In this document: positions 1 through 64,000 of the stretch, one piece after another
How the letters are laid out: each line of letters opens with the position of its first letter
Position numbering within the stretch: the first letter of the stretch is position 1
Assembly (NCBI GenBank): GCA_012839115.1
Contig: DUNX01000022.1
Location: forward strand, 1 to 64,000
Reading direction: 5' to 3'
DNA from: Bacillota bacterium
Lineage (GTDB): Bacteria > Bacillota > UBA4882 > UBA10575
DNA: 64,000 nt
Notes under the pieces: generated by a model
Databases searched by the model: none
Told to the model about the DNA's origin: nothing
The model's input: only the letters and a program-made list of their open reading frames with translations
Translations under genes and position numbers: made by a program

Positions 1-16
1 AAGAGGGGGATGAGCT

Positions 17-700
17 ATGCAGATCATAGCGGAAGCAAGCGGGGTCAGGAAAAGTTACCGGTTGGGCGAGACAATCTGTGAAGCCCTCCGGGGGGTGGAT
101 CTCAAGGTGGAAAAAGGCGAGTTTTTGGCTGTCGCCGGCCCTTCCGGCTCGGGTAAAACCACGCTCCTGAATATCCTTGGTTGCCTTGATACGGCAACCG
201 GCGGCCAGGTCCGGCTGGAAGGAAAGGATCTCTCCGGCCTCTCCCCCGACCGGTTGGCGGAGATCCGCCGGGACAAATTGGGTTTTGTTTTTCAATCCTT
301 TAACCTGCTTCCGGTTTTGACCGCCTTTGAAAATGTGGAGTACCCTTTATTGCTTCAAAGCGTGAAAGCTGCAGAACGCCGGCGCCGGGTCCGGGAGTTG
401 CTGGCCGCCGTCGGTTTGGAGGAGAAGATGGGGAATTTCCCTTCCCAGTTGAGCGGGGGTCAGCAGCAACGGGTTTCATTGGCCCGGGCACTGGCCGGCC
501 GCCCGGCGCTGGTCTTGGCTGATGAGCCCACCGCCAACCTGGACTCCCGGACCGGGGAGGAGATCATCTCCCTGATGCGCAGGCTTAACAAAGAACAGGG
601 GGTAACCTTCATTTTTGCCACCCATGACCGGCGGATTATGGAGCACGCTTCCCGGCTGGTCTGGGTGGAAGACGGCCGGATCACGGAGGCTGCAGGGTAG
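17..700 (+). CDS. ABC transporter ATP-binding protein (MacB/LolD type)
   Basis: This is the 227-residue ATPase subunit of a type VII (MacB/LolD-like) ABC system. Walker A GPSGSGKTT lies at residues 41-49, the signature LSGGQ at 145-149 and Walker B VLADEP near 166-171 with catalytic Glu170; a switch His follows near residue 199. Length is typical for stand-alone ATPases of the family. The start ATG follows a purine-rich AGGGGGATGAG site. Family members power FtsX-like permeases that export peptides or lipoproteins. No permease follows, so partners are presumably upstream of the window. A terminator follows at 784-832. The family is sure, the substrate unknown. Confidence 0.9.
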   Translation: MQIIAEASGVRKSYRLGETICEALRGVDLKVEKGEFLAVAGPSGSGKTTLLNILGCLDTATGGQVRLEGKDLSGLSPDRLAEIRRDKLGFVFQSFNLLPVLTAFENVEYPLLLQSVKAAERRRRVRELLAAVGLEEKMGNFPSQLSGGQQQRVSLARALAGRPALVLADEPTANLDSRTGEEIISLMRRLNKEQGVTFIFATHDRRIMEHASRLVWVEDGRITEAAG

Positions 701-783
701 CGGGGATTTTTGCAGATGTGCCAGTGCCCATGGGCTGCGCGGGGTCATGATTGGCCATGAATTTCTCTGGGATCAAGGATCAA

Positions 784-832
784 GGCACTTCTTGGTGATC
801 GACTGGGACCGGGAGGTGCTTTTTTATTTTTT
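784..832 (+). terminator. Rho-independent terminator after the ABC ATPase gene
   Basis: GGCACTTC near 784 can pair, with one wobble, with GAGGTGCT near 812-820, extended inside by TTGGT/ACCGG. A T-rich run follows immediately. It sits about 85 bases after the stop of the ABC gene, so it probably ends that transcript. Confidence 0.6.
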
Positions 833-1061
833 ATAAAACGGATTTTTCCATAATTGCTGTAGGTTTTTGCAGGAAAATCTTATATAAAGAAGAAGAACCT
901 AATATTTACCTTATGAATAAATCCCCCTGTGAGAGGAGGCTGCACCGGCCGCCCGGGATTCCAGGAGGAAAAAATAATCTAGAAGCTGTATATTTTATAT
1001 AATGCATTAGATCGCCAAAAAAGGCGTTGCCATACGCGGAAAAAACAGGGAAGACAAAGGG
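833..1061. other. Intergenic region, no gene seen
   Basis: AT-rich stretch between the ABC terminator and the HEPN gene. AGGAGG-like purine runs occur near 936 and 961 but neither leads into an open frame. A TATAAT lies near 991, but no good -35 box stands 17 bases upstream, so I do not call a promoter. Confidence 0.4.
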
Positions 1062-1478
1062 GTGACGTGGTTGACCAAGGATGTGGCAGTAAAATGGTTC
1101 AAGCAGGCTTTGCATGATTTGGAGATCGCCAAGAAGAACGTTGCCATCGGCGGGTACGACACCGCCGCTTTCCTGGCCCACCAGGCCGTGGAGAAATTGC
1201 TTAAATCCCTTTATGCCCTGAAAGGCCAGAAGATCCCGCGTATCCACTATATCGATGTTCTTGCCCGGCGGCTCGGGGTCTTCCGGCTCGTGAAGGATGA
1301 GATCATCGATATCAATGCCGATTACATGTTTGCCCGTTACCCGGATGTGGGTGAGAATGTTCCCTACGAGGAATATAACGAAGAGATTGCCGCGGATAAG
1401 GTGGCAAAGGCGGAACGGGTTTTTGCGCTCCTGAAGGATTATTACCGGGAACTGCTGGAGGATAAGGCGGATGGGTGA
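1062..1478 (+). CDS. HEPN domain protein (partner of an MNT nucleotidyltransferase)
   Basis: 138 residues, all helical in character, matching the PF05168-type HEPN fold: an N-terminal KWFKQALHDLEIAK helix and the AAFLAHQAVEKLLKSLYAL core. HEPN proteins of HEPN/MNT pairs act as toxins (RNases) or as subunits of two-gene nucleotidyltransferases. The classical R-x4-6-H RNase motif is not obvious, so RNase activity is uncertain. The start is GTG after an AAAGGGGTGA site. The stop overlaps the start of the MNT gene by 8 bases, as usual for a co-translated pair. Confidence 0.85.
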   Translation: MTWLTKDVAVKWFKQALHDLEIAKKNVAIGGYDTAAFLAHQAVEKLLKSLYALKGQKIPRIHYIDVLARRLGVFRLVKDEIIDINADYMFARYPDVGENVPYEEYNEEIAADKVAKAERVFALLKDYYRELLEDKADG

Positions 1479-1791
1479 CCGGTGGCTGCAAAAATTTAAA
1501 GAAGAAGTGTTGCCACAAATTGTGGCAGAATTCTCTCCCAGCCTGGTCTTGCTCTTCGGTTCCCGGGTGCGGGGGACCGCGGAAGAGGATGCCGATGTTG
1601 ATGTGGTCATCGTCTCTGAGGCCTTTGCGGGGATCCCCTTTGTCAAGCGTATGTCGGCAGTCCTGAAAAATATCAGTTTTGAAAAGCATATCGACGCCAT
1701 CTGCTACCTGCCGGACGAATATGAAAGAATGAAAGAACATTCCGCCGTGCTAATGGACGCCCTGGAATACGGGGAACTTATCCATTACTAA
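1471..1791 (+). CDS. MNT-type nucleotidyltransferase (antitoxin partner of HEPN)
   Basis: 106-residue minimal nucleotidyltransferase. The GSxRxG motif is at residues 30-35 and is followed by the catalytic pair D42-x-D44. A third acidic residue, Asp75 in KHIDAIC, completes the metal site. In type VII HEPN/MNT systems this enzyme AMPylates and silences the HEPN partner; that role is inferred from pairing and not shown here. The intact catalytic residues suggest an active enzyme. The gene overlaps the HEPN gene. Confidence 0.85.
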   Translation: MGDRWLQKFKEEVLPQIVAEFSPSLVLLFGSRVRGTAEEDADVDVVIVSEAFAGIPFVKRMSAVLKNISFEKHIDAICYLPDEYERMKEHSAVLMDALEYGELIHY

Positions 1792-1804
1792 CACCTGTGA
1801 AGCT

Positions 1805-1830
1805 ACAACCGCCAAAGGGCGGGTTTAGTT
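1805..1830 (+). terminator. Possible weak terminator after HEPN/MNT
   Basis: CCGCC and GGCGG form a short hairpin with a loop of about four bases and only a modest T-run after it. The position, just after the MNT stop and before the next promoter at 1862, fits a terminator, but the T-tract is poor. Confidence 0.35.
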
Positions 1831-1861
1831 AACCGCGGAAAGGGATTTTCTCAAAAGAACG

Positions 1862-1890
1862 TTGACAACCGGTGGCCGGCGTGATATAAA
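1862..1890 (+). promoter_or_regulatory. SigA-type promoter for the methyltransferase gene
   Basis: TTGACA at 1862-1867 and TATAAA at 1885-1890 are separated by exactly 17 bases. Predicted transcription start is near 1897, leaving a leader of about 150 bases with an alternating GC tract at 1972-1998. Confidence 0.75.
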
Positions 1891-1971
1891 GAACCTGAAA
1901 ATACTGGGAATTTAAGAAGCGGAAAATTACAAGAGGAGAGTTGCACCGAACTGGAGGCAGAAAAAGGGTAT

Positions 1972-1998
1972 GCGTTGCGCGCGCGCGGCACGCGCAAA
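1972..1998. repeat. Alternating purine-pyrimidine GC tract
   Basis: A run of GCGCGC with a GCACGC core at the very start of the longest open frame for the methyltransferase. One of about twenty similar short tracts dispersed over the window, all built from GC, AC and GT dinucleotides. Translated from the ATG at 1970 it would give an Arg/Ala-rich leader peptide unlike the protein family. Confidence 0.6.
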
Positions 1999-2050
1999 CG
2001 GGAAACGAGGTGAGGCGGACGGCAGCTTCCGGGCGGACCGTCTGAAAAGA

Positions 2051-2938
2051 ATGATTCTATCAGAATTCCTTGCGGAGAACCGGAAACCGGTTTTGTTGGA
2101 CGGGGCCATGGGTACGCAACTGGCCGCGGCCGGACTGGCGATGGGCGGGCAGACCAACCTTACCCACCCGGAGGCGGTACTGGCTGTGCACCGGCAGTAT
2201 GTTGAGGCCGGAGCCGGACTCTTAATCACCAACACTCTCACCATGAACAGGATTTATATTGAAACCCACCATCCCGGCCTGGATGTGCGGGAGGTGAACC
2301 TGGCCGGGGCGCGGCTGGCCAGGGCTGCGGCGGGGGAAGGGCGGTACGTGCTGGGGGATATCAGTTCCACCGGTCAGATGCTCCAGCCCTATGGTGATTT
2401 ATCGGAAGAGGACGCCTTTAAGGCTTTTCAGGAGCAAGCCGCCATCTTGGCCGAGGGCGGGGTGGACGGTTTCATTGTTGAAACCATGTTCAGCCTGGCC
2501 GAAGCCTTGTGCGCCCTCCGCGCCTGCCGGGCAGCGGCCGATTTACCGGTGATCGTCTGTATCTCCTTTAGTACCGTGGCAAACGGCGGGCGGACCATTA
2601 TGGGCGATTCGGCACAGGATTGCGCCCTGACCTTAACGGGAGCCGGAGCCACCGCCGTGGGGGCGAATTGTGGGGATCTCGATCCCTTTCAAACAGCGGA
2701 GGTTGTCGCCAGAATGCAGGAGGCCGGTTCCCCGTTGCTCATTGCGCAGCCGAATGCCGGTAAGCCAAAGCTGGTTGAGGGGCGGACGGTCTTTGAGATG
2801 TCGCCGTCTGATTTTGCCGCCGGCCTTTACCGGTGCTACCAGGCTGGCGCCCGGCTCCTCGGCGGGTGCTGCGGCACCAGCCCGCAACATATCCGGGCCG
2901 CCGCGGAGTTGCTGAAGAAGGGGGAAGAAGAGGCATAA
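2051..2938 (+). CDS. Homocysteine S-methyltransferase family protein
   Basis: About 295 residues with the homocysteine-binding barrel of BHMT/MetH N-terminal domains. The N-terminal LLDGAMGTQL motif is present. The three zinc-binding cysteines are visible, one in GANCGD near residue 207 and two in GGCCGTSP near 273-274. It probably transfers a methyl group to homocysteine; the methyl donor is unknown, and cobalamin or folate domains are absent. Start choice: the ATG at 2051 fits family length, while the ATG at 1970 has a GGAGG 12 bases upstream but would add 27 residues encoded by a GC repeat. No SAM riboswitch is recognisable in the leader. Confidence 0.85.
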   Translation: MILSEFLAENRKPVLLDGAMGTQLAAAGLAMGGQTNLTHPEAVLAVHRQYVEAGAGLLITNTLTMNRIYIETHHPGLDVREVNLAGARLARAAAGEGRYVLGDISSTGQMLQPYGDLSEEDAFKAFQEQAAILAEGGVDGFIVETMFSLAEALCALRACRAAADLPVIVCISFSTVANGGRTIMGDSAQDCALTLTGAGATAVGANCGDLDPFQTAEVVARMQEAGSPLLIAQPNAGKPKLVEGRTVFEMSPSDFAAGLYRCYQAGARLLGGCCGTSPQHIRAAAELLKKGEEEA

Positions 2939-3045
2939 GCCCTTTGCTTGGAGGACAAAAGTGTGCCGGCTATAATAAAAAGAAAGTAATTTAAATTAGA
3001 AAAAGTAAATCAGATAAAAGGAAAGTAAGTTAAAACAGGAGGAAC

Positions 3046-3083
3046 AAAGGAAAGGGAGGTTACAACCCTTTCCTTTTTCTATC
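3046..3083 (+). terminator. Terminator between convergent genes
   Basis: An 11-base perfect stem (AAAGGAAAGGG with CCCTTTCCTTT) and a 9-base loop are followed by T-rich sequence. It ends the methyltransferase transcript and could also serve pbpC transcripts arriving from the other side. Confidence 0.75.
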
Positions 3084-3107
3084 TTTATTTGCAGGGCCAA
3101 GCCCGGT

Positions 3108-5522
3108 TCAAAACTGACTGACCACCAGTTCCACGCGGCTGCTACGGCCGTGGTCATCTTCACAGACCACCTGGTGTTTTCCGGGGTTAGGCAGGTAGAA
3201 AAGGGTTTCCCCCGGGACGGCTGTCCCCTGGAGCACGCCGTTGACAAACCAGTAGAGTTTCTGGACTTCGCTACCGGCAGCGGCTTCCAGGGCGATCTTC
3301 TGGAATTCCGCGGGGATCCCCGGCCTGAGGTAATAGTGGGAATCCGCGGCGGGTGAGCGGATTTCCGGGCCGGCGCCGGGCAGGGTCTTATGGGTCTCCG
3401 GCAGTAAGGGAGGGAGTTCCTCAAAAAGATAACCGTTCTGCCTGAACCAGGCAGCGACCCGGGGCGGCCAGTTGATATAGGTTTTTTCCATTACGGAACG
3501 GCCGGCGACCCGGTCCGGCGGCAGCCGGTAGCCGGTGGCGGCGTCCAGCAGTGTGCTCCGGTGGAGAGAACAGGTGGCAATAGGTGAAGAGTTGGTCAGG
3601 TAAAGGTCGGTGATTAATGTCCCGCAGTGCGGTCCCGGCGGTTGGCCACTGAGGGCACAGACCGCCCGCTCGCGCACGTTATTGGGGCGTTGGAACCAGG
3701 CGACCGGCGCGCGCCCGTCCATCCGGCTGAAAAGGTCGAAAAGCAGGGGTGCGGCCGCTTCCGCCCCGATTAATCCCGGCCGTCCTTCGCCGGAAAAATT
3801 GCCAACCCAGACCCCGACGGTGAAACGGGGGTCATAACCTATGCTCCAAGCGTCCCTGTACCCGTAAGAAGTACCGGTCTTCCAGGCTACAGCCGGGAGG
3901 GTGGAAAACTCCCAACAAGAGGGGAGATCCGGGCGGTCCAGTTCCTGAAGGATACCGGTGATGATATAGGCGGCGCCTTCATCAAAGAGCTTTGTGCGGG
4001 CATGCGGGGGCGGCGCCTGTCCGGGTTGGAATACCGGGTAGACATATTCCCCGCTGTTGGCCAGGGCGGAATAAAGCGCGGCAAGTTCCAGCAAGGTGAC
4101 TTCACAGCCGCCCAGGACAAGGGAGAGACCGTAATGCTCCGCCGGGTGAATGATGGTGGAGAGGCCAGCCCTGCGCAAAAGCTGGTGGAGCCCGTTCTCG
4201 CCCAGTTGGGCCAGGAGATTGACGGCAGGCACATTCAGGGAACGTCGCAGAGCTTCCCTGGCGGTAACTATTCCATTATAGGTGCGGTCAAAATTGATCG
4301 GGGAAAAACCGCTGTAATCTACGGGTACATCCTCCAGGTACTGGGCGGGGGTGATCAGCCCCTTCTCCAATGCCAGGACGTAAAGAAAAGGTTTTAAGGC
4401 CGAACCCGGCGACCGGGGAGCCAGATAGCCGTTGACCTGCCCTCCGGTACGCTCGTCAAAAAAATTGACGGACCCGACAGCGGCCAGCAGTTCATGGGTG
4501 CGGTTATCCAGGACCACCACCGCACCGTTGGTGATCCCCTCCGGGCGCAAGCCGGCAATATGGGCGGCCAGCAATTCTTCACAGAAAAGCTGGAGGTCCC
4601 GGTCGATGCTGGTATAGATCCGGGCCTCCGCCGGGTGGCGGTTCCTCATCTCCTGGGCAAAATGGGGGGCAATAAAGGGGAGGGGGCTCCGTTCCCCGGG
4701 CACCTCTTCCAGCAGGGCCCGGTGGTATTCATCAGCCGTCAAGAGGCCATGCCGGTAAAAACGGGCGAGCGCCCGGTCCCGGGCTAGCCGGGCCTCTCCG
4801 GGGTGGAGATCCGGCCGGTAACGGTTGGGCGATTTGGGCAAGATGGTCAGGAGGGCGGCTTCAGCGATGCTCAGGTCCGACGGTTCCTTCCCAAAATAGA
4901 GCCAGGAGGCGGCGGCCACCCCTTCAATATTCCCCCCGTACGGGGCCATGTTGAAATAGATCTCCAGCAGTTCTTTTTTGCTGTACCGCTGTTCCAGTTG
5001 GCAGGCGCGGAAGACCTCCCGGAACTTGGCTGTCCAGGTCCGGGGTTTTGGCTCCATCATCCTGGCGATCTGCATACTGATGGTCGATCCCCCGGCGACA
5101 ATGGCTTTGGCGCGCAAGTTCTGGTAAGCGGCGCGCAGGAAAGAAAAGGGGTTGACCCCGGGGTGCCAGAAAAACCAGCGGTCTTCGTAGAAGACCAGAA
5201 ATTTCCGGAGCTCCGGGGAGATCCGGGCCAGCGGTGTCTGGAACCGCCATTTTTCGTCCTCGGAAGTGAAGGTCCGCAACAGCCGGCCCTGGCGGTCAAA
5301 GACCAGGGTGGCCGTGGGGCGAAGGAGCGCCTCTTCCGGGAAAGGCGTCAGTGCCAGGATAAGCTGGGCCAGGCAAAAAAGGAAGAAGAAGAGGAGAACA
5401 GCGGCGGTCAGCCGCTTTCCCTTTTTCCCCATTTTTGCCCACGCGCGCGCACACGCGGTATGCGCGCACGCCCACGCGTGCGAAGGCGTGACACCGGCCA
5501 GGCGTCTTTTCATTTCCCCCAT
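3108..5522 (-). CDS. pbpC: Penicillin-binding protein 1C (bifunctional transglycosylase/transpeptidase)
   Basis: Peptidoglycan synthase anchored by one N-terminal membrane segment (AAVLLFFFLFCLAQLILAL). A GT51 domain follows, with its catalytic Glu in YEDRWFFWHPGV and the GGSTISMQ motif. The penicillin-binding domain has SALK (serine nucleophile), SLN and KTG motifs, and a C-terminal BiPBP_C beta domain ends the protein. PBP1C occurs beside bacterial alpha-2-macroglobulin in many Gram-negatives, as here. Start is uncertain: ATGs at 5522, 5513 and 5432 share frame. The last gives about 774 residues, the usual size, but has no ribosome site; the first two follow GGGTAAG or GGGGGA. Between them lies a GC-repeat tract. 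Confidence 0.92.
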   Translation of the reverse strand: MGEMKRRLAGVTPSHAWACAHTACARAWAKMGKKGKRLTAAVLLFFFLFCLAQLILALTPFPEEALLRPTATLVFDRQGRLLRTFTSEDEKWRFQTPLARISPELRKFLVFYEDRWFFWHPGVNPFSFLRAAYQNLRAKAIVAGGSTISMQIARMMEPKPRTWTAKFREVFRACQLEQRYSKKELLEIYFNMAPYGGNIEGVAAASWLYFGKEPSDLSIAEAALLTILPKSPNRYRPDLHPGEARLARDRALARFYRHGLLTADEYHRALLEEVPGERSPLPFIAPHFAQEMRNRHPAEARIYTSIDRDLQLFCEELLAAHIAGLRPEGITNGAVVVLDNRTHELLAAVGSVNFFDERTGGQVNGYLAPRSPGSALKPFLYVLALEKGLITPAQYLEDVPVDYSGFSPINFDRTYNGIVTAREALRRSLNVPAVNLLAQLGENGLHQLLRRAGLSTIIHPAEHYGLSLVLGGCEVTLLELAALYSALANSGEYVYPVFQPGQAPPPHARTKLFDEGAAYIITGILQELDRPDLPSCWEFSTLPAVAWKTGTSYGYRDAWSIGYDPRFTVGVWVGNFSGEGRPGLIGAEAAAPLLFDLFSRMDGRAPVAWFQRPNNVRERAVCALSGQPPGPHCGTLITDLYLTNSSPIATCSLHRSTLLDAATGYRLPPDRVAGRSVMEKTYINWPPRVAAWFRQNGYLFEELPPLLPETHKTLPGAGPEIRSPAADSHYYLRPGIPAEFQKIALEAAAGSEVQKLYWFVNGVLQGTAVPGETLFYLPNPGKHQVVCEDDHGRSSRVELVVSQF
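5441..5482. repeat. Alternating purine-pyrimidine GC tract in the pbpC 5' region
   Basis: About 42 bases of ACGCGCGCGCACACGCG-type sequence between alternative pbpC start codons. A second short tract lies at about 5530-5544. Each is preceded (plus-strand reading) by a similar CCCCATT-T-T-CCCAC context, so the tract and its flank appear duplicated. Confidence 0.65.
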
Positions 5523-5707
5523 TCTTACCCACGTGCGTGTACTAATCTTCTCCAGTAAACTCTCTGCATTTCCGTCACGGGCACATGGGTGCGCGACCCT
5601 GGCCGGCCACCCCGGCGCCCGGCGAGCCCGGGCAAGGAAAAGGGAAAGATGCGACAGGAAAAGCGAAAGATACGAAGAGATTCTTCTGTTCTCCCTTTGT
5701 TTCCTGG

Positions 5708-5755
5708 TCATTTCCGGTCACTACTCCATGTCGTTATTTCCGGTCACTGCTCCGC
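5708..5755. repeat. Short direct duplication over the A2M stop codon
   Basis: ATTTCCGGTCACTRCTCC occurs twice about 26 bases apart. One copy covers the last codons and stop of the A2M gene, the other lies just beyond it in the gap to pbpC. This looks like a small tandem duplication. Confidence 0.6.
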
Positions 5756-8700
5756 ATCTTCCCCGGAGCCGGCGCCGCGTGGGATGACAGCCAGGTAGCC
5801 GCTGCCGGCCACGCTTTGGATTTCCGGCTCATAGATGCATTCCGCCTTGATTGGCGGTAAGAAGAATTCGCCACAGGCCACCGCCCGCAGGGCGTAATAG
5901 AACCGGTAGGTCCCCGCCTTCCGGAGGCTGGTGAAGAGGAGCAACCGGTCATCCCTGATATCCATGTAGTCGACAGGGAAATCATCCTTCCGGGCCAGCC
6001 AGGGGATGCTTTCCCGCGACTGGAGGCGGGGGTTTTCGATCTCCAGCCCGGAGGGAAGGAGATCGACAATGGCGATATTCTCCAGGTTATCTTCCATGGC
6101 GACCAAGGTAATCTCGGCAATTACCAGATCTCCCTGGGTGATCCGATCCGGCGCCAGCGGTCTACCGGTCCGGTCCAGGTATTCACGGCGAACAGTGAGG
6201 CCCCGGTCGTACTCGGAAACGGTCAGCCGTCGCGGGACACCGCTGCTGTTCAGGAAATAGTAGCACTCGCCCTCACCCTCGATCCTGACGGTCAGTTCGC
6301 CCTGGGCGAGACGGGCTTCGCTGAGCTTAAACTCTTTATCACTGTCAAAACGGGCTATGACCGAACCGTCGAGGAGGACTTCGCCTTTGTAATTCCCGGC
6401 CGTCTTTTTCCGGGCAATTTTCCCCAGGGCCATCATGGCAAAGGCATTTTCCTGGGTCGTACCCCAGCGCCCCGGTTTCGCCGCCTGGTTCAACCGGTTC
6501 ACCAGCCGGTAGGTGGCGGTGTTCTCCGGGTCAATATCAGCCAGGGCGCTCAGGATAATGGCGTCGGCGCGGACCGGGGAGTTGAAGTTGCCACCGGTTT
6601 CCCGGCGTTGTCCCGAGGAAGCGGCGGTGGTTGCCGGCAGTAGAGACATGGCGGTTTCCCGGTCGCCGGCATAAAAGTAGGCAGCGGCCAATTGGGCACG
6701 GGAGTAATGGCTCAACTTGCTGAACTGGTGGTTTTTGATATAGGCCATGGTGCTCAACTGGGGCCGGCCGGCGAGGCTCAAGACATACAAGGCATAGACC
6801 CGGCATTGCAAAGCATGGGCCTTGTCATCGCTCCCTTTCGTCAGGAATTGCATGTAGGAAAGGGCGTTTCTATATACCCGGTCGGCCACGGCGTAACCGG
6901 CCTTCCGCGCCTCCACCAGGAAATGCGTGGCATAGATCGAGCTCCAGGTGTTACCGTAGGTACCGCCCGGCCAGTAGAGAAAGCTCCCATCCCGCAGGCT
7001 CATGCTTTCGATGATTTCGATCCCCGCCTGCAGGAAGGTGGCGGCGTTCCCGCCTTTAAAAACGTCGCTGCCGGCGATCCGCGCCAGGTCGTCGAAGTAG
7101 AGCAGGGGGAAGATCTTGGAGGTGATCTGTTCCAGACAGCCGTAAGGGTACTGCAGCAGGTAACGGAGGCTCCCGGCCAATTGCAGATCAGGGAAGGGGG
7201 CCAGGGTCAGGGTGTACTCCTCCGTACCGGGGAACCACTCATCCTCAACCTTTACCACCAGGGGCTGATCAGCGGTGACCGTCCCGGAGAAAAGGTGCTG
7301 GGTGAAGGGTACCGGCGGGCGGACCGGCAATTCTTCAGTATGCTCCACCTGTACATTCTTGCCGGAAGCGGTCAAAGTGAAACTGACCTTGCCAATGGCT
7401 TCTCCGGCCTCCAGGGTGAAAAGGAGATTTTTTTCTTCCCCTGCCGCCAGGCGCAGGCTTTGCTTTGCCGGGCCGGTCACGGTAACCGGGCCGTCGGCCG
7501 CCAGGGAAAGCTGGAATTCACCGGTTTCCCCCGTGCCGTTGAAGACAGAGACCGGAACAGTAAACCGGTCGCGCGGTGCGACAAACCGGGGGAAGGTCGG
7601 CGTGAGCACCACCGGCTCCCGGACAATCCGCTTTTCTTGGGCCGCCCCGAACTTGTCGCCATCAAAGGCCACGGCCATCAGACGCAGGGTCCCGTTGAAT
7701 TGAGGGATTTTTAACTTGACTTCGGCCTCTTTCTCTTTATTGAGGGTCAGGATTCCCGACCACAAGGAGACCGGGATCACCCGGCGGAGGGAGACCGGGG
7801 TCAGATGACGCCTCCGGGCGGCGTCCTCATCCGCCATGCCGCCTGCGGGTGGTCCTGGCGTCATCGCCGGTTCCACCTCCGGCAGGAGCATCCCGTAAAG
7901 ATCATAACTGGCAACCGCCAGTTGTTTTTTCCCATAGAAGAACCCCATCGGGTCAGGCCCGGTGTAGCCGGTCAACTGGCAGATCCCTTCGTCGACCGCC
8001 GCCAAGGTCAGCCGGGTTCCTTCCCCGGCTCCCGGCACGGCTATTTTTACTTTGATCTCTGTGTGCGGCCGGATCTCATCCGGCGCTTCCAGGTGCAGGG
8101 CCAGCCTTTGCCCGGAGGTCGCCAGCGGGAGGGAGACAGTACCAAAAGCCCTGGCTGGAGTAGTTTTATCCCGGTCGCCGGGCGTCCGGAGCAGGTGGAC
8201 GGTGACATAAACATTGGGCAGGTACTCTTCTTTTACCGGAATGGAGACCACCCCGGTATTCTCCGGCAGGTCGATCATCTGGTAACTGTAGACCTTTTCG
8301 CGTTCTACGGTTACCAGTGCCTTGCCGGTAAAGGGCGCTTTAATCTGGACCTGTGCGGTCTCCCCCGGACGGTAGGAGGATTTCTCCAGGGTAAGCTGGA
8401 CTTTGTCCGGGTTATCCATCGCCCAGGGGGCAAAGCCCCAGCCGCTGGCGTAAAAACTCAGGGAGGCCTGGACGCCTTGTTCCATGGTGTCGCGGATGAC
8501 GATCTGGTAGCGCCCGTAATCCTTGGGGATATACCGGAAGACCTGTTCCCCGCTGGCGGCCGGCAACTCTTCGCTGTGGACCTTTATCTTTTCCTCTACC
8601 GACTGGAAACGGTAACGGCCTTCCGCATCCCGCCGGTATACGCTCTGCCAGGTGATGCGGTAAACCTCCGCCACCAGGCTGGAGGCCTCGATGGGCTGGC

Positions 8701-11197
8701 CTTCCCTGTTCAGAACCACATAACCGGCGGCGTATTCATTGCCAACTTGCCCGTACCCCTCGCTGAGCGGCTTGATCCCGATATACCGGCGGTAGGGGTA
8801 AAGTTCAACGCTCTGGTAAGCGCTGACCGCCCGGCCGCCCTCTTCGCTGACGGTAGCCTGGAAGACGGCGTTAATTATGGCAGGGGGCGCGAGCGCCATT
8901 GGGAATATATAGGAAAATTCGGCACGTCCCTCTTCATCCAGGGTTTTTTCACCTAATTCCTGGTGAATGGGGGTAAAACTCCGCTCGCGGTCGCCAAAGG
9001 TGTATGAACCATAACCGGCCGGGCGGAAATCCTTTGCCTCCAGGGTCACCTTGACCCCGGCCCGGCGCCCGGCAGCGGGCGGGCCGAAAAGGTTGACCCC
9101 TTCCACCAGGAGGGTAGCCCGGGTTCCCGGGGAGTAGGTGGAACGGTCGGCGGTGAGCGTCACTTTAATCCGGTCCGGCATAAACTCTTCCACACTGAAA
9201 GAAGCGGAACCGGTGGCCTCTTCGGCAATAAGCGCCCGTACCGAATATTTGCCGGTTTGTGCGTATTCGGGAATGGGTAACGAAAACTCACAGATCCCCT
9301 GGTCCCTGGTGTTACCCAGTAATTCCCGGAAAACCTGGCCGTCGGGTTGGCGGATCTCCAAACGGACCGGAAACTCCGGCGGGACCGTGACTTGCGGGCC
9401 ACGGACGACCGTGACCAGGTTGGCGGTATCCCCGGGGCGGAAAATATCCCGGTCCATGTAGATGAAGGTCTCGTACCCCTTTTCCAGGGTGGGACGGCCG
9501 CGGGTATCGAAATCGGCCATGGCGATCCGGCTGTCATTAAACTTGATAAAGGAAAAGTCCTCTCCTTCTTCGGCCAGGATAATAAAGGGCTCGAACTCTT
9601 CCCGTATCGTTCTGAGGTTGCGGAAGACGGCAACCCCTTGATTGTCCGTAGTGGCTGTGGCCATGGTCTGATTATTCTTGCTGAAGAGGGTTACGCTGAC
9701 CCGGGGTTTCGGTTTCAGATCCGTGAGGGAATTGACCCAGACCAGGAGGTCGTCGCCGCTCATCTTGGCGACCATCCCCAGGTCGGTGATGAACACATTT
9801 TTCAGGTCCCGGCGCCAACGGTAATCATGATCATAAGCGATTACCTGGAAAAACCCGCGGTGGGCGCCGGTCAGGTATTCGCCAAGGCTGATTGGTGTGG
9901 TTACCACCTGGTTTTTGGCGCTGGGGATCTCGATCACCTCTGATTCGATGACCTTGCCCATATGGGAGATGCCATACGAGTAATAAGCCGCATAGTAGTC
10001 GGAGTTATTAAAAAAGGTCACCAGGTTGTTCCTGTAGATCTTGCGGATTTCCAGGTTCACCCGGTCCACGTTGACCGTTTCCAGGCCCAGGTTAAGATGG
10101 CCGCGGCTGGAAAGGTACCGCCCGGGGGAGTTAAAGTTAAGGCTGGGTTCCAGATCACTAAAGGTGACAACCTGGGAGAAATCGCGGGCCAGCGGGTAAC
10201 CATCGAGGGCGGGCATACCGGCCAGGATTGTCATAGTGTAGCTGGCATGCGGTTGAAAACCGTTACTTCTGAGCAGGACCGTATTGCCCTTTCCCTCTAC
10301 CCGGAAAGAGACCTCCGGCCGGATCTGAATAAAGTTGGCGATGGAATCAAGTTCCGGCGGTTCTGAAAAGTTCAGGGCAATCCAAAGCGAGGTCTCATCA
10401 TTCTGCGGTGCGACACCGGTGACCGCCAGGGTTTTCTTCTCCCCGATCACCCGGGTTATTTTGAAATCATCGGCCAGGCCCAGGTCGCCTTCACGCCCCC
10501 GGAAACCCCGCGGCAGGAGCAACTCGACAACCTGCTGCTTGTCGGTGCGGGTCAGAGGGTCGCTGAGAAAAAGGAAAGACCGGCCGTTCTCTTGGTTTTG
10601 GAGGTGATAGCCGATGGCCCGGCCGTCCTGGAACCGTAATTGCAAGTGCTTTTGGAGTTCTTCGTGGTCGACCGGGTGGTTGAAAACCATCCGGATCTCC
10701 GCCACCAAACCTTTTGTTGCCGGCGGTTGCGGCGTTTTCAAATTGATCGCCGCGCTTTCCACATTTATCCGCGGGGTGGAAAACTCAATCTTCCGGCGGC
10801 CGGCGAAATTCTGCCGTTCAGCCAGGAAGAGACCGGGGTTAACCTCCGCACTGTAGGAAGTGGAAGGCCGGAAGGGGATTTCCGGGAGAAAGAGCAGTTC
10901 CTTCCGGGAAACCCACCGGAATCTACCCGGGACCTCCGGAGTGAACTGCACCAGCGGCTGGTCGATGGTTTTTCCAACCTCCTCCTCGGCCACCACCGGT
11001 CTGGAAAAGGTAAAGGTCAGATTGGAGCGCAGGTCAACATCACCGGCAGGCCGCGTCTCGACCAGGCGGATACTGTCGCCGCCCAAAACCAATCCTTTGC
11101 TAAGGAGAAAAACTACGGCCAGGAAAAACAGAACTACGAAAGGCAAGAGCAACCATAAAATCTTCTTATGTTTCTTCCCAACAATCACAGCAGCCAT
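5744..11197 (-). CDS. Bacterial alpha-2-macroglobulin family protein, thioester-containing
   Basis: About 1,817 residues. A cytoplasmic Lys-rich start and one membrane segment (ILWLLLPFVVLFFLAVVFLL) anchor a large extracytoplasmic chain of macroglobulin-type beta domains. The thioester motif CLEQ is intact at about residue 1354 (YPYGCLEQ), in the helical thioester domain. Such proteins trap attacking proteases and work with PBP1C, whose gene lies 220 bases downstream. In known bacteria this pair guards the periplasm, which hints at an outer membrane. Start: ATG at 11197 with GAGGAGG eight bases upstream; the frame is open further upstream to 11281 but across the promoter. Confidence 0.92.
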   Translation of the reverse strand: MAAVIVGKKHKKILWLLLPFVVLFFLAVVFLLSKGLVLGGDSIRLVETRPAGDVDLRSNLTFTFSRPVVAEEEVGKTIDQPLVQFTPEVPGRFRWVSRKELLFLPEIPFRPSTSYSAEVNPGLFLAERQNFAGRRKIEFSTPRINVESAAINLKTPQPPATKGLVAEIRMVFNHPVDHEELQKHLQLRFQDGRAIGYHLQNQENGRSFLFLSDPLTRTDKQQVVELLLPRGFRGREGDLGLADDFKITRVIGEKKTLAVTGVAPQNDETSLWIALNFSEPPELDSIANFIQIRPEVSFRVEGKGNTVLLRSNGFQPHASYTMTILAGMPALDGYPLARDFSQVVTFSDLEPSLNFNSPGRYLSSRGHLNLGLETVNVDRVNLEIRKIYRNNLVTFFNNSDYYAAYYSYGISHMGKVIESEVIEIPSAKNQVVTTPISLGEYLTGAHRGFFQVIAYDHDYRWRRDLKNVFITDLGMVAKMSGDDLLVWVNSLTDLKPKPRVSVTLFSKNNQTMATATTDNQGVAVFRNLRTIREEFEPFIILAEEGEDFSFIKFNDSRIAMADFDTRGRPTLEKGYETFIYMDRDIFRPGDTANLVTVVRGPQVTVPPEFPVRLEIRQPDGQVFRELLGNTRDQGICEFSLPIPEYAQTGKYSVRALIAEEATGSASFSVEEFMPDRIKVTLTADRSTYSPGTRATLLVEGVNLFGPPAAGRRAGVKVTLEAKDFRPAGYGSYTFGDRERSFTPIHQELGEKTLDEEGRAEFSYIFPMALAPPAIINAVFQATVSEEGGRAVSAYQSVELYPYRRYIGIKPLSEGYGQVGNEYAAGYVVLNREGQPIEASSLVAEVYRITWQSVYRRDAEGRYRFQSVEEKIKVHSEELPAASGEQVFRYIPKDYGRYQIVIRDTMEQGVQASLSFYASGWGFAPWAMDNPDKVQLTLEKSSYRPGETAQVQIKAPFTGKALVTVEREKVYSYQMIDLPENTGVVSIPVKEEYLPNVYVTVHLLRTPGDRDKTTPARAFGTVSLPLATSGQRLALHLEAPDEIRPHTEIKVKIAVPGAGEGTRLTLAAVDEGICQLTGYTGPDPMGFFYGKKQLAVASYDLYGMLLPEVEPAMTPGPPAGGMADEDAARRRHLTPVSLRRVIPVSLWSGILTLNKEKEAEVKLKIPQFNGTLRLMAVAFDGDKFGAAQEKRIVREPVVLTPTFPRFVAPRDRFTVPVSVFNGTGETGEFQLSLAADGPVTVTGPAKQSLRLAAGEEKNLLFTLEAGEAIGKVSFTLTASGKNVQVEHTEELPVRPPVPFTQHLFSGTVTADQPLVVKVEDEWFPGTEEYTLTLAPFPDLQLAGSLRYLLQYPYGCLEQITSKIFPLLYFDDLARIAGSDVFKGGNAATFLQAGIEIIESMSLRDGSFLYWPGGTYGNTWSSIYATHFLVEARKAGYAVADRVYRNALSYMQFLTKGSDDKAHALQCRVYALYVLSLAGRPQLSTMAYIKNHQFSKLSHYSRAQLAAAYFYAGDRETAMSLLPATTAASSGQRRETGGNFNSPVRADAIILSALADIDPENTATYRLVNRLNQAAKPGRWGTTQENAFAMMALGKIARKKTAGNYKGEVLLDGSVIARFDSDKEFKLSEARLAQGELTVRIEGEGECYYFLNSSGVPRRLTVSEYDRGLTVRREYLDRTGRPLAPDRITQGDLVIAEITLVAMEDNLENIAIVDLLPSGLEIENPRLQSRESIPWLARKDDFPVDYMDIRDDRLLLFTSLRKAGTYRFYYALRAVACGEFFLPPIKAECIYEPEIQSVAGSGYLAVIPRGAGSGEDAEQ

Positions 11198-11252
11198 GGC
11201 TTGCACCTCCTCAATGGATAAGGGCCCTGAACATAGGGCATCGCGTGCGCGC

Positions 11253-11281
11253 AATATATATAGGGACCGGATAATTGACAA
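11253..11281 (-). promoter_or_regulatory. Promoter for the A2M-pbpC operon
   Basis: On the minus strand TTGTCA (11281-11276) and TATATT (11258-11253) are 17 bases apart. The start point would fall within an alternating GC tract at 11241-11252, which is one of the dispersed repeats. The A2M start codon lies about 55 bases downstream. Confidence 0.65.
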
Positions 11282-11511
11282 TATTTTATTTCATTGTTAT
11301 TTTCTTTCTCCACCAGATAGATATTTCCTGCTGTCAAAGGGAGGGCGGGCGCGGTGTTTTACGCGTTTTATTTAATAAGAATGATACCTGGGGAGTGGTA
11401 TGGTTCTGCCTTTGGTAAAGAGGTTCTTCTTTCTTTGTTTATTCTAAAAGAAGGTAATCAAGGTTTTTTCGCGAATAAACGTAAGTTGATTATGAATGGG
11501 GAGGGATTTGG

Positions 11512-13875
11512 GTGCGATATGGATATTTCGACGATCAGCGGGGGGAGTATGTAATTGAAAGGCCGGATACGCCCATGTCTTGGATTAATTACTTGGGCAC
11601 GATGGATTATTGCGCAATTATTTCCAATAATGCGGCGGGATACTCTTTCTACCGTTCGCCTAAAAGCGGGAGGATGCTGCGGTTCAGGTTTAACAGTATC
11701 CCCATGGACCGGCCGGGCCGGTATATTTACCTCCACGACCACAAGAGCGGGGACTATTGGTCCGCCACCTGGCAACCGGTGGCCAAGCCCCTTGAGCAAT
11801 ACCGGTCGGTTTGCCGGCACGGGCTGGGTTATACCTGTTTTGAAAGTGAGTATGACGGGATAAAAACCAACTACCGGGTCTTTGTCCCGGTTGACCGCCC
11901 GTTGGAGATCTGGGAGGTTGAGGTGGAGAACCTTTCCGGCCAGGAACGCGACCTTTCTCTCTTCTCTTATGCCGAATGGTGTTTTTGGCATATAGACCAG
12001 GATTTAATAAATTTCCAGTACATTTTATATACCTGCCGGATGGGCTATGACGGCGACGGGATTATCGACTATACCCTGCGCTGGCCCGGGGGTGAAGAGG
12101 ATAAAGGGTTTATGGCTTCGGTGCTGCCGGTGACCGGTTTTGATACCGACCGGGAGGTTTTTATCGGTCCTTACCGGGATGAGGGGAGACCGGTGGCGGT
12201 GGAGAAGGGATCCTGTGGCAATTCGATTGCCGTCGGCGGTAATGCCTGCGCTGTCCTGCAAAACCGTTTCGTTTTGGCTCCCGGTACGAAAAAGCGGGCG
12301 GTCTTTCTTGTCGGGGTCGGCGATGCCCGGACCACCGGACGGGAGATCCGGGATTATTACTCCCACCCTGATGCGGTGGGAAAAGACTTTGCCGCCCTGC
12401 AGGAGTACTGGCGGAAGCGCCTGGCCAACTACGGGTGCAAAACACCGTCGCCGGTGGTGGACACCATGGTGAATATCTGGAACCAGTACCAGTGCCACAC
12501 CACCTTCAACTGGTCCCGTTCGGCTTCCTTTAATGAAGCCGGCGGCCGCGACGGCATCGGCTACCGCGATACCAACCAGGATACCCTGGGTGTGGTCCAC
12601 GCCATCCCGGATCTGGTCCGGGAGAAACTGTTGGTGCTCCTCAAAGGGCAATTGTCCGAGGGTTATGCCATGCACGGCTTCCAGCCCCTCTCTTGGAGCC
12701 AGGGGTCCCACAATATCCCGGAACCGGGGCGGATCTTCTCCGACGACCACCTTTGGTTGCTCCTTTCTGTACCCGCCTATATTAAAGAGACCGGTGATTT
12801 TGCCATTCTTGAAGAGGTGGTACCTTTTGCCGACCGGGAAGAGGCCACCGTTTACGAGCATCTCCGGCGGGCCCTTGAATTCTCCTGGGAAAAGCGGGGG
12901 CCCCACGGGCTTTTGCTGGGCCTGGCAGCTGATTGGAACGACTGTATCAATTTAAAGGGGAAAGGGGAAAGCATCTGGAGTACTTTCCTCTATTACCGGG
13001 CTTTGACCGAATTTGTTGAGTTGGCCCGGAGGACGGGGAAGGATGCCGATGTGCAACTCTTCACGGAGCGACGGACCGGGATCAAGGAACTCCTCGATAC
13101 CCATGCCTGGGACGGGGAGTGGTTTCTCCGGGGTTACCTGGACAGCGGCCGCAAACTGGGCGGGCGGGAGAGCGAGCAGTCGAAGATCTTCCTCAACAGC
13201 CAATCCTGGGCGGTCTTTTCCGGAGCCGCCACCGGGGAAAAAGCCCGCATGGCTTTGGACAGTATGCACCGTTATCTCGTAACCGAGCACGGCATTGTCT
13301 TGAACCACCCGGCTTACCGGGAGACCGACAACGAGATCGGGGCCATCACCAGCTTTCCTGGGGGCCTTAAGGAAAATGCGGGGATTTTCTGCCATGCCAA
13401 CACCTGGGCGGTGATTGCCGAGTGCCTCTTGGGCCGGGGCGACAAGGCTTTTGCCCTCTACACCTCCTTCCTGCCGGCCGCCAAGAACGACCGGGCGGAT
13501 CTTTACACAATGGAGCCCTATGTTTATGCCCAGTTCATTACCGGCATCGACCACCAGTATCATTTCGGGCGGGCCCGCAATTCCTGGCTGACCGGGACCG
13601 CCGCCTGGAGCTTTGTCGCGGTTTCCCAGTATATCCTGGGGATACGCCCGGACTACGACGGCCTGGTCATCGACCCCTGCATCCCGGCGGAGTGGGACGG
13701 CTTCGAGGCGACTAGGATCTGCCGGGGGAAAACCTTCCGGATTAAGGTGAAAAATCCGTCCCGTACCGGTTACGGTGTGAAAGAACTTAAAGTAAACGGC
13801 AGGGTTCTTCCGGGGAACCTCATCCCCTATGCAGAGGCGGCGGAAGAGAACGAGGTCGAAGTAACCCTGGGCTGA
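11512..13875 (+). CDS. GH94 disaccharide phosphorylase, probably N,N'-diacetylchitobiose or cellobiose phosphorylase
   Basis: 787 residues, the usual length of GH94 phosphorylases. The N-terminus (RYGYFDDQRGEYVI, then NAAGYSFY and RPGRYIYL) and C-terminus (WLTGTAAWSF, GFEATRICRGKTF) follow the family closely, with a strong resemblance to chitobiose phosphorylase as I remember it. The catalytic general acid is Asp474 in the ADWND motif. The enzyme would cleave a beta-linked disaccharide with phosphate to sugar-1-phosphate plus free sugar in the cytoplasm, saving ATP. Substrate is inferred. Start is GTG with GGGAGG seven bases upstream. No sugar transporter is adjacent. Confidence 0.88.
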   Translation: MRYGYFDDQRGEYVIERPDTPMSWINYLGTMDYCAIISNNAAGYSFYRSPKSGRMLRFRFNSIPMDRPGRYIYLHDHKSGDYWSATWQPVAKPLEQYRSVCRHGLGYTCFESEYDGIKTNYRVFVPVDRPLEIWEVEVENLSGQERDLSLFSYAEWCFWHIDQDLINFQYILYTCRMGYDGDGIIDYTLRWPGGEEDKGFMASVLPVTGFDTDREVFIGPYRDEGRPVAVEKGSCGNSIAVGGNACAVLQNRFVLAPGTKKRAVFLVGVGDARTTGREIRDYYSHPDAVGKDFAALQEYWRKRLANYGCKTPSPVVDTMVNIWNQYQCHTTFNWSRSASFNEAGGRDGIGYRDTNQDTLGVVHAIPDLVREKLLVLLKGQLSEGYAMHGFQPLSWSQGSHNIPEPGRIFSDDHLWLLLSVPAYIKETGDFAILEEVVPFADREEATVYEHLRRALEFSWEKRGPHGLLLGLAADWNDCINLKGKGESIWSTFLYYRALTEFVELARRTGKDADVQLFTERRTGIKELLDTHAWDGEWFLRGYLDSGRKLGGRESEQSKIFLNSQSWAVFSGAATGEKARMALDSMHRYLVTEHGIVLNHPAYRETDNEIGAITSFPGGLKENAGIFCHANTWAVIAECLLGRGDKAFALYTSFLPAAKNDRADLYTMEPYVYAQFITGIDHQYHFGRARNSWLTGTAAWSFVAVSQYILGIRPDYDGLVIDPCIPAEWDGFEATRICRGKTFRIKVKNPSRTGYGVKELKVNGRVLPGNLIPYAEAAEENEVEVTLG

Positions 13876-14020
13876 CCGTGTTGATCGGATCCGTTCCTCC
13901 GGCCTTCTCCGGCGGAAAAGTCATGCCGGTTAAAAAGCAACTTACGGGTACACAGAGGTGCGCGCCCCTCAGAAAAGACTGCCACAACAAACGTGCAATC
14001 GGGAGAAGACCATCAGGGAG

Positions 14021-14044
14021 ACGCGCACACCCCCTGCGTGCGCA
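14021..14044. repeat. GC-tract inverted repeat before the peptidase/barrel gene
   Basis: GCGCAC at 14023-14028 and GTGCGC at 14038-14043 form an inverted repeat in the 180-base gap between the GH94 gene and the next start codon. It belongs to the dispersed alternating-GC family. Confidence 0.6.
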
Positions 14045-14057
14045 AGGGAGTGATTTA

Positions 14058-16928
14058 GTGAAAGTCTTTTGGCATAGGCGACAATCGATTTTTATCTCTA
14101 TCTTCATGTTTGGGTTATTCCTGGCCGCAACCGGCAAGCCGGCGGTTGCCGGAATGCTGACCATGGAGACGCCGCATTTTAATATTCATTTTCGCGACAA
14201 TCCACATGCAGAAGAGACTGCGGCCCAGGTGGCGGGGATCGCCGAAGAGATCCACGCCACGCTTACGGAACGGATCGGGTATAAGCCCGCGGGGCGTACG
14301 GAGATCCATCTTCTTGAGACCTCCGATTTTGCCAACGGTTTTGCTGACGTAAGCTATTATAACCGGATCGGGATTTATCTGGTTTCTCCTACAGGAGAGA
14401 CGGGATGGACCTCCGGCCTTAGCATGAAGGTTGAAAGCTGGCTGCGGTTGGTGCTGACCCATGAGTATGCCCATATCCTGCACTTGGATATGAACGGGGG
14501 AGCTATCGCCGGTCTGCGCAGGATTTTTGGACGGGTACCTTATTTAACCACCCCGAATTTTATCCTCACAAACGCGTATATTGAAGGGTTTGCCGTCTAT
14601 GCGGAGACGGTTAATACCGGCGGCGGGCGGGGCGTGGATCCTTATTACGATATGTTTCTCCGGACAGCGGTCCTTACGGATACAGTTCCCACCTTCGACC
14701 AGATGCTTGGTATTTATTCACTGGACAACTGGCAGCCGGCGGGAACAGCCTATCTTTACGGCTGGTCACTGGTGGATTATATCGCCCGGCGGTACGGAGA
14801 AGAAAAATTGGCGGCAATTAACCAAAGCGCCGGCAGTTTGCGGACGATTGGTCTTTTTTCGGCACTAACCAGAAGTTTAGGCCTTTCCCCCCGGGTTTTC
14901 TGGGAGGAATGGCGCCGGGATTTGGAAGAACGCTACCAAGCCCAGGCCGCAGAGTTGGCAGCCGGCGGGCTCACAACTTTTGAAGAATTGACCGGCTCGG
15001 TGTTGGCAGCGCAACCTGCTTTCAGTCCGGACGGGAAGAGTCTTGCCTATATAACCCTGGGGAAAAAGACATTTTACCCCGGCCTTTACCTGCGTGATTT
15101 GTTATCCGGTGAAGACCAACAACTGGTGGCAGGGAGGGTTACCTCGCGGCCGGCCTGGTCTCCTGACGGGCGCTATTTGGCCTATACCAAACCGGACTAT
15201 GTTGACGAAGAAAGGCTATATAACGATATTTACCTTTACGATCTGGAACGGGGAGAGGAGAGACGGTTAACCCGGGGGGCCCGGGCCAAAGACCCGGCTT
15301 GGTTCCCTGCGGGCGATCGTCTGGTTTATGTAGCCTATGACAACCTGGAGACCTATTTATGCGGGTACGACCCGGCCACTGATGAGAGCGGGATAATATA
15401 TGCGGGCAGCAGGGAAATGCAATTTGCCACCCCGGTCTTCTCCCTGGACGGGGAGGAACTGGCGGTGGGGGTCTGGTTCCCCGGCGGCTACCATGGGATT
15501 GCCCTCCTAAAACATGACGGGTCCGATTTCCGCCTGCTCCTCTGTGACCAGGCCAATAACCGCAACCCGGTTTTTACCCCGGATGGCAAATATATCCTTT
15601 TTGACTCTGATCGCGATGGTACGCATAATATCTATGCCTTAGCCCCGGCTACAGGGGTTTTGCAAAAACTCACCAGTACGCTGACGGGTTTTTTTACTCC
15701 CGCTCCTGCGCCCAGGGGAGAAGAACTGGTCATAATGGCCTACGGGGCGGAGGGTTACCGCCTGGCCCGGGTGCGCCGGGAGGATCTTTCTTGGGAGCAA
15801 GTATCCTTTGCGGTGGAAACACCTCCCGCAGTTGCGATCAGCACCCCTACCAGTCTTGAAACGGAAAAATACCCGGTAAGAAAATACAGCCCCCTTCAGA
15901 CCCTAAAGCCCAAATACTGGCTGCCTGTTATAGAAGAAGATGCCGCCAAAGGCCTGCGGCTTGGGATCATGACCGGAGGTATGGACGTTCTGGAACGCCA
16001 TTCGTATCTGCTCCAGGTTTCTCACGGTTTCAAGAGCGGGAAACCCAATCTCCTCCTGGACTATTGGTATGACCCGCCTGGGCGCGCCGCCTTCTGCCTG
16101 CGGTTAGGTGCGGTCACGAAGAAGGCTGGAGCTGGAATTTGGTATAACCATTATACGCTTGATGCGGGAATCAGCCTTCTGTTCCCCGGTCTTTCAGTAA
16201 ACCAGGAAATTTTCAGCGGGTTTTCTCTGGAGCAGAGCGTGAATCAGCCGCCTTCGCCTGTACCGGAGGAAACACCGGTTTCCGGGTTGCTATATGCAGG
16301 CGTAAATGAACTGAAGGTCAGCGGTGAAGGGACGGCAAGCCACCGCCGCGAAAGAGGATTTGTGGCAGAATTCTGCTTTACCGGGCAGGAAACCGGTCTT
16401 GCCGGGGAGGGGTTTTGGAAAAAAGCCTGGCTCCTGCGGGGGGTGTCCCGGACTGCGCTAAAGATCTCCGCCGGCTTCTCGCAGTTGCCCGGGTATTTTC
16501 CGCTCGGGGGGCCTCATACCCTCGAACAATGGGAGAATATTTCCACTGGCAACCTGGGTGAGAGATATACGGTGCGCGGGTTCGACCCTGGCACTGTCAC
16601 GGGTAGCGGCTTTTTCTTACTGAATGCCGAAACCTACCCGTTCCGCATTCCGGTGGAAAAGGGCTTGTGGGATTGGCCAATCTTCTTTCGCCAAGTCAGG
16701 GGCGGGGGTTTTTTGGATGCCGGTTATGCGGCAGACAGTTGGGATTTTACTGAATCTGGCCTGATTGTCGCGGCGGGTACGGAGATCCGGTTGACCATGG
16801 ATTTTCTGTACGGGCCCAACACGTTGGATTTCCGGTTAGGGGCGGCTTGGCCCCTTTATCCGCGGGTACATGCGGGGAGCGAAGCCGGCGGCTGCCGTTT
16901 TTATATCGGGATGAGCAGCGAGTTTTAG
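14058..16928 (+). CDS. Secreted peptidase-MA / TolB-like propeller / Omp85-like barrel protein
   Basis: About 956 residues. A signal peptide (IFISIFMFGLFLAATG) ends near residue 33. A peptidase-MA-like zinc metalloprotease domain follows, with HEYAH at 135-139 and a downstream Glu in EGFAVYAE near 176. The middle has repeated PD40/TolB-type blades (FSPDGKSLAYI, WSPDGRYLAYT, FTPDGKYILFDSD). The last 300 residues are beta-rich and contain VRGF at about 839-842, like the loop-6 motif of Omp85 proteins, and the chain ends in Phe, the classical outer-membrane barrel signature. The start GTG follows AAGGGAG. The barrel call is inference from motifs; the protease and propeller calls are firmer. Confidence 0.75.
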   Translation: MKVFWHRRQSIFISIFMFGLFLAATGKPAVAGMLTMETPHFNIHFRDNPHAEETAAQVAGIAEEIHATLTERIGYKPAGRTEIHLLETSDFANGFADVSYYNRIGIYLVSPTGETGWTSGLSMKVESWLRLVLTHEYAHILHLDMNGGAIAGLRRIFGRVPYLTTPNFILTNAYIEGFAVYAETVNTGGGRGVDPYYDMFLRTAVLTDTVPTFDQMLGIYSLDNWQPAGTAYLYGWSLVDYIARRYGEEKLAAINQSAGSLRTIGLFSALTRSLGLSPRVFWEEWRRDLEERYQAQAAELAAGGLTTFEELTGSVLAAQPAFSPDGKSLAYITLGKKTFYPGLYLRDLLSGEDQQLVAGRVTSRPAWSPDGRYLAYTKPDYVDEERLYNDIYLYDLERGEERRLTRGARAKDPAWFPAGDRLVYVAYDNLETYLCGYDPATDESGIIYAGSREMQFATPVFSLDGEELAVGVWFPGGYHGIALLKHDGSDFRLLLCDQANNRNPVFTPDGKYILFDSDRDGTHNIYALAPATGVLQKLTSTLTGFFTPAPAPRGEELVIMAYGAEGYRLARVRREDLSWEQVSFAVETPPAVAISTPTSLETEKYPVRKYSPLQTLKPKYWLPVIEEDAAKGLRLGIMTGGMDVLERHSYLLQVSHGFKSGKPNLLLDYWYDPPGRAAFCLRLGAVTKKAGAGIWYNHYTLDAGISLLFPGLSVNQEIFSGFSLEQSVNQPPSPVPEETPVSGLLYAGVNELKVSGEGTASHRRERGFVAEFCFTGQETGLAGEGFWKKAWLLRGVSRTALKISAGFSQLPGYFPLGGPHTLEQWENISTGNLGERYTVRGFDPGTVTGSGFFLLNAETYPFRIPVEKGLWDWPIFFRQVRGGGFLDAGYAADSWDFTESGLIVAAGTEIRLTMDFLYGPNTLDFRLGAAWPLYPRVHAGSEAGGCRFYIGMSSEF

Positions 16929-17105
16929 CTTTGTTAAAAAACGGAAAAAAGACCGGCAGGGGAGAAGGAGAAAACGGGCCTGAAAAGAATGAAAAATTGT
17001 TTAATAAAGACAGGCCGTAAGGAACGCGCGGGCACGAGGCAGTAAGGAAAGGTTCACCAGGCGAAAAAGGGACGAGCCAGAAGAAAGGAGAAGGAGGAAA
17101 TAGAG

Positions 17106-18389
17106 ATGAGTGCGGCTTATAACCCCTACGCAACAGCGCAGAAACAATTTGACGACGTGGCGGATATGATCCAGTTGGAACCTGCGGTCCGGGAGTTTTT
17201 GCGCCAGCCGATGCGGGAGTACCACTTCACGATTCCGGTGCGGATGGATAACGGTGAGGTCCGGGTCTTTAAAGGCTTCCGGGTTCAACATAATGATGCC
17301 AGGGGGCCGGCGAAAGGCGGTATCCGCTTTCACCCCCATGAAACCATAGATACCGTCCGCGCCCTAGCCATGTGGATGACCTGGAAATGCTCGGTGGTGG
17401 ATATTCCCCTGGGCGGCGCCAAAGGGGGAATTGTTTGCGACCCCCACCATTTGAGCGAACGGGAACAGGAGCGGCTCTGCCGCGGCTGGGTCCGGCAAAT
17501 GGCAAAAAATCTTGGGCCTTTTCTGGATGTCCCGGCGCCTGATGTCATGTCCAACGCCCAGCATATGCTCTGGATTATGGATGAGTATGAGACGATTTCC
17601 GGCGGGAAATACCCCGGCGTTATTACAGGCAAACCGGTGGGGATGGGCGGCTCACTGGGGCGGACTGAAGCCACGGGCTTCGGGGTCATCTACACCCTCC
17701 GGGAGGCCCTGCGGGAACTGGGGATTACCCCCTCCACGACCACCGCGGCGATCCAGGGCTTCGGCAACGTGGGGCAGTATGCGGCCAAGATGTACCAACA
17801 ACTGGGCGGGACAATAACCGCCGTTTCCTGCTGGGATCATAATGACCAGAAGGCTTATACCTTCTATAATAAAAACGGTGTGGATGCAGAGGCCTTAGCA
17901 GGGATCACCAGTGTTTACGGGGATATTGATAAAGAAAAAGCGCAGGATTTAGGTTATGAGATTCTACCGGGAGAAGCCTGGCTGGAACAGGCGGTGGATA
18001 TTTTGATCCCCGCGGCGCTGGAGAACCAGATTACCGGCGCCAATGCCGGGAACATTAGCAAGCAGGTGAAGGTGATCGCCGAAGGCGCCAACGGGCCGAC
18101 CACTCCCGAAGCGGACCAAGTGCTGAAAGAACGGGAGATCTTCGTGATCCCCGACTTTTTGGCCAACGCGGGTGGGGTCACCTGCAGTTACTTCGAACAG
18201 GTCCAGTCGAATATGAATTATTACTGGGAGAAAGAAGAGATCCTGGAAAAACTGGATACGAAAATGACCAACGCCTTTTTGGCCGTGAGCAGCCTGGCCC
18301 GGGAGAAAAACTTGTATATGCGGGATGCCGCCTATGTTATCGCCATCAACCGGGTGGCGGAGGCAGTCAAGAAACGGGGCTGGGTATAG
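17106..18389 (+). CDS. gdhA: Glutamate dehydrogenase
   Basis: 427 residues, standard for hexameric NAD(P)-dependent glutamate dehydrogenases of Bacillota. The glutamate-binding GPAKGGIRFHP segment and the catalytic-lysine region (PLGGAKGGI) are present, followed by PAPDV and the Rossmann motif GFGNVG. It interconverts glutamate with 2-oxoglutarate and ammonium in the cytoplasm. Start ATG follows AGGAGGAAATAG. It is probably monocistronic: a tandem GC repeat and a terminator follow. The cofactor cannot be decided by eye. Confidence 0.95.
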   Translation: MSAAYNPYATAQKQFDDVADMIQLEPAVREFLRQPMREYHFTIPVRMDNGEVRVFKGFRVQHNDARGPAKGGIRFHPHETIDTVRALAMWMTWKCSVVDIPLGGAKGGIVCDPHHLSEREQERLCRGWVRQMAKNLGPFLDVPAPDVMSNAQHMLWIMDEYETISGGKYPGVITGKPVGMGGSLGRTEATGFGVIYTLREALRELGITPSTTTAAIQGFGNVGQYAAKMYQQLGGTITAVSCWDHNDQKAYTFYNKNGVDAEALAGITSVYGDIDKEKAQDLGYEILPGEAWLEQAVDILIPAALENQITGANAGNISKQVKVIAEGANGPTTPEADQVLKEREIFVIPDFLANAGGVTCSYFEQVQSNMNYYWEKEEILEKLDTKMTNAFLAVSSLAREKNLYMRDAAYVIAINRVAEAVKKRGWV

Positions 18390-18390
18390 T

Positions 18391-18436
18391 CGTGCACGTT
18401 GTGCACGTGCGCACGTTGTGCACGTGCGTAAGCGCG
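18391..18436. repeat. Perfect 17-bp tandem duplication in an alternating GC/AC tract
   Basis: The unit GCACGTTGTGCACGTGC occurs at 18394-18410 and again at 18411-18427 without a gap, starting two bases after the gdhA stop codon. The tract continues into GTAAGCGCG, and another GCGCACGAGCGCG lies near 18473. It is the clearest tandem member of the dispersed GC family. Confidence 0.85.
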
Positions 18437-18508
18437 TCAATGCAAACCTTTACAACCGGGCAGGCCATATCCCGCGCACGAGCGCGTTCTTGATCATCTA
18501 ACTAATGG

Positions 18509-18548
18509 AAAAAGCGGGGTCGCACATATGCGTGACCTCGCTTTTTTC
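18509..18548 (+). terminator. Terminator after gdhA
   Basis: AAAGCGGGGTCGC pairs imperfectly with GCGTGACCTCGCTTT around an ATAT loop and is followed by six T. It can act on both strands, since the minus-strand radical SAM gene ends at 18601. Confidence 0.8.
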
Positions 18549-18600
18549 TTGGCGGAGAGGAAGACCGGCCCGCTCCCGGACGAAAAGGTACCAGTTGGCT

Positions 18601-20049
18601 TCAGGGGCTATCAGCCGGCGGCGCCAGCGACGTGCGCGCGACTCTGCGCCCACTTCTTCCTTTGTAGACGTATTCACCGAAAACCGCCGGGTAACGCGGG
18701 GCGAATTCTCTCTCCCAGACCGGCCCGGAGATTTTTGCCCAGGCTTTGGCGGTTTCCTGCACTACCGGGGCCAGGCTGGTGAGAATGGTCTCCGCCCCCG
18801 GGTGGGTGGGACGGAGTTGATATTTATGGTATAATTCCCGGAGAATTTCGGGACGATCAATGACCATGCAGGGGCGCAAGAGGTTTTCGCCGTAAGGCGC
18901 CCGTTCTCTGATCTCCTGGAAAAAGGGGGATTTTAAGATCTCAACCAGGGGTTTTTCTTTTATATTATCCAGGGCGAAATGGACAAAGACGCAAGGTTCC
19001 ACGTAGCCGTGGGCGTTAATATGAAAATAATTGGCCCCCCCGGCCAGACAGCCGTTGACATACGGGCCGTCATTCCAGAAATCGGCCACCAGGATCTCTT
19101 TTTCCCGCCGGATGCGCTCCACAAGGCGGAGCCGTTCCAACCGTTCCTCCGGAGTGACCATCTGCGACAGGTCCGGGGCAAGACCAATGGGGATATACTG
19201 GAAAATCCAGCTAAAAGTCGCTTTGTTTTCAACCAGCATCTCCCAGAATTCATCGCTCATCAGGATCTTATGATTACGTCTGGTATGGGTGACCGACACG
19301 CCGTAGACCGCCCGGGCCTTCCGCAGGTTGGTAAAGGCGGTCAAGAGACGCCGGAAGGTCCCTTCACCCCGGCGAAAATCGGTCTCATTCTCTTTTCCCT
19401 CTATACTGATGGCCGGGGCGATATGGCCTAGCCGGGCGATTTTTTCAGCGGTCTCTTCGTCAATTAACGTCCCGTTGGTATAGATCAGGAAGTAACAGTC
19501 ATGGTGTTTGGCCAGAATGTCCCAGAGCGGCCGGTAGAAGAAGGGTTCACCACCGGAAATAACATAGAAATAAAGGCCCAGGTTTTTCCCTTCGCTGATG
19601 ATCCTATCAAAGAGCTCCGGTTCCATTTGCTGTTCGTCCTCGTATTCCCCGGCATAACAACCGGCGCATTTAAGGTTACAGGCATAGGTAGGGCTGATGA
19701 CCATAAAAGCCGGCATATGCATTTTTAGCCGCCGGGCGGTTTGCGCCCGTTTCCAGTCGCCGGCCAGTATGTCATTGATCACAAGATTGTTGAGGAGTTT
19801 TTCCCTGGCATGGGGGTGGCTTTCACGAATCAGCCGGCGTATCAGACGAACAGAAGGATGATCGTTTTTGATCAGCCCGGCAATCTCCTCCAGGGTCCGG
19901 CGTTGATCCGCCCGGGGGGCGATGAGCTTGAGCCCCCGGATAATCCGGAGAAATTTCGCCTCCTGATCGTCGGCGAGCATACCGAAGAAATAATTGATAA
20001 AGAACCTGATAACAGAGGTCTTTACCGGGTAAAGCCCGGACAATTCCAC
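18601..20049 (-). CDS. Radical SAM protein with SPASM-like C-terminal region
   Basis: About 482 residues. An N-terminal helical region of some 110 residues precedes the radical SAM core with CNLKCAGC, the CxxxCxxC ligand set for the [4Fe-4S] cluster, then GGEPF. Additional cysteines (GCLAGG, EPCVFVHF) after the core resemble a SPASM or twitch auxiliary cluster. Such enzymes often modify peptides or proteins; no precursor peptide is recognisable next to it. Start: GTG at 20049 with GGAGGGGAGG just upstream; the frame continues to a TTG at 20073 without a ribosome site. The substrate is unknown. Confidence 0.85.
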   Translation of the reverse strand: MELSGLYPVKTSVIRFFINYFFGMLADDQEAKFLRIIRGLKLIAPRADQRRTLEEIAGLIKNDHPSVRLIRRLIRESHPHAREKLLNNLVINDILAGDWKRAQTARRLKMHMPAFMVISPTYACNLKCAGCYAGEYEDEQQMEPELFDRIISEGKNLGLYFYVISGGEPFFYRPLWDILAKHHDCYFLIYTNGTLIDEETAEKIARLGHIAPAISIEGKENETDFRRGEGTFRRLLTAFTNLRKARAVYGVSVTHTRRNHKILMSDEFWEMLVENKATFSWIFQYIPIGLAPDLSQMVTPEERLERLRLVERIRREKEILVADFWNDGPYVNGCLAGGANYFHINAHGYVEPCVFVHFALDNIKEKPLVEILKSPFFQEIRERAPYGENLLRPCMVIDRPEILRELYHKYQLRPTHPGAETILTSLAPVVQETAKAWAKISGPVWEREFAPRYPAVFGEYVYKGRSGRRVARTSLAPPADSP

Positions 20050-20142
20050 CGCCTCCCCTCCGTATTTTCCCAATATTAATATATATTTCCCGTAAAGGAG
20101 AATAACCCTTTATTTTTCCATAAAAAGACTGGCCGGTGTTTT

Positions 20143-21312
20143 TTAGCGGCCTTTAGCATGGGAAAGAATTTCGGCGAGGGTTTTTTCTTTCAAAACGTCC
20201 AGGGCTTGGAAGTCCATATACGGCCGGTAACAGTCTTCCAATTCGTCATGGACGGTTTTCGCCTGCCGGAGCCAGGCCACGGCCTTTTCCATGAGGCCGG
20301 TAAGGACCGCCCGGACTTCGCCGGCGTTCCCGGCAAGTTCGTGCTGTAAGCGCACGCGCGGCCAGCTCGCGCCCGGCCCGCACGAAGAGTCCACAGCGAC
20401 CGGGGTTTCCAGGTTGAGGATCCGGGTAGGCCGGGAGGCCGGGTATTGGTGGGGTGGGGTGGAACTGATCACTCCGGCCCCGATTTCGGGGAACCAAAGG
20501 TGGTCAATTTTTTCTGGGCATAGAGCGCAGTAAAAGACTTCGGTGGCAAGCCTTTTTTCCCCCGCCATCCGGAGCAGGCCGCTAATAATGGGCTCCTGCC
20601 CGTATCCGGGAGGGCCTTCCAGCAGATAGAGAACCTCGGCATCTTGAAAGATGCTTTCCAGGTGGTGAACTGGTCCCTCCGGTGTAATGGCACTGGCAAA
20701 AAGCCGCCGGAAACGGTAACCACCTTTTTCTGAAGAATTACCGCCGCGCCGGTATTTTTCAGCGCGCCGGCTGATTTCATTTTCGATCTCTTTTACCGCC
20801 GCCCGCCACCGGGCTTCCCCGGTCAAGCGCTGGTTGGTCCGGGACCATTCCCGGTAGATTGTGGCCGCGGCGCCAAGATAGGCGTAGGCTTTGGAAAAAC
20901 AAACCCTACCGGTCTGCGTCAACTCCAAAATCGCCTTTTTTTCCTTTTTAAGCGCCTTTGTATCCCAATAGGCCCCGAAATTCAGGATCTCATCCACCGC
21001 CCCCGGATATTTGGGGTCAACAGTATGCGGGGCAGTCCCGTCAATCATGGCAATCCCCAGGGAGGGACAGACCATACCGTCCAGGGAATTATTATCCGAA
21101 GAGCAGTGGATTAACTCCACAGGCAAACCCAGCCGGCGGATTTCTTCCCCGGCCTCTTTGATAAAGGTTGATTTGCCGGTACCCGGTCCCCCCTTAAGGA
21201 TATAAAGGTGTTTGGATTCTTCCGTAACCACCTCTCCGTAAAAAGAGAAAAATCCGTTGCCTGTATTGCCCCCTAAAAAGAAATCTCTCGTTTTCCCCTG
21301 GGATTTTGGCAT
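20143..21312 (-). CDS. PRK06851-type P-loop NTPase
   Basis: 389 residues. A Walker A motif GGPGTGKST occurs near residues 41-49 and is followed by an aspartate-containing hydrophobic strand. The second half has a P-loop-like GPPGYGQEP in which the Lys-Ser/Thr pair is replaced, so the protein looks like a tandem NTPase with a dead second site. Relatives are common in spore-forming Clostridia; their function is not established. It sits between the radical SAM gene and the cotJ operon. Start ATG has GGGAGGAG six bases upstream. Confidence 0.75.
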   Translation of the reverse strand: MPKSQGKTRDFFLGGNTGNGFFSFYGEVVTEESKHLYILKGGPGTGKSTFIKEAGEEIRRLGLPVELIHCSSDNNSLDGMVCPSLGIAMIDGTAPHTVDPKYPGAVDEILNFGAYWDTKALKKEKKAILELTQTGRVCFSKAYAYLGAAATIYREWSRTNQRLTGEARWRAAVKEIENEISRRAEKYRRGGNSSEKGGYRFRRLFASAITPEGPVHHLESIFQDAEVLYLLEGPPGYGQEPIISGLLRMAGEKRLATEVFYCALCPEKIDHLWFPEIGAGVISSTPPHQYPASRPTRILNLETPVAVDSSCGPGASWPRVRLQHELAGNAGEVRAVLTGLMEKAVAWLRQAKTVHDELEDCYRPYMDFQALDVLKEKTLAEILSHAKGR

Positions 21313-21406
21313 CTTGTCTCCTCCCGTGCTCTATCCTTACGTTCTTCAGGGCCCGGTATATAATTTATGCGGTTTTTTTTCGTGCGTGCCGGTGGAGTAA
21401 GGCCGC

Positions 21407-21601
21407 TTACGGCAGTTCTTCTTCGACGATGGAGGCCCAAAAGGGATCCTTTCCCCGGAAGCTATAATCAGTCAAAAAGGTCTTAGCATAGACTTCAAAG
21501 GCTTCTTTGGGGTCGGCCCGCCGTTCCACCTCGACCAGGAGCTCAAAATGGAGGTCAAGTTGTAACTGAAGGTGACGGGTTTTTCGACAGGAACGGGACA
21601 T
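21407..21601 (-). CDS. Small uncharacterised protein, 64 residues
   Basis: I do not recognise this family. The chosen ATG at 21601 is preceded by GGGAGGGAG, a strong ribosome site. The protein is basic at the start (SRSCRKTRH), then amphipathic (LQLQLDLHFELLVEVERRADPKEAFEVYAKTFL) and ends acidic. It has no membrane segment. Position between the NTPase gene and the divergent cotJ operon suggests, without proof, a spore-related role. Confidence 0.6.
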   Translation of the reverse strand: MSRSCRKTRHLQLQLDLHFELLVEVERRADPKEAFEVYAKTFLTDYSFRGKDPFWASIVEEELP

Positions 21602-21874
21602 TTTTCTCCCTCCCCCCGCTTGGAAATATGCTCTAATCATTATTTCGCTTCGACATCTTTTATGATATTCCTTTCCATTAATTTACAATAATTTACCGTA
21701 ATTTACTGAATCGTAACGGCGGCATTTTCAACGACCGGAAATTTTCTTCATAACCCGGTGGGACAGAGGCATTTTTCCCTCCGGGGTTGCGCCTTTTGGC
21801 ATATGGAAGAATAGAATAAAGTACTTCCGTCTATAAGGCCAAAGGAAGCAAAATGCAGTGGTGTGGAGGTTAAG

Positions 21875-22024
21875 ATGATGTATGAGATGAATTCCGGCCT
21901 GCAACTAGCCAGGGCCTACATTCCCTCCCAGGTATTCACCCAGCGTTTCGGCGCCATGGAGGGTTTGAGTAAAGGGACGATTTTTCCCGAATTATATATG
22001 CCTTACCGCCCCAGAAGGTATTAA
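21875..22024 (+). CDS. cotJA: Spore coat-associated protein CotJA
   Basis: A 49-codon gene (ATG ATG start, TAA stop). The protein contains LARAYIPSQ, QRFGAMEGLSKGTIFPELY and a final PYRP, which is the CotJA pattern. A GTGGAGGTT ribosome site lies just upstream. It is followed after 41 bases by cotJB, and the three genes form the classical cotJ operon made in the mother cell and assembled into the spore coat. The second ATG at 21878 is equally possible. Confidence 0.9.
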   Translation: MMYEMNSGLQLARAYIPSQVFTQRFGAMEGLSKGTIFPELYMPYRPRRY

Positions 22025-22065
22025 TGGCGCCGGGATCGCGCGCTAAGAGAAGGAGGAGGATATAA

Positions 22066-22317
22066 ATGAACCGTGAACAAGTGGCGGCCCTCAAGGAATT
22101 GATGGCCCAGGAGTTTACTGCCCTTGAATTCCATTTGTATCTGGATACCCATCCCACCGACCAGAGGGCGTTGATGGAATATAATGAAGCCTGCCGGCAA
22201 CTAATGGTTCTAAAACAGCGTTACCAGCAGTGTTTTGGCCCGTTGACCTTCTGTGAAAGCAGCGGTTATCCCTGGCAATGGATTGAAGAACCCTGGCCAT
22301 GGCAGATATCTTATTAA
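22066..22317 (+). CDS. cotJB: Spore coat protein CotJB
   Basis: 83 residues, typical CotJB length, with the conserved run LKELMAQEFTALEFHLYLDT followed by YNEACRQL and a C-terminal aromatic WPWQISY. It is a coat component that acts with CotJA and CotJC. AGGAGGAGG seven bases before ATG gives a strong start. It is separated from cotJC by 18 bases. Confidence 0.93.
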   Translation: MNREQVAALKELMAQEFTALEFHLYLDTHPTDQRALMEYNEACRQLMVLKQRYQQCFGPLTFCESSGYPWQWIEEPWPWQISY

Positions 22318-22335
22318 GGAAAGGAGAAAAGGGTA

Positions 22336-22908
22336 ATGTGGTTTTATGAAAAAAAGCTTCAATACCCAGCCAAGGTAGGCCGGGCAAATTTACGGATGGC
22401 CAAGTACCTGATTACCCAGTATGGCGGGCCGGATGGGGAATTGGCCGCTTCTTTGCGTTATCTCACCCAGCGGTATACCATGCCAACCGGCCAGGCCAAA
22501 GCCATCTTAACAGATATCGGCACCGAAGAACTGGCCCACCTTGAGATCATTGCTACCTTGGTTTATAAACTGATGGACCGGTCGACCGTAGGGGAGATTG
22601 AAGCCGCCGGCTTGGGCGCATATTACGCCGACCATGACAAAGCCCTTTATTATGTGAATGGCGAGAGTGTTCCCTGGACCGCCGCGTATATCCAGTCCAA
22701 GGGAGACCCGGTGGCGGATCTCCATGAAGATATGGCTGCCGAGGAAAAAGCAAGGGCTACCTATGAATGGTTAATTAACCTCTCCGACGACCCGGATCTC
22801 AACGATACCTTGAAATTCCTCAGGCAAAGGGAGATCGTACATTTCCAGAGGTTTGGCGAAACCCTGCAGCTTGTCCAGGAGCATCTGGACAGCAAGCGGG
22901 TTTACTAG
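22336..22908 (+). CDS. cotJC: Spore coat manganese catalase CotJC
   Basis: 190 residues of the manganese-catalase four-helix bundle. Likely metal ligands are in TDIGTEELAHLE, in AAEEKARATYE and in REIVHFQRFGE. In spores CotJC is a coat-associated enzyme thought to detoxify hydrogen peroxide. It is the last gene of the cotJ operon and has a terminator 78 bases downstream. Ribosome site AAGGAGAAAAGG precedes ATG. Confidence 0.93.
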   Translation: MWFYEKKLQYPAKVGRANLRMAKYLITQYGGPDGELAASLRYLTQRYTMPTGQAKAILTDIGTEELAHLEIIATLVYKLMDRSTVGEIEAAGLGAYYADHDKALYYVNGESVPWTAAYIQSKGDPVADLHEDMAAEEKARATYEWLINLSDDPDLNDTLKFLRQREIVHFQRFGETLQLVQEHLDSKRVY

Positions 22909-22985
22909 GATACCAATAATACTGGGGATAAGGAATGTAACCGGGCAAACCGTTGAACCGTTACGATTTATCTCTAGCGGTTGAG

Positions 22986-23014
22986 CCGTTAACAGTTTAC
23001 CGTTAACGGTTTTT
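22986..23014 (+). terminator. Terminator after the cotJ operon
   Basis: CCGTTAAC at 22986-22993 and GTTAACGG at 23002-23009 are perfect 8-base arms around an 8-base loop, followed by five T. Confidence 0.75.
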
Positions 23015-23048
23015 CCGTTTACATGACAACCGGTCACATTTATGATTT

Positions 23049-23429
23049 TTATAAGATATTTTCCAGGCTCAACCTTTGCTTATCCGGGATCTGGTTGATG
23101 ATCTGCTTCATCTGCACGATTTCGGTCAGGGCAAAAATATAGACCTGGTTCTCCAGGTATGATTTAGCCCGGGCTAGGCTCAGTTCAAACTCATCCAACT
23201 CCCGGTGGTCAATGAGCAAGACCCAGACCTTTCTGGTGGCGGTCCATAACCGGTTGAGCTTTTTTACCTGTTCTTCCAGGGCGGCAAAATCGTTCTTTAA
23301 GACCTCCATTTCCAACCCGTCCAGTGTTTGCAGCAGAGCTTCGGATTGCCGGCTAATGACTATTTCCATATAGACGCCCAAACCCAGCAGAAAAAGGAAG
23401 AAAATTATTATCCCGATAAAGACCCGCAT
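23049..23429 (-). CDS. DUF4363 family membrane-anchored protein
   Basis: 126 residues: an N-terminal membrane segment (VFIGIIIFFLFLLGLGVYM) followed by a long helical domain with LEEQVKKLNRLWTATRKVW and FELSLARAKSYLE. This is the DUF4363 pattern. It is co-transcribed with the DUF421 gene two bases upstream, a frequent pairing in spore-formers. AAAGGAG precedes the ATG. Function is unknown. Confidence 0.8.
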   Translation of the reverse strand: MRVFIGIIIFFLFLLGLGVYMEIVISRQSEALLQTLDGLEMEVLKNDFAALEEQVKKLNRLWTATRKVWVLLIDHRELDEFELSLARAKSYLENQVYIFALTEIVQMKQIINQIPDKQRLSLENIL

Positions 23430-23431
23430 TC

Positions 23432-24148
23432 TTAACTCCTTTCAGTGCGCCCTGTACGCCCGCTGTTTTCGCCCGGCTCCGGATTTACCTGGTACAGCAG
23501 GCGCCCTTTACTATCCAGACTGGCAATGATCACCCGAGAAAGGTCCGTGATCCCGAACTTTGCCAACTCACCGGCGAGCCATTCTTTGGAGAGGCCGGTT
23601 TTTCCCAAGTTGCTCTCCTGGATCTCCCCGTCCATGATGAGCGGGAGAGAGAGGCCTTCATAACCGGGGTCGAGTTTCATGTCCGCCGGGGTCAGCGGCC
23701 GCCGGTTTGCTTTCGGCAGGACAGAAAGGGAACCGTTGGTTTCCAGAAGCGCAAATTCCACCTCCTGCAGGTCGAAAAAGCCCTTCGTCCGGAGTTGTTC
23801 CTGGAGATCATCAAGGTTATAAAGGTTTTTGCGGAAGTTTTCCCAGTCAATCTTCCCGTTTTCCACCATGATGGTGGGTTTACCGCAAATAAGCGACCGC
23901 AGTTTTTTGCTTTTCAACGCCAGATAAGAGATGGTCGTCTGGGCAATCAGCAGGGTTAAGACGGGTATTATCCCGTTGATCAGGGCCAATCCCCTGTCCT
24001 GCATGGGTATGGCTACCAGATCGGCAATGAGGATTGTTACAACCAGCTCAAAGGGTTGTAACTGTCCGATTTGGCGTTTTCCCATCAGGCGCATGACCAC
24101 GAGGACCAGGAGATAAAGGGTGATTGTGCGGACAAAAAGGATGAGCAT
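23432..24148 (-). CDS. DUF421 (YetF-like) membrane protein
   Basis: 238 residues. Three N-terminal membrane segments include the conserved LVVMRLMGKRQIGQLQPFELV motif region, and a soluble alpha/beta domain follows (GKPTIMVENGKIDWENFRKN, then EVEFALLETNGSLSV). This is typical of the YetF/YdfS family, membrane proteins of spore-forming Bacillota implicated in spore envelope properties. It leads a two-gene operon with DUF4363. Start ATG has AAAGGACGGG upstream. Confidence 0.88.
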   Translation of the reverse strand: MLILFVRTITLYLLVLVVMRLMGKRQIGQLQPFELVVTILIADLVAIPMQDRGLALINGIIPVLTLLIAQTTISYLALKSKKLRSLICGKPTIMVENGKIDWENFRKNLYNLDDLQEQLRTKGFFDLQEVEFALLETNGSLSVLPKANRRPLTPADMKLDPGYEGLSLPLIMDGEIQESNLGKTGLSKEWLAGELAKFGITDLSRVIIASLDSKGRLLYQVNPEPGENSGRTGRTERS

Positions 24149-24314
24149 TTTTCCCGTCCTTTACTGGGAAGTTATTTTAATTATTCACCAAAGGAAGGGG
24201 AGATATACCGGGGAAAATGTTCAAGTGTTGTACTTCTCTCTTTGGTTCTTCTCGTATATTGCCGGTAATCGCAAATTATCTTGACATGGGACGGAACAGA
24301 GGGAGAATTTACCC

Positions 24315-24343
24315 TTGTGTATCCGGGGAAATTGTGGTATTAT
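24315..24343 (+). promoter_or_regulatory. Likely rnpB promoter
   Basis: TTGTGT (24315-24320) and TATTAT (24338-24343) are 17 bases apart, placing a start near 24350, about 20 bases before the first conserved RNase P helix. A TTGACA further up at 24281 has no matching -10. Confidence 0.6.
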
Positions 24344-24349
24344 ATAGTT

Positions 24350-24758
24350 CCTGCGGAATGATTCCTGCGGACCAACTGCACCGGGCAACCGCAGACGCAG
24401 GCGCCGAAAGGCGGCGTCTGAGGAAAGTCCGAACTCCACAGGGCAGGGCGCTGGATAACGTCCAGTGGGGGTGACCCCAAGGAAAGTGCCGCAGAAAAGA
24501 AAACGCCGAATGCGGTCCTCTAGGACCGTTCATGGCAAAGCTGAAACGGTGCGGTAAGAGCGCACCGGCGGCTGAGCAATCAGCCGGCCTGGTAAACCCC
24601 GCCTGGAGCAAGACCGAATAGGAGGGGAGAAAGTGGCCCGCTTTTCCCTCGGGTTAGGTCGCACGAGGCGGTAGGCGACTACCGTCCCAGATAAATGGTT
24701 GCCGCCGGTCGCATGCGTGACCGGAACAGAATTCGGCTTACAGGCGCAGTTGGTAAAA
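24350..24758 (+). ncRNA. rnpB: RNase P RNA (type A)
   Basis: Catalytic RNA of RNase P, which trims the 5' ends of tRNA precursors. Universal segments are present in order: GAGGAAAGTCC near 24420, ACAGGGCAGGG, GGAAAGTGCC, the GGTGCGGTAAGAGCGCACC block near 24547 and GGTAAACCCCGCCTGGAGCAA near 24591. Near the 3' end come CAGATAAATGG and ACAGAATTCGGCTTA. The end helix P1 is formed by CCAACTGC near 24372 and GCAGTTGG near 24746. A terminator follows directly. Exact 5' end is an estimate. Confidence 0.95.
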
Positions 24759-24785
24759 GCCCGTTTGACACGGGCTTTTTCTTTT
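24755..24785 (+). terminator. rnpB terminator
   Basis: AAAAGCCCG and CGGGCTTTT flank a TTTGACA loop and are followed by a T-rich run. It abuts the P1 helix of RNase P RNA. Confidence 0.9.
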
Positions 24786-24812
24786 ACGGCGCTCGTGGGT
24801 TCCGCCGGGATT

Positions 24813-25520
24813 TTATCCGGGAGCGCCCGGCCCGCCCTTAAGAAAAGTTGGGAGCTTCTCCGCCAACTGGCGCAAGTCGGGGAGGAAGAAATCAGGCCTG
24901 GTTTTGCGGGGGGCCTTTCCGACTAAAAGCGTTTTCATGCCCACCCTGGCGGCGCCGGCAATATCCCGGTCTTCTTTATCCCCGATAAAGAGGGCTTCTC
25001 CGGGATTTACCCCCATCTCCCGGCAGGCGGCGAGAAAAAGTGCGGGTTGCGGTTTGCCGGTTCCGACTTCACAGGAGATGACAACCGCCCGGAATTGCTC
25101 TTTTATCCCCAGTTTTTCCAGGGCGCGTTCTACATAATCGCGGCCGTAGAAACCGTCGGTAACCAGGGCCATGGGGAGGCCTGCCGCCGCCACGGCGGCC
25201 ACGGCTTCGGCAGCCCCGGGCAGGGGGGTGGTATATTTCAATGCCTCTTCACAAACGGTTTTGGCCACAAGAAGGGGATCAATATCTTGGCCAGGGAAAA
25301 CCCGGGGAACAAGATCCTTCAGTTCGGGTTCGCGTGCTCCCGGGGCTTCCCGTACTTCTTGGTAAGCGCGCATAACCAAGTACATTTTGTACAGGCCGGT
25401 AAAGAGGGAGCCGCAAAAAGGCTTCAGGGCACGGGCCAACCGCAGGCCGCCGAGGAGTTTTCCCCCGGCGTCGGTCCGGCAGAGGGTGCCGCCTAAATCC
25501 CAGAAAATGGCTTTGATCAT
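24813..25520 (-). CDS. HAD superfamily hydrolase
   Basis: About 235 residues, subfamily IA-like. Motif I is WDLGGTL, where the second Asp of the usual DxD is Gly; this variant is common among HAD relatives, so it may still be a phosphatase with altered chemistry. Motif II is LVTDG, the motif III lysine is in GTGKPQPALF and motif IV is FIGDKEDRDI. Substrate unknown. Start ATG at 25520 follows AAAGGAAGTGG; an in-frame ATG at 25580 would add 20 unconserved residues. It is convergent with rnpB. Confidence 0.82.
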   Translation of the reverse strand: MIKAIFWDLGGTLCRTDAGGKLLGGLRLARALKPFCGSLFTGLYKMYLVMRAYQEVREAPGAREPELKDLVPRVFPGQDIDPLLVAKTVCEEALKYTTPLPGAAEAVAAVAAAGLPMALVTDGFYGRDYVERALEKLGIKEQFRAVVISCEVGTGKPQPALFLAACREMGVNPGEALFIGDKEDRDIAGAARVGMKTLLVGKAPRKTRPDFFLPDLRQLAEKLPTFLKGGPGAPG

Positions 25521-25705
25521 ACAACCACTTCCTTTTTTCTCCCTGGTACTGGCAGGGCAGGTTTTCTGAGGCATAAGCAATAAGGTTCGCGCGCGTTACA
25601 GAAAAGGTCAATTTGCAGTGGTTTTATTCTACAAAAAAAATCCTTCTTTTGCAAGTTTTTCTTCCTAGAGACAATGGGCCATCTGAACAGGCCGAACAGG
25701 CCGGT
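25521..25705. other. Intergenic region between divergent HAD and trmH genes
   Basis: It contains a short GCGCGCG tract near 25590 and GGCCGAACAGGCCGG near 25690. No gene is seen. The 26-bp tandem repeat begins at its right end. Confidence 0.4.
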
Positions 25706-25809
25706 GGGAAAAGAGTAACTGAAAAAGGAACGGGAAAAGAGTAACGGAAAAGGGAGCGGGGAAGGAGTAACGGAAAAGGGAACAAGGAACGAGTAGCGGA
25801 AAAGGGGAG
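25706..25809. repeat. 26-bp tandem repeat, four units, ending at the trmH ribosome site
   Basis: Four units of exactly 26 bases at 25706, 25732, 25758 and 25784 share a core of GAGTAACGGAAAAGGGA. The units differ at a few positions. The last unit carries the GGGGAGG ribosome site of the trmH-like gene, whose ATG is at 25818. Because 26 is not a multiple of three, the repeat is not coding. Confidence 0.85.
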
Positions 25810-25817
25810 GCGGGCTG

Positions 25818-26645
25818 ATGCCGGAAGTAAAAAAGATCGTTAATGAGAACAATGACTTCCAGCGGGTGGAGGTACTCAAGAGAAACCGGGAAAAGAGAAA
25901 CAAGTACCAGGAGTTTTTTGTGGAAGGTGTCAAGCCGATCAATTTTGCCCTTGAATACAATTGGAAAATCCGGTCCTTTTTCTACACAAAAGAAAAGCCC
26001 CTTTCGGGCTGGGCTCAGGGGATTCTCAAGAACTCCACGGCCGACTTCCATTTCGAGCTTCCCCGGGAACTAATGGAAAAACTCAGCGATAAAGAGGAAG
26101 AGCCCTCGGAGTTGATTGCCGTGGTCAAGATGGCGGGGAATGATCTTTCAAGGGTTAAAATTAAGAAAGACCTGTTAGTAGCTGTTCTTGACCGGCCGTC
26201 GAGCCATGGCAACCTGGGGGCCTTAATCCGCTCTTGTGAAGCTTTGAAAGCAGACGGGCTAATTATTACCGGACATGCCGTGGACCTTTATGATCCGAAA
26301 ACGATCAGGGCAAGTATGGGGACGCTTTTTGCCGTACCGGTCCTGAGATTGCCTTCCCATCATGATCTTATGCCCTGGTTCCAGCGGTTGAAGGCGGAAT
26401 TGCCCGCCTTTCAGATTATTGGTTCCACTGCCAAAGCGGATCGCCTGGCGGAGGAGGTGGACTTTACGCGGCCCACGGCTTTGCTCATCGGTAATGAGAC
26501 CTTTGGCCTGAGCAATAACTACAAAGAAATCTGCGACGGTTTTTGCCGGATTCCGGTGTATGGCCGGATCACTTCTTATAATTTGGCCTGCGCAGCCTCG
26601 ATTATCCTCTACGAGGTCGACCGGCAACGCCGGAAAACACGCTAG
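25818..26645 (+). CDS. TrmH/SpoU-family RNA 2'-O-methyltransferase
   Basis: 275 residues. The C-terminal SPOUT domain has motif 1 SHGNLGALIRSCEA, motif 2 LLIGNETFGLSN and motif 3 IPVYGRITSYNLACAASI. The N-terminal region (VEVLKRNREKRNKYQEFFVEG) resembles the RNA-binding substrate domain of this family. It would methylate a ribose in tRNA or rRNA using S-adenosylmethionine; the target is unknown. Start ATG eight bases after GGGGAGG, inside the last tandem repeat unit. Confidence 0.88.
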   Translation: MPEVKKIVNENNDFQRVEVLKRNREKRNKYQEFFVEGVKPINFALEYNWKIRSFFYTKEKPLSGWAQGILKNSTADFHFELPRELMEKLSDKEEEPSELIAVVKMAGNDLSRVKIKKDLLVAVLDRPSSHGNLGALIRSCEALKADGLIITGHAVDLYDPKTIRASMGTLFAVPVLRLPSHHDLMPWFQRLKAELPAFQIIGSTAKADRLAEEVDFTRPTALLIGNETFGLSNNYKEICDGFCRIPVYGRITSYNLACAASIILYEVDRQRRKTR

Positions 26646-26671
26646 GCACTATTCACGTGCGCGCAACCCTT

Positions 26672-27556
26672 TTATTGCGGGAGCCCACCGGTTATCTCGG
26701 AGATGACCGGATCCATGATTAAATTGTCAAATTTCCCTTTGGCCTTTTCGTATTCGGCTTTCTCCTTAATCGTCCAGCCCAAGAGGGGTACACCCAGTTT
26801 CCGCAGGCTCCTCAGCCGGGCGTTGGTGGCATGATTTACCTCATAGGCAATGAAATGTGGCCGGCTTGTAAAATTGAGGAGCAGATTCTCCAGGAGAAAT
26901 TTTTGGTACCCTGGCAAGCGGGTGGTTCCCGCATATTCCACCTCATAATCGCTCACGGTAAAACTGCCGGAGAGCTGTCCCCGGATAACCTCAGGGGCAT
27001 TTTTCCGAAACCAGCCAAGCGTAAAGGGGTTGAACGCCTGAATGGCATATTCCCCTTGATAGCCTTTGAGTTCCTCGTAGAGCAGGCTCTCCATTTCCCC
27101 GACTTTTCCTTCATTTTTTATCTCAACCAGCAGCGGAACCCTGCCGCCAACAAGGGCGAGCACATCGCGGAATAAGGGAATGGTTTCCGCGGACCCGAAG
27201 ATCTTATATTGAGACAACTCTTCGTAGGTCAGTTCATGTAAATACTGCTCAAGACCCAATCCGCGCCGGAGTTTTTTATCATGGTAGACAACGAGTTTTT
27301 TGTCTTTAGTCATGGCCACATCCAATTCGATAATGAAGCCTTTTTCAACAGCGCCCCTGAATGCGGGTATTGAGTTTTCCGGCACGGTCTTGTTTTCGTC
27401 ATGCAGGCCTCTATGGGCAATTAATGCCCTATCTAACCAGGCCAGGTCTGCGCGGTCGATTACCTCTGCCGCCCGGGCAAATCTGACCAGGAAGGTAATT
27501 ATTAGGGAGAAGAGAACAACAATAATCCCGAAGACAATGAGTTTTTTCAGTTCCAT
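26672..27556 (-). CDS. Glycerophosphodiester phosphodiesterase, membrane-anchored
   Basis: 294 residues. An N-terminal membrane segment (LIVFGIIVVLFSLIITFLV) is followed by a GDPD TIM barrel. The catalytic pieces are visible: IAHRG, then PENSIPAF with its Glu, ELDVAMTKD and VVYHD, and later LLVEIKNEG. It would hydrolyse glycerophosphodiesters from phospholipids outside the membrane. Start ATG with AGGAGATGG upstream. Confidence 0.9.
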   Translation of the reverse strand: MELKKLIVFGIIVVLFSLIITFLVRFARAAEVIDRADLAWLDRALIAHRGLHDENKTVPENSIPAFRGAVEKGFIIELDVAMTKDKKLVVYHDKKLRRGLGLEQYLHELTYEELSQYKIFGSAETIPLFRDVLALVGGRVPLLVEIKNEGKVGEMESLLYEELKGYQGEYAIQAFNPFTLGWFRKNAPEVIRGQLSGSFTVSDYEVEYAGTTRLPGYQKFLLENLLLNFTSRPHFIAYEVNHATNARLRSLRKLGVPLLGWTIKEKAEYEKAKGKFDNLIMDPVISEITGGLPQ

Positions 27557-27955
27557 TTAACCATCTCCTGTTTCTACCGGCGAGGTGCCGTTCACGTCCA
27601 ACTCCTCGCCAATGCGGTGTTTTTTTCCCGGCTTTAATTCGCTGTCTGATCCTGTTATTCCTTCCCGCCGGCTGTTCTTCATTGAAGCCGCTGAGTGTCG
27701 TGCACGCACAAACATCCGGAAAACAGCAGCGTTTTCTTGTGAAAACCGCCGGGTGTGAATATCCGGAGCCTGGCTTTCTTAGAAAATTGTCGAATAAAGA
27801 AGGAAATAGGGATTTTATGTCATAATTAATAATTGTTACAGAAAATGCACTGAAGACTGACAGGATAGGCCCTATATAAAAAAGGAGGTGGAGATAAAGT
27901 TAACATAAAAGTTGGCATTCCGGATGAGAAGATACGGCTTGAAACTGCGAAAAGA
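27557..27955. other. Intergenic region between divergent GDPD and HD-GYP genes
   Basis: About 400 bases, without a convincing gene. It has a GTGCACGCAC tract near 27701, a TGTCGAA sequence at 27788-27794 that matches the Spo0A box core, and a strong AGGAGGTGG ribosome site at 27883 followed by an open frame lacking a standard start until 27956. Confidence 0.5.
27788..27794 (+). promoter_or_regulatory. Candidate Spo0A box
   Basis: TGTCGAA in the context ATTGTCGAATAAAG matches the 0A-box core recognised by the sporulation regulator Spo0A. It lies 170 bases upstream of the HD-GYP gene. A 7-base match can occur by chance; it is listed because the organism sporulates. Confidence 0.35.
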
Positions 27956-29008
27956 TTGGCAAGGTTGAGAGATAGAAAGATAAATCTATCGCTCTTGTCG
28001 TATTTATTTTCCGGCGCCATCACGGTTGTTGTCTATATGACAGGAGGGACAAACAAGGTTTACCCCAATATGATGTATATCCCTATTGCCGTTATGGCGT
28101 CGGTTTATGGCAAATGGCAAGGGGTGATCCATGCGGTAATATGCGGCTTATTAATGGGACCTTTCATGCCTCTGGATAAGGATCTGCACATAAACCAGGA
28201 GACAGTCAACTGGATGGTAAGGCTACTCATCTATGCCATAATTGCCCTGGTGATCAGCTATTTCTCCGACTTCTACCGGGAGGAGTTTGCGGAGAAGGTT
28301 AAAAAGGAAAAGGAGATTGCCGATGCCCAAATGGCAGTGGTATATGCCATGGCCAAACTGGCCGAATTCCGGGATAGCGATACGGGAGGGCATATTGAAA
28401 GGGTAACTGAACTATGCCGCCTGCTTACCACCAACTTGCGGCGCAGGGGGAAATACCGGGAATACATTGATGACGACTATATCGAAAAACTGACCAGAGT
28501 CAGTCCGTTGCATGATATCGGCAAGGTGGGAATAGCCGACAAGATCTTACTGAAACCCGGGCGCCTTACGGCAATAGAATTTGAGCTCATGAAGACCCAC
28601 ACGACAATCGGGGCAAAAACCATATTGGAAGTAAAGGAGAAGTTCCCGGATAACAGGTTGCTGGAGTTGGCGATCAACATAACTAATTTTCACCATGAAA
28701 GGTGGGACGGGGCCGGATATCCCCTGGGACTGGCGGGGACCGAGATTCCCCTGTCAGCCCGGATTATGGCGATTGTCGATGTTTATGACGCCTTGCGGTC
28801 AAAGCGTGTATACAAGGAGGCCTTTTCCCATGAGAATAGCCTCAAAATTATTCAAGAGGAAAGCGGTAAAGCCTTTGACCCGGAGATCGTCATGGCCTTT
28901 CTGGAAATTGCGGAAGAGGTTGAAAAGATTTTTACGCAATACGAAAAGAAAAGGGTAGTTTCTAGGATCCCCGGGAGGAAAGAAGGGTTTTTCGGCGAAA
29001 GAGTCTAG
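27956..29008 (+). CDS. HD-GYP domain membrane protein (putative cyclic-di-GMP phosphodiesterase)
   Basis: 350 residues from a TTG start. Three or four N-terminal membrane segments form a small sensor-like region, linked by a charged helix (EEFAEKVKKEKEIADAQ) to an HD-GYP domain with HDIGKVGI and HHERWDGAGYPLGL. HD-GYP enzymes hydrolyse cyclic di-GMP. The start is doubtful: TTG at 27956 has no ribosome site, while AGGAGG lies at 27883 and the frame is open from 27869 without ATG, GTG or TTG. Initiation at a rare codon such as ATA or ATT is possible. Confidence 0.85.
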   Translation: MARLRDRKINLSLLSYLFSGAITVVVYMTGGTNKVYPNMMYIPIAVMASVYGKWQGVIHAVICGLLMGPFMPLDKDLHINQETVNWMVRLLIYAIIALVISYFSDFYREEFAEKVKKEKEIADAQMAVVYAMAKLAEFRDSDTGGHIERVTELCRLLTTNLRRRGKYREYIDDDYIEKLTRVSPLHDIGKVGIADKILLKPGRLTAIEFELMKTHTTIGAKTILEVKEKFPDNRLLELAINITNFHHERWDGAGYPLGLAGTEIPLSARIMAIVDVYDALRSKRVYKEAFSHENSLKIIQEESGKAFDPEIVMAFLEIAEEVEKIFTQYEKKRVVSRIPGRKEGFFGERV

Positions 29009-29280
29009 AAGAAAGAGCATGTACGCATAGGGAAGCCTTTCAATGGAGGGCAGGAAGAACGCAATCTGTACTCCGGAAGAAAGGCTTCTGCGTAGTATTT
29101 GGGAGGAGCAAAATCTACTCATCGCCAGCGCTTCGCACGCGAAGAAAAGGACGCCGGTCTCGGTTGCCGGATGGGCGATACGGGGGTCCATCGTTATCGC
29201 TCCGCGCGCGAAGAAAAAGCGGCAACAGAAAGTGCGCTAGAGACAGCTGGAAAAAGTACGCTATAGAAAGTACGATTGAG
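29009..29280. other. Intergenic region with short repeats before the ABC exporter
   Basis: CGCACGCGAAGAAAA near 29141 recurs as CGCGCGCGAAGAAAAA near 29212, and AGTGCGCTAGAGA near 29230 recurs as AGTACGCTATAGA near 29257. Both pairs look like degenerate short duplications. No convincing gene is present. Confidence 0.4.
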
Positions 29281-31203
29281 ATGAAGAGAGCAGCATGGCA
29301 ACGGAAAAAAAAGAAGAAAACAGGAACCGGGCAGGGAAGGCGGACCCCCGGCATACCCGGGGGTAATAATCCCGGCGGCGGCCGGAGAGAGAGGCAGCAA
29401 CCGGGTAACCTGTCCGGCGGCAATCAGCCGGAGCGGCAACAGCCGGAAAAGCCCTGGGCGACGATAAAAAGACTCTGCGGGTTTTTTCGCCCGTACGCCT
29501 GGAAGTTGGTGGCCGTAGCTTTCAGTATTATTTTAACTGCCGGGGCCAGGCTGGTCCCTCCCTGGATCACCAGGTATACCGTGGACACGGTGCTCCGGGC
29601 CGGCCGGCCGGAACTCCTCTGGTATGCCGGTGGGGCTCTACTAGGAGTTTCCCTGCTGGAGGGGGCTTTGGTTTTCTTGAACCGCTATACCATGGAATAC
29701 GTGGGGCAGCGGGTTATTTTTGATCTCCGCGGCAAGCTTTACGAGCATTTGAGCCGCCTCTCTTTTTCCTATTATGATTCTGTGCGCACCGGGGATATTA
29801 TGGCCCGGATCACTTCGGATACGGAGATCCTGCGGAGATTCTTCGGTTTTGCCATTGTTAATCTCTTCTCCAACCTGTTGGTGCTGGCCGGGGTCTTCTT
29901 TGCCATGCTCACCTGGGATTACCGGCTGGCCTTGCTCTATTTAGCGTTGGTTCCCTTTATGTATCATGCCATGAAGAACTACGCATTTAAAGTCCGCCCG
30001 TTATGGCGGGTGGTCCGGCAGCGGATGGCCGGTCTCACGGAGGTTGTCCGGGAAACCGTAGTTGGCGTAGAAACGGTCAAGCTTTTTGCCGGCGAAGAAG
30101 CGGCGGTTGCGAAATTCGCCGCTGAAAACGACGGTTATTACAATAGCCATTTGGAAGCGGCGCGGATTTCCGCGGTTTGGATGCCGTATACCTCCTTCCT
30201 GTTGGGACTGGGCGCCGCCGTGGTGATCTGGTACGGCGGGCGGCTGGTCATCGGGGGCGGCCTTTCCCTCGGTACCCTGGTCGGGTTCACCGGCTATATC
30301 GCCATGCTCACCCGGCCGATCCGGCAGACCGGGAGGATCGTGGATATGATTATTCGAGCGGTCACGTCAGCGGAAAGGATCTTTGCCACCCTCGATCTTG
30401 AGCCGGAAGTTAAAGATACCCCCGGCGCCTATGAACTGCCGGCGGTCACCGGCAGGGTGGAATACGCGGGCGTGGAGTTTTCGTACGATGGAAAGACCCG
30501 GATCCTGAAGGGGATCAGCTTTACAGCGGAACCCGGTGAAGTGGTTGCGATTGTGGGTCCGACAGGCGCCGGGAAATCCACCCTCCTTCATCTCTTGCCG
30601 AGGTTTTACGAACCCACCGCCGGCGAGATTACCATTGACGGCCATGGGATTGAAAAGGTGACCGTGAAGAGCCTGCGCAGTAAAATCGGGCTGGTCTTGC
30701 AGGATACCTTCCTCTTTGCAGCCACGATCGGCGAAAACATCGCCTTTGGGAAACCGGAAGCAACGATGGGGGAGATCCGGTGGGCGGCAAAAACAGCCCA
30801 GATCGATGATTTTATCGAGTCGCTGCCGGACGGTTATGACACCCCCGTCGGGGAGCGGGGGGTCCGGCTTTCCGGCGGGCAAAAGCAGCGCCTGGCCATT
30901 GCCCGGGTGCTCCTGACCGACCCCCGGATTTTGCTCCTGGACGAACCCACTTCCAGTGTGGATACGGAAACAGAGGAACGCCTCAGGAAGGCCCTGGCCG
31001 AGGTGATAAAAGGGAGGACCGTCATTGTCGTCGCCCACCGTTTATGGACTGTACGGAGCGCCGGCAAGATCCTGGTCTTGCAGGATGGGCGGATCGTGGA
31101 GACCGGGACCCATGGGGAGCTTCTGGCCAGGGGAGGGGTTTATGCCGGGATTAACAAGACACAGTTGCAGACAACCGGAGGGTTCAGGGAGGGAGGAAAG
31201 TAA
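29281..31203 (+). CDS. ABC exporter half-transporter (heterodimer subunit 1)
   Basis: About 640 residues. A positively charged, Gly/Gln-rich cytoplasmic leader of some 60 residues precedes six membrane segments and the ATPase domain. Walker A GPTGAGKST, signature LSGGQKQR and Walker B LLLDEPTSS are intact. It pairs with the next gene, whose ATG shares its first base with this gene's stop. Heterodimeric exporters of this type (BmrCD-like) expel drugs or lipids. Start ATG at 29281 is a guess; the frame is open to 29164 and no strong ribosome site is evident. Confidence 0.9.
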   Translation: MKRAAWQRKKKKKTGTGQGRRTPGIPGGNNPGGGRRERQQPGNLSGGNQPERQQPEKPWATIKRLCGFFRPYAWKLVAVAFSIILTAGARLVPPWITRYTVDTVLRAGRPELLWYAGGALLGVSLLEGALVFLNRYTMEYVGQRVIFDLRGKLYEHLSRLSFSYYDSVRTGDIMARITSDTEILRRFFGFAIVNLFSNLLVLAGVFFAMLTWDYRLALLYLALVPFMYHAMKNYAFKVRPLWRVVRQRMAGLTEVVRETVVGVETVKLFAGEEAAVAKFAAENDGYYNSHLEAARISAVWMPYTSFLLGLGAAVVIWYGGRLVIGGGLSLGTLVGFTGYIAMLTRPIRQTGRIVDMIIRAVTSAERIFATLDLEPEVKDTPGAYELPAVTGRVEYAGVEFSYDGKTRILKGISFTAEPGEVVAIVGPTGAGKSTLLHLLPRFYEPTAGEITIDGHGIEKVTVKSLRSKIGLVLQDTFLFAATIGENIAFGKPEATMGEIRWAAKTAQIDDFIESLPDGYDTPVGERGVRLSGGQKQRLAIARVLLTDPRILLLDEPTSSVDTETEERLRKALAEVIKGRTVIVVAHRLWTVRSAGKILVLQDGRIVETGTHGELLARGGVYAGINKTQLQTTGGFREGGK

Positions 31204-33026
31204 TGCGGGGCGGCTTCGGGCATAGAATGACCGCGGACGTGGAGAGGTATAAGCTCTCCCGGCTGAACAGGAAGATCTTGAGCTTGGCCTGGAGATATAC
31301 CCGGCCGCATTTGGGCCGGCTGGCTATGGCCTTTGGCGCCATGCTCTTGGTTACCGGTACCACACTGGCGGTCCCGTACCTGACAAAAATCGCGGTGGAT
31401 GATTATATAACCCCCGGTGTTCCGGGAGGTTTAAACCGTGACGGTTTAAACCTTAACGGTTTGAACCTGATCTTCCTGGCCCTCTTGGCGACCCAGGTCC
31501 TTTTTTGGCTGGCCTCCTACTGGCAGACTTTCCTCTCCGAACGGGTAGGCCAGGAGATCGTTTATGCGTTGCGCCGGGATCTCTTCAGTAAATTGCTGGG
31601 GTTTGACATGGCCTTCTATAACCGGCAAAAGACCGGTATTGTCACTTCCAGGGTGACCCATGACGTTGATACCGTAGCCGAGCTTCTTTCCAGTGGAATA
31701 CTTAATTTCAGCAATGATTTTCTCACCCTCACCGGGATTCTTTTCGTCATGGCCCGTTTCAACCTCAAACTGACGCTGATCGCCTTTGTCACCGCCCCCC
31801 TCATCCTGGCCGTCCTTTGGCTCTTCGGCAAGAAACTCCGTATCACCTACAGGGAAGTACGGCGAAAAGCAGCGGAACTCAATGCCGAAGTGGAAGAGAG
31901 TGTGGCGGGGATGCGGGTTATTCAAGCCTTGTCCCAGGAGGAGGCGGGCGCCGAGAAGTTTGCCGGGGTTAACTGGAGGAACTTCAAAGCCCGGCTGCGG
32001 GCGGTCTCCGTCTTTGCCCTCCTCTTTCCAGTGCTGAACCTCCTCGGAACCCTCTCCCGCGTGCTTGTCATCGGCTTTGGCGGGTTAAGTGTGCTCAGGG
32101 GCGAAATCTCGCTCGGCGTTTTTCTCGCCTTCCTCACCTATGTGGCCAGGGTTTTCTGGCCTTTGCGTGAGTTGTCGCAGGTCTACAATACCTTTCAGGC
32201 CGCTGCCGCGGGATTGGAAAGGATCCACGAATATTTGACCGCCACCCCTTTGGTCCGGGAGAGCGCACAACCACGGCGGCCGGCCGGCGGGTTCCGGGGC
32301 GAGGTAGTCTTTACTTCCGTCTCTTTTGGCTACGAAGGGCGGGAAGAGGTGGTTAAAGCTCTCAACCTGCAAATCCGGGCCGGTGAAGCCCTGGCCCTGG
32401 TGGGACATACGGGCGCCGGCAAATCCACTATTGCCCGGTTACTGACGCGCATGTATGATGTGGACGCGGGGAGCATAACCATTGACGGGGTTGATCTGCG
32501 GGACCTTTCCTTCGCCGACCTCCGGCGCGCAATCGGGCGGGTCTCCCAAGATATTTTTCTTTTCAACGGGACAATCCGGGAGAATATTGCCTACGGTAAA
32601 CCGGGAGCCACGGAAGGGGAGATTAACCGGGCGCTCAAGAGTATTTATGCGGATAAGGTATTCGCAGCCCTGCCCCACGGTCTCGAAGCCCGGGTGGGTG
32701 AAGGAGGGGTTATGCTGTCGGGAGGGCAGAAACAATTGGTGGCTTTTGCCCGGGTTTTATTGGCCGACCCGCGCGTGCTCATCCTTGACGAAGCCACTTC
32801 CAGTATGGATGCGTATACTGAGGCCTTAATCCAGAAAGGCCTTGAACGGCTTTTGGCGGAACGGACCTGCCTGATCATTGCCCATCGTTTTTCCACCCTG
32901 CAAAAGGTTGACCGGATCTGTGTCCTGGAGGGGGGAAGGATCACGGATATGGGGACCCATGCGGAATTAAGCCGGCGGAATACCCTGTACCGGAATTTAT
33001 ACCTGAAGCAGGTGGAGGGTTTTTAA
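31203..33026 (+). CDS. ABC exporter half-transporter (heterodimer subunit 2)
   Basis: 607 residues: membrane domain, then ATPase with GHTGAGKST, LSGGQKQLVAFARVL and LILDEATSSMD. Both subunits keep the Walker B glutamate, so no clearly dead ATP site is visible. The start codon overlaps the previous stop (TAATG), with GGGAGGAAAG upstream, so translation is coupled. A short tandem GGTTTAAACC-like stretch at 31426-31465 encodes an extra loop (RDGLNLNGLNL) between the first membrane segments. Confidence 0.92.
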   Translation: MRGGFGHRMTADVERYKLSRLNRKILSLAWRYTRPHLGRLAMAFGAMLLVTGTTLAVPYLTKIAVDDYITPGVPGGLNRDGLNLNGLNLIFLALLATQVLFWLASYWQTFLSERVGQEIVYALRRDLFSKLLGFDMAFYNRQKTGIVTSRVTHDVDTVAELLSSGILNFSNDFLTLTGILFVMARFNLKLTLIAFVTAPLILAVLWLFGKKLRITYREVRRKAAELNAEVEESVAGMRVIQALSQEEAGAEKFAGVNWRNFKARLRAVSVFALLFPVLNLLGTLSRVLVIGFGGLSVLRGEISLGVFLAFLTYVARVFWPLRELSQVYNTFQAAAAGLERIHEYLTATPLVRESAQPRRPAGGFRGEVVFTSVSFGYEGREEVVKALNLQIRAGEALALVGHTGAGKSTIARLLTRMYDVDAGSITIDGVDLRDLSFADLRRAIGRVSQDIFLFNGTIRENIAYGKPGATEGEINRALKSIYADKVFAALPHGLEARVGEGGVMLSGGQKQLVAFARVLLADPRVLILDEATSSMDAYTEALIQKGLERLLAERTCLIIAHRFSTLQKVDRICVLEGGRITDMGTHAELSRRNTLYRNLYLKQVEGF

Positions 33027-33088
33027 GGCCTGTCCGGAGATGGCCTTTGCCGGGCAAGGTTGGGCAAGCCCTGGCCAATCGCGTGCAG

Positions 33089-33802
33089 TTATTTTTCCCC
33101 CGGCTTTAGCAGGTCCCGGATGATCTCCCCGGCCAGGATCAACCCGGCGACCGCCGGCACATAAGAGACGGTTCCGGGCACGGGGGAGGGGGCGAGGGGC
33201 TTAAGGGGTTTTTCCGTTGAATAAACCACTTTCACGCCGCCGGTTATTCCCCTCTTGCGCAGGGAGAGCCGGACCGCCCGTGCCAGCGGGCAGGTATGGG
33301 TTTTCCCGATATCGTCCACGCGGAGGGCGAGGGGATCCAGTTTATTGCCTGTTCCCATCGCCGAAATTACCGGGATCTTTCTTTCCAGGCAGTAACAGAT
33401 CAGGGCTGTTTTTGCGGTCACCGTGTCCACAGCGTCCGCCACATATGAAAAGTCGCCGTGGAGCAACTCCGGGATATTCTCCGGTCCGGCAAATTCCTGT
33501 TTGGTCTCGACCACTGCCCCGGGGTTGATGGCTTTCACCCGCGCGGCGGTCACCACGGCCTTTGCCTTCCCGTAGTTCCCTTCCACAGCATGAAGCTGCC
33601 GGTTGGTATTGGTCAGGCAGACCGTATCATGGTCCACCAGGAGGAAACGGCCGATACCTGCCCGGGCCAAGGCTTCAACCACGTAGGAACCAACCCCGCC
33701 CAACCCGAAGACAGCCACCCGCTGCCGGGCGAGGTTCGCCAGGGCTTTCCGGCCGAGTAAAATTTCGGTTCTGGCAAAACGGCTCTCCTCATTTGCTTTC
33801 AT
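33089..33802 (-). CDS. tcdA: tRNA threonylcarbamoyladenosine dehydratase (ThiF/E1-like)
   Basis: About 237 residues with the E1-like Rossmann motif GLGGVGSYVVEALARAG, VDHDTV and NRQ, then CPLARAVRLSLRKRG in the C-terminal half. TcdA makes cyclic t6A in tRNA by ATP-dependent dehydration. Length and motifs fit TcdA better than ThiF or MoeB, which carry zinc-finger cysteines. Start ATG at 33802; an upstream in-frame ATG at 33823 lies in the tandem repeat region. Confidence 0.85.
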   Translation of the reverse strand: MKANEESRFARTEILLGRKALANLARQRVAVFGLGGVGSYVVEALARAGIGRFLLVDHDTVCLTNTNRQLHAVEGNYGKAKAVVTAARVKAINPGAVVETKQEFAGPENIPELLHGDFSYVADAVDTVTAKTALICYCLERKIPVISAMGTGNKLDPLALRVDDIGKTHTCPLARAVRLSLRKRGITGGVKVVYSTEKPLKPLAPSPVPGTVSYVPAVAGLILAGEIIRDLLKPGEK

Positions 33803-33824
33803 ATCGCACCTGTCCTGTCCCACC

Positions 33825-33968
33825 GGTCCTGTTACGGATATAAAATCCGGCTCACATCGGGTCTTGGTTGTGATGTAAAGTTACCGGTCCACATCGGCCC
33901 TGGTTACGGGTATAAATAACCGGTTCACGTCTGTCTTAGTTCCGGATATAAAATTACCGGCCGTATTT
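33825..33968. repeat. Diverged ~36-bp tandem repeat, four units
   Basis: Four units start near 33825, 33860, 33897 and 33933. Each has GTCYTGGTTAC-like, then GGATATAAA, then ACCGG followed by TTCACAT-like sequence. Unit lengths are 35-37 bases, so the copies have diverged. The array fills the gap between tcdA and the asp23 gene. Confidence 0.7.
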
Positions 33969-33988
33969 GGCCGATAATTTTCTCCGCG

Positions 33989-34606
33989 CTATTTGTCATC
34001 TTTTCTTTCTTTGTCCTTACCTTCCTTGCCCTCTTTACCTTCTCTGCCTTCCTCGCCTTCTCTGCCTTCCTCGCCTTCCTCACCTTCCTTACCCTCTTTG
34101 CCCTCTTTACCTTCTCTACCTTCCTTGCCTTCCTTGCCTTCCTTGTCTTTCTTATCCTTCTTATCTTTCTTCTCTTCCCGTTTCCCGTCCGCTTTTTTTA
34201 CTTCCTCTTCTTCCTCTTTGGGCCGGGGTAGTTGAATCCCTTGTACATGCAGGTTCACTTCGGTTACTTGGTAACCGGTGGTCTCTTCCACCGCCTGACG
34301 GACAGCATCTTGCAGTTTTTCAGCTACTTCGGGGATTTTGACGCCGTATTCCACAATCACGTTGATGTCGATGGATATTTGGTTATCAAACTGCTGCACC
34401 TTAATCCCTTTGCTCAGATCGCGCTGGCCCAGTCTTTCGGCGATCCCGCCGACCAAACCTGCGCTCATCCCGGAAACCCCGTCGACTCTATTGACGGTCA
34501 TACCCACTATTTTTCTGATTACTTCCGTGGAAACATATATACTGTCCATTTCGGTGATTGAGTTGTTTTCTCCCATATCAATCTCGACATTCTTTTCGTC
34601 AGCCAA
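33989..34606 (-). CDS. Asp23/Gls24 family protein with long charged low-complexity tail
   Basis: 205 residues. The first 130 or so form the Asp23 domain (VSTEVIRKIVGMTVNRVDGV, then VEYGVKIPEVAEKLQDAV). The remaining 70 residues are almost only Glu, Lys, Gly, Asp and Arg, built from KEG, EEG and REG triplets. The DNA of the tail is nearly pure purine on the coding strand and made of short repeats, so its length may vary between strains. Asp23 proteins are envelope-associated. Start TTG after AAAGGGG. A second, tail-less paralogue lies at 38252. Confidence 0.88.
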   Translation of the reverse strand: MADEKNVEIDMGENNSITEMDSIYVSTEVIRKIVGMTVNRVDGVSGMSAGLVGGIAERLGQRDLSKGIKVQQFDNQISIDINVIVEYGVKIPEVAEKLQDAVRQAVEETTGYQVTEVNLHVQGIQLPRPKEEEEEVKKADGKREEKKDKKDKKDKEGKEGKEGREGKEGKEGKEGEEGEEGREGEEGREGKEGKEGKDKERKDDK

Positions 34607-34623
34607 TCACCGCACCCCTTTCG

Positions 34624-34656
34624 ACGCGCGTGTACGTGCGGAAACGCGTGCGCGCG
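34624..34656. repeat. Alternating purine-pyrimidine GC tract in the asp23 leader
   Basis: ACGCGCGTGTACGTGCG and ACGCGTGCGCGCG are separated by three bases. It lies directly upstream of the asp23 ribosome site, within the transcribed leader if the promoter at 34722-34750 is used. Confidence 0.6.
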
Positions 34657-34721
34657 ACTAATGTTTGCTTGCGTGGAGCCGATAAATAATATGTATAAAT
34701 GTACTTTATAGAAGCGGAATA

Positions 34722-34750
34722 ATCTTATCAAATATACGTGGACATGTCAA
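34722..34750 (-). promoter_or_regulatory. Promoter for the tailed asp23 gene
   Basis: On the minus strand TTGACA (34750-34745) and TAAGAT (34727-34722) are 17 bases apart. The leader is about 110 bases and carries a GC tract. Confidence 0.7.
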
Positions 34751-34892
34751 GTTTTTGCGGAAAAGAAGGTTTTGCGGAAGCAGGCAAGAATAATATAAGT
34801 TAACCTGATTTTAACCAAGACCGTTACCAGAACGGCAAGATAAAATAACAAAGGCGGGATCCGTGCGCAATATCCGCCGGGGAGGGAGAATA

Positions 34893-35117
34893 ATGTCTTC
34901 TTTTGCTTACCTTTCTATGGTAAAAAATAGGGATAATATGAATGAAGTTGCCTCTATTTTATCTTGTATTGCCGATGAGGCTGTGATGACCCAGGCGGCG
35001 ATTGAATACCGGATGCAGCAATTGGCGAAGTTAAAAGAGATCGGGGAGGAAGAGATTTACGAGAAAATCCGGGACGAATTAAAGGATAACCCCAATTACA
35101 GCAGTTATTTGGTTTAG
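34893..35117 (+). CDS. Small uncharacterised protein, 74 residues
   Basis: Not recognised. ATG at 34893 follows GGGGAGGGAG; an in-frame start at 34863 is less likely. The protein begins SSFAYLSMVKNRDNMNEVASILSC-like and is mainly helical, with an acidic amphipathic middle (LAKLKEIGEEEIYEKIRDEL) and no membrane segment. It stands alone between asp23 and a TraB gene. Confidence 0.6.
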   Translation: MSSFAYLSMVKNRDNMNEVASILSCIADEAVMTQAAIEYRMQQLAKLKEIGEEEIYEKIRDELKDNPNYSSYLV

Positions 35118-35239
35118 CTACAGCAGTTACTTGGTTTAGGCCTGCCCAGACCTTTTACTGGAGATTACCGGAGAACCCGCGCGAATAAATGTTTATTACT
35201 GCGGCTGGTAATCTTTTGTATTTATGGAGGGGAAAAGGG

Positions 35240-35268
35240 TTGACCTTGCCAAAAAAAGGATATAGAAT
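35240..35268 (+). promoter_or_regulatory. Promoter for the TraB/GumN gene
   Basis: TTGACC (35240-35245) and TAGAAT (35263-35268) are 17 bases apart, about 70 bases before the TTG start. Confidence 0.6.
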
Positions 35269-35340
35269 TTAACTAGTCATACAATTTAGATCGCCAGGTT
35301 TTTGCATAGGTTTTAAAAGCACTGAAAGGGGGCGGAACGA

Positions 35341-36276
35341 TTGCTGGAGCAACTCCGGAAAGGATCTCCACTAATACGCTTGTTAATAGCGGTACTTTTT
35401 ATAATACTCTTCCCTTGGCCGGCGCCCACCGCCGGCAATCTTGCCGTCGCGGAATACCCGGAAGAAGCCGGCTGCTTTCTCTGGGAGGTGGAGACGGAGG
35501 CCGGTCCGGCTTACCTTTTGGGCTCAATCCACTTGGGAACGGAGGATCTTTATCCTTTGCCGGCAAAGATCGAAGAGGCATACGAAAAATCCTCATTTTT
35601 GGTGGTAGAAGCAAACATCCTGGCTGTGGATGATGAAGAACTCTTTTCCTTAGCAAGTTCATTTGCCATTAATCCCGGCTTTCAGAGCGTAGAGCAGTAC
35701 ATATCTCCGGAAGAATACGGCATGCTTCTGGAGGTCCTGGCCGAACTTGGCCTTGAGATCAGGCAGGTATCATTTTTCCGGCCGTGGTTTCTTGCTGATA
35801 TGATAGCGCACACAAGATTCGTTAAAGCAGGGCTCAATCCTGATTTGGGCATAGACCGTTATTTTTTGCAGCGGGCAAGCGGTAAGAAGGATATCCTGGA
35901 ACTGGAATCCGTCGAATTCCAGTTTATGCTCTTTAGTGAACTCCCTCCTGAACTGGAACGCCTTTATTTACGGGACATCCTTGCTTCCGGCGGGGAGGAA
36001 TTTGAAGAAGAAATCCGCCGGTTGCTTGCATCCTGGCAAACGGGGGATACCGGTTTACTTGAGGAAATCTTGCTTCCTTTTGGAAAAAAAGACGCCGCTT
36101 TTCACGAACTCTATGACCGGCTTATTCTCCAAAGAAACCGGGGGATGGTGGTAAAGATTGAAGAATATATGCAGAAAGGAACCGTTTTTATCGTGGCCGG
36201 CGCCGCACACTTTGTCGGGGAAGCCGGGATCGTTGAATTGCTGCGGAAACGGGGCTATACGGTCAGACGGTTATAA
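35341..36276 (+). CDS. TraB/GumN family protein, exported
   Basis: 311 residues. A hydrophobic N-terminal segment (LIRLLIAVLFIILFPWPAP) looks like a signal peptide or anchor. The TraB/GumN domain has GSIHLGTEDLYPLP near the start, a VVEAN strand and the C-terminal VAGAAHFVGEAGIVELLRK motif; the paired GxxH motifs resemble Tiki-type metalloproteases. Its substrate is unknown. The start is TTG after GGGGGCGG. Confidence 0.85.
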   Translation: MLEQLRKGSPLIRLLIAVLFIILFPWPAPTAGNLAVAEYPEEAGCFLWEVETEAGPAYLLGSIHLGTEDLYPLPAKIEEAYEKSSFLVVEANILAVDDEELFSLASSFAINPGFQSVEQYISPEEYGMLLEVLAELGLEIRQVSFFRPWFLADMIAHTRFVKAGLNPDLGIDRYFLQRASGKKDILELESVEFQFMLFSELPPELERLYLRDILASGGEEFEEEIRRLLASWQTGDTGLLEEILLPFGKKDAAFHELYDRLILQRNRGMVVKIEEYMQKGTVFIVAGAAHFVGEAGIVELLRKRGYTVRRL

Positions 36277-36330
36277 GGGAAAGAGTCCGCAAGACAAGAG
36301 ACGGAAAACCAATAATAGCATTGTAAAGAT

Positions 36331-36384
36331 AAAGGACCTGCCGGACCAGGGGAAAGAAGATGACGGGGACGCGGGTCCTTTTTC
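36331..36384 (+). terminator. Possible terminator before proA
   Basis: GGACC at 36334 and GGTCC at 36374 can pair across a loop of about 35 bases that may fold internally, followed by TTTTT. It lies between the TraB gene and the proA promoter. Confidence 0.45.
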
Positions 36385-36411
36385 CTTATTCGCCCTTTTC
36401 CAGGGTTTGCA

Positions 36412-36440
36412 TTGACGAATCGCCCAACTCTGTTTATACT
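36412..36440 (+). promoter_or_regulatory. proA promoter
   Basis: TTGACG (36412-36417) and TATACT (36435-36440) with a 17-base spacer. The leader to the proA ATG is about 100 bases and contains a strong hairpin. Confidence 0.75.
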
Positions 36441-36465
36441 TTAAGAAGAAATGTGAAAAAGTTCC

Positions 36466-36508
36466 CGTGCGCGTAATACGCACGCGGCTTACGCACGTGT
36501 AAGCCGCG
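36466..36508. repeat. GC-tract hairpins in the proA leader
   Basis: GTGCG and CGCAC flank GTAATA-like sequence at 36467-36483. A perfect 10-base inverted repeat (CGCGGCTTAC and GTAAGCCGCG, 6-base loop) follows at 36483-36508. It is a member of the dispersed GC family and would be a very stable RNA hairpin; it lacks a T-run, so it is not a standard terminator. Confidence 0.8.
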
Positions 36509-36548
36509 ACTATGGCGCGGTTACCCGCTGGGTTGAGGAGGGAAGGGC

Positions 36549-37844
36549 ATGAGCATGGAGGAACTGGCGCGCCGGGTGAAAGGGGCCTCCCTCAGGCTGG
36601 CGGCAGCCGGAAGGGACCTTAAAGACAAGGCGCTGGCGGAGATCGCCAAATCCCTGGAGGAAAAGAAGGCGGAGATTATCGCCGCCAACCGGGAGGACTT
36701 GGCCCGGAGCGAGCGGGAGAACCTGCCGGCGCCGCTTTTGAAGAGGCTCCGTTTTGACGAGGAGAAAATCGCCGGGGTGATCGAAGGGATCCGCAGCCTG
36801 ATCCAACTGGAAGACCCGGTAGGGAAGACCCTGCTTGCCACCGGACTGGATGACGGGTTGGAATTATATAAGGTGACCTGCCCGATTGGGGTCATTGGCA
36901 TTATCTTTGAATCGCGGCCGGATGCCTTGGTGCAAATCGCCACCCTCTGCCTGAAAAGCGGCAACGCCGTCCTGCTCAAAGGCGGCTCGGAAGCGCGAGC
37001 GACCAACCGCGTTTTGGCCGATGTAGTGATTGGGGCTGCGGTCAAGGCCGGCCTGCCCCCGGATTGGGCGGCCTTGCTGGAGACCCGCGCGGAAGTGAAT
37101 GACCTGTTGAAACTGGATCAATACATCGACTTAATCATCCCCAGGGGTTCAAATGATTTTGTCCGTTATATCATGGATAATTCGCGGATTCCAGTGCTGG
37201 GTCATGCCGATGGGATCTGCCACTGCTATGTGGATGCGGAGGCGGATCTGGAAACAGCCGCCAGGATTGTCCTTGATTCGAAAGTGCAGTATGTGGCGGT
37301 CTGCAATGCCCTGGAGACCCTTTTGGTCCATGAAAAGGTGGCGCCGGAGTTTTTGCCGGCCATTGCGGAATTATTTGCCGCGCACAAGGTGGAGCTGAGA
37401 GGGTGCCCGCAAACCCGGGCTTTCATCCCGGCCGTTCCGGCTACGGAAGAAGACTGGCAAACGGAGTACCTGGATTATATATTGGCGGTGAAGGTGGTCC
37501 CCGGGATCGAGGAGGCCGTTGCCCATATCAACAAGTACGGGTCAGGCCATACGGAGAGCATTGTTACGGAAAATAAAGAAAAAGCCGGATTTTTTATGGA
37601 TTATGTGGATGCCGGGAGCGTCTTCTGGAACTGCTCGACCCGGTTTAGCGACGGGTTCCGTTACGGTTTCGGCGCCGAAGTGGGGATCAGCACCGGGAAG
37701 ATCCACGCCCGGGGACCGGTGGGCCTGGAAGGATTGGTCATTTATAAATACCGGTTGCTTGGCCGCGGGCACCTGGTGGCGGATTATGCCAACCATTCCC
37801 GGAGCTTTAAACATGTAAGAATGGAAAGGGACTTTCCGCTTTAA
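36549..37844 (+). CDS. proA: Glutamate-5-semialdehyde dehydrogenase
   Basis: 431 residues of the aldehyde dehydrogenase superfamily with ProA-specific sequence. IIFESRPDALVQIA, VLLKGGSEA, LIIPRGSNDFV and the catalytic Cys in VAVCNALETLLVHE are all present. It reduces gamma-glutamyl phosphate to glutamate semialdehyde in proline synthesis. proB is not adjacent. Start ATG follows GAGGAGGG; an ATG two codons later is possible. Confidence 0.95.
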   Translation: MSMEELARRVKGASLRLAAAGRDLKDKALAEIAKSLEEKKAEIIAANREDLARSERENLPAPLLKRLRFDEEKIAGVIEGIRSLIQLEDPVGKTLLATGLDDGLELYKVTCPIGVIGIIFESRPDALVQIATLCLKSGNAVLLKGGSEARATNRVLADVVIGAAVKAGLPPDWAALLETRAEVNDLLKLDQYIDLIIPRGSNDFVRYIMDNSRIPVLGHADGICHCYVDAEADLETAARIVLDSKVQYVAVCNALETLLVHEKVAPEFLPAIAELFAAHKVELRGCPQTRAFIPAVPATEEDWQTEYLDYILAVKVVPGIEEAVAHINKYGSGHTESIVTENKEKAGFFMDYVDAGSVFWNCSTRFSDGFRYGFGAEVGISTGKIHARGPVGLEGLVIYKYRLLGRGHLVADYANHSRSFKHVRMERDFPL

Positions 37845-37957
37845 CTATTTTACCCGCGCGCACGGGCGAACTGTTGGGCGAGTCGCTCATCCGCTTCATC
37901 CAGCAATTGTTCTTTATTACCCACCCGCCCGCGCGAACTGTTGGCGAAAAGTTGTCC

Positions 37958-37986
37958 TGGACGGAAGCGGGTGTATCAGGTATAAT
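37958..37986 (+). promoter_or_regulatory. Candidate promoter for the asp23-fakA operon
   Basis: TGGACG (37958-37963) and a perfect TATAAT (37981-37986) are 17 bases apart. The following leader would be about 260 bases and includes the GC palindrome at 38050. Confidence 0.55.
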
Positions 37987-38049
37987 AAGGATAATGCAGC
38001 GTGCACCCGCGCAATTTTGTTTTTTATGCAGTTATACCCGTTTTGCCTG

Positions 38050-38071
38050 GGCGCGTGTACGCACGCGCGCC
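38050..38071. repeat. GC-tract palindrome upstream of asp23-fakA
   Basis: GGCGCGTG and a downstream CGCGCGCC give an inverted repeat of alternating purine-pyrimidine sequence, another member of the dispersed family. Confidence 0.6.
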
Positions 38072-38251
38072 TGTGTTGGCCCATTGGCGCCGGCCTGGGC
38101 ACTGCCGGGCACAGCCCGGGAATAGCTGGATGATGCAGGAGAAAAAGAAATATTTGTCCGAAATTAACGGATTTTTCTCGAAAGAGCAGGAAGTTTTGGG
38201 AGAAGAGGCGAATATTCTTTCAGAATTTCATCCCAAAAGGGGGGTGTATTG

Positions 38252-38617
38252 GTGGAGAGAAATTTCTCCGTTAAATCCCAACGGCCTTTGGGCACAATCG
38301 ACGTATCCTCGGAAGCGATTGCTATGGTAGCCGGGATTACTGCCCTGGAGTGCTTTGGGGTTGTGGGGATGTCCTCCCGTAGTGTACAGGATGGTATCTC
38401 CGAATTGTTATACGGAAAAGAGAACCTGACAAAAGGAATTGAGGTTCGGATAGAAGGGGACCAGGTAATCTTGGATCTTTTTGTTGTGGTGGAATATGGA
38501 ACCAGAATCAATGAAGTGGCCCATAATGTCATTGAAAATGTCAGGTATGCCGTAGAAGACAAATTGGGACTTAACGTCAGCAGGGTCAATGTGAATGTCA
38601 TGGGCGTACGCATCTGA
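38252..38617 (+). CDS. Asp23/Gls24 family protein (YloU-like)
   Basis: About 121 residues, one Asp23 domain (IDVSSEAIAMVAGITALECFGVVGM, VVVEYGTRINEVAHNV). It immediately precedes fakA, the same order as yloU-yloV in Bacillus, and lacks the charged tail of the paralogue at 33989. Start GTG at 38252 has AAGGGGGG seven bases upstream; the TTG just before is possible. Confidence 0.92.
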   Translation: MERNFSVKSQRPLGTIDVSSEAIAMVAGITALECFGVVGMSSRSVQDGISELLYGKENLTKGIEVRIEGDQVILDLFVVVEYGTRINEVAHNVIENVRYAVEDKLGLNVSRVNVNVMGVRI

Positions 38618-38654
38618 CCTGCAGACAAGATACGCGAATGGGGAGGAGCATGGA

Positions 38655-40331
38655 TTGAATCTGGAATTTATCGAGGGTCCGGAGTTGAAGAACTTGTTGG
38701 CAGCCGGGGTTGAATGCCTGAATGCCAATAAGGACGAGATAAACGATTTGAACGTCTTTCCGGTGCCGGATGGGGATACAGGCACCAATATGGTTTTGAC
38801 TTTTCAAGCGGCGTTAAGAGAAGCTCAACAGGCTTCGGACGAGGTAAAAGATATTCTGGAACGGGCGGCCCAGGGTTCCTTGATGGGGGCCAGAGGCAAT
38901 TCGGGTGTTATTGTTTCTCAGTTTTTTCGCGGTTTTGCCCGGGCGGTGGGAAACGCCCCAAGATTAGGACCGGACGAGATTGCCAAAGGTATTGAAGGCG
39001 CATCCAAACTTGCCTACCAGGCCATCCGCAAACCCGTGGAAGGGACGATCCTCACTATCGTACGGGAAGCCGCGGCAAAGGCCCGGGAATTACAGAAGGA
39101 AAAAGCACCACTGGTGGATTTCCTGGTCCAAATCTACCAGCATATACTGGAGGTTTTGGAAAAAACCCCGGAAATGTTGCCCATTCTTAAACAAGCCGGA
39201 GTGGTGGATGCCGGCGGGAAAGGGCTTTGTTATTTTTATCAAGGTTTTGTCGAAGCCCTGAAGGGGGAGAATATCCGGCCACTGCCAGCGACCGAACGCA
39301 AAGCGCCGGGGCTTCCGTCGGGTACCCAAGCCATTATTGATTACAAGATCGAAGATGAGCACGAGCTTGACCCGGATAAAATCGCTTACCGTTATTGTAC
39401 CGAATTCATTATTAAAGGGGAAAAACTGGCGATTGAGGAGATTAAGAAGGACCTGGCCCCCCATGGCGACAGCTTGATCGTGATTGGTGATGAACAAGTT
39501 GCCAAAGTGCATATCCATACCAACAACCCGGGGCTGGTCCTGGATTATATGGTCCGGCTGGGCGAGATGTCGGAGATCCAGATCGACAACATGGTGGAAC
39601 AGAGCAGACAGCGCCTGGCAAAACTCGGTAAAGCCGCCAACCCGGCGCCGGCAGAAAAACCGGTAGTGAAGAAGAAGATCGGGATCACCGCGGTGGTTGC
39701 CGGTGAAGGGTTACAGAAGATCTTCAAGGATCTGGGCGCTGACGAGATTATTGAGGGCGGGCAAACCATGAACCCCAGTACGGAGGAGTTATACCGCGCC
39801 GTCAGCCGGATCCAGGCTGAGCAGGTAATTATCCTGCCGAATAATAAAAACGTGGTTATGGCCGCAGGACAGGTCCAGGCTCTGACCAAGACCCCGGTAA
39901 CAGTAATCCCTTCAAAGACCATCCCCCAAGGGATCAGCGCGCTGATGGCTTATAACGCGGAGGCAGGGATTAAGAAGAACCGGGAGGCCATGTCCAAAGC
40001 AATTAAATCCGTGATCACCGGGGAAGTCACTTTTGCCGTGCGGAACACTTCCTATAACGGCCTGGAGATCCAGGAAGGGGATATCATCGGTTTGAAGGAA
40101 GGGGATATTCTCTGTGTAGGGAAAAAGCCTTCCGGAGTCCTCCTGGATCTGCTGAAAGATTCTCTCAAGGACAACGAAGATGCATTGGTCACCGTTTATT
40201 ACGGCCACGATATTGAAGAGAAAGAAGCCAATAAGGTAAAAGGCAAGATTGAAGAGGTATTTCCCGGGGCAGAGGTGGAAGTCTATCAGGGTGGACAACC
40301 ATTTTATTATTACATTGTTTCAGTGGAATAA
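38655..40331 (+). CDS. fakA: Fatty acid kinase FakA (DAK2 domain, YloV)
   Basis: 558 residues. The N-terminal DAK2 kinase domain has NVFPVPDGDTGTNM for nucleotide/Mg binding and GARGNSGVIVSQ; middle and C-terminal DegV-binding domains follow. FakA phosphorylates fatty acids held by a DegV/FakB protein, and the next gene encodes one. Start TTG at 38655 lies six bases after GGGAGGAG. Operon with asp23 and degV. Confidence 0.93.
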   Translation: MNLEFIEGPELKNLLAAGVECLNANKDEINDLNVFPVPDGDTGTNMVLTFQAALREAQQASDEVKDILERAAQGSLMGARGNSGVIVSQFFRGFARAVGNAPRLGPDEIAKGIEGASKLAYQAIRKPVEGTILTIVREAAAKARELQKEKAPLVDFLVQIYQHILEVLEKTPEMLPILKQAGVVDAGGKGLCYFYQGFVEALKGENIRPLPATERKAPGLPSGTQAIIDYKIEDEHELDPDKIAYRYCTEFIIKGEKLAIEEIKKDLAPHGDSLIVIGDEQVAKVHIHTNNPGLVLDYMVRLGEMSEIQIDNMVEQSRQRLAKLGKAANPAPAEKPVVKKKIGITAVVAGEGLQKIFKDLGADEIIEGGQTMNPSTEELYRAVSRIQAEQVIILPNNKNVVMAAGQVQALTKTPVTVIPSKTIPQGISALMAYNAEAGIKKNREAMSKAIKSVITGEVTFAVRNTSYNGLEIQEGDIIGLKEGDILCVGKKPSGVLLDLLKDSLKDNEDALVTVYYGHDIEEKEANKVKGKIEEVFPGAEVEVYQGGQPFYYYIVSVE

Positions 40332-40346
40332 AGGATGGGTTTATAG

Positions 40347-41207
40347 TTGATTTATATCGCCACAGACAGTACAGCCGATTTACCAGACAAATGGATTGAG
40401 ACGTGCGGATTGAAGATTATACCGCTCAACCTCCATTTTGGGGAGGAGATCCTGAAAGAAGGGGAAGAGATCTGGGCGGAAGAATTTTACTACCGTTTGC
40501 CGTTGGAAGCCTATCTCCCGGCAACATCCGAGCCTTCACCGGAAGAATTCATCGATTTTTACCGTGGGTTTGCCGGGCCGGGGGATACGGTCATCTCCAT
40601 TCATCTTTCCGGTAGACTCAGTAAAACAGTGAGAGCGGCCCGGGAGGCCGCAAAGGCGCTGCAGGATGAGGTTGAGATCCTAGTCATCGATTCACGAACG
40701 GTCTCCATGGCTCTGGGAATGATCGTGCTCGAGGCTGTGGAAGCACTGGCCCGAGGGAAAAGCCTCCAGGAAATCCTTGACCGGATCGAATATGTCAAAG
40801 AGAACCTGGTGGTCTTTTTCACCGTCGGCGACCTGGAAAACCTTTCCCGGACAGGCCGGATTGGCGAGCTCCCGTCCTGCTTCGGCAATTTAGTGAATTC
40901 CAAGCCGGTATTGACCATTGAAAAGGGGCGGGTAATCGCCGTGGATAAGATCCGCGGCAACCTCGGGCGGATTCACCGCCGGCTTTTGGAATTGACAAAG
41001 GAGCGGATCGGGTCTTTGCCCGCGAAGATTATTGTGCTTCATGCCGGCGCCTTGGACGAAGCAAAGCGAATGGAAGAGGCGGCTAAAGAGTTTTTTGCGG
41101 CCGGTACGGCCGGCGGGATCAGTATCATCCCCATCGGCCCGGTGGTCGGAGCCCATACCGGTCCCGGCGCTTTTGGCCTGGTGGCCCTGGCGGTTCCGGG
41201 AGAATGA
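40347..41207 (+). CDS. DegV family protein (FakB-type fatty acid binding)
   Basis: 286 residues: IYIATDSTADLP at the N-terminus, ISIHLSGRLSKT for the fatty-acid head group and DLENLSRTGRIG later, all DegV hallmarks. It likely presents fatty acids to FakA, the gene just upstream, for phosphorylation and membrane lipid synthesis. Start TTG. The stop overlaps rsmD by four bases (ATGA). Confidence 0.93.
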   Translation: MIYIATDSTADLPDKWIETCGLKIIPLNLHFGEEILKEGEEIWAEEFYYRLPLEAYLPATSEPSPEEFIDFYRGFAGPGDTVISIHLSGRLSKTVRAAREAAKALQDEVEILVIDSRTVSMALGMIVLEAVEALARGKSLQEILDRIEYVKENLVVFFTVGDLENLSRTGRIGELPSCFGNLVNSKPVLTIEKGRVIAVDKIRGNLGRIHRRLLELTKERIGSLPAKIIVLHAGALDEAKRMEEAAKEFFAAGTAGGISIIPIGPVVGAHTGPGAFGLVALAVPGE

Positions 41208-41776
41208 GGGTAACTGGCGGCATATACCGGGGGATGAAATTAACCGGCCCCTCTCACCATGGGCTGCGCCCGGCGATGGACCGGATCCGGGAAGCGCTCT
41301 TTAACATTTTGGCCGGTTTTTTTGTGGGCGGTAGTGTCCTTGACCTTTTTGCCGGGTCGGGTTCACTGGGTATTGAAGCGTTGAGCCGGGGCGCGGGAAG
41401 CGTCCTTTTTGTGGAGAAGGATCCCCGGAGTCTCCGGGTATTGCGGCAAAACTTGCAACTACTGCAGAGCAGGGGCGAGTGGGACGGAACAAAACAGCTT
41501 AAAGTATGGCCCGGAGATGTTTTCCATGTCCTCCCGCGTTTGCACGGGGAAGGGCAGAAATTCGATTTGATCCTGGCGGATCCGCCTTTCCCGGCGGATT
41601 TGTGGGTGAAGATCCTGGAGGCGGTCGACGGCAACAAGGTGTTGGCCGGAGACGGGCTCTTGGTTATGCAGGTCCGGCGGGATCGCACCCTCCCGGAGTT
41701 AGTAGGGGATCTCACCCGCAGCCAGCGGAGGATTTACGGTGAAACATCATTGGAGTTTTGGAGGTGTTCCCGATGA
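41204..41776 (+). CDS. rsmD: 16S rRNA (guanine966-N2)-methyltransferase
   Basis: 190 residues. The SAM-binding motif is [18 protein letters not shown], and the catalytic DPPF motif is in LILADPPF. The N-terminus ([27 protein letters not shown]) is the standard RsmD opening. It methylates G966 of 16S rRNA. It overlaps degV and coaD by four bases each, so translation is coupled. Confidence 0.95.
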
Positions 41777-42267
41777 CCATAGCCATCTGCCCGGGTAGTT
41801 TCGATCCCGTCACCAACGGGCATTTGGATATTATTCAACGGGCAGCAGCGATCTTTGACAAGGTCATCGTGGCTGTGTTGGAGAACCCGGGTAAAGAACC
41901 GCTTTTTTCCGCAGCCGAACGCCGCCGTCTCCTGCAGGAAGTTGTGACCCATTTGCCCAATGTCGAAGTCGAATACTTCCAGGGTTTGCTGGTAGATTAC
42001 GCCAAGAGCAGGGGCGCAAGGGTGATTATCAAGGGGCTTAGGGCAATCTCCGATTTTGAGAGCGAGTTCCAGATGGCTTTGACCAATAAGAGGGTGAACC
42101 CGGAGATTGAGACGATGTTTATGATGACCGCCAATGAGTATTCCTTCTTAAGCTCCAGCATGGTGAAGGAGTTGGTCTTTTTTGGCGGCAACCCCGAAGG
42201 ATTTGTTCCTCCTTTGGTGGCTTCGGCATTGGAGGAAAAATTTAAACACCGGAGGTCCGGTAAATGA
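41773..42267 (+). CDS. coaD: Phosphopantetheine adenylyltransferase
   Basis: 164 residues. [15 protein letters not shown] holds the nucleotidyltransferase TxGH motif, and [11 protein letters not shown] is the C-terminal ISSTxxR-like motif. It makes dephospho-CoA from phosphopantetheine and ATP. Start ATG at 41773 with GGAGGTG upstream, overlapping rsmD by four bases; the usual rsmD-coaD order. Confidence 0.96.
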
Positions 42268-42731
42268 CGAGAATTCATTTTTTACTCTTACTCGACCGTT
42301 TGGAGGAGATCGTTACAAAGAGTCCCCGGTTTGCCGGGCGCTCCCTGGTGCTGAAAGATGAGTTTTTGGAGTTGTTGGATAAGATCCGGCTAACCCTTCC
42401 CCCCGAGGTCAAGAAGGCCGATAAGATCATCAGCGAGCGGGAAGAATACATAAAAAAAGCCCGTGAGGAAGCGGAGAGGATTATTCGCGAAGCGACCCAA
42501 AGAGCCGAGCAGCTTCTTTCAGAACACTATTTGATCCGGGAAGCGGAAGAAGAAGCCGAAAGGATAACGGCAACAGCCGATGAATACGCCAGGCAGGTGC
42601 GGGCGGAGCTAAGTCAGTACGTTAACGGTATTTTGAACAAACTGGAGAACCACCTCATCCAAGTTTTACAGATTCTCCGCCATGTCCGGAAAGAATTCAG
42701 CACAGAGGAAAAAAAAGAGGAAGATGAATAG
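42264..42731 (+). CDS. Coiled-coil protein downstream of coaD
   Basis: 155 residues, almost entirely helical and highly charged. The coiled coil ([22 protein letters not shown] and beyond) resembles ATP synthase b-subunit or DivIVA-like proteins. Proteins of this kind often follow coaD in Clostridia and are annotated as ATPases without evidence. No catalytic motif is present. It overlaps coaD by four bases with GGAGG upstream. Function is unknown. Confidence 0.8.
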
Positions 42732-42811
42732 ACGCGCCCGGAAACGAATTTTCTGCGCTAAGCAGGAGATTAGCGTTTCTCCGCGAAAACATTTGAAAGG
42801 ACTCTTTTCCG

Positions 42812-43513
42812 GTGGCTAACAGGAGAGTAAAGAAGATATCCATTGCTATGGACGGGCCGGCCGGTTCCGGCAAAAGCACAGTAGCCCGGAGAATAGCTGC
42901 GGAGCTTGGTCTGTTATATATTGATACCGGCGCCATGTACCGGGGTATAACTTTAAAGGCCTTGCGACAAGGGATCTCTTTGTATGATGAAACGGCCTTG
43001 GGCCGCCTGGCCAGGGAAACCAGTCTGGAGTTTAAAGAAATGCCGGACGGATCCCAACATTTATTTATGGACGGCGAGGATGTCAGTGAAGAGATCCGGT
43101 CCATGCCGGTTAATGACGGCGTATCTCTTGTCGCCGCAGTGAAAGAAGTCAGAACAGCTTTATTGGAAATACAGCAAAAACTGGGCGCCCGGGGCGGAGT
43201 GGTTATGGACGGACGTGACATCGGTACGGTGGTGTTGCCGCGGGCGGAGTGGAAGTTTTTTTTAACCGCCTCCTCACTGGAACGGGCCCGCCGCCGCTGG
43301 CGGGAATTGAAAGCAAAGGGCTTGAATGTCTCCCTGGCGGAGATCGAAGCCAACATCTCCAGGCGTGATGAGATCGACAGCAACCGGAAGGTCAACCCCT
43401 TGCGCCCGGCGGCGGACGCGATCCATCTTGATACCACGGAGATGGGTATTGAGGAGGTAGTTGACTGGATAAAGAAAAAGGTTGGTGAGGGTAAAACCAA
43501 TGCTTCTTTATAG
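42812..43513 (+). CDS. cmk: Cytidylate kinase
   Basis: 233 residues. P-loop GPAGSGKST, then YIDTGAMYR for the NMP site and DGRDIGTVVLP, both hallmarks of Cmk. It phosphorylates CMP/dCMP. Start GTG with AAAGGA upstream. It overlaps plsC by 14 bases in an operon typical of Clostridia (cmk-plsC-ispH-rpsA). Confidence 0.95.
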   Translation: MANRRVKKISIAMDGPAGSGKSTVARRIAAELGLLYIDTGAMYRGITLKALRQGISLYDETALGRLARETSLEFKEMPDGSQHLFMDGEDVSEEIRSMPVNDGVSLVAAVKEVRTALLEIQQKLGARGGVVMDGRDIGTVVLPRAEWKFFLTASSLERARRRWRELKAKGLNVSLAEIEANISRRDEIDSNRKVNPLRPAADAIHLDTTEMGIEEVVDWIKKKVGEGKTNASL

Positions 43514-44123
43514 GTTTGCCAAGATGCTCCTCGCGATCTTGCTGAAGATTTTCTACCGGATAGAGGTAAAAGGCGGTGAATACCTGCCGCCAAAAGGCCC
43601 GGTTATCTGTGTGGCCAACCATGCCAGCCTGGTTGATCCGATTGTTATGGGCTGCAGCCTGAAAAGGTCCGTCAATTTCCTGGCCAAAGAAGAACTCTTC
43701 CGGATCCCGGTCTTGAACTGGATACTGAAAACATTAGGTGTTATTCCGGTAAAGAGGGGTGCTGGGGACCGGGGGGCCCTTAAGTCGGCCCTGAAGGTCC
43801 TGGAGGACAAAAAGGTCCTGGGGCTCTTCCCTGAAGGGACCCGGTACCGGGACAACACCCTCCACCCCTTGCGGCCGGGCGCCGCCATGTTGGCTTTGCA
43901 AACCGGGGCCTGTATCCTCCCGATGCTGATCAGCGGCACGTACCGGATGAGGTTTTTATCTTTCCCCAAAATCAAGGTAGCCATCGGGCCGCCTTTCACC
44001 TTGAGCGCAGGCGGGGAAAGGAAAGAACGGATCAGAGCGGGAACACAAGAGATCTACGCGCACCTGGCCGCCTTATCCCGGCAGGGCGAAGGGATGCCCG
44101 CCGCCCGGCAGGGGAGCGTTTAA
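43500..44123 (+). CDS. plsC: 1-acyl-sn-glycerol-3-phosphate acyltransferase
   Basis: About 207 residues. The acyltransferase motifs NHASLVDP (HX4D) and FPEGTR are intact, with an N-terminal membrane-associated helix. It acylates lysophosphatidic acid to phosphatidic acid at the membrane. ATG at 43500 lies within the end of cmk. The stop TAATG shares a base with the ispH start. Confidence 0.94.
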   Translation: MLLYRFAKMLLAILLKIFYRIEVKGGEYLPPKGPVICVANHASLVDPIVMGCSLKRSVNFLAKEELFRIPVLNWILKTLGVIPVKRGAGDRGALKSALKVLEDKKVLGLFPEGTRYRDNTLHPLRPGAAMLALQTGACILPMLISGTYRMRFLSFPKIKVAIGPPFTLSAGGERKERIRAGTQEIYAHLAALSRQGEGMPAARQGSV

Positions 44124-44995
44124 TGGGGCGGGAGATTATTGTTGGTGAAAAAGCCGGTTGCTGCTTTGGCGTAAAAAGGGCGCTGGAAATAGCCGCCGCC
44201 ACCAGGGAAAAATATCAACGTACACGCCCTGTCTACACCCTTGGACCTTTAATTCATAACCCTAAAGTTGTAAAAAGCATGGAAGAGGCGGGAATCATTC
44301 CCTGCGGGAGCCTGGAGGAAACGGAACCCGGAGGGGTCTTGCTGATCAGGTCGCACGGGGCGGGACCGGAAGCTTTTGCCGCCGCCCGGCGCCACAGCCT
44401 GAAAGTAATCGACGCCACCTGCCCTTTTGTCCGCCAGGAGCAGAAACTCGCCTCCCAGCTTCATCAGGAAGGCTACAAAGTGGTGGTGGTGGGCGACCCC
44501 AACCACGCCGAGGTGCAGGCGGTTGCAGCCTCCGTGCCCGGAGGGGCGGAGGTTATTGACCCGGCGGCCGTAAAAGACGGCGGGGCAAAGATTTCGCTCC
44601 CGGCACGGGTAGGGTTGGTCTGTCAGACCACACAGACGCAGGAAAATTTGGCGGGAGTAATTTCTGCCATTTTACCGGGTATTAGAGAACTGAAGATCTT
44701 TAATACCATTTGTAGCGCCACGGTGGAACGCCAGGCGGAAGTTTATGATCTGGCCCGCCGGGCGGATATATTATTGGTGGTGGGGGGGAGAAATTCGGCA
44801 AACACTCGCAAGCTGGCGGAGATCGGTTCTTCGCTGGTTTCGACTTATCATATTGAAGGGGTTGAAGATCTTGATCCCCATTGGTTCCGGCAAAAACGGG
44901 TTATTGGCGTGACGGCGGGGGCTTCAACTCCCAGAGAACAGATTAACGCGGTTTTGGACTGGTTGGAAGAAAATTTGCAGGAGGAATGGACATGA
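44123..44995 (+). CDS. ispH: 4-hydroxy-3-methylbut-2-enyl diphosphate reductase
   Basis: 290 residues. The three cluster cysteines are in GCCFGVKRAL, DATCPFV and NTICSATVERQ, and the SHGAG and HNP histidines are present. It makes IPP and DMAPP as the last step of the MEP pathway. It overlaps the S1-protein gene slightly, as in other Clostridia. Confidence 0.96.
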   Translation: MGREIIVGEKAGCCFGVKRALEIAAATREKYQRTRPVYTLGPLIHNPKVVKSMEEAGIIPCGSLEETEPGGVLLIRSHGAGPEAFAAARRHSLKVIDATCPFVRQEQKLASQLHQEGYKVVVVGDPNHAEVQAVAASVPGGAEVIDPAAVKDGGAKISLPARVGLVCQTTQTQENLAGVISAILPGIRELKIFNTICSATVERQAEVYDLARRADILLVVGGRNSANTRKLAEIGSSLVSTYHIEGVEDLDPHWFRQKRVIGVTAGASTPREQINAVLDWLEENLQEEWT

Positions 44996-46650
44996 GTGAA
45001 AAGGATCACATGGTACCCAACGAAGAAAATCAGCCGGAGGTGGAGACCCCAATTACCGCAGAAACGGGCGCGGAAGCTGAAACCGTGACAGAAGCAGAAG
45101 CGGGCGTAGAAACTGAAGCAGTAACAGAGCCTGAAGCAGGAGCAGAAACCGTGGCAGAGGCAGGGGTGGAAACCCCGGCAGAAGCAGAAGAAGAAACAGA
45201 GACAGAAACAGGAGCGGAAACAGGAACAGAAACCGCAGAAGCAGAGGCAGGGGTGGAAACCCCGGCACAAACAGAAGCAGGGGAAGGGGAAATTCAGTCC
45301 ATAGAAGGAATGGAGGCGGAAATCCCCAGTTTCAAAGTGGGGGATATTTTGGAAGGCCGGGTAGTTCTGGTCCAGGATGATGCGGCTTATGTCGACGTCA
45401 ACTGGAAGTCGGACCTCCCGGTACCGCTCAATGAATTGAGCCTTGGTAAAGTAAGTTCCGCCCAGGAAGTAGTTAAAGTAGGAGACACCATAAAAGTTAT
45501 GGTGATCGAGATAGAAGAGGATAAAATTATCCTTTCCCGGCGGCGTGCAGAAGAAAGACTGGTTTGGGAGCGGCTGAAAACCGCTTTCCACGAAAAACAG
45601 GCGGTTAAGGGAAGGGTCACCGCAGCCGTAAAGGGCGGGCTCCAAATCGACCTGGAGGGAATACCGGCTTTTCTCCCCGCATCCCATGCAGATTTGAGTT
45701 TTGTGCCGGATTTGGCGGTTTTTGTCGGCCAGGAAATGGAGTTGTATGTTATCGAGTTTTCCGAGGGGCGCCGCAGGCTGGTCGTCTCCCGCCGGGAGCT
45801 TTTGGCCGAAGAGAGGGAAAAGGCGAAAGAAAGGCTTTTTGACGAACTCAAGGCGGGCGATATCCGGACCGGCCGGATTACCCGGTTGACCTCCTTCGGG
45901 GCCTTTATCGAGCTGGAACGGGGGATTGAAGGACTCCTGCACATTTCGGAGATCGCCTGGGAACGCCTGGAACATCCTTCCGAACGCTTGCAAGAAGGAG
46001 AAGAGGTTCAGGTAAAAGTGATCAAGGTTGACCCCGAAGCTGGAAGGATCTCCCTTAGTATTAAACAGCTCACGCCCCATCCCTGGACAACAGCGGCGGA
46101 GAGGTACCGGGAAGGAGATATCGTCGAGGGTGAAGTGGTCCGTCTCACTTCCTTCGGGGCTTTTGTCCGCCTGGAAGAGGGGATCGACGGCTTAATCCAT
46201 ATCTCCCAATTAAGCCATGACCGGGTGGAAAAAGCGGAAGACGTGGTCAAGGTCGGAGAAAAGGTACGGGTAAAGGTCCTGAGAGTGGACACCAAGGAGA
46301 GACGGATCGGACTGAGCCGCAAAGAAGCAGAAAAACCGGGCAAGGTTGAGGAAGAGAAAGCACCCGCCGGCGTTTTTCTTGAAGAGGACGAACCGCTCTC
46401 TTCCAACCTGGGAGCAATCCTCTCTGAAAAATTGGCGGAAAACGGTAACGGCAGCCTCAGCAGTATTGTGAAGGAAGAACCGGAAGAAATAAAAGACGAA
46501 ATCAGCGAAGAAGTGGCGGAGGAAGCAGCGGAAGAAGCAACAGGGGAAGTAAAAGAAGAAGGAACAGGGGAAGTAATAGAGGAAGCAGTGGAAGAAGCAA
46601 AAGAAGAACCCGGAACCGGGGCGGAGGAAGGTACAGAAAGCCCGGACTAG
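44992..46650 (+). CDS. rpsA: S1 RNA-binding domain protein / 30S ribosomal protein S1 homologue
   Basis: About 552 residues. A Glu/Thr/Ala/Val low-complexity region of some 100 residues (repeated EAGVETPAEAE-like units) precedes four S1 domains, each with the FKVGDILEGRV or GRITRLTSFGAFIEL signature. The C-terminus is again Glu-rich (EEVAEEAAEEATGEV). Core S1 domains resemble Clostridial RpsA, here with four rather than six repeats. The acidic extensions are unusual. ATG at 44992 has AGGAGG seven bases upstream. Two terminators follow. Confidence 0.88.
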   Translation: MSEKDHMVPNEENQPEVETPITAETGAEAETVTEAEAGVETEAVTEPEAGAETVAEAGVETPAEAEEETETETGAETGTETAEAEAGVETPAQTEAGEGEIQSIEGMEAEIPSFKVGDILEGRVVLVQDDAAYVDVNWKSDLPVPLNELSLGKVSSAQEVVKVGDTIKVMVIEIEEDKIILSRRRAEERLVWERLKTAFHEKQAVKGRVTAAVKGGLQIDLEGIPAFLPASHADLSFVPDLAVFVGQEMELYVIEFSEGRRRLVVSRRELLAEEREKAKERLFDELKAGDIRTGRITRLTSFGAFIELERGIEGLLHISEIAWERLEHPSERLQEGEEVQVKVIKVDPEAGRISLSIKQLTPHPWTTAAERYREGDIVEGEVVRLTSFGAFVRLEEGIDGLIHISQLSHDRVEKAEDVVKVGEKVRVKVLRVDTKERRIGLSRKEAEKPGKVEEEKAPAGVFLEEDEPLSSNLGAILSEKLAENGNGSLSSIVKEEPEEIKDEISEEVAEEAAEEATGEVKEEGTGEVIEEAVEEAKEEPGTGAEEGTESPD

Positions 46651-46822
46651 GATAATGCCTGCGCAAAGGATGAACTGGAGAAAGAGATAGAAGCAGCAAA
46701 AGACGAGAAACAGCAGAAGAGAAAGAGGAAGAATAACTTGGAGAAAGAATAACTTGAAGAAAGAATAACCGGTAGATGAAACCAAGGAATAGGGGTCGAG
46801 ACTTGAGACGGGAAACCGGTAT

Positions 46823-46851
46823 GCGGGAGTATAAGCTCCCGCTTTTTTTTT
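46823..46851 (+). terminator. Terminator of the housekeeping operon
   Basis: GCGGGAG and CTCCCGC flank a short TATAAG loop, followed by nine T. A strong intrinsic terminator. Confidence 0.9.
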
Positions 46852-46865
46852 GCCTTTTCCGGGAG

Positions 46866-46898
46866 ACCGGTTTCCGGAGTCCGGCCCCGGTTTTTTTT
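46866..46898 (+). terminator. Second terminator, tandem
   Basis: ACCGG and CCGGT enclose CCGG/CCGG repeats and are followed by eight T, 15 bases after the first terminator. Confidence 0.65.
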
Positions 46899-47071
46899 CT
46901 CTGCCGACCGGCCCGGCCTTTGTTTTCGTGATCGACCACGGCTTTTTCGCCTTCGGCGACCGGGGGGTGGAGGTGCACACTTTTTTTCGTGTACTTTTCC
47001 CCTCTTAGTATTGGAAGAGGGCAGTAGTGAAATAATAACCCTGCAAGTTATGGTGGAGGAGTGCAAAAACG

Positions 47072-47716
47072 ATGAATTTGGGAGTACTTTTATTGCTCGG
47101 GGCCGGGATCCTGATCCTGTTGGGCTTGGCCCAACAGGTGCTGGACCGCCTTTATCTCACCGATAAACAGGCGCTGATCTTTCTTGCCGCAATGGTGGTG
47201 GGGAGTTTTATTAACATCCCCCTTTACCGTGGAACCCCGCCGGTCTCCCTTAACCTTGGCGGGGCTGTTCTCCCTGTGGGCCTTGCGGTTTATGTTTTTT
47301 CCCGGGCCGGGAGCAGAAAAGAGGTCAACAGGGGAATTTTTGGGGTGTTCCTGACCGCCCTGGCCGTTTATGCCGTTTCAAAATTATATTTCTTTGACAC
47401 CTATGCCGGCCGGGTTGAACCACAGTATATTTGGGGCATCCTCGCCGGGGGTGTGGCATACCTGGTCGGCCGTTCCCGGAGGCTGGCTTTTATCGGGGCC
47501 ACCATTGGTATCCTGGTCGCAGATATTGCCCATGCGGTGGAAACAGCGATCCGCGGGCTTTCCTCGCCGGCCCGGATTGGCGGGGCGGGAATCTTTGATA
47601 CCATGGTCCTGGCCGGGGTCATCGCTGTTTTGTTGGCGGAAATCATCGGTGAAACCAGGGAGAGGATCCAGGGCGGGCCGGAAGAGGAACGGGCCCGTCC
47701 GGAAGGAGAAGGGTGA
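47072..47716 (+). CDS. DUF1614-like integral membrane protein
   Basis: 214 residues with about seven membrane segments; the motif AALIFL-VGSFINIPLY-like (residues about 33-53) is the DUF1614 opening. Ends in a short charged tail. It heads a cluster with spoIIP and two DUF3189 genes, whose GTG start overlaps its stop. Ribosome site GGAGGAG upstream. Function unknown; a sporulation link is inferred from neighbours only. Confidence 0.75.
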   Translation: MNLGVLLLLGAGILILLGLAQQVLDRLYLTDKQALIFLAAMVVGSFINIPLYRGTPPVSLNLGGAVLPVGLAVYVFSRAGSRKEVNRGIFGVFLTALAVYAVSKLYFFDTYAGRVEPQYIWGILAGGVAYLVGRSRRLAFIGATIGILVADIAHAVETAIRGLSSPARIGGAGIFDTMVLAGVIAVLLAEIIGETRERIQGGPEEERARPEGEG

Positions 47717-48771
47717 GAGATATGAAGAAAAACAAGGGGAAATTCCTGCTGCCGGCGGCCCTTTTGTTATTGGGAATTTTTACCTTGCCGGCGACGGCGG
47801 AAAGGGAGAAGACCGATGGTACCTATTTCACGATTGTCGATGAAAACGAAGAAGTGATCTGCCGGACCGCCCATCATATCAGTGTTGGTGACGAATATCT
47901 GACCGCAGAGAATAACCTGTACCGGGTAAGGAGCGTCCACCAGAATACGGCCCATGCCCGGTTGGTGGAGGAAGGATCTGACACCGGCAGGCGGTCGTTT
48001 TTCCAAGAGATCCGCCGGGGGCTACAGGCCCTTTTCCCGAGACGCGCCGAACCGGCCCAGAGTGAGGGGGAGAAGCGACCAATCGCCATTTATCACACCC
48101 ACTCCGGGGAGTCTTACATTCCCAATGAAGGTTCTCCCCATGTCGAGGCCGGCAACAGCGGTGTACGCAAGGTGGCCCATCGCCTGGCCCGCCGCTTGGA
48201 AGCGGAAAACCTCCAGGTAATACATGACACTTCCAACCATGATCCGCAGGATGCCATGGCCTATGACCGTTCCCGCCGGACCGTGGCGGAACTGCTCAAG
48301 AAACGTCCCATTGCCCTGATTGATGTGCACCGGGACGCGGTGCCCGAAGAAGAATATGAAGCATGGGTGGAAGGGGAAAAAGCCGCAAAAATCCAGCTGG
48401 TAGTGGGGAGGCAAAACCCCTACCGTAAGGCCAACGAGGCTTTTGCGCGTCAGGTTAAAGCCGCGGTGGATCGGGAGTACCCCGGTTTGATCAAAGGGAT
48501 CTTCTACGGTAACGGTAAGTACAATCAGGATATGGCCCCACGCCTCCTGTTGATTGAAGCCGGCTCCCACACCAATGACCGGGAGGAAGCGGAAAAAGGG
48601 GTGGAGTTGTTTGCCGCCGCCGCCCACCGGGTCCTTTCAACCGGAACGGTGAGCCGCCAGGAGTCATCCGGCGCCTGGCGCGCCCTTTTATGGGTTGTCG
48701 GGTTGGTTGCCGCCGGAGTGGTGATTTTCTACTTCCTGAACCGGGGCTGGGGAAGATTGCGTGAGGAATAA
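47713..48771 (+). CDS. spoIIP: Stage II sporulation protein P
   Basis: 352 residues. N-terminal signal/anchor (LLPAALLLLGIFTLPATA), then the SpoIIP amidase/endopeptidase domain with IAIYHTHSGESY, ALIDVHRDAV, RQNPYRKANE and LLIEAGSHTN, the metal-binding and catalytic motifs; a C-terminal membrane segment (WVVGLVAAGVVIFYFL). SpoIIP degrades peptidoglycan during engulfment with SpoIID and SpoIIM. Start GTG at 47713 overlaps the upstream stop; ATG at 47722 is an alternative. Confidence 0.93.
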   Translation: MRDMKKNKGKFLLPAALLLLGIFTLPATAEREKTDGTYFTIVDENEEVICRTAHHISVGDEYLTAENNLYRVRSVHQNTAHARLVEEGSDTGRRSFFQEIRRGLQALFPRRAEPAQSEGEKRPIAIYHTHSGESYIPNEGSPHVEAGNSGVRKVAHRLARRLEAENLQVIHDTSNHDPQDAMAYDRSRRTVAELLKKRPIALIDVHRDAVPEEEYEAWVEGEKAAKIQLVVGRQNPYRKANEAFARQVKAAVDREYPGLIKGIFYGNGKYNQDMAPRLLLIEAGSHTNDREEAEKGVELFAAAAHRVLSTGTVSRQESSGAWRALLWVVGLVAAGVVIFYFLNRGWGRLREE

Positions 48772-49207
48772 GAAGATCATTTACCACTGGTCCGGCAGGG
48801 GGGTAAGCGCGCCCCTGGCAGCAGCCCTGCATTTAGGGCTGGTGGAACCAACGCCGGCCGGGACCGCCGCCCGGAAGATCGCCAGGAGTCTCGTGGGAGG
48901 GATCCCCTTTGGGAGGGGGGCAGGGAAAGAAAAAGGGACCCTGATCTTCCTCGGTACGGGCAAAAGCGGTGAAAAGGTTTACCTGCTGCCCAGGGGAAAG
49001 GAGGGGAAACTGCTTTTGACCCTTATCCAGGAAACCGCCCGTCTGCTGGGGGAGGACCCGGATACCTATTATTTCATCGACTGTGAACTGTGCACCAGCA
49101 GGCAGCCTGCTTCAAGAAAAGGCAAAGAGTTGTTCCGGAGGATCGAGGAGATGGTCCTGGCGGTAAAAGAGGACGCGCGTGCGTGCGCGGCATTACCGGG
49201 GCCGTGA
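48761..49207 (+). CDS. DUF3189 family protein, copy 1
   Basis: 148 residues: KKIIYHWSGRGVSAPLAAALHLGL at the N-terminus is the DUF3189 start, with a TLIFLGTGKSGEKVYLLPRG middle. No catalytic residues are assigned for this family. The GTG start overlaps the spoIIP stop, and the end, which contains a GC tract (codons for DARACA), overlaps the second copy by four bases. Confidence 0.8.
   Translation: MRNKKIIYHWSGRGVSAPLAAALHLGLVEPTPAGTAARKIARSLVGGIPFGRGAGKEKGTLIFLGTGKSGEKVYLLPRGKEGKLLLTLIQETARLLGEDPDTYYFIDCELCTSRQPASRKGKELFRRIEEMVLAVKEDARACAALPGP
49173..49189. repeat. Alternating GC tract at the 3' end of DUF3189 copy 1
   Basis: ACGCGCGTGCGTGCGCG, perfectly alternating purine-pyrimidine, within the last codons of the first DUF3189 gene. 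Confidence 0.6.
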
Positions 49208-49674
49208 AGGTAATTTACCATTGTTACGGGAGGGCCCATTCGTCGGTGGTTGCCGCCCACCTGCATCTGGGAAATCTGCCGATGGCGGGTCCGGTCAGCA
49301 TAGAGCAACTCATTGGCCTGGCCGAATTTGACCGGGCGGATCCCTCCCAATGGGGAATCCCGTATCTCATGGGCCGGGATGAGCGGGGAAACGAAGTGTA
49401 TATCCTGGGCCTGGACAGCCAGACCCCGGCGGGGCTCCGGGCAATAACTAGCCTGACCTGGCATTTAGGGAAAAAAGACGAGATTTTCCTCTGCAATACA
49501 CTGCCGGCGATAGGACTCCTCACCCGGCTGGGCGGATTTACCTCCAAAAAGCTGGGCTTAACCACGATTGGCCGGCCTTTGGCGGCCTTTGGCATTATTC
49601 TATCCCTTGAACGCCTGAGGGGGCTGGTAGCCTGGACAAAAGGGAATTTGTCCGGAAAGGCCGGGCGCTGTTGA
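49204..49674 (+). CDS. DUF3189 family protein, copy 2
   Basis: 156 residues: VKVIYHCYGRAHSSVVAAHLHLGNL matches the start of copy 1 (IYH, small residues, AAHLHLG), and GRDERGNEVYILGLD corresponds to its GEKVYLLPRG region. The GTG start sits in the overlap GTGA with the preceding stop. Tandem DUF3189 genes after spoIIP suggest two subunits or a recent duplication with divergence. Function unknown. Confidence 0.8.
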   Translation: MKVIYHCYGRAHSSVVAAHLHLGNLPMAGPVSIEQLIGLAEFDRADPSQWGIPYLMGRDERGNEVYILGLDSQTPAGLRAITSLTWHLGKKDEIFLCNTLPAIGLLTRLGGFTSKKLGLTTIGRPLAAFGIILSLERLRGLVAWTKGNLSGKAGRC

Positions 49675-49752
49675 ATTTCGGCGCCGCTGGGTTCTGCTAT
49701 GGCAGGAGGCGGTAGCAAAAGAAGGAACAAAAATGAAGGTCGAGGAGGAAAA

Positions 49753-50928
49753 ATGAAGGTCGGAATCCCCAGGGCCCTTTTGTATTATTGGTACGGTCCG
49801 GCCTGGAAGGCATTTTTTGGTGCCGCCGGCCTGGAGCCGGTGGTCTCGCCGCCAACCAATAAAGCGATTATGACCGCAGGGCTAAAGGCGGCTGTTGACG
49901 AGATTTGCCTGCCGGTCAAGGTGTTCATCGGCCATTGCCTTGAGTTGCAAAAAACCTGCGATGCCGTGCTGGTTCCCCGTTTGACCAGTGTTGCCCGGAA
50001 GGAATTTACCTGCCCGAAGTTCATGGGACTCCCGGATATGGTCCGCCGTTTGCTGCCACAGACGCCGGTCATTATTTGGGAAAGCAGCGGTGGTTTCCTC
50101 CCGGAACGCGTGTGGACGCCGAGATCCGGGATAATTTTCGCGCGGGAGTTTTCAACCCCCGCCGGCCAGGCCGGGGTCGCCCGTGGAATCGCCAGCGGCG
50201 TTGCCCACGAGGCCGTCAATTGGCGCGGAATTACCCGCGGGTGCAGACGGGCAAAAAAACCGTTGGCAGCAGCCAGGAAGGCCCATGCCGTTTATACCGG
50301 GCTTTTACGCCGGGGTTACCTGCCGGAGGAAGCGGCGGCGGTTTGCGACGGCTTGCCGGACTCGCCTGGCGGCGTCCGGCAAAGAGTCAAGCCGCCAGGG
50401 ACAGGTCAAGAACTACCGGACTCAGGAAGCCGGGGTAATCCGGACAAGTACGTGTTAAAATCAGACCGGGGTAACCCTGGAGCAAAACCAAGCCGGGTTA
50501 TTGGTTTGGTCGGGCATCCCTACTGCCTCTACGACTCCTTTGTCAATACCGGTATTCTCCGTTTTTTGCAGCAAGAGGGGTGCCATATCCTGACCCCGGA
50601 GATGCTGCCGGAAGAGGAGATTGCCATGGCCCTTAAAGGATTGCCCAAGGCGATCTACTGGACCATGGGACGGCTGGCTCTTGGGGCGTCCCGCCTTTTT
50701 CGCGCGCCCGCGCGCGGGCAGGCCGGGGTTGACGGGCTGATTCATGTAGCGGCTTTTGCCTGTGGTCCGGAAGCGCTGATCGGTGAATTGATCAAAAGAG
50801 AATGCCACCGGGAAATTCCCTATCTCCAGATTTACCTGGATGAGCATTCGGGAGAAGCCGGCCTTCATACCAGGCTCGAGGCCTTTCTTGATCTGGCGGG
50901 AGGAAAGGGGCAGGCGGGATGCGTTTGA
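49753..50928 (+). CDS. Acyl-CoA dehydratase activase-related protein (DUF2229), subunit 1
   Basis: 391 residues. VGIPRALLYYWYGPAWKAFF at the start and EICLPVKVFIGH, VPRLTSV, CPKFMGLPDM, then FACGPEALIGE and LDEHSGEAGLHTRLEAF, all DUF2229 hallmarks with conserved cysteines likely holding an Fe-S cluster. A less conserved insert near residues 155-245 is Arg/Gly-rich, and an alternating GC tract at 50705-50720 encodes another variable loop. ATG at 49753 follows GGAGG. The next gene overlaps and encodes a related protein. Confidence 0.85.
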   Translation: MKVGIPRALLYYWYGPAWKAFFGAAGLEPVVSPPTNKAIMTAGLKAAVDEICLPVKVFIGHCLELQKTCDAVLVPRLTSVARKEFTCPKFMGLPDMVRRLLPQTPVIIWESSGGFLPERVWTPRSGIIFAREFSTPAGQAGVARGIASGVAHEAVNWRGITRGCRRAKKPLAAARKAHAVYTGLLRRGYLPEEAAAVCDGLPDSPGGVRQRVKPPGTGQELPDSGSRGNPDKYVLKSDRGNPGAKPSRVIGLVGHPYCLYDSFVNTGILRFLQQEGCHILTPEMLPEEEIAMALKGLPKAIYWTMGRLALGASRLFRAPARGQAGVDGLIHVAAFACGPEALIGELIKRECHREIPYLQIYLDEHSGEAGLHTRLEAFLDLAGGKGQAGCV

Positions 50929-52022
50929 CTTTTCCCCGGATGGGGCAGATCGACATACCTGTACAGACCCTTTTTACGGAGTTGGGGCACCAAGTGGTAC
51001 CGCCGCCTCCGGTGACAAAACGCACCTTTGATCTGGGTGTCAAGCATGCGCCGGAATTCGCCTGCCTGCCCTTTAAGATGACGCTGGCCAATTATATTGA
51101 AGCCATAGAAAAAGGGGCGGAAGCCGTTGTCACCTTCGGGGGTGCGGGGCCGTGCCGGTTCGGATATTTTGCCCAGGTGCAAAAGGGGATTCTTCATGAT
51201 TTAGGGTATGATTTTGAACTGTTGCTCCTGGATCCGCCCGGTGCTGAAACCCGGGAACTCTTCCGGTCCCTCCGCTTTCTTTTTGGGAAAAACCTGAAAC
51301 AGCCCGGGCGGATCTGGCGGGCCCTCCGTTTGGCCTGGGCGAAAGCGGTCTTTCTGGACCGGGCCAACCGGCTTTACCGTCGCCTCCTCCCCCGTGTCGC
51401 CCAGAAAAAGGCGGCGGAAATGGAATACCAGAAGTTCCTCAGGGTCATGGCGGCGGAAAGGGACCTCCACCGCCTGGAGCTGGTCTACACCGCCCTTGCC
51501 CATAACCTGGATAATTTGGCCCGCCTGGAAACCGGGCGGGTGTTGCGGGTGAAGATCGTCGGGGAGATTTATATGATCCTTGAATCCGGGGTAAACTTTC
51601 ATACTGAAAACATCCTGGGGCAGATGGGGGTGGAGGTGACAAGGTCCGTTTCCATGACCCACTGGGTGGAAGCCAATCTCTTGAAGGCCCTGTTTCCGGG
51701 GCACCGCCGCCGGACCGAATTGTTATCCATCCCTCATCTCACTTCGTTTGTCGGTGGTCACGGGCGGGAGACCATCGCCGAAACGGTGGACGCCGGTACA
51801 AACCGGGTGGACGGGGTAGTGCAAATCCTTCCCTTTACCTGTATGCCGGAACTCGTAGCCCAGAGTATCCTCCCGGATTTAAGCCGGCGTTTTAACCTGC
51901 CCGTCCTCAGCCTGGTCCTGGATGAACACTCCGGCGCCGCCGGTGTGACCACCAGGTTGGAGGCGTTTGTGGATTTGCTCCGGGAGAAAAGGGAGAAGGA
52001 TGAGGCAAAGGCAGGGGTGTGA
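50919..52022 (+). CDS. Acyl-CoA dehydratase activase-related protein, subunit 2
   Basis: 367 residues. TFPRMGQIDIPVQTLF, then PEFACLPFKMTLANYIEA, TFGGAGPCRFGYFAQVQ and the C-terminal FTCMPELVAQSIL with LVLDEHSGAAGVTTRLEAFVDL. Similar ends to the upstream protein suggest a common origin. It overlaps the first subunit by ten bases. Related pairs occur with HgdC-type ATPases in Clostridia; their precise role is unknown. Confidence 0.85.
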   Translation: MRLTFPRMGQIDIPVQTLFTELGHQVVPPPPVTKRTFDLGVKHAPEFACLPFKMTLANYIEAIEKGAEAVVTFGGAGPCRFGYFAQVQKGILHDLGYDFELLLLDPPGAETRELFRSLRFLFGKNLKQPGRIWRALRLAWAKAVFLDRANRLYRRLLPRVAQKKAAEMEYQKFLRVMAAERDLHRLELVYTALAHNLDNLARLETGRVLRVKIVGEIYMILESGVNFHTENILGQMGVEVTRSVSMTHWVEANLLKALFPGHRRRTELLSIPHLTSFVGGHGRETIAETVDAGTNRVDGVVQILPFTCMPELVAQSILPDLSRRFNLPVLSLVLDEHSGAAGVTTRLEAFVDLLREKREKDEAKAGV

Positions 52023-52129
52023 GAAAACGGCAGCCCGGCGTTGATTGGGATAGGAAAAGAAATAGCGGTCAGGCGGTTACCGGTAGAGAAAAACCAGTAA
52101 CCAGCAGGCAAGAGGAAAGGAGTCTCTAG

Positions 52130-53095
52130 ATGGCCACAGGGTTTTATCTTGGTATCGACGTGGGGTCGGTCAGCACTAATCTGGTGGTTATTGACGAAAA
52201 AGGTTCCATAGTGAAGAAAATATACCTGCGGACAGAGGGAAAACCCATAGCTTCTGTACAGAGGGGCCTGAACCAACTCGGGGAGGATTTTAAAGACCAT
52301 GAGATCCTGGGGGCGGGGGTGACTGGTTCCGGGCGGAAACTCATTGGCAAGGTAATCGGCGCCGATCTGGTTAAGAATGAGATCACCACCCATGGCGTTG
52401 CGGCTTTGCAGGTTCATCCCGGGGTCAAGACGGTGTTCGAGATCGGGGGTCAAGACTCGAAGATTATAATTATCCGTGAAGGTACGGTCGTGGATTTTGC
52501 CATGAACACGGTTTGCGCGGCCGGCACCGGTTCCTTCCTGGATCAACAGGCGAAAAGGTTGAACATCTCCCTTGAGGAATTTGGCGGGTTGGCTCTGGGC
52601 GCAAAGGTCCCTGTACGGATCGCCGGGCGTTGTTCGGTCTTTGCCGAATCGGATATGATTCATAAACAACAGATGGGTTACAGGTTGGAGGATATTGTCG
52701 CCGGCCTTTGCGAAGCCTTAATGCGGAATTACTTCAACAACGTCGGGAAGGGCAAGGAGATCCTGCCGCCGGTCTTGTTTCAGGGGGGCGTCGCCGCGAA
52801 TAAAGGGATCAAGGCCGCCTTTGAGAAGGAGTTGGGATACGAGATTATTATTCCTGAGCACTATGAGGTGATGGGGGCCTGGGGCGCTGCCCTCTTATCC
52901 CGGAAAACCGGGAAAAAAATGGGGTTTCGCGGGTTTTCCTTGTCCGACCGGGAGATCCGGGTGGAGAGTTTTGAATGCCCGGACTGCCCCAACTGTTGCG
53001 AGATTGTCACCGTGGTCATTGACGGGGAAACAATCCCCGGCTGGGGCGGGCGCTGCGGAAAATGGGAAAAAGGGGTTTCCCGCGCCACCGGATAA
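52130..53095 (+). CDS. Acyl-CoA dehydratase activase (HgdC/BadF-type ATPase)
   Basis: 321 residues. ASKHA ATPase fold: GIDVGSVSTNLVVID phosphate loop, GIGGQDSK-like EIGGQDSK and FQGGVAANKG. The [4Fe-4S] cysteines of the dimer are in VCAAGTGSFLDQQ and GRCSVFAESDMIH. The C-terminus has extra cysteines (CPDCPNCCE), possibly another metal site. Activases inject electrons into 2-hydroxyacyl-CoA dehydratases using ATP. No dehydratase is adjacent. ATG with AAAGGAG upstream. Confidence 0.9.
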   Translation: MATGFYLGIDVGSVSTNLVVIDEKGSIVKKIYLRTEGKPIASVQRGLNQLGEDFKDHEILGAGVTGSGRKLIGKVIGADLVKNEITTHGVAALQVHPGVKTVFEIGGQDSKIIIIREGTVVDFAMNTVCAAGTGSFLDQQAKRLNISLEEFGGLALGAKVPVRIAGRCSVFAESDMIHKQQMGYRLEDIVAGLCEALMRNYFNNVGKGKEILPPVLFQGGVAANKGIKAAFEKELGYEIIIPEHYEVMGAWGAALLSRKTGKKMGFRGFSLSDREIRVESFECPDCPNCCEIVTVVIDGETIPGWGGRCGKWEKGVSRATG

Positions 53096-53133
53096 AGGCG
53101 CAACCTGGCTTTGACAAAGAGGGGCTAAGACCG

Positions 53134-54798
53134 ATGAAAAAACGCAGGGGCTTACGGCAACCCATACCGGTTTCGCGCGCACGCGAGCAAGGGAAAACGG
53201 AGAAAGCCGGACGGGTCGCGCGCGCGTGCACGGGGGAGAAGGGAGCAGCGGACGCCCGGGAAACCACCGGCGCGTGCGCGCGCGGGCTCTCCCCGGAACT
53301 TGCAAAAAACGTGGAATATCTGAAAGAAAAGATCGGCCGCAGCGACGATGTGGTTTTCCGGGACTACACTTTGGAACTGCCGGAACAAGTTCCCATAGTA
53401 GTCGTGTTTGTTGACGGGCTGGCGTCCAAAGAGATTATTAATGAATATATCCTCGAGGCGTTAACCTTTAAGGGCGAACTGAAGAGCGAATGGACCCGGG
53501 ATAAGAAAAACCTGGTCCGGCATGTCAAAGACAAGGTCCTCAATATCAACGAGGTAAGGCTCGTCAACGGCCTGGATGAGCTCATCACCCCTATCCTTTC
53601 CGGGGAGGCGGCGGTCCTCTTTGACGGATATGCGGAGGCATTAATCTGCAATACCAGGGGCTGGCCTTACCGGAGTATTGACGAACCCGAAACCGAGGCG
53701 GTGATTCGCGGGCCGCGGGTGGGGTTCACAGAAACCCTCCGTTTCAACACCGCACAGGTCCGGCGCTGGATCCGGGATCCGGATCTGCGGGTCAAAGTAA
53801 CAAAGGTGGGCCGGCGCTCCCAAACCGATGTTGCCCTGGTTTATTTGGAATCTGTGGCCAATCCACAGGTTGTTGCGGAAGTCGAGCGCCGGTTGGGGAA
53901 GATCGATATCGACGGGGTGATGGAGAGTTCAACTCTTCAGGAGATGATTGAAGACCGGAGATTATCCCTTTTCCCCACCATCCAGAGTACGGAAAGGGCG
54001 GACCGGGTTGTGGCTGCTGTTTTAGAAGGGAAAGTCGGGATTATTACCGACAACACCCCGTTTGCCCTGATTGTCCCGATCAGTTTTTGGGAGTTTTACT
54101 ACGCGGCGGAAGATTACTACCACCGGTGGCCCATGGCCCTTCTCCTCCGGATTGTCCGGTTTTCATCCTTTTTTTTCTCGCTTTACCTGCCTTCTCTCTA
54201 TGTTGCCTTATCCTTCTACAACCCGGAGTTAATCCCTTTCCCCCTTGCGGTCCAGCTCGCCGGGAGCAGGGAAGGGGTGCCGTTCCCGCTTTTCCTGGAG
54301 GTCCTCTTAATGGAGCTGGCTATAGAGATTATCCGGGAGGCCTCGGCCCGGCTTCCCGGCCCTCTCGGGCAGACCATTGGTATTGTCGGCGGTTTTATCC
54401 TGGGAGACGCGGCCGTCCGCGCCGGTTTGATCTCACCTTTGACTACGGTGGTGGTGGCTTTGACGGCCATCTGTTCCTTTACCTCGCCCAATTTTGGGGT
54501 GGCCATTTCCATCAGGATTCTCCGCTTTCCTTTGGTGGTTGTGTCTTTGGTGGGAGGCTTGTACGGGCTGGCCCTGGCCACATTTGTCTTGCTTGTTTAT
54601 ACGACCAGGATCCGTTCTTTCGGGGTTCCATTTTTGACACCCTTTATCCCCTTGCAGCCGGACGATCTCAAGGACAGCCTGGGGCGGGCCCCGTTCTGGG
54701 CGATGGTAAACCGGCCGCGCAGTTATAAACCGCTGGATACAAAACGGCAGAAAACAAAAGCCCGGAACTGGTGGGAACGGTTGTTTTCCGGAAAATAG
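53134..54798 (+). CDS. gerA: Spore germination receptor subunit A (GerA family)
   Basis: About 554 residues. A basic N-terminal extension of some 55 residues rich in Arg, Ala and Gly is encoded by three alternating GC tracts. The conserved region begins at LSPELAKNVEYLKEKIGRSDDVVFRDY, followed by GLASKEIINEYIL and the PYRSIDEPETEAVIRGPRVGFTE motif and several membrane segments. With the next two genes it forms a germinant receptor in the spore inner membrane. ATG at 53134 after GAGGGG; downstream starts remain possible. Confidence 0.93.
   Translation: MKKRRGLRQPIPVSRAREQGKTEKAGRVARACTGEKGAADARETTGACARGLSPELAKNVEYLKEKIGRSDDVVFRDYTLELPEQVPIVVVFVDGLASKEIINEYILEALTFKGELKSEWTRDKKNLVRHVKDKVLNINEVRLVNGLDELITPILSGEAAVLFDGYAEALICNTRGWPYRSIDEPETEAVIRGPRVGFTETLRFNTAQVRRWIRDPDLRVKVTKVGRRSQTDVALVYLESVANPQVVAEVERRLGKIDIDGVMESSTLQEMIEDRRLSLFPTIQSTERADRVVAAVLEGKVGIITDNTPFALIVPISFWEFYYAAEDYYHRWPMALLLRIVRFSSFFFSLYLPSLYVALSFYNPELIPFPLAVQLAGSREGVPFPLFLEVLLMELAIEIIREASARLPGPLGQTIGIVGGFILGDAAVRAGLISPLTTVVVALTAICSFTSPNFGVAISIRILRFPLVVVSLVGGLYGLALATFVLLVYTTRIRSFGVPFLTPFIPLQPDDLKDSLGRAPFWAMVNRPRSYKPLDTKRQKTKARNWWERLFSGK
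53174..53284. repeat. Three alternating GC tracts within the gerA N-terminal codons
   Basis: CGCGCGCACGCG at 53174-53185, CGCGCGCGCGTGCACG at about 53217-53232 and CGCGTGCGCGCGCG at 53271-53284. All three are alternating purine-pyrimidine and lie in the poorly conserved N-terminal extension, keeping the frame open. Confidence 0.7.
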
Positions 54799-54897
54799 GA
54801 GACAAGGGGCGGTTTCACGTCCTGCTTGGATAGACAGGGGACAGTTCCGTGGCCGATTTTGTTTTCCCCCGCGCACAGGAGAATCGGGAGAAGAAAA

Positions 54898-56022
54898 ATG
54901 AGCAAAACGACAATGTTTTTGAATTCAAGACAGATCATCCTGCTTATCCTGGGGCTAAGCATCAGCGGCGGGAATCTCCTTTTACCTGGAAGGGTCGCGC
55001 GGGTCTTTGGCACCAGCGGGTGGCTTCTGATACCCGCCGCCGGTATCATCTTTATTTTCGCCGCGTGGATCTGCGCATGCCTGGGGCGGATCTTCCCCGG
55101 CGAGACGGTGGTGGAATTTAGCCGGCGGCTCTTGGGCCGGCCTCTTGGTTTCCTGGCCGGCCTGGTGGTTGTTCTCTATTTCCTCCTCTATATCCCAGTG
55201 GAGATCCGGATCCTTCAGGAATTGGTAAACATCTCAATCCTGCGCCATGCGTCTTCCTGGTTTGTCAGCGGCACCTTTCTATTGGTTGTGGCTTACGCAA
55301 CCGCCGCTGACTTTGAAACCTTAACCCAAGTGAATGAGGTTTTGATTGAAATCACCATGATCGTCGGCCTGCTGGTGACTTTATTTGGATGGCGGTTTTT
55401 TGATCCCTTCCATTTGCAGCCGGTTTTCAACGCTGAAGAATTAAACCTCGCCAAGTTTTGGGAGGAGGCAGGGATGATTGTGGGCTTTACCGGCTACCCC
55501 CTGCTCTTATTGGTTTTTCCCTTCGTCCGCCATCCCCGGACCCTCCCGCGGGCGGCCGTTTTCGCCGTTACCCTGGTGGTCTTGACTTACTCCTTCTTCA
55601 TTATCACCACCCTTGGTGTTTTCGGCCGGAATGAACTCGCCGGCCAGGCCTGGCCCGGGTTGGAACTGGCTAAAGCCGTTAATTTCGAGGTGGTGATCCT
55701 GGAGCGTCTGGATATGATCTTAATCGTTTCCTGGCTCGGCGCCATCTTTACCAGCTGCTTTTTGGCATATCATTTCGCTGTTGCTGGTTTGAGCAGGCTT
55801 TTTAACCTGCGGAGCCATTCCGTTCTTACTTGGGCGCTGGCGCCGGTGATTTACTACTTGAGTACGATCCTTACCAACTACTTTGCCTGGAACAAGTGGC
55901 TTTCGTACCTTTCCATCCTGGCCGTCTTTGTCGGGGTGGTTTTACCCCTTTTTCTGTTGCTTATGGCCGGATTACACCGGTGGCTGGGGTCTTCCGGTAA
56001 CCCCGGGGGGGAAGAGGAATGA
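54898..56022 (+). CDS. gerB: Spore germination permease (GerAB/endospore germination permease family)
   Basis: 374 residues with about ten membrane segments. SRQIILLILGLSISGGNLLLPG at the start and the amino-acid-permease-like layout match GerB. It is thought to bind the germinant. ATG at 54898 has GGGAGAAG upstream. It overlaps gerC by four bases. Confidence 0.92.
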   Translation: MSKTTMFLNSRQIILLILGLSISGGNLLLPGRVARVFGTSGWLLIPAAGIIFIFAAWICACLGRIFPGETVVEFSRRLLGRPLGFLAGLVVVLYFLLYIPVEIRILQELVNISILRHASSWFVSGTFLLVVAYATAADFETLTQVNEVLIEITMIVGLLVTLFGWRFFDPFHLQPVFNAEELNLAKFWEEAGMIVGFTGYPLLLLVFPFVRHPRTLPRAAVFAVTLVVLTYSFFIITTLGVFGRNELAGQAWPGLELAKAVNFEVVILERLDMILIVSWLGAIFTSCFLAYHFAVAGLSRLFNLRSHSVLTWALAPVIYYLSTILTNYFAWNKWLSYLSILAVFVGVVLPLFLLLMAGLHRWLGSSGNPGGEEE

Positions 56023-57209
56023 GGAAAAACCGCGGGTATTTCTTTTTCCCCCTTTTTCTCCTGATGGTCATGGCCGCCGGGTGCTGGGAGGGACAGGAAA
56101 TTAATGAACGGGCTTTCGTCTTCGCCGTCGCTTTTGATCTCCCGGAAAGCGAAGATGGGGAAGAGGGAGCCGGGTCCACAGAAGGGGGGAACGGGGAGGA
56201 AAAGGTGCCCAAGTTTACCATGAGTGTCCAGGTCCCGGACCCCTCACAGATGGCCGGAAGCAGTGAACAAAACCAGGGCGGTGGATCCGGGAGGCCATTC
56301 ATCATTCTGGGCACGACCGCCAGTACCGTTCTCAGTGGTTTGCAGCAATTGCAGAGAGAACTGGACCGCACGCTTTTTCTTGGGCATACCCGCTTAATTT
56401 TAATCGGGGAAGGGGTAGCCCGTGAGTATGGGATAGAACGGGTTTTAGATTATTTTATACGGAATTTTCAGATCCAGAGGGTCGCCCGGGTGGCGGTGGT
56501 GGAAGGAAAGGCCCGGGAGATTCTGGAGCAAATGCCGCCAATCGGCCAAGAACCAACGACTTTTCTCCTTAACCTGCTCTCGGGCGCCGGTGGGACCAGC
56601 CTGGTCTATGTCTCAGATTTGGGAAAATACATGGTGGAAAACTCCAACATCGGGTTGGAGCCGGTGCTTCCCCGGGTCAGGAAGAGCGGCGATGCCATTT
56701 TGACGGGCGGCGCCGCAGCCATTCGCGGCGACCGGTTGGCCGGCTGGCTGACCCCTTTTGAGACCAGGGGCCTCAATATCTTAAAAAACGAGTTTGTGGG
56801 TTCGGATTATGAGGTGGAGTGCCCTTTCCACCCGGGGGACAGGATCAACGTGGCGGTGGTAAAAACCAACGCCCAACACCGCCTGGTACGGGAGGGTAAA
56901 ACCCTGACCCTCAAAATTTTGGTCCGCGGGGTCTTTGAAACCACCGAGTTCACCGGTGAACACGGGCCGGAGGAGGAACTCAGCAAGGAACTCACCCAAC
57001 GGGTAGCCGCAGAGATTCTCAATGAAACACGGTCGGCCCTGAACAAAGCGCGGGAGCTAAAGGCGGATGTCATTGGTATTGGGAAAAGAATCAGGGCCAA
57101 ACAGAATAAGAACTGGCAGGGGATGGACTGGGGAGAGGAATTCCCCGCCTTCCCTGTGGAGATTGAAGTAAAAATGGAGTGGGCCCAAACCATAAGACGC
57201 CTGGAATAA
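56019..57209 (+). CDS. gerC: Spore germination lipoprotein GerC
   Basis: 396 residues. Signal peptide with lipobox MAAGC, then WEGQEINERAFVFAVAFDL, the start of the Ger(x)C domain. Later motifs are LDRTLFLGHTRLILIGEGVA and PFETRGLNILKNEF. It is the lipid-anchored subunit of the receptor. A Gly/Glu/Ser-rich insert around residues 45-65 is variable. It overlaps gerB by four bases. Confidence 0.93.
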   Translation: MRKNRGYFFFPLFLLMVMAAGCWEGQEINERAFVFAVAFDLPESEDGEEGAGSTEGGNGEEKVPKFTMSVQVPDPSQMAGSSEQNQGGGSGRPFIILGTTASTVLSGLQQLQRELDRTLFLGHTRLILIGEGVAREYGIERVLDYFIRNFQIQRVARVAVVEGKAREILEQMPPIGQEPTTFLLNLLSGAGGTSLVYVSDLGKYMVENSNIGLEPVLPRVRKSGDAILTGGAAAIRGDRLAGWLTPFETRGLNILKNEFVGSDYEVECPFHPGDRINVAVVKTNAQHRLVREGKTLTLKILVRGVFETTEFTGEHGPEEELSKELTQRVAAEILNETRSALNKARELKADVIGIGKRIRAKQNKNWQGMDWGEEFPAFPVEIEVKMEWAQTIRRLE

Positions 57210-57236
57210 CAGGAGGGAAAGGGAGGGGAAAACAAG

Positions 57237-57722
57237 GTGGCAGCTCTTTGGCCCTTGGCCACCCTGGGCGGGATAATCCTGCTTTTTCTTCTGCTTCCCC
57301 CGGCCAGAATCCGGCGTCTCCTGCTCTTTGGTTATGCCGGGGGTTTTTTGCTGGCCTTGGTCCAAAACTACACCCTTGTACACCTCCTGGGGATCTGGGA
57401 GTTTCACCACCTTTTCCTGGCCATTGGCGGGGTCCCCTTGACATTGCCGGTGCTTTGGTGGGTGATTACCATATTTTTCGGCCATTTTCTGTTGCGCGCG
57501 CGCACGCGCGCAACCCGCCTCAACCGGTTTCTCCTCATTACCATCTTTGCCGCGGCCGCCGCAGTATTATCGCAGGTTCTAATCTGGACCGGGTACCAGA
57601 CGGTACGGGCGGGTTGGACCGTAGCCCACACCTTTCTTCAGGGACTTCTCTCCCACGCCGTGCTCTACGGCTTTTTTCTGGCCATGGTTCCGCCCGGGAC
57701 CGTGCGGACGCGCGCCCGCTAA
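57237..57722 (+). CDS. Small membrane protein downstream of gerABC
   Basis: 161 residues with about five membrane segments; GIWEFHHLFLAIGGVPLTLPVLWWV resembles the CBO0543-type small membrane proteins of spore-formers, an assignment I hold loosely. A GC palindrome encodes a basic cytoplasmic loop (RARTRATRLN). Start GTG eight bases after GGGAGGGG, 27 bases after gerC. It is likely a germination accessory protein by position only. Confidence 0.65.
   Translation: MAALWPLATLGGIILLFLLLPPARIRRLLLFGYAGGFLLALVQNYTLVHLLGIWEFHHLFLAIGGVPLTLPVLWWVITIFFGHFLLRARTRATRLNRFLLITIFAAAAAVLSQVLIWTGYQTVRAGWTVAHTFLQGLLSHAVLYGFFLAMVPPGTVRTRAR
57491..57514. repeat. GC-tract palindrome inside the gerC-distal gene
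   Basis: GTTGCGCGCG and CGCGCGCAAC form perfect 10-base arms around a CGCA centre; the whole is alternating purine-pyrimidine apart from its outer ends. It encodes a basic loop between membrane segments. Confidence 0.75.
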
Positions 57723-57839
57723 CAAACCCGTTTACATTAACAGGGTTCGCCCCCGCTAACCGGGCGCGGGCCTGTTAGCGTTGGACAGGCGTGAGTTGTT
57801 ACCAGGCACGAGTCTGCTAACAAATCCGTTTATATTGAC
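57718..57839. repeat. 24-bp direct repeat flanking the ger/trpS gap
   Basis: GCTAACAAACCCGTTTACAT at 57718 recurs with a few changes at 57816 (GCTAACAAATCCGTTTATAT). The first copy contains the stop codon of the membrane-protein gene. The copies are 98 bases apart. Confidence 0.65.
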
Positions 57840-57856
57840 CAACCCCGGTCCTTACC

Positions 57857-58846
57857 TCACCTAACCCCCAGTTTTTCCTGGAAGAAACGGAGTTTCGCTC
57901 CGGCGACGGCGGCGGCTTTCCCCGCCCCGGAGTCAAGGATCTCTTCAATCACCCCGGGTGCGCTGAGCTCTTTTACCTTCTCTTGGATTGGCCGGAGGGT
58001 CTCGGCGACCAGTTCCCCCAGGTCTTGTTTAAACTTGCCGTAACCGGCCCCGGAGTAACGGTTGGCAATGGTCTCCAGGGATTCACCGGAGCAGAGGGAG
58101 TAAATCACCATCAGGTTGGAGACCCCCGGTTTGTTCTCCTCGTCGTAACGGACCTCGTTCCCCGAGTCCGTAACGGCGCTCTTGAACTTCTTGACGATCA
58201 CTTCCGGCGGGTCGAGGAGGGCGATATAGCTCTTGGGGTTCTCATCGGATTTGGACATTTTTTTCTCCGGCTCAAGCAGGCTCATGATCCGGCCACCGGC
58301 CGACCGCGGCGGAGTGTAGGGTTCAGGGACGGTAAAGACCTTCTCGCCAAAACGGTTGTTGACCCGGATGGCGATATCCCTCGTTAGTTCCAGGTGTTGC
58401 TTTTGATCTTCACCCACCGGGACGAGATCCGCATCGTAGAGCAGGATATCCGCGGCCATCAACACCGGGTAGGTAAGCAGCCCGGCGGTGACGTTTTCGT
58501 GCCTGGTCGACTTATCCTTGAACTGGGTCATCCGGCGTAACTCGCCGATATAGGCCTGGCATTCCAGGAGCCAGCTCATTTCGGCGTGGGCGGAAACATG
58601 CGACTGGACAAAGATCGTGGAGACCTGGGGGTCAAGGCCGCAGGCCACAAAGAGGCGGGCGGTATTTTTTATATTTTCCCGTAGCGCCGCCGGGTCCTGG
58701 GGAACGGTTAGCGCGTGCAGATCAACCACACAAAAGAAACAATTGGTCTCATGTTGCAGGCGGGTAAAATTCTTAATCGCGCCCAGGTAATTGCCGAGCG
58801 TCAAGGCGCCGCTGGGCTGGACGCCGGAAAAAACGCGTTTTTGCAT
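57857..58846 (-). CDS. trpS: Tryptophanyl-tRNA synthetase
   Basis: 329 residues. VFSGVQPSGALTLGNYLGA contains the HIGH-equivalent GN motif, and EKKMSKSDEN is KMSKS. It charges tRNA-Trp. ATG at 58846 follows AAAGGAGG; the frame is open upstream through the T-box leader but that part is not protein-coding. Expression should rise when Trp-tRNA is uncharged, through the T-box. Confidence 0.97.
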   Translation of the reverse strand: MQKRVFSGVQPSGALTLGNYLGAIKNFTRLQHETNCFFCVVDLHALTVPQDPAALRENIKNTARLFVACGLDPQVSTIFVQSHVSAHAEMSWLLECQAYIGELRRMTQFKDKSTRHENVTAGLLTYPVLMAADILLYDADLVPVGEDQKQHLELTRDIAIRVNNRFGEKVFTVPEPYTPPRSAGGRIMSLLEPEKKMSKSDENPKSYIALLDPPEVIVKKFKSAVTDSGNEVRYDEENKPGVSNLMVIYSLCSGESLETIANRYSGAGYGKFKQDLGELVAETLRPIQEKVKELSAPGVIEEILDSGAGKAAAVAGAKLRFFQEKLGVR

Positions 58847-58867
58847 TTCTTTTCCTCCTTTGTTGTT

Positions 58868-59222
58868 GATGAAAAACAAAACCTCGTCCGTGCTTGGGAC
58901 GAGGTTTGTGCTCGCGGTGCCACCCAATTTGATCCGAGTGCGCCCATACCACATAGGCATATACACGCACTCATCCGATCCCCTTGGCTCCGGGTAACGG
59001 CGGAGAACCGTCCCGCCCGCAATACGGGCGAACCGTCTTTTCTGCGGGCACGTCCCTTTACGCGCGCGTCCACTTGTGGGCACGCCTGCTTGTGCGGGCG
59101 AGGAAGCTCACGGGTCCATTCCACTTGCCCGGAGGACCGGTTTTCACCACCCACCGGCTCTCTGGCCTCCCGGCAAACGCATCCCTGCGCAAGTGTACTC
59201 TTCCCGCTCATCGCTTTTTTAT
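58868..59222 (-). promoter_or_regulatory. T-box riboswitch of trpS (Trp specifier)
   Basis: The minus-strand leader carries the T-box consensus GGGTGGCACCGCG at 58926-58914. Upstream stem I has AGTAC and AGAGAGCCGGTGG features and a specifier loop GAATGGACCCGTGAGC with the TGG codon at 59118-59116, matching tryptophan. A terminator hairpin (AACCTCGTCC and GGACGAGGTT with T-run) at about 58908-58873 competes with the antiterminator. An alternating GC tract is inserted between stem I and the antiterminator at 59060-59100. Confidence 0.93.
59060..59100. repeat. Alternating GC tract inside the T-box leader
   Basis: ACGCGCGCGTCCACTTGTGG followed by GCACGCCTGCTTGTGCGGGCG. It falls in the variable linker of the T-box, not in its conserved elements. 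Confidence 0.55.
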
Positions 59223-59261
59223 GCTCTGTTTTCAAGGCTGGCACGAACAGAATCAATATCT

Positions 59262-59290
59262 ATTATAAAAACCGGGAGCGGCTTTGTCAA
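59262..59290 (-). promoter_or_regulatory. trpS promoter
   Basis: A consensus promoter on the minus strand: TTGACA (59290-59285), 17 bases, TATAAT (59267-59262). The T-box leader starts about 40 bases downstream. Confidence 0.88.
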
Positions 59291-59331
59291 CAAAGTTTTA
59301 CCGGCGGACGCGGACGTTATCCCATGAATTG

Positions 59332-59340
59332 TGATATAAT
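59332..59340 (+). promoter_or_regulatory. Extended -10 promoter for dnaE
   Basis: TGATATAAT gives an extended -10 element (TGnTATAAT) about 65 bases upstream of the dnaE start. No good -35 is present. It is divergent from the trpS promoter 40 bases away. Confidence 0.55.
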
Positions 59341-59405
59341 TAATTTGATTAATGGATAACAAATCCGGCGGGAACCGCAACGGCAACCCGAGCGGAGGTG
59401 TGCAA

Positions 59406-62400
59406 ATGGCGGAGAAGAGACCGGGTTTTATTCATCTTCATGTCCATTCCCAGTATTCGCTCTTGGACGGGGCCGCCTCCATCGACCAACTGGTAAACGC
59501 GGCGGTTGCCAATGGCCAACCGGCCCTGGCTTTGACCGACCACGGGGTGATGTACGGGATCTTAAAATTCTACCAGGCCGCCAAGGCGGCGGGGATCAAG
59601 CCCATCCTCGGCTGCGAGGTTTATGTGGCCAGGAGGACGCGGCATGACCGCACGCCCAAAGTTGACGAAAGCCCGTACCACCTGGTGTTGCTGGCAGAGA
59701 ATGAGGAGGGTTACAAAAACCTTTTGAAGCTCTCCTCCATCAGCCATGTGGAAGGGTTTTATTACCGTCCGCGGGTGGACCGGGAGGTCCTGGCCGCTCA
59801 CTCCGGCGGGTTGATCGCCTTGTCGTCTTGCCTGAGCGGGGAGATCCCCGGGTACTTTTTGGCGGAAAATCCCGAGGCGGCGCGGGCAGCCGCCGGTTGG
59901 TACCAGGAGGTCTTTGGCCCGGACCGGTTCTTTTTGGAACTGCAGGACCAGGGGCTGGCCGGGCAGAAGAAGCTCAACCGGGAACTCCTGCGCCTTGCCA
60001 AAGAATTGGGAGTGGGCGTAGTTGCCACCAACGATCTCCATTATTTACGGAGGGAAGACGCCAGGACCCACGATGTTTTGCTCTGTATCCAAACGGGCAA
60101 AACCATCAACGACGAAGACCGGATGCGCTTCCCGACCGACCTCTTTTATTACCGGACCCCGCAGGAGATGGCCATGGTCTTTGCGGAGGTCCCGGAGGCC
60201 TTGGCGAACACCGGCCGGATTGCCGACCGTTGCAACGTCCAATTGGAGTTGGGCCATTACCACCTGCCGGCTTTCCAGGTTCCCGAAGGTTTTGACGCCG
60301 ATTCCTACCTTGAACACCTCTGCCGGGAAGGACTGCCCCGGCGTTACCCGGAGGTCACTGCGGAAATAGAGGAGCGGTTGGTCTATGAACTTTCGGTCAT
60401 TAAAAAGATGGGTTTTGTTACTTATTTCCTGATTGTCTGGGATTTTGTCAGCCAGGCCAAGAAACGCGGGATCATGGTGGGCCCCGGCCGCGGGTCGGCC
60501 GCAGGCAGCCTGGTCGGGTATTTGCTCGGGATTACCGATCTTGACCCGCTGAAACACCAGTTGCTTTTTGAACGCTTCCTGAACCCGGAACGGATCTCCA
60601 TGCCCGATTTTGATATTGATTTCTGTTATGAACGGCGGGGGGAGATCATCGAATACGTAAAGGAGAAATACGGCGCCGACCACGTGGCCCAGATTATTAC
60701 CTTCGGGACCATGGCCGCCCGCGGGGCGGTCCGGGACGTCGGGCGGGCGCTGGGTTTTCCCTACGGCGAGGTGGACCGGATCGCCAAACTGATCCCGGCC
60801 GGGCCCGGGATCACCCTGGAAGAGGCGATAAAACTCTCCCCGGATTTGCAGCGCCTGACGGAGGAAGACCCGAGAATTGCCAACCTGCTGCGGATCGCCC
60901 GGGCCGTAGAAGGCTTCCCGCGCCACGCCTCGATCCACGCCGCCGGGGTTGTCATCTCCGCCCAGCCGTTGGCTGAATACGTACCCCTGGCCAGGGCTGC
61001 GGAGGGTGAAATAACAACGCAGTTTCCCATGGAAGACCTGGAGACCATCGGCCTTCTGAAAATGGACTTCCTGGGCCTGCGCACCCTTACCGTGCTCCGG
61101 GATACCATCGAACTGGTGAAAACACAGACCGGAAAGGAGATCAGCCTCCAGGAGATCCCCCCGCAGGACGGCAAGACCCTGGAGTTGCTCCGTTCAGGGC
61201 AGGCCTTAGGCATCTTTCAACTGGAAAGCGGCGGCATGCGCAAGCTCCTGGTGCAACTGGCCCCGGAGTCCTTTGCGGACCTGATCCCCCTGGTCGCCCT
61301 CTACCGCCCCGGACCGCTCGGCAGCGGGATGACGGAAGATTTCATCCAGCGGCGGCATGGGGAAAAGGAGGTTGCCTATCTCCACCCGCGGCTCGAGGAG
61401 ATTCTGAAGCCAACCTACGGGATTATCCTCTACCAGGAGCAAGTGATGCAGATTTGCAGCCGGCTGGGGGGGTTTAGCCTTGGCGAGGCCGACCTGGTCC
61501 GCCGGGCAATGGGTAAAAAGAAACCGGAGGTCCTGGCGGCTATGCGCCAGAAATTCCTGGCCGGGGCGGAAGGCCAGGGGATTGAAGCCGGGGTGGCGGA
61601 GAAGATCTTTGACCTGATGGAGTATTTTGCCGGCTACGGGTTTAATAAATCCCATTCCGCCGCCTACGCTTTGGTTGCCTACTGGACCGCTTATTTCAAA
61701 GCCAATTACCCCCGGGCTTTCATGGCCGCCCTTTTGACCAGCGTCATCGGGAACAGCGACAAGGTCGGCCTCTATATCGAAGAATGCCGGCGGATGGGGA
61801 TCCCCGTTTACCCGCCGGATGTTAACAAGAGCCGGCTCAAGTTTACGGAGGAAGGGGAGGGGATCCGGTTCGGGCTCCTGGCCGTGAAAAACCTGGGCGA
61901 GGGGGCGATTGCCGCCATTTTGCAAGAACGGGAGAAGGCCCCCTTTACTTCGCTCTCCGATTTTTGCCGCCGTCTCGATCCCGGGGTAATAAACAAAAGG
62001 GCAGTGGAAAGCCTGGTTAAGGCCGGGGCCTTTGCTTCCACCGGCCAAACCCGCCGCGGGATGGTCGAGAGTTTGCCCGTGGTCTTTGAGAACTCCCAAC
62101 GCCTGGCCACCGCCCGCCGGGAAGGGCAGCTTTCCTTCTTCGATTTGGACGGGGAATTTACGGTTCCTGAGACCGAAACCCGCAGCCAAGTGGAGGAATA
62201 CCCGCCCGCCACATTGCTGGCGATGGAAAAGGAGTTCCTCGGCGTCTATCTGACCGGGAACCCCCTCGACCCCTGGAAAGAAAAGTTTAAAAAGAACGGG
62301 ATCCCGTCTTTACTTGAGATCCTTGAAGAAGAACGGGACCGCCCGGTTGTGGCCGGGGGCGTGGTTAGCGCCTGGAAACGCGTGGTCACCAAAGCCGGCA

Positions 62401-62585
62401 AGTTAATGGCCACTTTCCGCCTGGAAGACATGACCGCCTCCCTGGAAGTGCTGGTCTTTCCCAAATTATACGAGGAAATTCATGAAATGGCCGGGAACGA
62501 CCGGGTGGTGGTGGTGAAAGGAAGGCTCGACACAGCCGAGGAGGAGAAGAAGCTGCTGGCTTCGCAGATCCGGTGGTTGTCATAA
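59406..62585 (+). CDS. dnaE: DNA polymerase III alpha subunit, DnaE type
   Basis: 1,059 residues. An N-terminal PHP domain (FIHLHVHSQYSLLDGAAS) is followed by the polymerase core with catalytic Asp401 and Asp403 in PDFDIDF and the third Asp near 554 in LLKMDFLGL. Then come helix-hairpin-helix motifs and a C-terminal OB fold, ending soon after it. It is somewhat shorter than E. coli DnaE. It is a replicative or lagging-strand polymerase; Bacillota usually also have PolC, not in this window. ATG at 59406 has GGAGGTG upstream; a start at 59352 is less likely. Confidence 0.96.
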   Translation: MAEKRPGFIHLHVHSQYSLLDGAASIDQLVNAAVANGQPALALTDHGVMYGILKFYQAAKAAGIKPILGCEVYVARRTRHDRTPKVDESPYHLVLLAENEEGYKNLLKLSSISHVEGFYYRPRVDREVLAAHSGGLIALSSCLSGEIPGYFLAENPEAARAAAGWYQEVFGPDRFFLELQDQGLAGQKKLNRELLRLAKELGVGVVATNDLHYLRREDARTHDVLLCIQTGKTINDEDRMRFPTDLFYYRTPQEMAMVFAEVPEALANTGRIADRCNVQLELGHYHLPAFQVPEGFDADSYLEHLCREGLPRRYPEVTAEIEERLVYELSVIKKMGFVTYFLIVWDFVSQAKKRGIMVGPGRGSAAGSLVGYLLGITDLDPLKHQLLFERFLNPERISMPDFDIDFCYERRGEIIEYVKEKYGADHVAQIITFGTMAARGAVRDVGRALGFPYGEVDRIAKLIPAGPGITLEEAIKLSPDLQRLTEEDPRIANLLRIARAVEGFPRHASIHAAGVVISAQPLAEYVPLARAAEGEITTQFPMEDLETIGLLKMDFLGLRTLTVLRDTIELVKTQTGKEISLQEIPPQDGKTLELLRSGQALGIFQLESGGMRKLLVQLAPESFADLIPLVALYRPGPLGSGMTEDFIQRRHGEKEVAYLHPRLEEILKPTYGIILYQEQVMQICSRLGGFSLGEADLVRRAMGKKKPEVLAAMRQKFLAGAEGQGIEAGVAEKIFDLMEYFAGYGFNKSHSAAYALVAYWTAYFKANYPRAFMAALLTSVIGNSDKVGLYIEECRRMGIPVYPPDVNKSRLKFTEEGEGIRFGLLAVKNLGEGAIAAILQEREKAPFTSLSDFCRRLDPGVINKRAVESLVKAGAFASTGQTRRGMVESLPVVFENSQRLATARREGQLSFFDLDGEFTVPETETRSQVEEYPPATLLAMEKEFLGVYLTGNPLDPWKEKFKKNGIPSLLEILEEERDRPVVAGGVVSAWKRVVTKAGKLMATFRLEDMTASLEVLVFPKLYEEIHEMAGNDRVVVVKGRLDTAEEEKKLLASQIRWLS

Positions 62586-62654
62586 CGCAACCCCAAATGA
62601 CATAAGATTATTATTATTTTTCTTATTAATTACTACGATCGTTGGGGGAAAAAG

Positions 62655-63314
62655 ATGATAAAAGCATTTATCTTTGATATGGACGGGGTTATTATCGACA
62701 GCGAACCGTTGCATTTTGAGCTAAACAGGAGAGTCATGCGGGATTTTGGCTTGGAACTCCCGGATGAGACTTTCCATCCCTATGTCGGCATCACCAATGA
62801 GCAGATGTGGGCGGAATTGATTGACCGGTACCGCCTCAACACCACCGTTGCGGAATTGCAGGAGAAGGAGTCCCTCTTGAAACCCGAAGTTTTCCGGGAC
62901 CTGCAGCCGATCAAGGGGATCAGGGAACTCCTGGCCAACCTGAAAAGGGACGGGATCGCCATCGGGCTGGCTTCATCGTCAGTAAGGGAGTTTATTGAGA
63001 TGGTCCTGGAGAAACTGGAGATTCGCGGGTATTTCCAGGCGATCGTCAGCGGCGAGGAAGTCGAAAGGAGCAAGCCGGAGCCGGAGATCTTCCTCCGGGC
63101 GGCAAAGCTTCTCAACGTCAAACCCGCCGACTGCGTGGTCTTGGAAGACGCCATGCATGGCGTTATCGCAGCCAAACGCGCCGGCATGAAATGTATTGCC
63201 TTCCAAAACCCCAACTCCGGGCGGCAGGACCTTTCGCGTGCCGATAAAATCGTTCATACCCTGGAGAATTTAGACTACCGGTTATTTGGACCTTGTTATC
63301 CCAAAAGAGGTTAA
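62655..63314 (+). CDS. HAD-IA phosphatase, beta-phosphoglucomutase-like
   Basis: 219 residues. Motif I FDMDGVIIDSEPLH, motif II LASSS, motif III lysine in RSKPEPEIFLRA and motif IV VLEDAMHGVIAAKRAGM are complete. It resembles phosphosugar phosphatases and beta-phosphoglucomutases; substrate unknown. It could act on the sugar phosphates of the GH94 pathway, but that is speculation. ATG after GGGGGAAAAAG. Confidence 0.88.
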   Translation: MIKAFIFDMDGVIIDSEPLHFELNRRVMRDFGLELPDETFHPYVGITNEQMWAELIDRYRLNTTVAELQEKESLLKPEVFRDLQPIKGIRELLANLKRDGIAIGLASSSVREFIEMVLEKLEIRGYFQAIVSGEEVERSKPEPEIFLRAAKLLNVKPADCVVLEDAMHGVIAAKRAGMKCIAFQNPNSGRQDLSRADKIVHTLENLDYRLFGPCYPKRG

Positions 63315-63639
63315 AACCTTTTCCGAACACAGGAAGGCCTTGATTAATATAGATATTATGCTTTCTTGAATTACAATTTGTGGTTTTCCGGCGTACCGGC
63401 TTCTATATTCCCGTAATTTTTCGTATAACCGGAGCTTTAATGCGCCGGTTATTTTTTTTTGGCAAAAAACCCGCGCCGGATAAGGGTTTACGGCTATTTA
63501 TACGGTGATTTTTACGGATACCCAAAAAAGTTTCTTTTTAATATAATTAGAGCGAATTTCAGTCACCAACATGACCATGTTGCAATTCATGAAATATGCC
63601 GGCAATATCCTGTTGGCAAAAAAGAAAGGAGAGATGCTT
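63315..63639. other. Intergenic/leader region before the LRR-type gene
   Basis: It contains the terminator of the HAD gene and about 180 bases of AT-rich sequence. No known riboswitch motif is recognised. Frames present here lack ribosome sites and are not called. Confidence 0.4.
63425..63460 (+). terminator. Terminator after the HAD gene
   Basis: ATAACCGG (63425-63432) and CCGGTTAT (63445-63452) are perfect arms followed by a run of nine T. Confidence 0.8.
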
Positions 63640-64000
63640 ATGGTTGGTATTACCATAAGAAAAGTTGCTTCTCGAAACAGAGGAGCCGGACCGGTTTTTT
63701 GGAGTATGGCCTTGCTTGTATTATTGTGTTTAGCACCGGACAAAGCCTGTGCCAGTGAATATGTAACGCCTCCAGGATATAACGATAATGATTACCAGAA
63801 GCTAGTAGCTTTTTTGCAACAACCGGGCGGCACGGGTGGAAATGGCGACAAAATAAAAGACCCAGACTACGATAGCTATGACCCGGCGAATCCGGATACC
63901 TGGGGAGGAATTGAATGGGGAGATAGTGAGGAAGGGAAAAGGGTGGTCAAGATTTCATGGGATTCCATGGGTTTGACCGGCAGCCTGGACCTGAGCGGCT
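63640..64000 (+). CDS. Secreted leucine-rich-repeat-type protein, 5' part only
   Basis: The gene runs off the window; 120 codons are visible. A signal peptide (VFWSMALLVLLCLAPDKACAS) ends near residue 39. The mature start YNDNDYQKLVAFLQQ, then DPANPDTWGGIEWG and RVVKISWDSMGLTGSLDLSG resemble the cap region of BspA-like or bacterial LRR surface proteins, where a first LRR follows. ATG at 63640 has AAAGGAG eight bases upstream; ATG at 63634 is too close. The final size is unknown. Confidence 0.7.
   Translation, partial: MVGITIRKVASRNRGAGPVFWSMALLVLLCLAPDKACASEYVTPPGYNDNDYQKLVAFLQQPGGTGGNGDKIKDPDYDSYDPANPDTWGGIEWGDSEEGKRVVKISWDSMGLTGSLDLSG

Follow-up and report, generated by a model that had tools for sequence, protein, structure and literature searches.

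A gene of the Bacillota raises the question of why a bacterium that appears to form spores should encode a secreted protein whose C-terminus resembles an outer membrane barrel, and what such a protein might do. The gene lies in a window of 64,000 nucleotides (the whole stretch of DNA that was analysed) from a genome (G000) of 2.35 Mb that is 97% complete. A preliminary description, made from the sequence alone, had proposed that a peptidase-MA domain, a TolB propeller and an Omp85-like barrel occur in this single secreted chain. That reading was borne out by Pfam, profile comparisons, AlphaFold2 and Foldseek.

Domain organisation of the fused protein

The open reading frame starts with GTG at position 14058, preceded by a GGGAG-like site, and its stop codon ends at 16928. 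A longer in-frame reading frame opens at 13878; homologues of the 956-residue protein start at about 14058 (residue ~1). The signal peptide region is represented in the AlphaFold2 model by a helix at residues 2-26. The features of the protein, of its neighbours and of a split paralogue are listed in Table 1.

Table 1 Positions of the fused gene, its domains and motifs, adjacent genes and the split paralogue. Coordinates are those of the window unless a locus is named.
Feature	Coordinates	Strand	Extent	Basis or remark
Whole gene, peptidase-MA / TolB-like propeller / Omp85-type barrel	14058..16928	+	956 aa	
Signal peptide region	14058..14153	+	residues 1-32	one hydrophobic helix; sequence
Peptidase-MA-like domain	14154..14963	+	residues 33-302	profile and alignment of 76 relatives
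TolB-like beta propeller	14964..15836	+	about residues 303-593	PD40, TolB profile, Foldseek
16-strand Omp85-type barrel (predicted)	15912..16925	+	residues 619-956, strands 620-952	AlphaFold2, profiles, fold matches
VRGF, L6 motif between strands 11 and 12	16572..16583	+	residues 839-842	
FLDAG motif	16710..16724	+	residues 885-889	corresponds to FVDQG of TamA
GH94 glycoside phosphorylase	11512..13875	+		directly upstream of the barrel-protease gene; no known link
Bacterial alpha-2-macroglobulin	5744..11281	-		divergent from the GH94 gene; context; kept in both congeners
Split pair	L051 8421-10115 and 10112-11233			G000 contig C121

The HEYAH motif, previously recognised as that of a metalloprotease, occupies residues 135-139. 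The gluzincin (clan MA) combination of HExxH and a downstream glutamate is found in 76/76 relatives, and residues H135, E136, H139, E176, E183, G190, R191, Y232 and G235 never vary among them, the pattern expected from a working gluzincin site. The putative downstream metal ligand is E176, as judged from an EG(x)A motif; the EG segment has weak profile similarity to M1 aminopeptidase. The best PDB profile matches of the first domain, all weak, were an M1-type aminopeptidase, an uncharacterised protein, a subunit of the ER membrane protein complex and collagenase ColG. The search with Peptidase_MA_2 (PF13485), proposed earlier as a check, gave a match in 14 of the 20 relatives scanned (best E 8.3e-7) but only a weak one in the window protein, which scored 18.7 bits against a cut-off of 32.4. 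There was no M48 or TPR match in the same Pfam scan.

PD40 blades, also part of the preliminary description, were detected in the window protein with E=2.7e-18. The family profile matches TolB with E 3e-54 and the Foldseek fold match is also TolB, with complexes of TolB and Pal among the propeller matches. The score for the TolB equivalog TIGR02800 (113.5 bits) lies below its cut-off of 343. No POTRA match was found among the 20 family members scanned.

AlphaFold2, given the alignment of 76 full-length relatives, returned a full-chain model with a mean pLDDT of 85.6 and a pTM of 0.90. A 16-strand barrel had been suggested for residues 650-956; the model contains exactly 16 strands, from 620-627 through 947-952, so the barrel stands while its start lies nearer residue 620 than 650. 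The same strands were obtained when the C-terminal 357 residues were modelled alone (pLDDT 77.8). The VRGF sequence, as described earlier, is present in this beta-rich region, within the long loop that joins strand 11 (798-807) to strand 12 (851-869) and that is the L6 position of Omp85 proteins; the terminal Phe is likewise there, the chain ending in SSEF. Every one of the 50 PDB structures closest in fold to the C-terminal model belongs to the Omp85 superfamily (FhaC, TamA, BamA, Sam50, Toc75 and CdiB), FhaC ranking first; their TM-scores near 0.5 indicate that the barrel fold is shared with Omp85 structures but that the superposition is not close. PF01103, also proposed earlier as a check, did not match the window protein itself; it did match 24/76 of the homologous C-termini and was the sole family to do so.

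At profile level the family as a whole is similar to both BamA (E 2e-10) and TamA; with the C-terminal part alone the only match is TamA (E 2.7e-7). An RG[YF]-type motif occurs 95-140 residues from the end in 63/76 members, compared with 3% in shuffles, and a terminal aromatic residue in 42/76, compared with 15%. Within the barrel D643 is invariant and E909 nearly so (70/76), which hints that anchoring may not be the barrel's only task. The protein most likely sits in the outer membrane as an Omp85-type barrel.

Relatives, split paralogue and host genome

A scan of the collection returned 80 loci, and 122 relatives were confirmed. Nearly all are labelled as diderm, including Myxococcota, Desulfobacterota, Acidobacteriota, Nitrospirota, Gammaproteobacteria and Spirochaetota, and further Bdellovibrionota, Aminicenantes, WOR-1 and diderm Bacillota such as the Halanaerobiaceae. 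All three parts of the design, peptidase, propeller and barrel, are present in 76 full-length relatives drawn from many phyla, and the metal-site residues do not vary among them. Searches of viral contigs gave no relatives, and those of plasmids gave propeller-level matches only, none over 80% of the query. A record titled as a Klebsiella pneumoniae MAG (L093) also contains a relative, and its label is probably wrong.

Within the phylum of the source genome (n=200), strong peptidase-domain matches were found in 18/50 Omp85-positive versus 0/150 Omp85-negative genomes; as the genomes are related and were counted as independent, the Fisher p of about 1e-12 is only a guide. The Omp85-negative genomes gave weak peptidase-MA profile matches to shorter reading frames of ~280-330 residues, which probably represent a shorter soluble relative in monoderms. 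The family tree mostly follows the phyla, with weak deep branches; the clade of the window protein groups with the Halanaerobiaceae, other Bacillota and a candidate-phylum clade (support 85), a placement that is unsure. Horizontal transfer from one donor is unsupported, since the tree groups mostly by phylum. A special tie of the design to sporulation was rejected as well, since the architecture is pan-diderm and most relatives belong to phyla in which endospores are not known.

The design is also encoded in two pieces in the same genome, where a 564-residue peptidase-propeller gene overlaps the next one, a 373-residue barrel gene, by 4 bases. The stand-alone barrel matches PF01103, and hhalign of the split against the fused halves gave 98.9% for the barrel and 100% for the peptidase-propeller. 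The split pair is conserved in the family, with a family-level locus around it. Across the class, peptidase and barrel are fused in 18 reading frames and are otherwise adjacent genes: each strong barrel match in a fused-type reading frame of >800 residues has the peptidase in the same frame, and separate barrels adjoin a peptidase-propeller gene, with a few pairs cut by contig ends. This co-occurrence, fused or adjacent, argues that peptidase, propeller and barrel form one working unit.

The host had been taken for a diderm spore-former. The genome search recovered BamA, OmpH, TamB, LpxC, LpxD, LptC and LptF/G, and a single gene cluster holds TamB, BamA (with two POTRA stretches), OmpH, LpxD, LptF/G and LptC, and includes the trio TamB/BamA/Skp described from diderm Firmicutes (PMC5007114). 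Two Spo0A-type regulators are encoded in the genome, and of the genes named in the preliminary description, gerABC corresponds to window positions 53062-57209 (GerA/GerB/GerC-type proteins) and cotJ to 22336-22908 (a CotJC-type Mn-catalase). The outer-membrane set alongside Spo0A and gerABC thus supports a diderm spore-former by gene content. A search of the source genome for lptD with PF04453 gave no match; this profile matches only 2/14 control genomes and was judged insensitive because it is silent even in the diderm controls Synechococcus and Thermus. A 793-residue reading frame without a Pfam match, between lptC and lptF/G (L052 3650-6031, minus strand), is by its position a candidate LptD. 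The tamB-bamA-ompH-lpxD genes are directly adjoined by a gene for a 608-residue protein whose sequence includes a segment of S55 peptidase of the SpoIVB type (L052 15990-17816, minus strand, contig C94). A TamA-like protein of 428 residues, which matches Omp85 and, weakly, POTRA, is encoded at L053 312-1598 (plus strand).

Comparison with known systems and possible function

By domain layout and description, the window protein falls in the WD40-Omp85 subfamily, the name given to the barrel/propeller combination in 2014 by Heinz and Lithgow (PMC4104836). As set out in the main text of that paper, the subfamily shares with it the C-terminal Omp85 barrel and the N-terminal TolB-like WD40/PD40 propeller without POTRA domains, and is functionally uncharacterised. 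The main text describes the propeller only, whereas the window protein has an invariant peptidase-MA domain before it; the comparison being with the main text, published members may carry the peptidase domain unremarked. Among the papers covered by a full-text search, none of later date used the name WD40-Omp85. PF00149 is a family of metallophosphoesterases. It is this domain, and not an HExxH peptidase, that the same main text gives for the 'Metallo' Omp85 subfamily, called metalloprotease-Omp85 (PMC4104836).

The patatin-like PlpD also has an enzyme domain before an Omp85 barrel, and this domain was shown to be periplasmic; it differs in being a homodimer with a patatin lipase and one POTRA domain where the window protein has a metalloprotease and a propeller (PMC11116518). 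BepA (YfgC), an M48 gluzincin, is an HExxH periplasmic metallopeptidase that acts on barrels at the outer membrane and degrades stalled LptD and BamA at BAM, but it is soluble, has a TPR domain and no barrel of its own, and belongs to another peptidase family, so that the likeness is one of working mode only (PMC8423444). TolB resembles the window protein in propeller fold and sequence but is soluble and periplasmic, lacks a barrel and has an N-terminal domain of its own. TamA and BamA share the barrel fold, the L6 motif (VRGF/RGY) and FxDxG, but have POTRA domains in the place of the peptidase and propeller.

We lean, with modest confidence, towards an outer-membrane-anchored periplasmic metalloprotease, somewhat BepA-like, that would serve in quality control of stalled or misfolded barrels and lipoproteins. 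The signal peptide would export the protein and the strongly predicted 16-strand barrel of the Omp85 type would insert into the outer membrane. The peptidase and propeller would remain periplasmic, since other Omp85 chains enter their barrels from the periplasm and the enzyme domain of PlpD was shown to lie there (PMC11116518). The peptidase, probably an active zinc gluzincin, would cleave proteins where the outer membrane faces the periplasm, coupling proteolysis to that membrane as the preliminary description had suggested, and the propeller may select or gate the substrates. By analogy with BepA (PMC8423444), quality control is the most likely role and the substrates would most likely be failed barrels and lipoproteins. 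The below-cut-off Peptidase_MA_2 score of the window protein speaks against this reading, as does the conservation of D643 and E909 in the barrel. Outside the genus or family, moreover, no conserved partner gene hints at quality control, and the genus-level neighbours are a GH94 enzyme and glutamate dehydrogenase. A bolder and rather improbable proposal is that these pan-diderm outer-membrane metalloproteases have an active barrel, in which lateral opening or substrate-barrel binding would feed failed barrels to the protein's own protease head; insertion and degradation would then be joined in one chain.

It is conceivable, though doubtful, that the protein is instead a BAM/TAM-type assembly or transport factor in which the propeller replaces POTRA and the peptidase has a secondary trimming activity. 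Retention of the Omp85 L6 and FxDxG motifs and of the conserved D643 and E909 would suit such a factor, as would the closeness of the barrel profile to TamA; it also fits the general function of the Omp85 superfamily, and a BamA-BamB-like fusion was proposed for WD40-Omp85 (both in the main text of PMC4104836). The peptidase site, however, is conserved as strictly as anything in the protein, and the genome already has BamA and the TamA-like protein. A type V-like system, in which the barrel would export the protease (with the propeller) for action on external proteins at the cell surface, is unlikely. In its favour, FhaC is the best fold match, and PlpD was first read as surface delivery (PMC4104836). 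Against it, the enzyme domain of PlpD was later shown to be periplasmic (PMC11116518), a folded propeller would be poor cargo, and in some relatives the peptidase-propeller is secreted as a protein of its own.

The closeness of the propeller to TolB, including its complexes with Pal, would be consistent with a structural tether, in which a catalytically dead or metal- or ligand-binding peptidase fold accompanies TolB-like binding of a Pal-type lipoprotein, but the invariance of HExxH and the glutamate (76/76) makes this very unlikely. Least credible is that the protein is soluble and secreted with a merely barrel-like C-terminus, as the missing PF01103 match of the window protein might imply; against this stand the AlphaFold2 model, the Omp85 fold matches, the profile matches, PF01103 in 24/76 C-termini, the barrel match of the split paralogue and the restriction to Omp85-positive genomes within the phylum.

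POTRA-less Omp85 proteins have been listed since 2014 without a function. The protease site, invariant from Bacillota to Myxococcota and Acidobacteriota, makes it testable that some Omp85 barrels anchor or partner outer-membrane proteolysis. This widespread but unstudied design also adds a protein common to diderm spore-formers and classical Gram-negatives, and so is relevant to the question of an ancestral origin of their outer membrane.

Gene neighbourhood

Synteny around the fused gene is at the genus level only (GH94, glutamate dehydrogenase, radical-SAM-like and alpha-2-macroglobulin genes), and no neighbourhood conserved across phyla was found. The GH94 gene is retained beside the barrel-protease gene in two congeners. 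A penicillin-binding protein 1C-type gene adjoins the single-copy bacterial alpha-2-macroglobulin gene (window 3108-11281, minus strand); the pair is divergent from the GH94 and protease-barrel genes, and its alpha-2-macroglobulin side is retained in both congeners. Elsewhere in the window are a class A RNase P RNA (24373-24756, plus strand) and a T-box leader (58892-59220, minus strand) just before the minus-strand reading frame 57857-59083, whose predicted start it overlaps.

Follow-up and report, generated by a model that had tools for sequence, protein, structure and literature searches.

A gene cluster joining a second SpoIIP paralogue to DUF1614 and paired DUF3189 proteins in Bacillota: a possible sporulation module

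Within the window analysed here, the first 64,000 nucleotides of contig DUNX01000022.1 from a Bacillota bacterium, a spoIIP gene is embedded between a gene for a DUF1614 membrane protein and two consecutive genes for DUF3189 proteins (Table 1). This raises the question of what the three companions contribute to a cell wall hydrolase of sporulation, and why the last of them is encoded twice. Bacillus subtilis is the species in which engulfment is best understood, and it has no DUF3189 match, as was found for all 14 control genomes. A reading made from the sequence alone had described the two families as lacking an assigned function. For DUF3189 this stands, as a search of the open-licence PMC literature returned no paper for DUF3189, DUF1614, PF11385 or pfam11385; for DUF1614 it needs amending, since a linkage with SpoIIP, interpreted as a 'membrane remodeling' complex, was printed in 2015 and is described in the accessible part of PMC5898192.

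Organisation of the cluster and the linked SpoIIP

Table 1. Features of the cluster and its upstream flank (positions are those of the window)
Feature	Position	Strand	Details
Terminator-like hairpin and T run, 3' of rpsA	46823..46842	+	8-pair stem, 6 G-C
Promoter-like block, 5' of DUF1614	47008..47038	+	diverged form of family 32-base block; sigma factor uncertain
DUF1614 gene	47072..47716	+	Pfam PF07758 E 5.7e-16, 59.4 bits vs curated cut-off 23.9
spoIIP2 gene, GTG start	47713..48771	+	PF07454 E 1.6e-62, 211.9 bits; TIGR02867 E 1.1e-51, 175.5 bits
SpoIIP2 C-terminal hydrophobic helix, residues 319-346	48667..48750	+	hydropathy; six residues then end
DUF3189 copy 1 (p1), GTG start	48761..49207	+	PF11385 E 1e-11, 45.2 bits, profile positions 1-100/147
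DUF3189 copy 2 (p2), GTG start	49204..49674	+	PF11385 E 3e-39, 134.6 bits, profile positions 1-146
Codons of C-x-G-x-x-H-S-S loop, copy 2	49222..49245	+	strand 1 end / helix 1 start

The four genes overlap by 4, 11 and 4 bases in turn, bearing out the arrangement that had been read from the sequence, and the names given to them are correct by profile scores, both DUF3189 copies exceeding the curated Pfam cut-off of 23.2 bits; the true start of spoIIP could, however, be the ATG at 47722, in which case the first of these overlaps would vanish. A match to the YphA profile (PF24124) scored 20.9 bits, below the curated cut-off of 28, and would represent a distant relative at most. The hairpin following rpsA suggests that the cluster is probably a separate transcription unit, with ten terminator-like sites being found in the window against 6.0 expected.

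This order is not due to chance: DUF1614 and spoIIP are both found upstream of DUF3189 in 24 of 25 regions from the same class that extend at least 3.5 kb in this direction (the window being counted, and genome G403 twice), with YIEGIA sitting in between in one of the 24 (L129). Where only gaps of -60 to 300 bases are considered, copy 1 directly adjoins or runs into copy 2 at 19 of the 25 class loci and at 21 of 48 named ones.

A second spoIIP gene stands alone elsewhere in the same genome. In a phylogeny of 42 linked SpoIIP sequences, drawn at random from 101, and 27 stand-alone sequences, a single branch separates the two types with one change (SH-aLRT 99), where 'linked' denotes a position no more than 2.5 kb from DUF3189 or DUF1614, with L144, at a locus edge, assigned to this type by hand; the split was retested with 39 linked and 25 stand-alone rows, omitting L173, L102, L150 and two pieces of L047. 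In a tree constructed without the B. subtilis protein, the SpoIIP of the window falls outside the stand-alone clade. By this phylogeny the linked protein, for which we coin the name SpoIIP2, is a separate, old paralogue clade tied to the cluster.

The SpoIIP2 of the window is 352 aa long, with an N-terminal hydrophobic segment (residues 9-30), a small beta domain (approximately 39-86) and the amidase domain (approximately 124-309) preceding the C-terminal helix. On the basis of hydropathy, such a helix is present in 93 of 94 linked SpoIIPs but in none of 26 stand-alone ones; these counts are alignment-based, and the N-terminal parts begin at the preceding stop codon rather than at a proven start. 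The catalytic His, His and Glu are kept in both clades, the linked proteins having them in 99 of 99, 100 of 100 and 99 of 100 cases respectively, gaps excluded. The adjacent DUF1614 protein (214 aa) is predicted to be polytopic, having six hydrophobic segments. Archaea commonly carry DUF1614 relatives, according to the accessible part of PMC5898192, hence it is not a sporulation protein as such.

Distribution, wider neighbourhood and promoters

In a sample of 398 genomes from the phylum, all 232 with DUF3189 also had SpoIIP, and DUF3189 was found in none of the 57 SpoIIP-negative genomes (Fisher p 2.7e-25, uncorrected for relatedness, the two genome lists having been cross-read by hand). SpoIVA was present in 228 of the 232. 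The converse does not hold, as DUF3189 was found in 232 of the 341 genomes with SpoIIP; at least two SpoIIP copies were detected in 218 of these 232, against 45 of the 109 SpoIIP genomes without DUF3189. The proposed link to sporulation is therefore supported, with spore formers being marked by their SpoIIP and SpoIVA genes and not by phenotype. No DUF3189 match was found in the phages and plasmids searched.

The sequence-only reading had named a common occurrence of DUF3189 in non-sporulating lineages, away from spoIIP, as evidence that would count against it. Such lineages were not found in the 398 genomes; separation from spoIIP was, with 12 of 66 named loci having no spoIIP within 3.5 kb of DUF3189. 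These include Bacilli, and metagenome-assembled genomes (MAGs) in which DUF3189 follows rpsA or fni; fni, like plsC, ispH, cmk, mobA, plsY and gpsA, is named here from sequence features rather than from a profile search. Hence the role of DUF3189 cannot be solely to serve SpoIIP2.

These exceptions raise the alternative that DUF3189 serves the rpsA-der-gpsA-spoIVA sporulation neighbourhood, with its YIEGIA, DUF512 and SpoIVA proteins, for instance in building the spore envelope or in some step of metabolism, and that SpoIIP2 and DUF1614 are merely co-expressed with it. In the named loci der lies downstream in 60 of 64 cases and DUF512 in 50 of 64, compared to 54 of 66 with spoIIP upstream, and in Tumebacillus, Caldalkalibacillus and Marinithermofilum DUF3189 sits beside YIEGIA and der with no linked spoIIP. 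However, at the window locus the der side is gone, and YIEGIA, usually a neighbour, is absent from 28 of 29 genomes of the class, whilst DUF1614 and spoIIP have remained upstream of the pair in 24 of the 25 class regions, although these regions cover the upstream side and all but one end too soon downstream. We regard this alternative as a doubtful explanation, but one of real weight.

The promoter-like block preceding DUF1614 belongs to a family of related genomes in which, allowing up to three mismatches, the 32-base sequence occurs once in each of the ten searched (of 16 in the family). The family form is readable as TTGAAT-N18-GATAAT, which is sigma-A-like; a search for sigma-70 sites found none at the block in the window. 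The conserved overlaps and this single promoter-like block in relatives support the idea that the four genes are probably expressed jointly. In sister clusters, a strict sigma-F-like site, of the type GCATA-N15-GGnnA, precedes DUF1614 at 12 of 93 loci against 0.2 expected, with the expectation derived from mononucleotide shuffles and the loci being related to one another. The same site is rare before other genes (der 0 of 75, YIEGIA 1 of 77, DUF512 1 of 90 and spoIIP 0 of 133), and is absent from the cluster in the window; sigma-E-like sites before DUF1614 are at the level of chance (3 of 93 against 2.6 expected). Expression under sigma F would not set SpoIIP2 apart, as PMC3789822 assigns sigma F control to the spoIIP of Clostridioides difficile, found beside gpr, and control by both sigma F and E to that of B. 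subtilis.

The paired DUF3189 proteins

The second DUF3189 copy of the window is canonical, having C7-x-G9-x-x-H12-S13-S14, H21, D43, D59, S114-K115 and G123-R124, whilst the first is degenerate, being altered at the C7, H12 and S14 positions and having no GG-SRR-GRP region at the C terminus. Across 165 canonical copies C7 is found in 163, and H12 and S14 in all 165, which is partly by construction as these are among the five residues that define 'canonical'. Degenerate copies nevertheless keep G51 (96 of 96), G57 (89 of 96) and, usually, H21 (70 of 96).

Thinning at 80% identity left 122 of the 165 canonical copies. First and second copies (p1 and p2; 50 and 53 canonical rows) are separated by one change (SH-aLRT 98) once the order of the domains in L102 and L131 had been set by their coordinates and the long-branch p2 rows L016, L027, L032, L024 and L020 dropped; four changes were needed beforehand. 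On this tree, the tandem genes are two old paralogues. Where degenerate copies are included they are placed poorly, often on long branches.

Denoting degenerate copies as A and canonical copies as B, the patterns in 143 loci are A-B (61), B-A (33), B-B (23), B alone (20), B-? (4), ?-B (1) and A-A (1), such that 123 have two copies and 20 are counted with one. The Cys/His/Ser/Arg set has therefore often been lost from one copy, the upstream in some lineages and the downstream in others. Loss from both was seen at one locus only (L141), in a 72%-complete MAG where the first copy is without the N-terminal motif region. Loci L035-L114 were retrieved with a motif taken from canonical copies, and L005-L034 for having the top Pfam scores, hence the presence of at least one B copy is by construction in these sets; in a less biased sample, it is seen at 27 of 28 class loci. 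Similarly, the best DUF3189 E-value in 228 of the 232 genomes is stronger than that of the strongest degenerate copy in the class (3.1e-32, G403), the remaining four (G166, G233, G388 and G310; weakest 4.7e-24) falling short of it.

Seven fusions of p1 with p2 were identified, in the genome families f72, f17, f31 and f108 and the MAG locus L107. Five of these (L142-L146) were fetched for their long frames, so that seven is not a frequency, and the second domain of L142 and of L145 reaches no more than 28 and 31 bits, respectively. The L107 fusion was excluded from fold work, as single domains spread across both halves of its alignment.

Since the likely active site can disappear from either half but almost never from both, the pair probably functions as a single device. 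Together with the fusions, this gives good support to the view that the pair would form a heterodimer, as had been suggested from the sequence. The alternative, that one copy is active whilst the other is a duplicate in decay, preserved by operon structure, might account for the long branches of many degenerate copies, the loci with a single copy and the apparent splitting of the degenerate copy into two frames in Thermoanaerobacter wiegelii (L081:9543-9982), but appears quite improbable given the predominance of two-copy loci, fusions in four families and L107, the loss of the motif from either copy yet from both only once, and the glycines and, usually, histidine that degenerate copies retain.

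Neither DUF3189 protein of the window has an export signal or hydrophobic segment, and hydrophobic stretches of 1.6 or more are found in 23 of 261 typed domains, neither of the window copies among them. The proteins are thus probably cytosolic and not located among peptidoglycan, which argues against the earlier placement of the pair in a peptidoglycan-remodelling complex, on which they could act only from the cytosol.

An AlphaFold model of copy 2 (mean pLDDT 86.7, pTM 0.84) gave no Foldseek match at E 0.001 or better (best 0.16) and no VIA-align Z above 6.0, and the DUF3189 profile found nothing better than E 0.8 in PDB sequences. Low molecular weight (LMW) phosphatases are among the best of the weak fold matches (4pic, VIA-align Z 6.0, rmsd 4.5 over 97 residues), tied with small GTPases, and the Cys-x-Gly-x-x-x-x-Ser of DUF3189, which lies where strand 1 ends and helix 1 begins, lines up in register with the LMW phosphatases of the same class. 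However, the CX5R phosphatase signature is not present, as at position 13 the 165 canonical copies have S, A or T in 164 cases, H in one and never Arg, with Ser replacing the arginine of the phosphatase loop in most. The hhalign probability was 4.2% for LMW phosphatases (SpoIIP control 0.6%) and 5.3%, over 19 columns, for PTS IIB proteins, based on those loci in which the typed motif is found (15 of 24 for the phosphatases and 12 of 24 for IIB). Homology to either is therefore not supported, and we treat the likeness of these sequences as a local resemblance.

A possible second SpoIIP module and its known counterparts

The account we tentatively prefer, rating it at somewhat less than an even chance, is that the cluster is a second SpoIIP module, comprising an anchored SpoIIP2, a DUF1614 partner and a cytosolic DUF3189 heterodimer that controls them. 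SpoIIP2 would be a cell wall amidase and endopeptidase that is exported by the producing cell and stays tethered to the membrane through its C-terminal helix. The polytopic DUF1614 would partner it in the membrane, with a role resembling SpoIIM's or, by analogy, the one that ActH has towards the amidase LytH. The DUF3189 proteins would pair in the cytosol, where a single subunit would need the Cys-Gly-His-Ser site and the degenerate partner would be retained for a structural or regulatory purpose. A phosphorylated or otherwise anionic ligand is most likely bound or processed by this heterodimer, which would act from the cytosol to set the activity or placement of SpoIIP2 and DUF1614, probably under sigma F in the forespore and during or after engulfment. 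A more specific claim is that DUF3189 is a new heterodimeric, cytosolic, cysteine-based anion (possibly phosphate) switch, of which one working site has repeatedly been preserved in evolution whilst the other decayed, and that it controls a forespore-made, C-terminally anchored SpoIIP2-DUF1614 complex. Many sporulating species unlike Bacillus would then possess, on the forespore side, wall-cutting machinery additional to the SpoIID-SpoIIM-SpoIIP (DMP) complex of the mother cell. We consider this claim unlikely, though not greatly so.

Were the module real, many sporulating bacteria beyond the Bacillus model would carry a second SpoIIP that is anchored in a different manner and has a cytosolic partner of two subunits to itself. 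This could help to explain the placement of septal wall hydrolysis in clostridia, from which SpoIIB and SpoIVFA are reported to be missing in the available text of PMC3533761, although that of PMC7924749 infers gains of SpoIIB in Clostridia. The loss of the site from either DUF3189 copy, but hardly ever both, makes the heterodimer and its active site directly testable.

The arCOG02159/COG4089/pfam07758 (DUF1614)-SpoIIP-YphB neighbourhood of PMC5898192 has the DUF1614-SpoIIP pair in common with the cluster; that paper was not returned by searches for DUF3189 or pfam11385, and its accessible part contains nothing on a SpoIIP paralogue clade, C-terminal anchor or promoters. The two spoIIP genes of Bacillus anthracis, given as under sigma F and sigma E in the excerpted PMC3789822, involve a similar idea of forespore and mother-cell SpoIIPs, and are set beside SpoIIP2 by description only. 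The LytH-ActH and CwlD-GerS pairs each combine an amidase of the same fold with a bound activator protein, and the PDB structures matched by the SpoIIP2 model include the two complexes (7tj4 and 7rag), although for DUF1614 they offer an analogy only. A further counterpart is the SpoIIP of the DMP engulfment machine; the SpoIIP of C. difficile is described in PMC6221140 as showing no bound metal. The DMP protein shares with SpoIIP2 the Pfam and TIGR models, the His/His/Glu residues and an Amidase_3-like model fold; SpoIIP2 differs in forming a separate clade, in its C-terminal membrane helix and N-terminal beta domain, and in being encoded together with DUF1614 and DUF3189.

A SpoIIP paralogue within an overlapping gene cluster

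The DUF1614-spoIIP-DUF3189-DUF3189 cluster described in the sequence-only reading was confirmed, with the same coordinates and with overlaps of 4, 11 and 4 bases between consecutive genes. Its SpoIIP is a distinct, old paralogue, here termed SpoIIP2; a second SpoIIP is encoded elsewhere in the genome (C79). In a tree built from 27 stand-alone rows, with neither DUF3189 nor DUF1614 beside them, and 42 cluster-linked ones drawn at random from 101, a single branch (SH-aLRT 99) divides the two groups, and the split holds after dropping five rows. Both groups retain the conserved His, His and Glu, and an N-terminal hydrophobic stretch is found in 89 of 94 linked and all 26 stand-alone proteins; a C-terminal hydrophobic helix is present in 93 of 94 linked proteins, as against 0 of 26.

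In the AlphaFold model of the window SpoIIP2 (mean pLDDT 86.4, pTM 0.78), an amidase sits between a small beta domain and a long C-terminal helix. The PDB entries closest to the model are N-acetylmuramoyl-L-alanine amidases (4m6h, E 1.6e-6), with the CwlD and LytH complexes also among the matches. We infer an exported enzyme with a C-terminal anchor and a cytosolic end. An excerpt of PMC6221140 records that no metal was found in C. difficile SpoIIP.

Features of the cluster and its upstream region
Feature	Position	Strand	Remark
Terminator-like hairpin	46823-46842	+	closes rpsA
32-base block of the window's family	47008-47038	+	diverged form
DUF1614	47072-47716	+	
spoIIP	47713-48771	+	true start possibly the ATG at 47722
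DUF3189 copy 1	48761-49207	+	degenerate
DUF3189 copy 2	49204-49674	+	canonical

Neighbourhood and distribution

Across 80 named DUF3189 loci, the genes most often run cmk-plsC-ispH/rpsA-(fni)-DUF1614-spoIIP-(YIEGIA)-DUF3189-DUF3189-DUF512-der-plsY-gpsA-spoIVA; YIEGIA, DUF512, DUF1614, SpoIIP, SpoIVA and Der were checked against Pfam on examples, and the remaining names are putative, assigned from sequence features. In the 66 loci with at least 3.5 kb of upstream sequence, spoIIP lies upstream in 54 and DUF1614 likewise in 54, and downstream are der (60/64) and DUF512 (50/64). The 12 loci without an upstream spoIIP include Marinithermofilum, Melghirimyces, Tumebacillus (two), Caldalkalibacillus, an Aneurinibacillus MAG and MAGs with the DUF3189 pair after rpsA or fni. 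Of 25 regions of the window's class that reach far enough upstream, 24 carry DUF1614 and spoIIP on that side, all but L132 (genome G404).

In the window the upstream neighbour is rpsA, preceded by genes which we take to be plsC and ispH. The ispH-like and rpsA genes (44123-46650) are separate and overlapping, and RpsA has a long, acidic, repeat-rich N-terminus; in the named loci, frames of the corresponding ispH/rpsA cluster have a median length of 701 aa, which would fit a fusion of IspH and RpsA. The downstream side, looked at within the class for the window only, holds two DUF2229, CoA-enzyme-activase-like genes (49699-52022) directly 3' of the cluster, in the place held in many relatives by DUF512-der-plsY-gpsA-spoIVA.

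Of the 29 class genomes, 28 lack YIEGIA (PF14045); in the one that has it, G403, it belongs to an additional cluster (L129), whose SpoIIP falls with Syntrophomonas rows in the SpoIIP tree, and which was possibly acquired by transfer. A gene with a SurA-like PPIC rotamase match (L069:10568-11500, profiled in that locus only) lies shortly after a DUF3189 gene; the same gene cluster occurs in L035, L048, L052, L076, L077 and L080, all of one MAG group.

DUF3189 is found in 232, SpoIIP in 341 and SpoIVA in 336 of 398 genomes sampled from the phylum; SpoIIP and SpoIVA genes rather than phenotype served as the mark of sporulation, and co-occurrence was read by hand across the gene lists. SpoIIP is present in all 232 DUF3189 genomes and SpoIVA in 228, the four lacking the latter (G236, G284, G306 and G312) being 61-90% complete. 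The proposed link of the cluster to engulfment is plausible, and better supported than could be known from the sequence alone; its suggested refutation, DUF3189 being common in non-sporulating lineages, was checked by SpoIIP gene presence, and none of the 57 SpoIIP-negative genomes carries DUF3189. The domain was also absent from all 14 named control genomes, including B. subtilis, which has SpoIIP. At least two SpoIIP genes are found in 218 of 232 DUF3189 genomes versus 45 of 109 SpoIIP genomes without DUF3189, uncorrected for relatedness. In the window's class, DUF3189 occurs in 28 and SpoIIP in all of 29 genomes. Part of PMC5898192 notes SpoIIP in bacteria forming no spores too, and already describes pfam07758 beside SpoIIP and yphB/YIEGIA, suggesting membrane remodelling; no paper naming DUF3189, DUF1614, PF11385 or pfam11385 was found in the open-licence PMC literature.

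Evolution and putative site of the DUF3189 pair

With A denoting a degenerate and B a canonical copy, the patterns over 143 loci in transcription order are A-B (61), B-A (33), B-B (23), B alone (20), B-? (4), ?-B (1) and A-A (1). Seven loci fuse both domains (G100 (L016), G162, G390, G070, G231, G279 and MAG L107): four are among B-A, two among B-B, and the seventh, L142, was tallied as B alone because only a short stretch of its second domain was matched. With the order of two loci corrected and five long rows left out, a single branch (SH-aLRT 98) splits canonical copies in upstream (50 rows) and downstream (53 rows) position, there being 4 changes before that; the pair therefore goes back to an old duplication. 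Loss of the motif struck the upstream copy in Thermosediminibacterales, the window's family and others, whereas in Syntrophomonadaceae and others it struck the downstream copy, with both directions found inside the window's class (L136 and L140 versus the window). That one canonical copy is retained is shown by 27 of 28 class loci, a set made without motif selection, and suggested by best matches in 228 of 232 genomes stronger than the strongest degenerate copy of the class (3.1e-32). A heterodimer of the tandem copies, as first proposed from the sequence, is predicted and well supported by their evolution. In Thermoanaerobacter wiegelii the degenerate copy is seemingly broken into two frames (L081:9543-9982), the canonical copy being intact, and YIEGIA and DUF3189 are separated there by a 67-aa frame (L081:9339-9542) that matched no NCBIfam model.

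Neither window DUF3189 protein has a hydrophobic segment, so they probably act in the cytosol, outside the peptidoglycan compartment. In the copy 2 model (mean pLDDT 86.7, pTM 0.84), C7 ends strand 1 and H12-S13-S14 begin helix 1. There was no confident match to any solved fold, and in a profile comparison the loop lined up, in register, with the LMW phosphatase loop at a probability of 4.2%; these phosphatases carry a loop Arg, whereas DUF3189 never does. A cysteine/anion site is, for these reasons, only hypothetical.

Promoters and known spoIIP systems

With patterns built on the sigma consensus, DUF1614 is preceded by a strict sigma-F-like site in 12 of 93 loci (0.2 expected) and by a relaxed one in 22 (4.3 expected). 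Sigma-F-like sites before der, YIEGIA, DUF512 and spoIIP were near expectation, and sigma-E-like sites before DUF1614 were at chance level in the 93 loci. The window's family has instead a conserved 32-base block, once in each of the 10 family genomes searched, and the sigma factor reading it is ambiguous.

SpoIIB and SpoIVFA are reported missing from clostridia in a section of PMC3533761, and gains of SpoIIB in clostridia are inferred in one of PMC7924749. Passages of PMC3789822 give sigma F and sigma E control for the two spoIIP genes of B. anthracis, control by both for B. subtilis spoIIP, and sigma F control for that of C. difficile. As the C. difficile and B. subtilis genes are also under sigma F, such control alone would not separate the two SpoIIPs.
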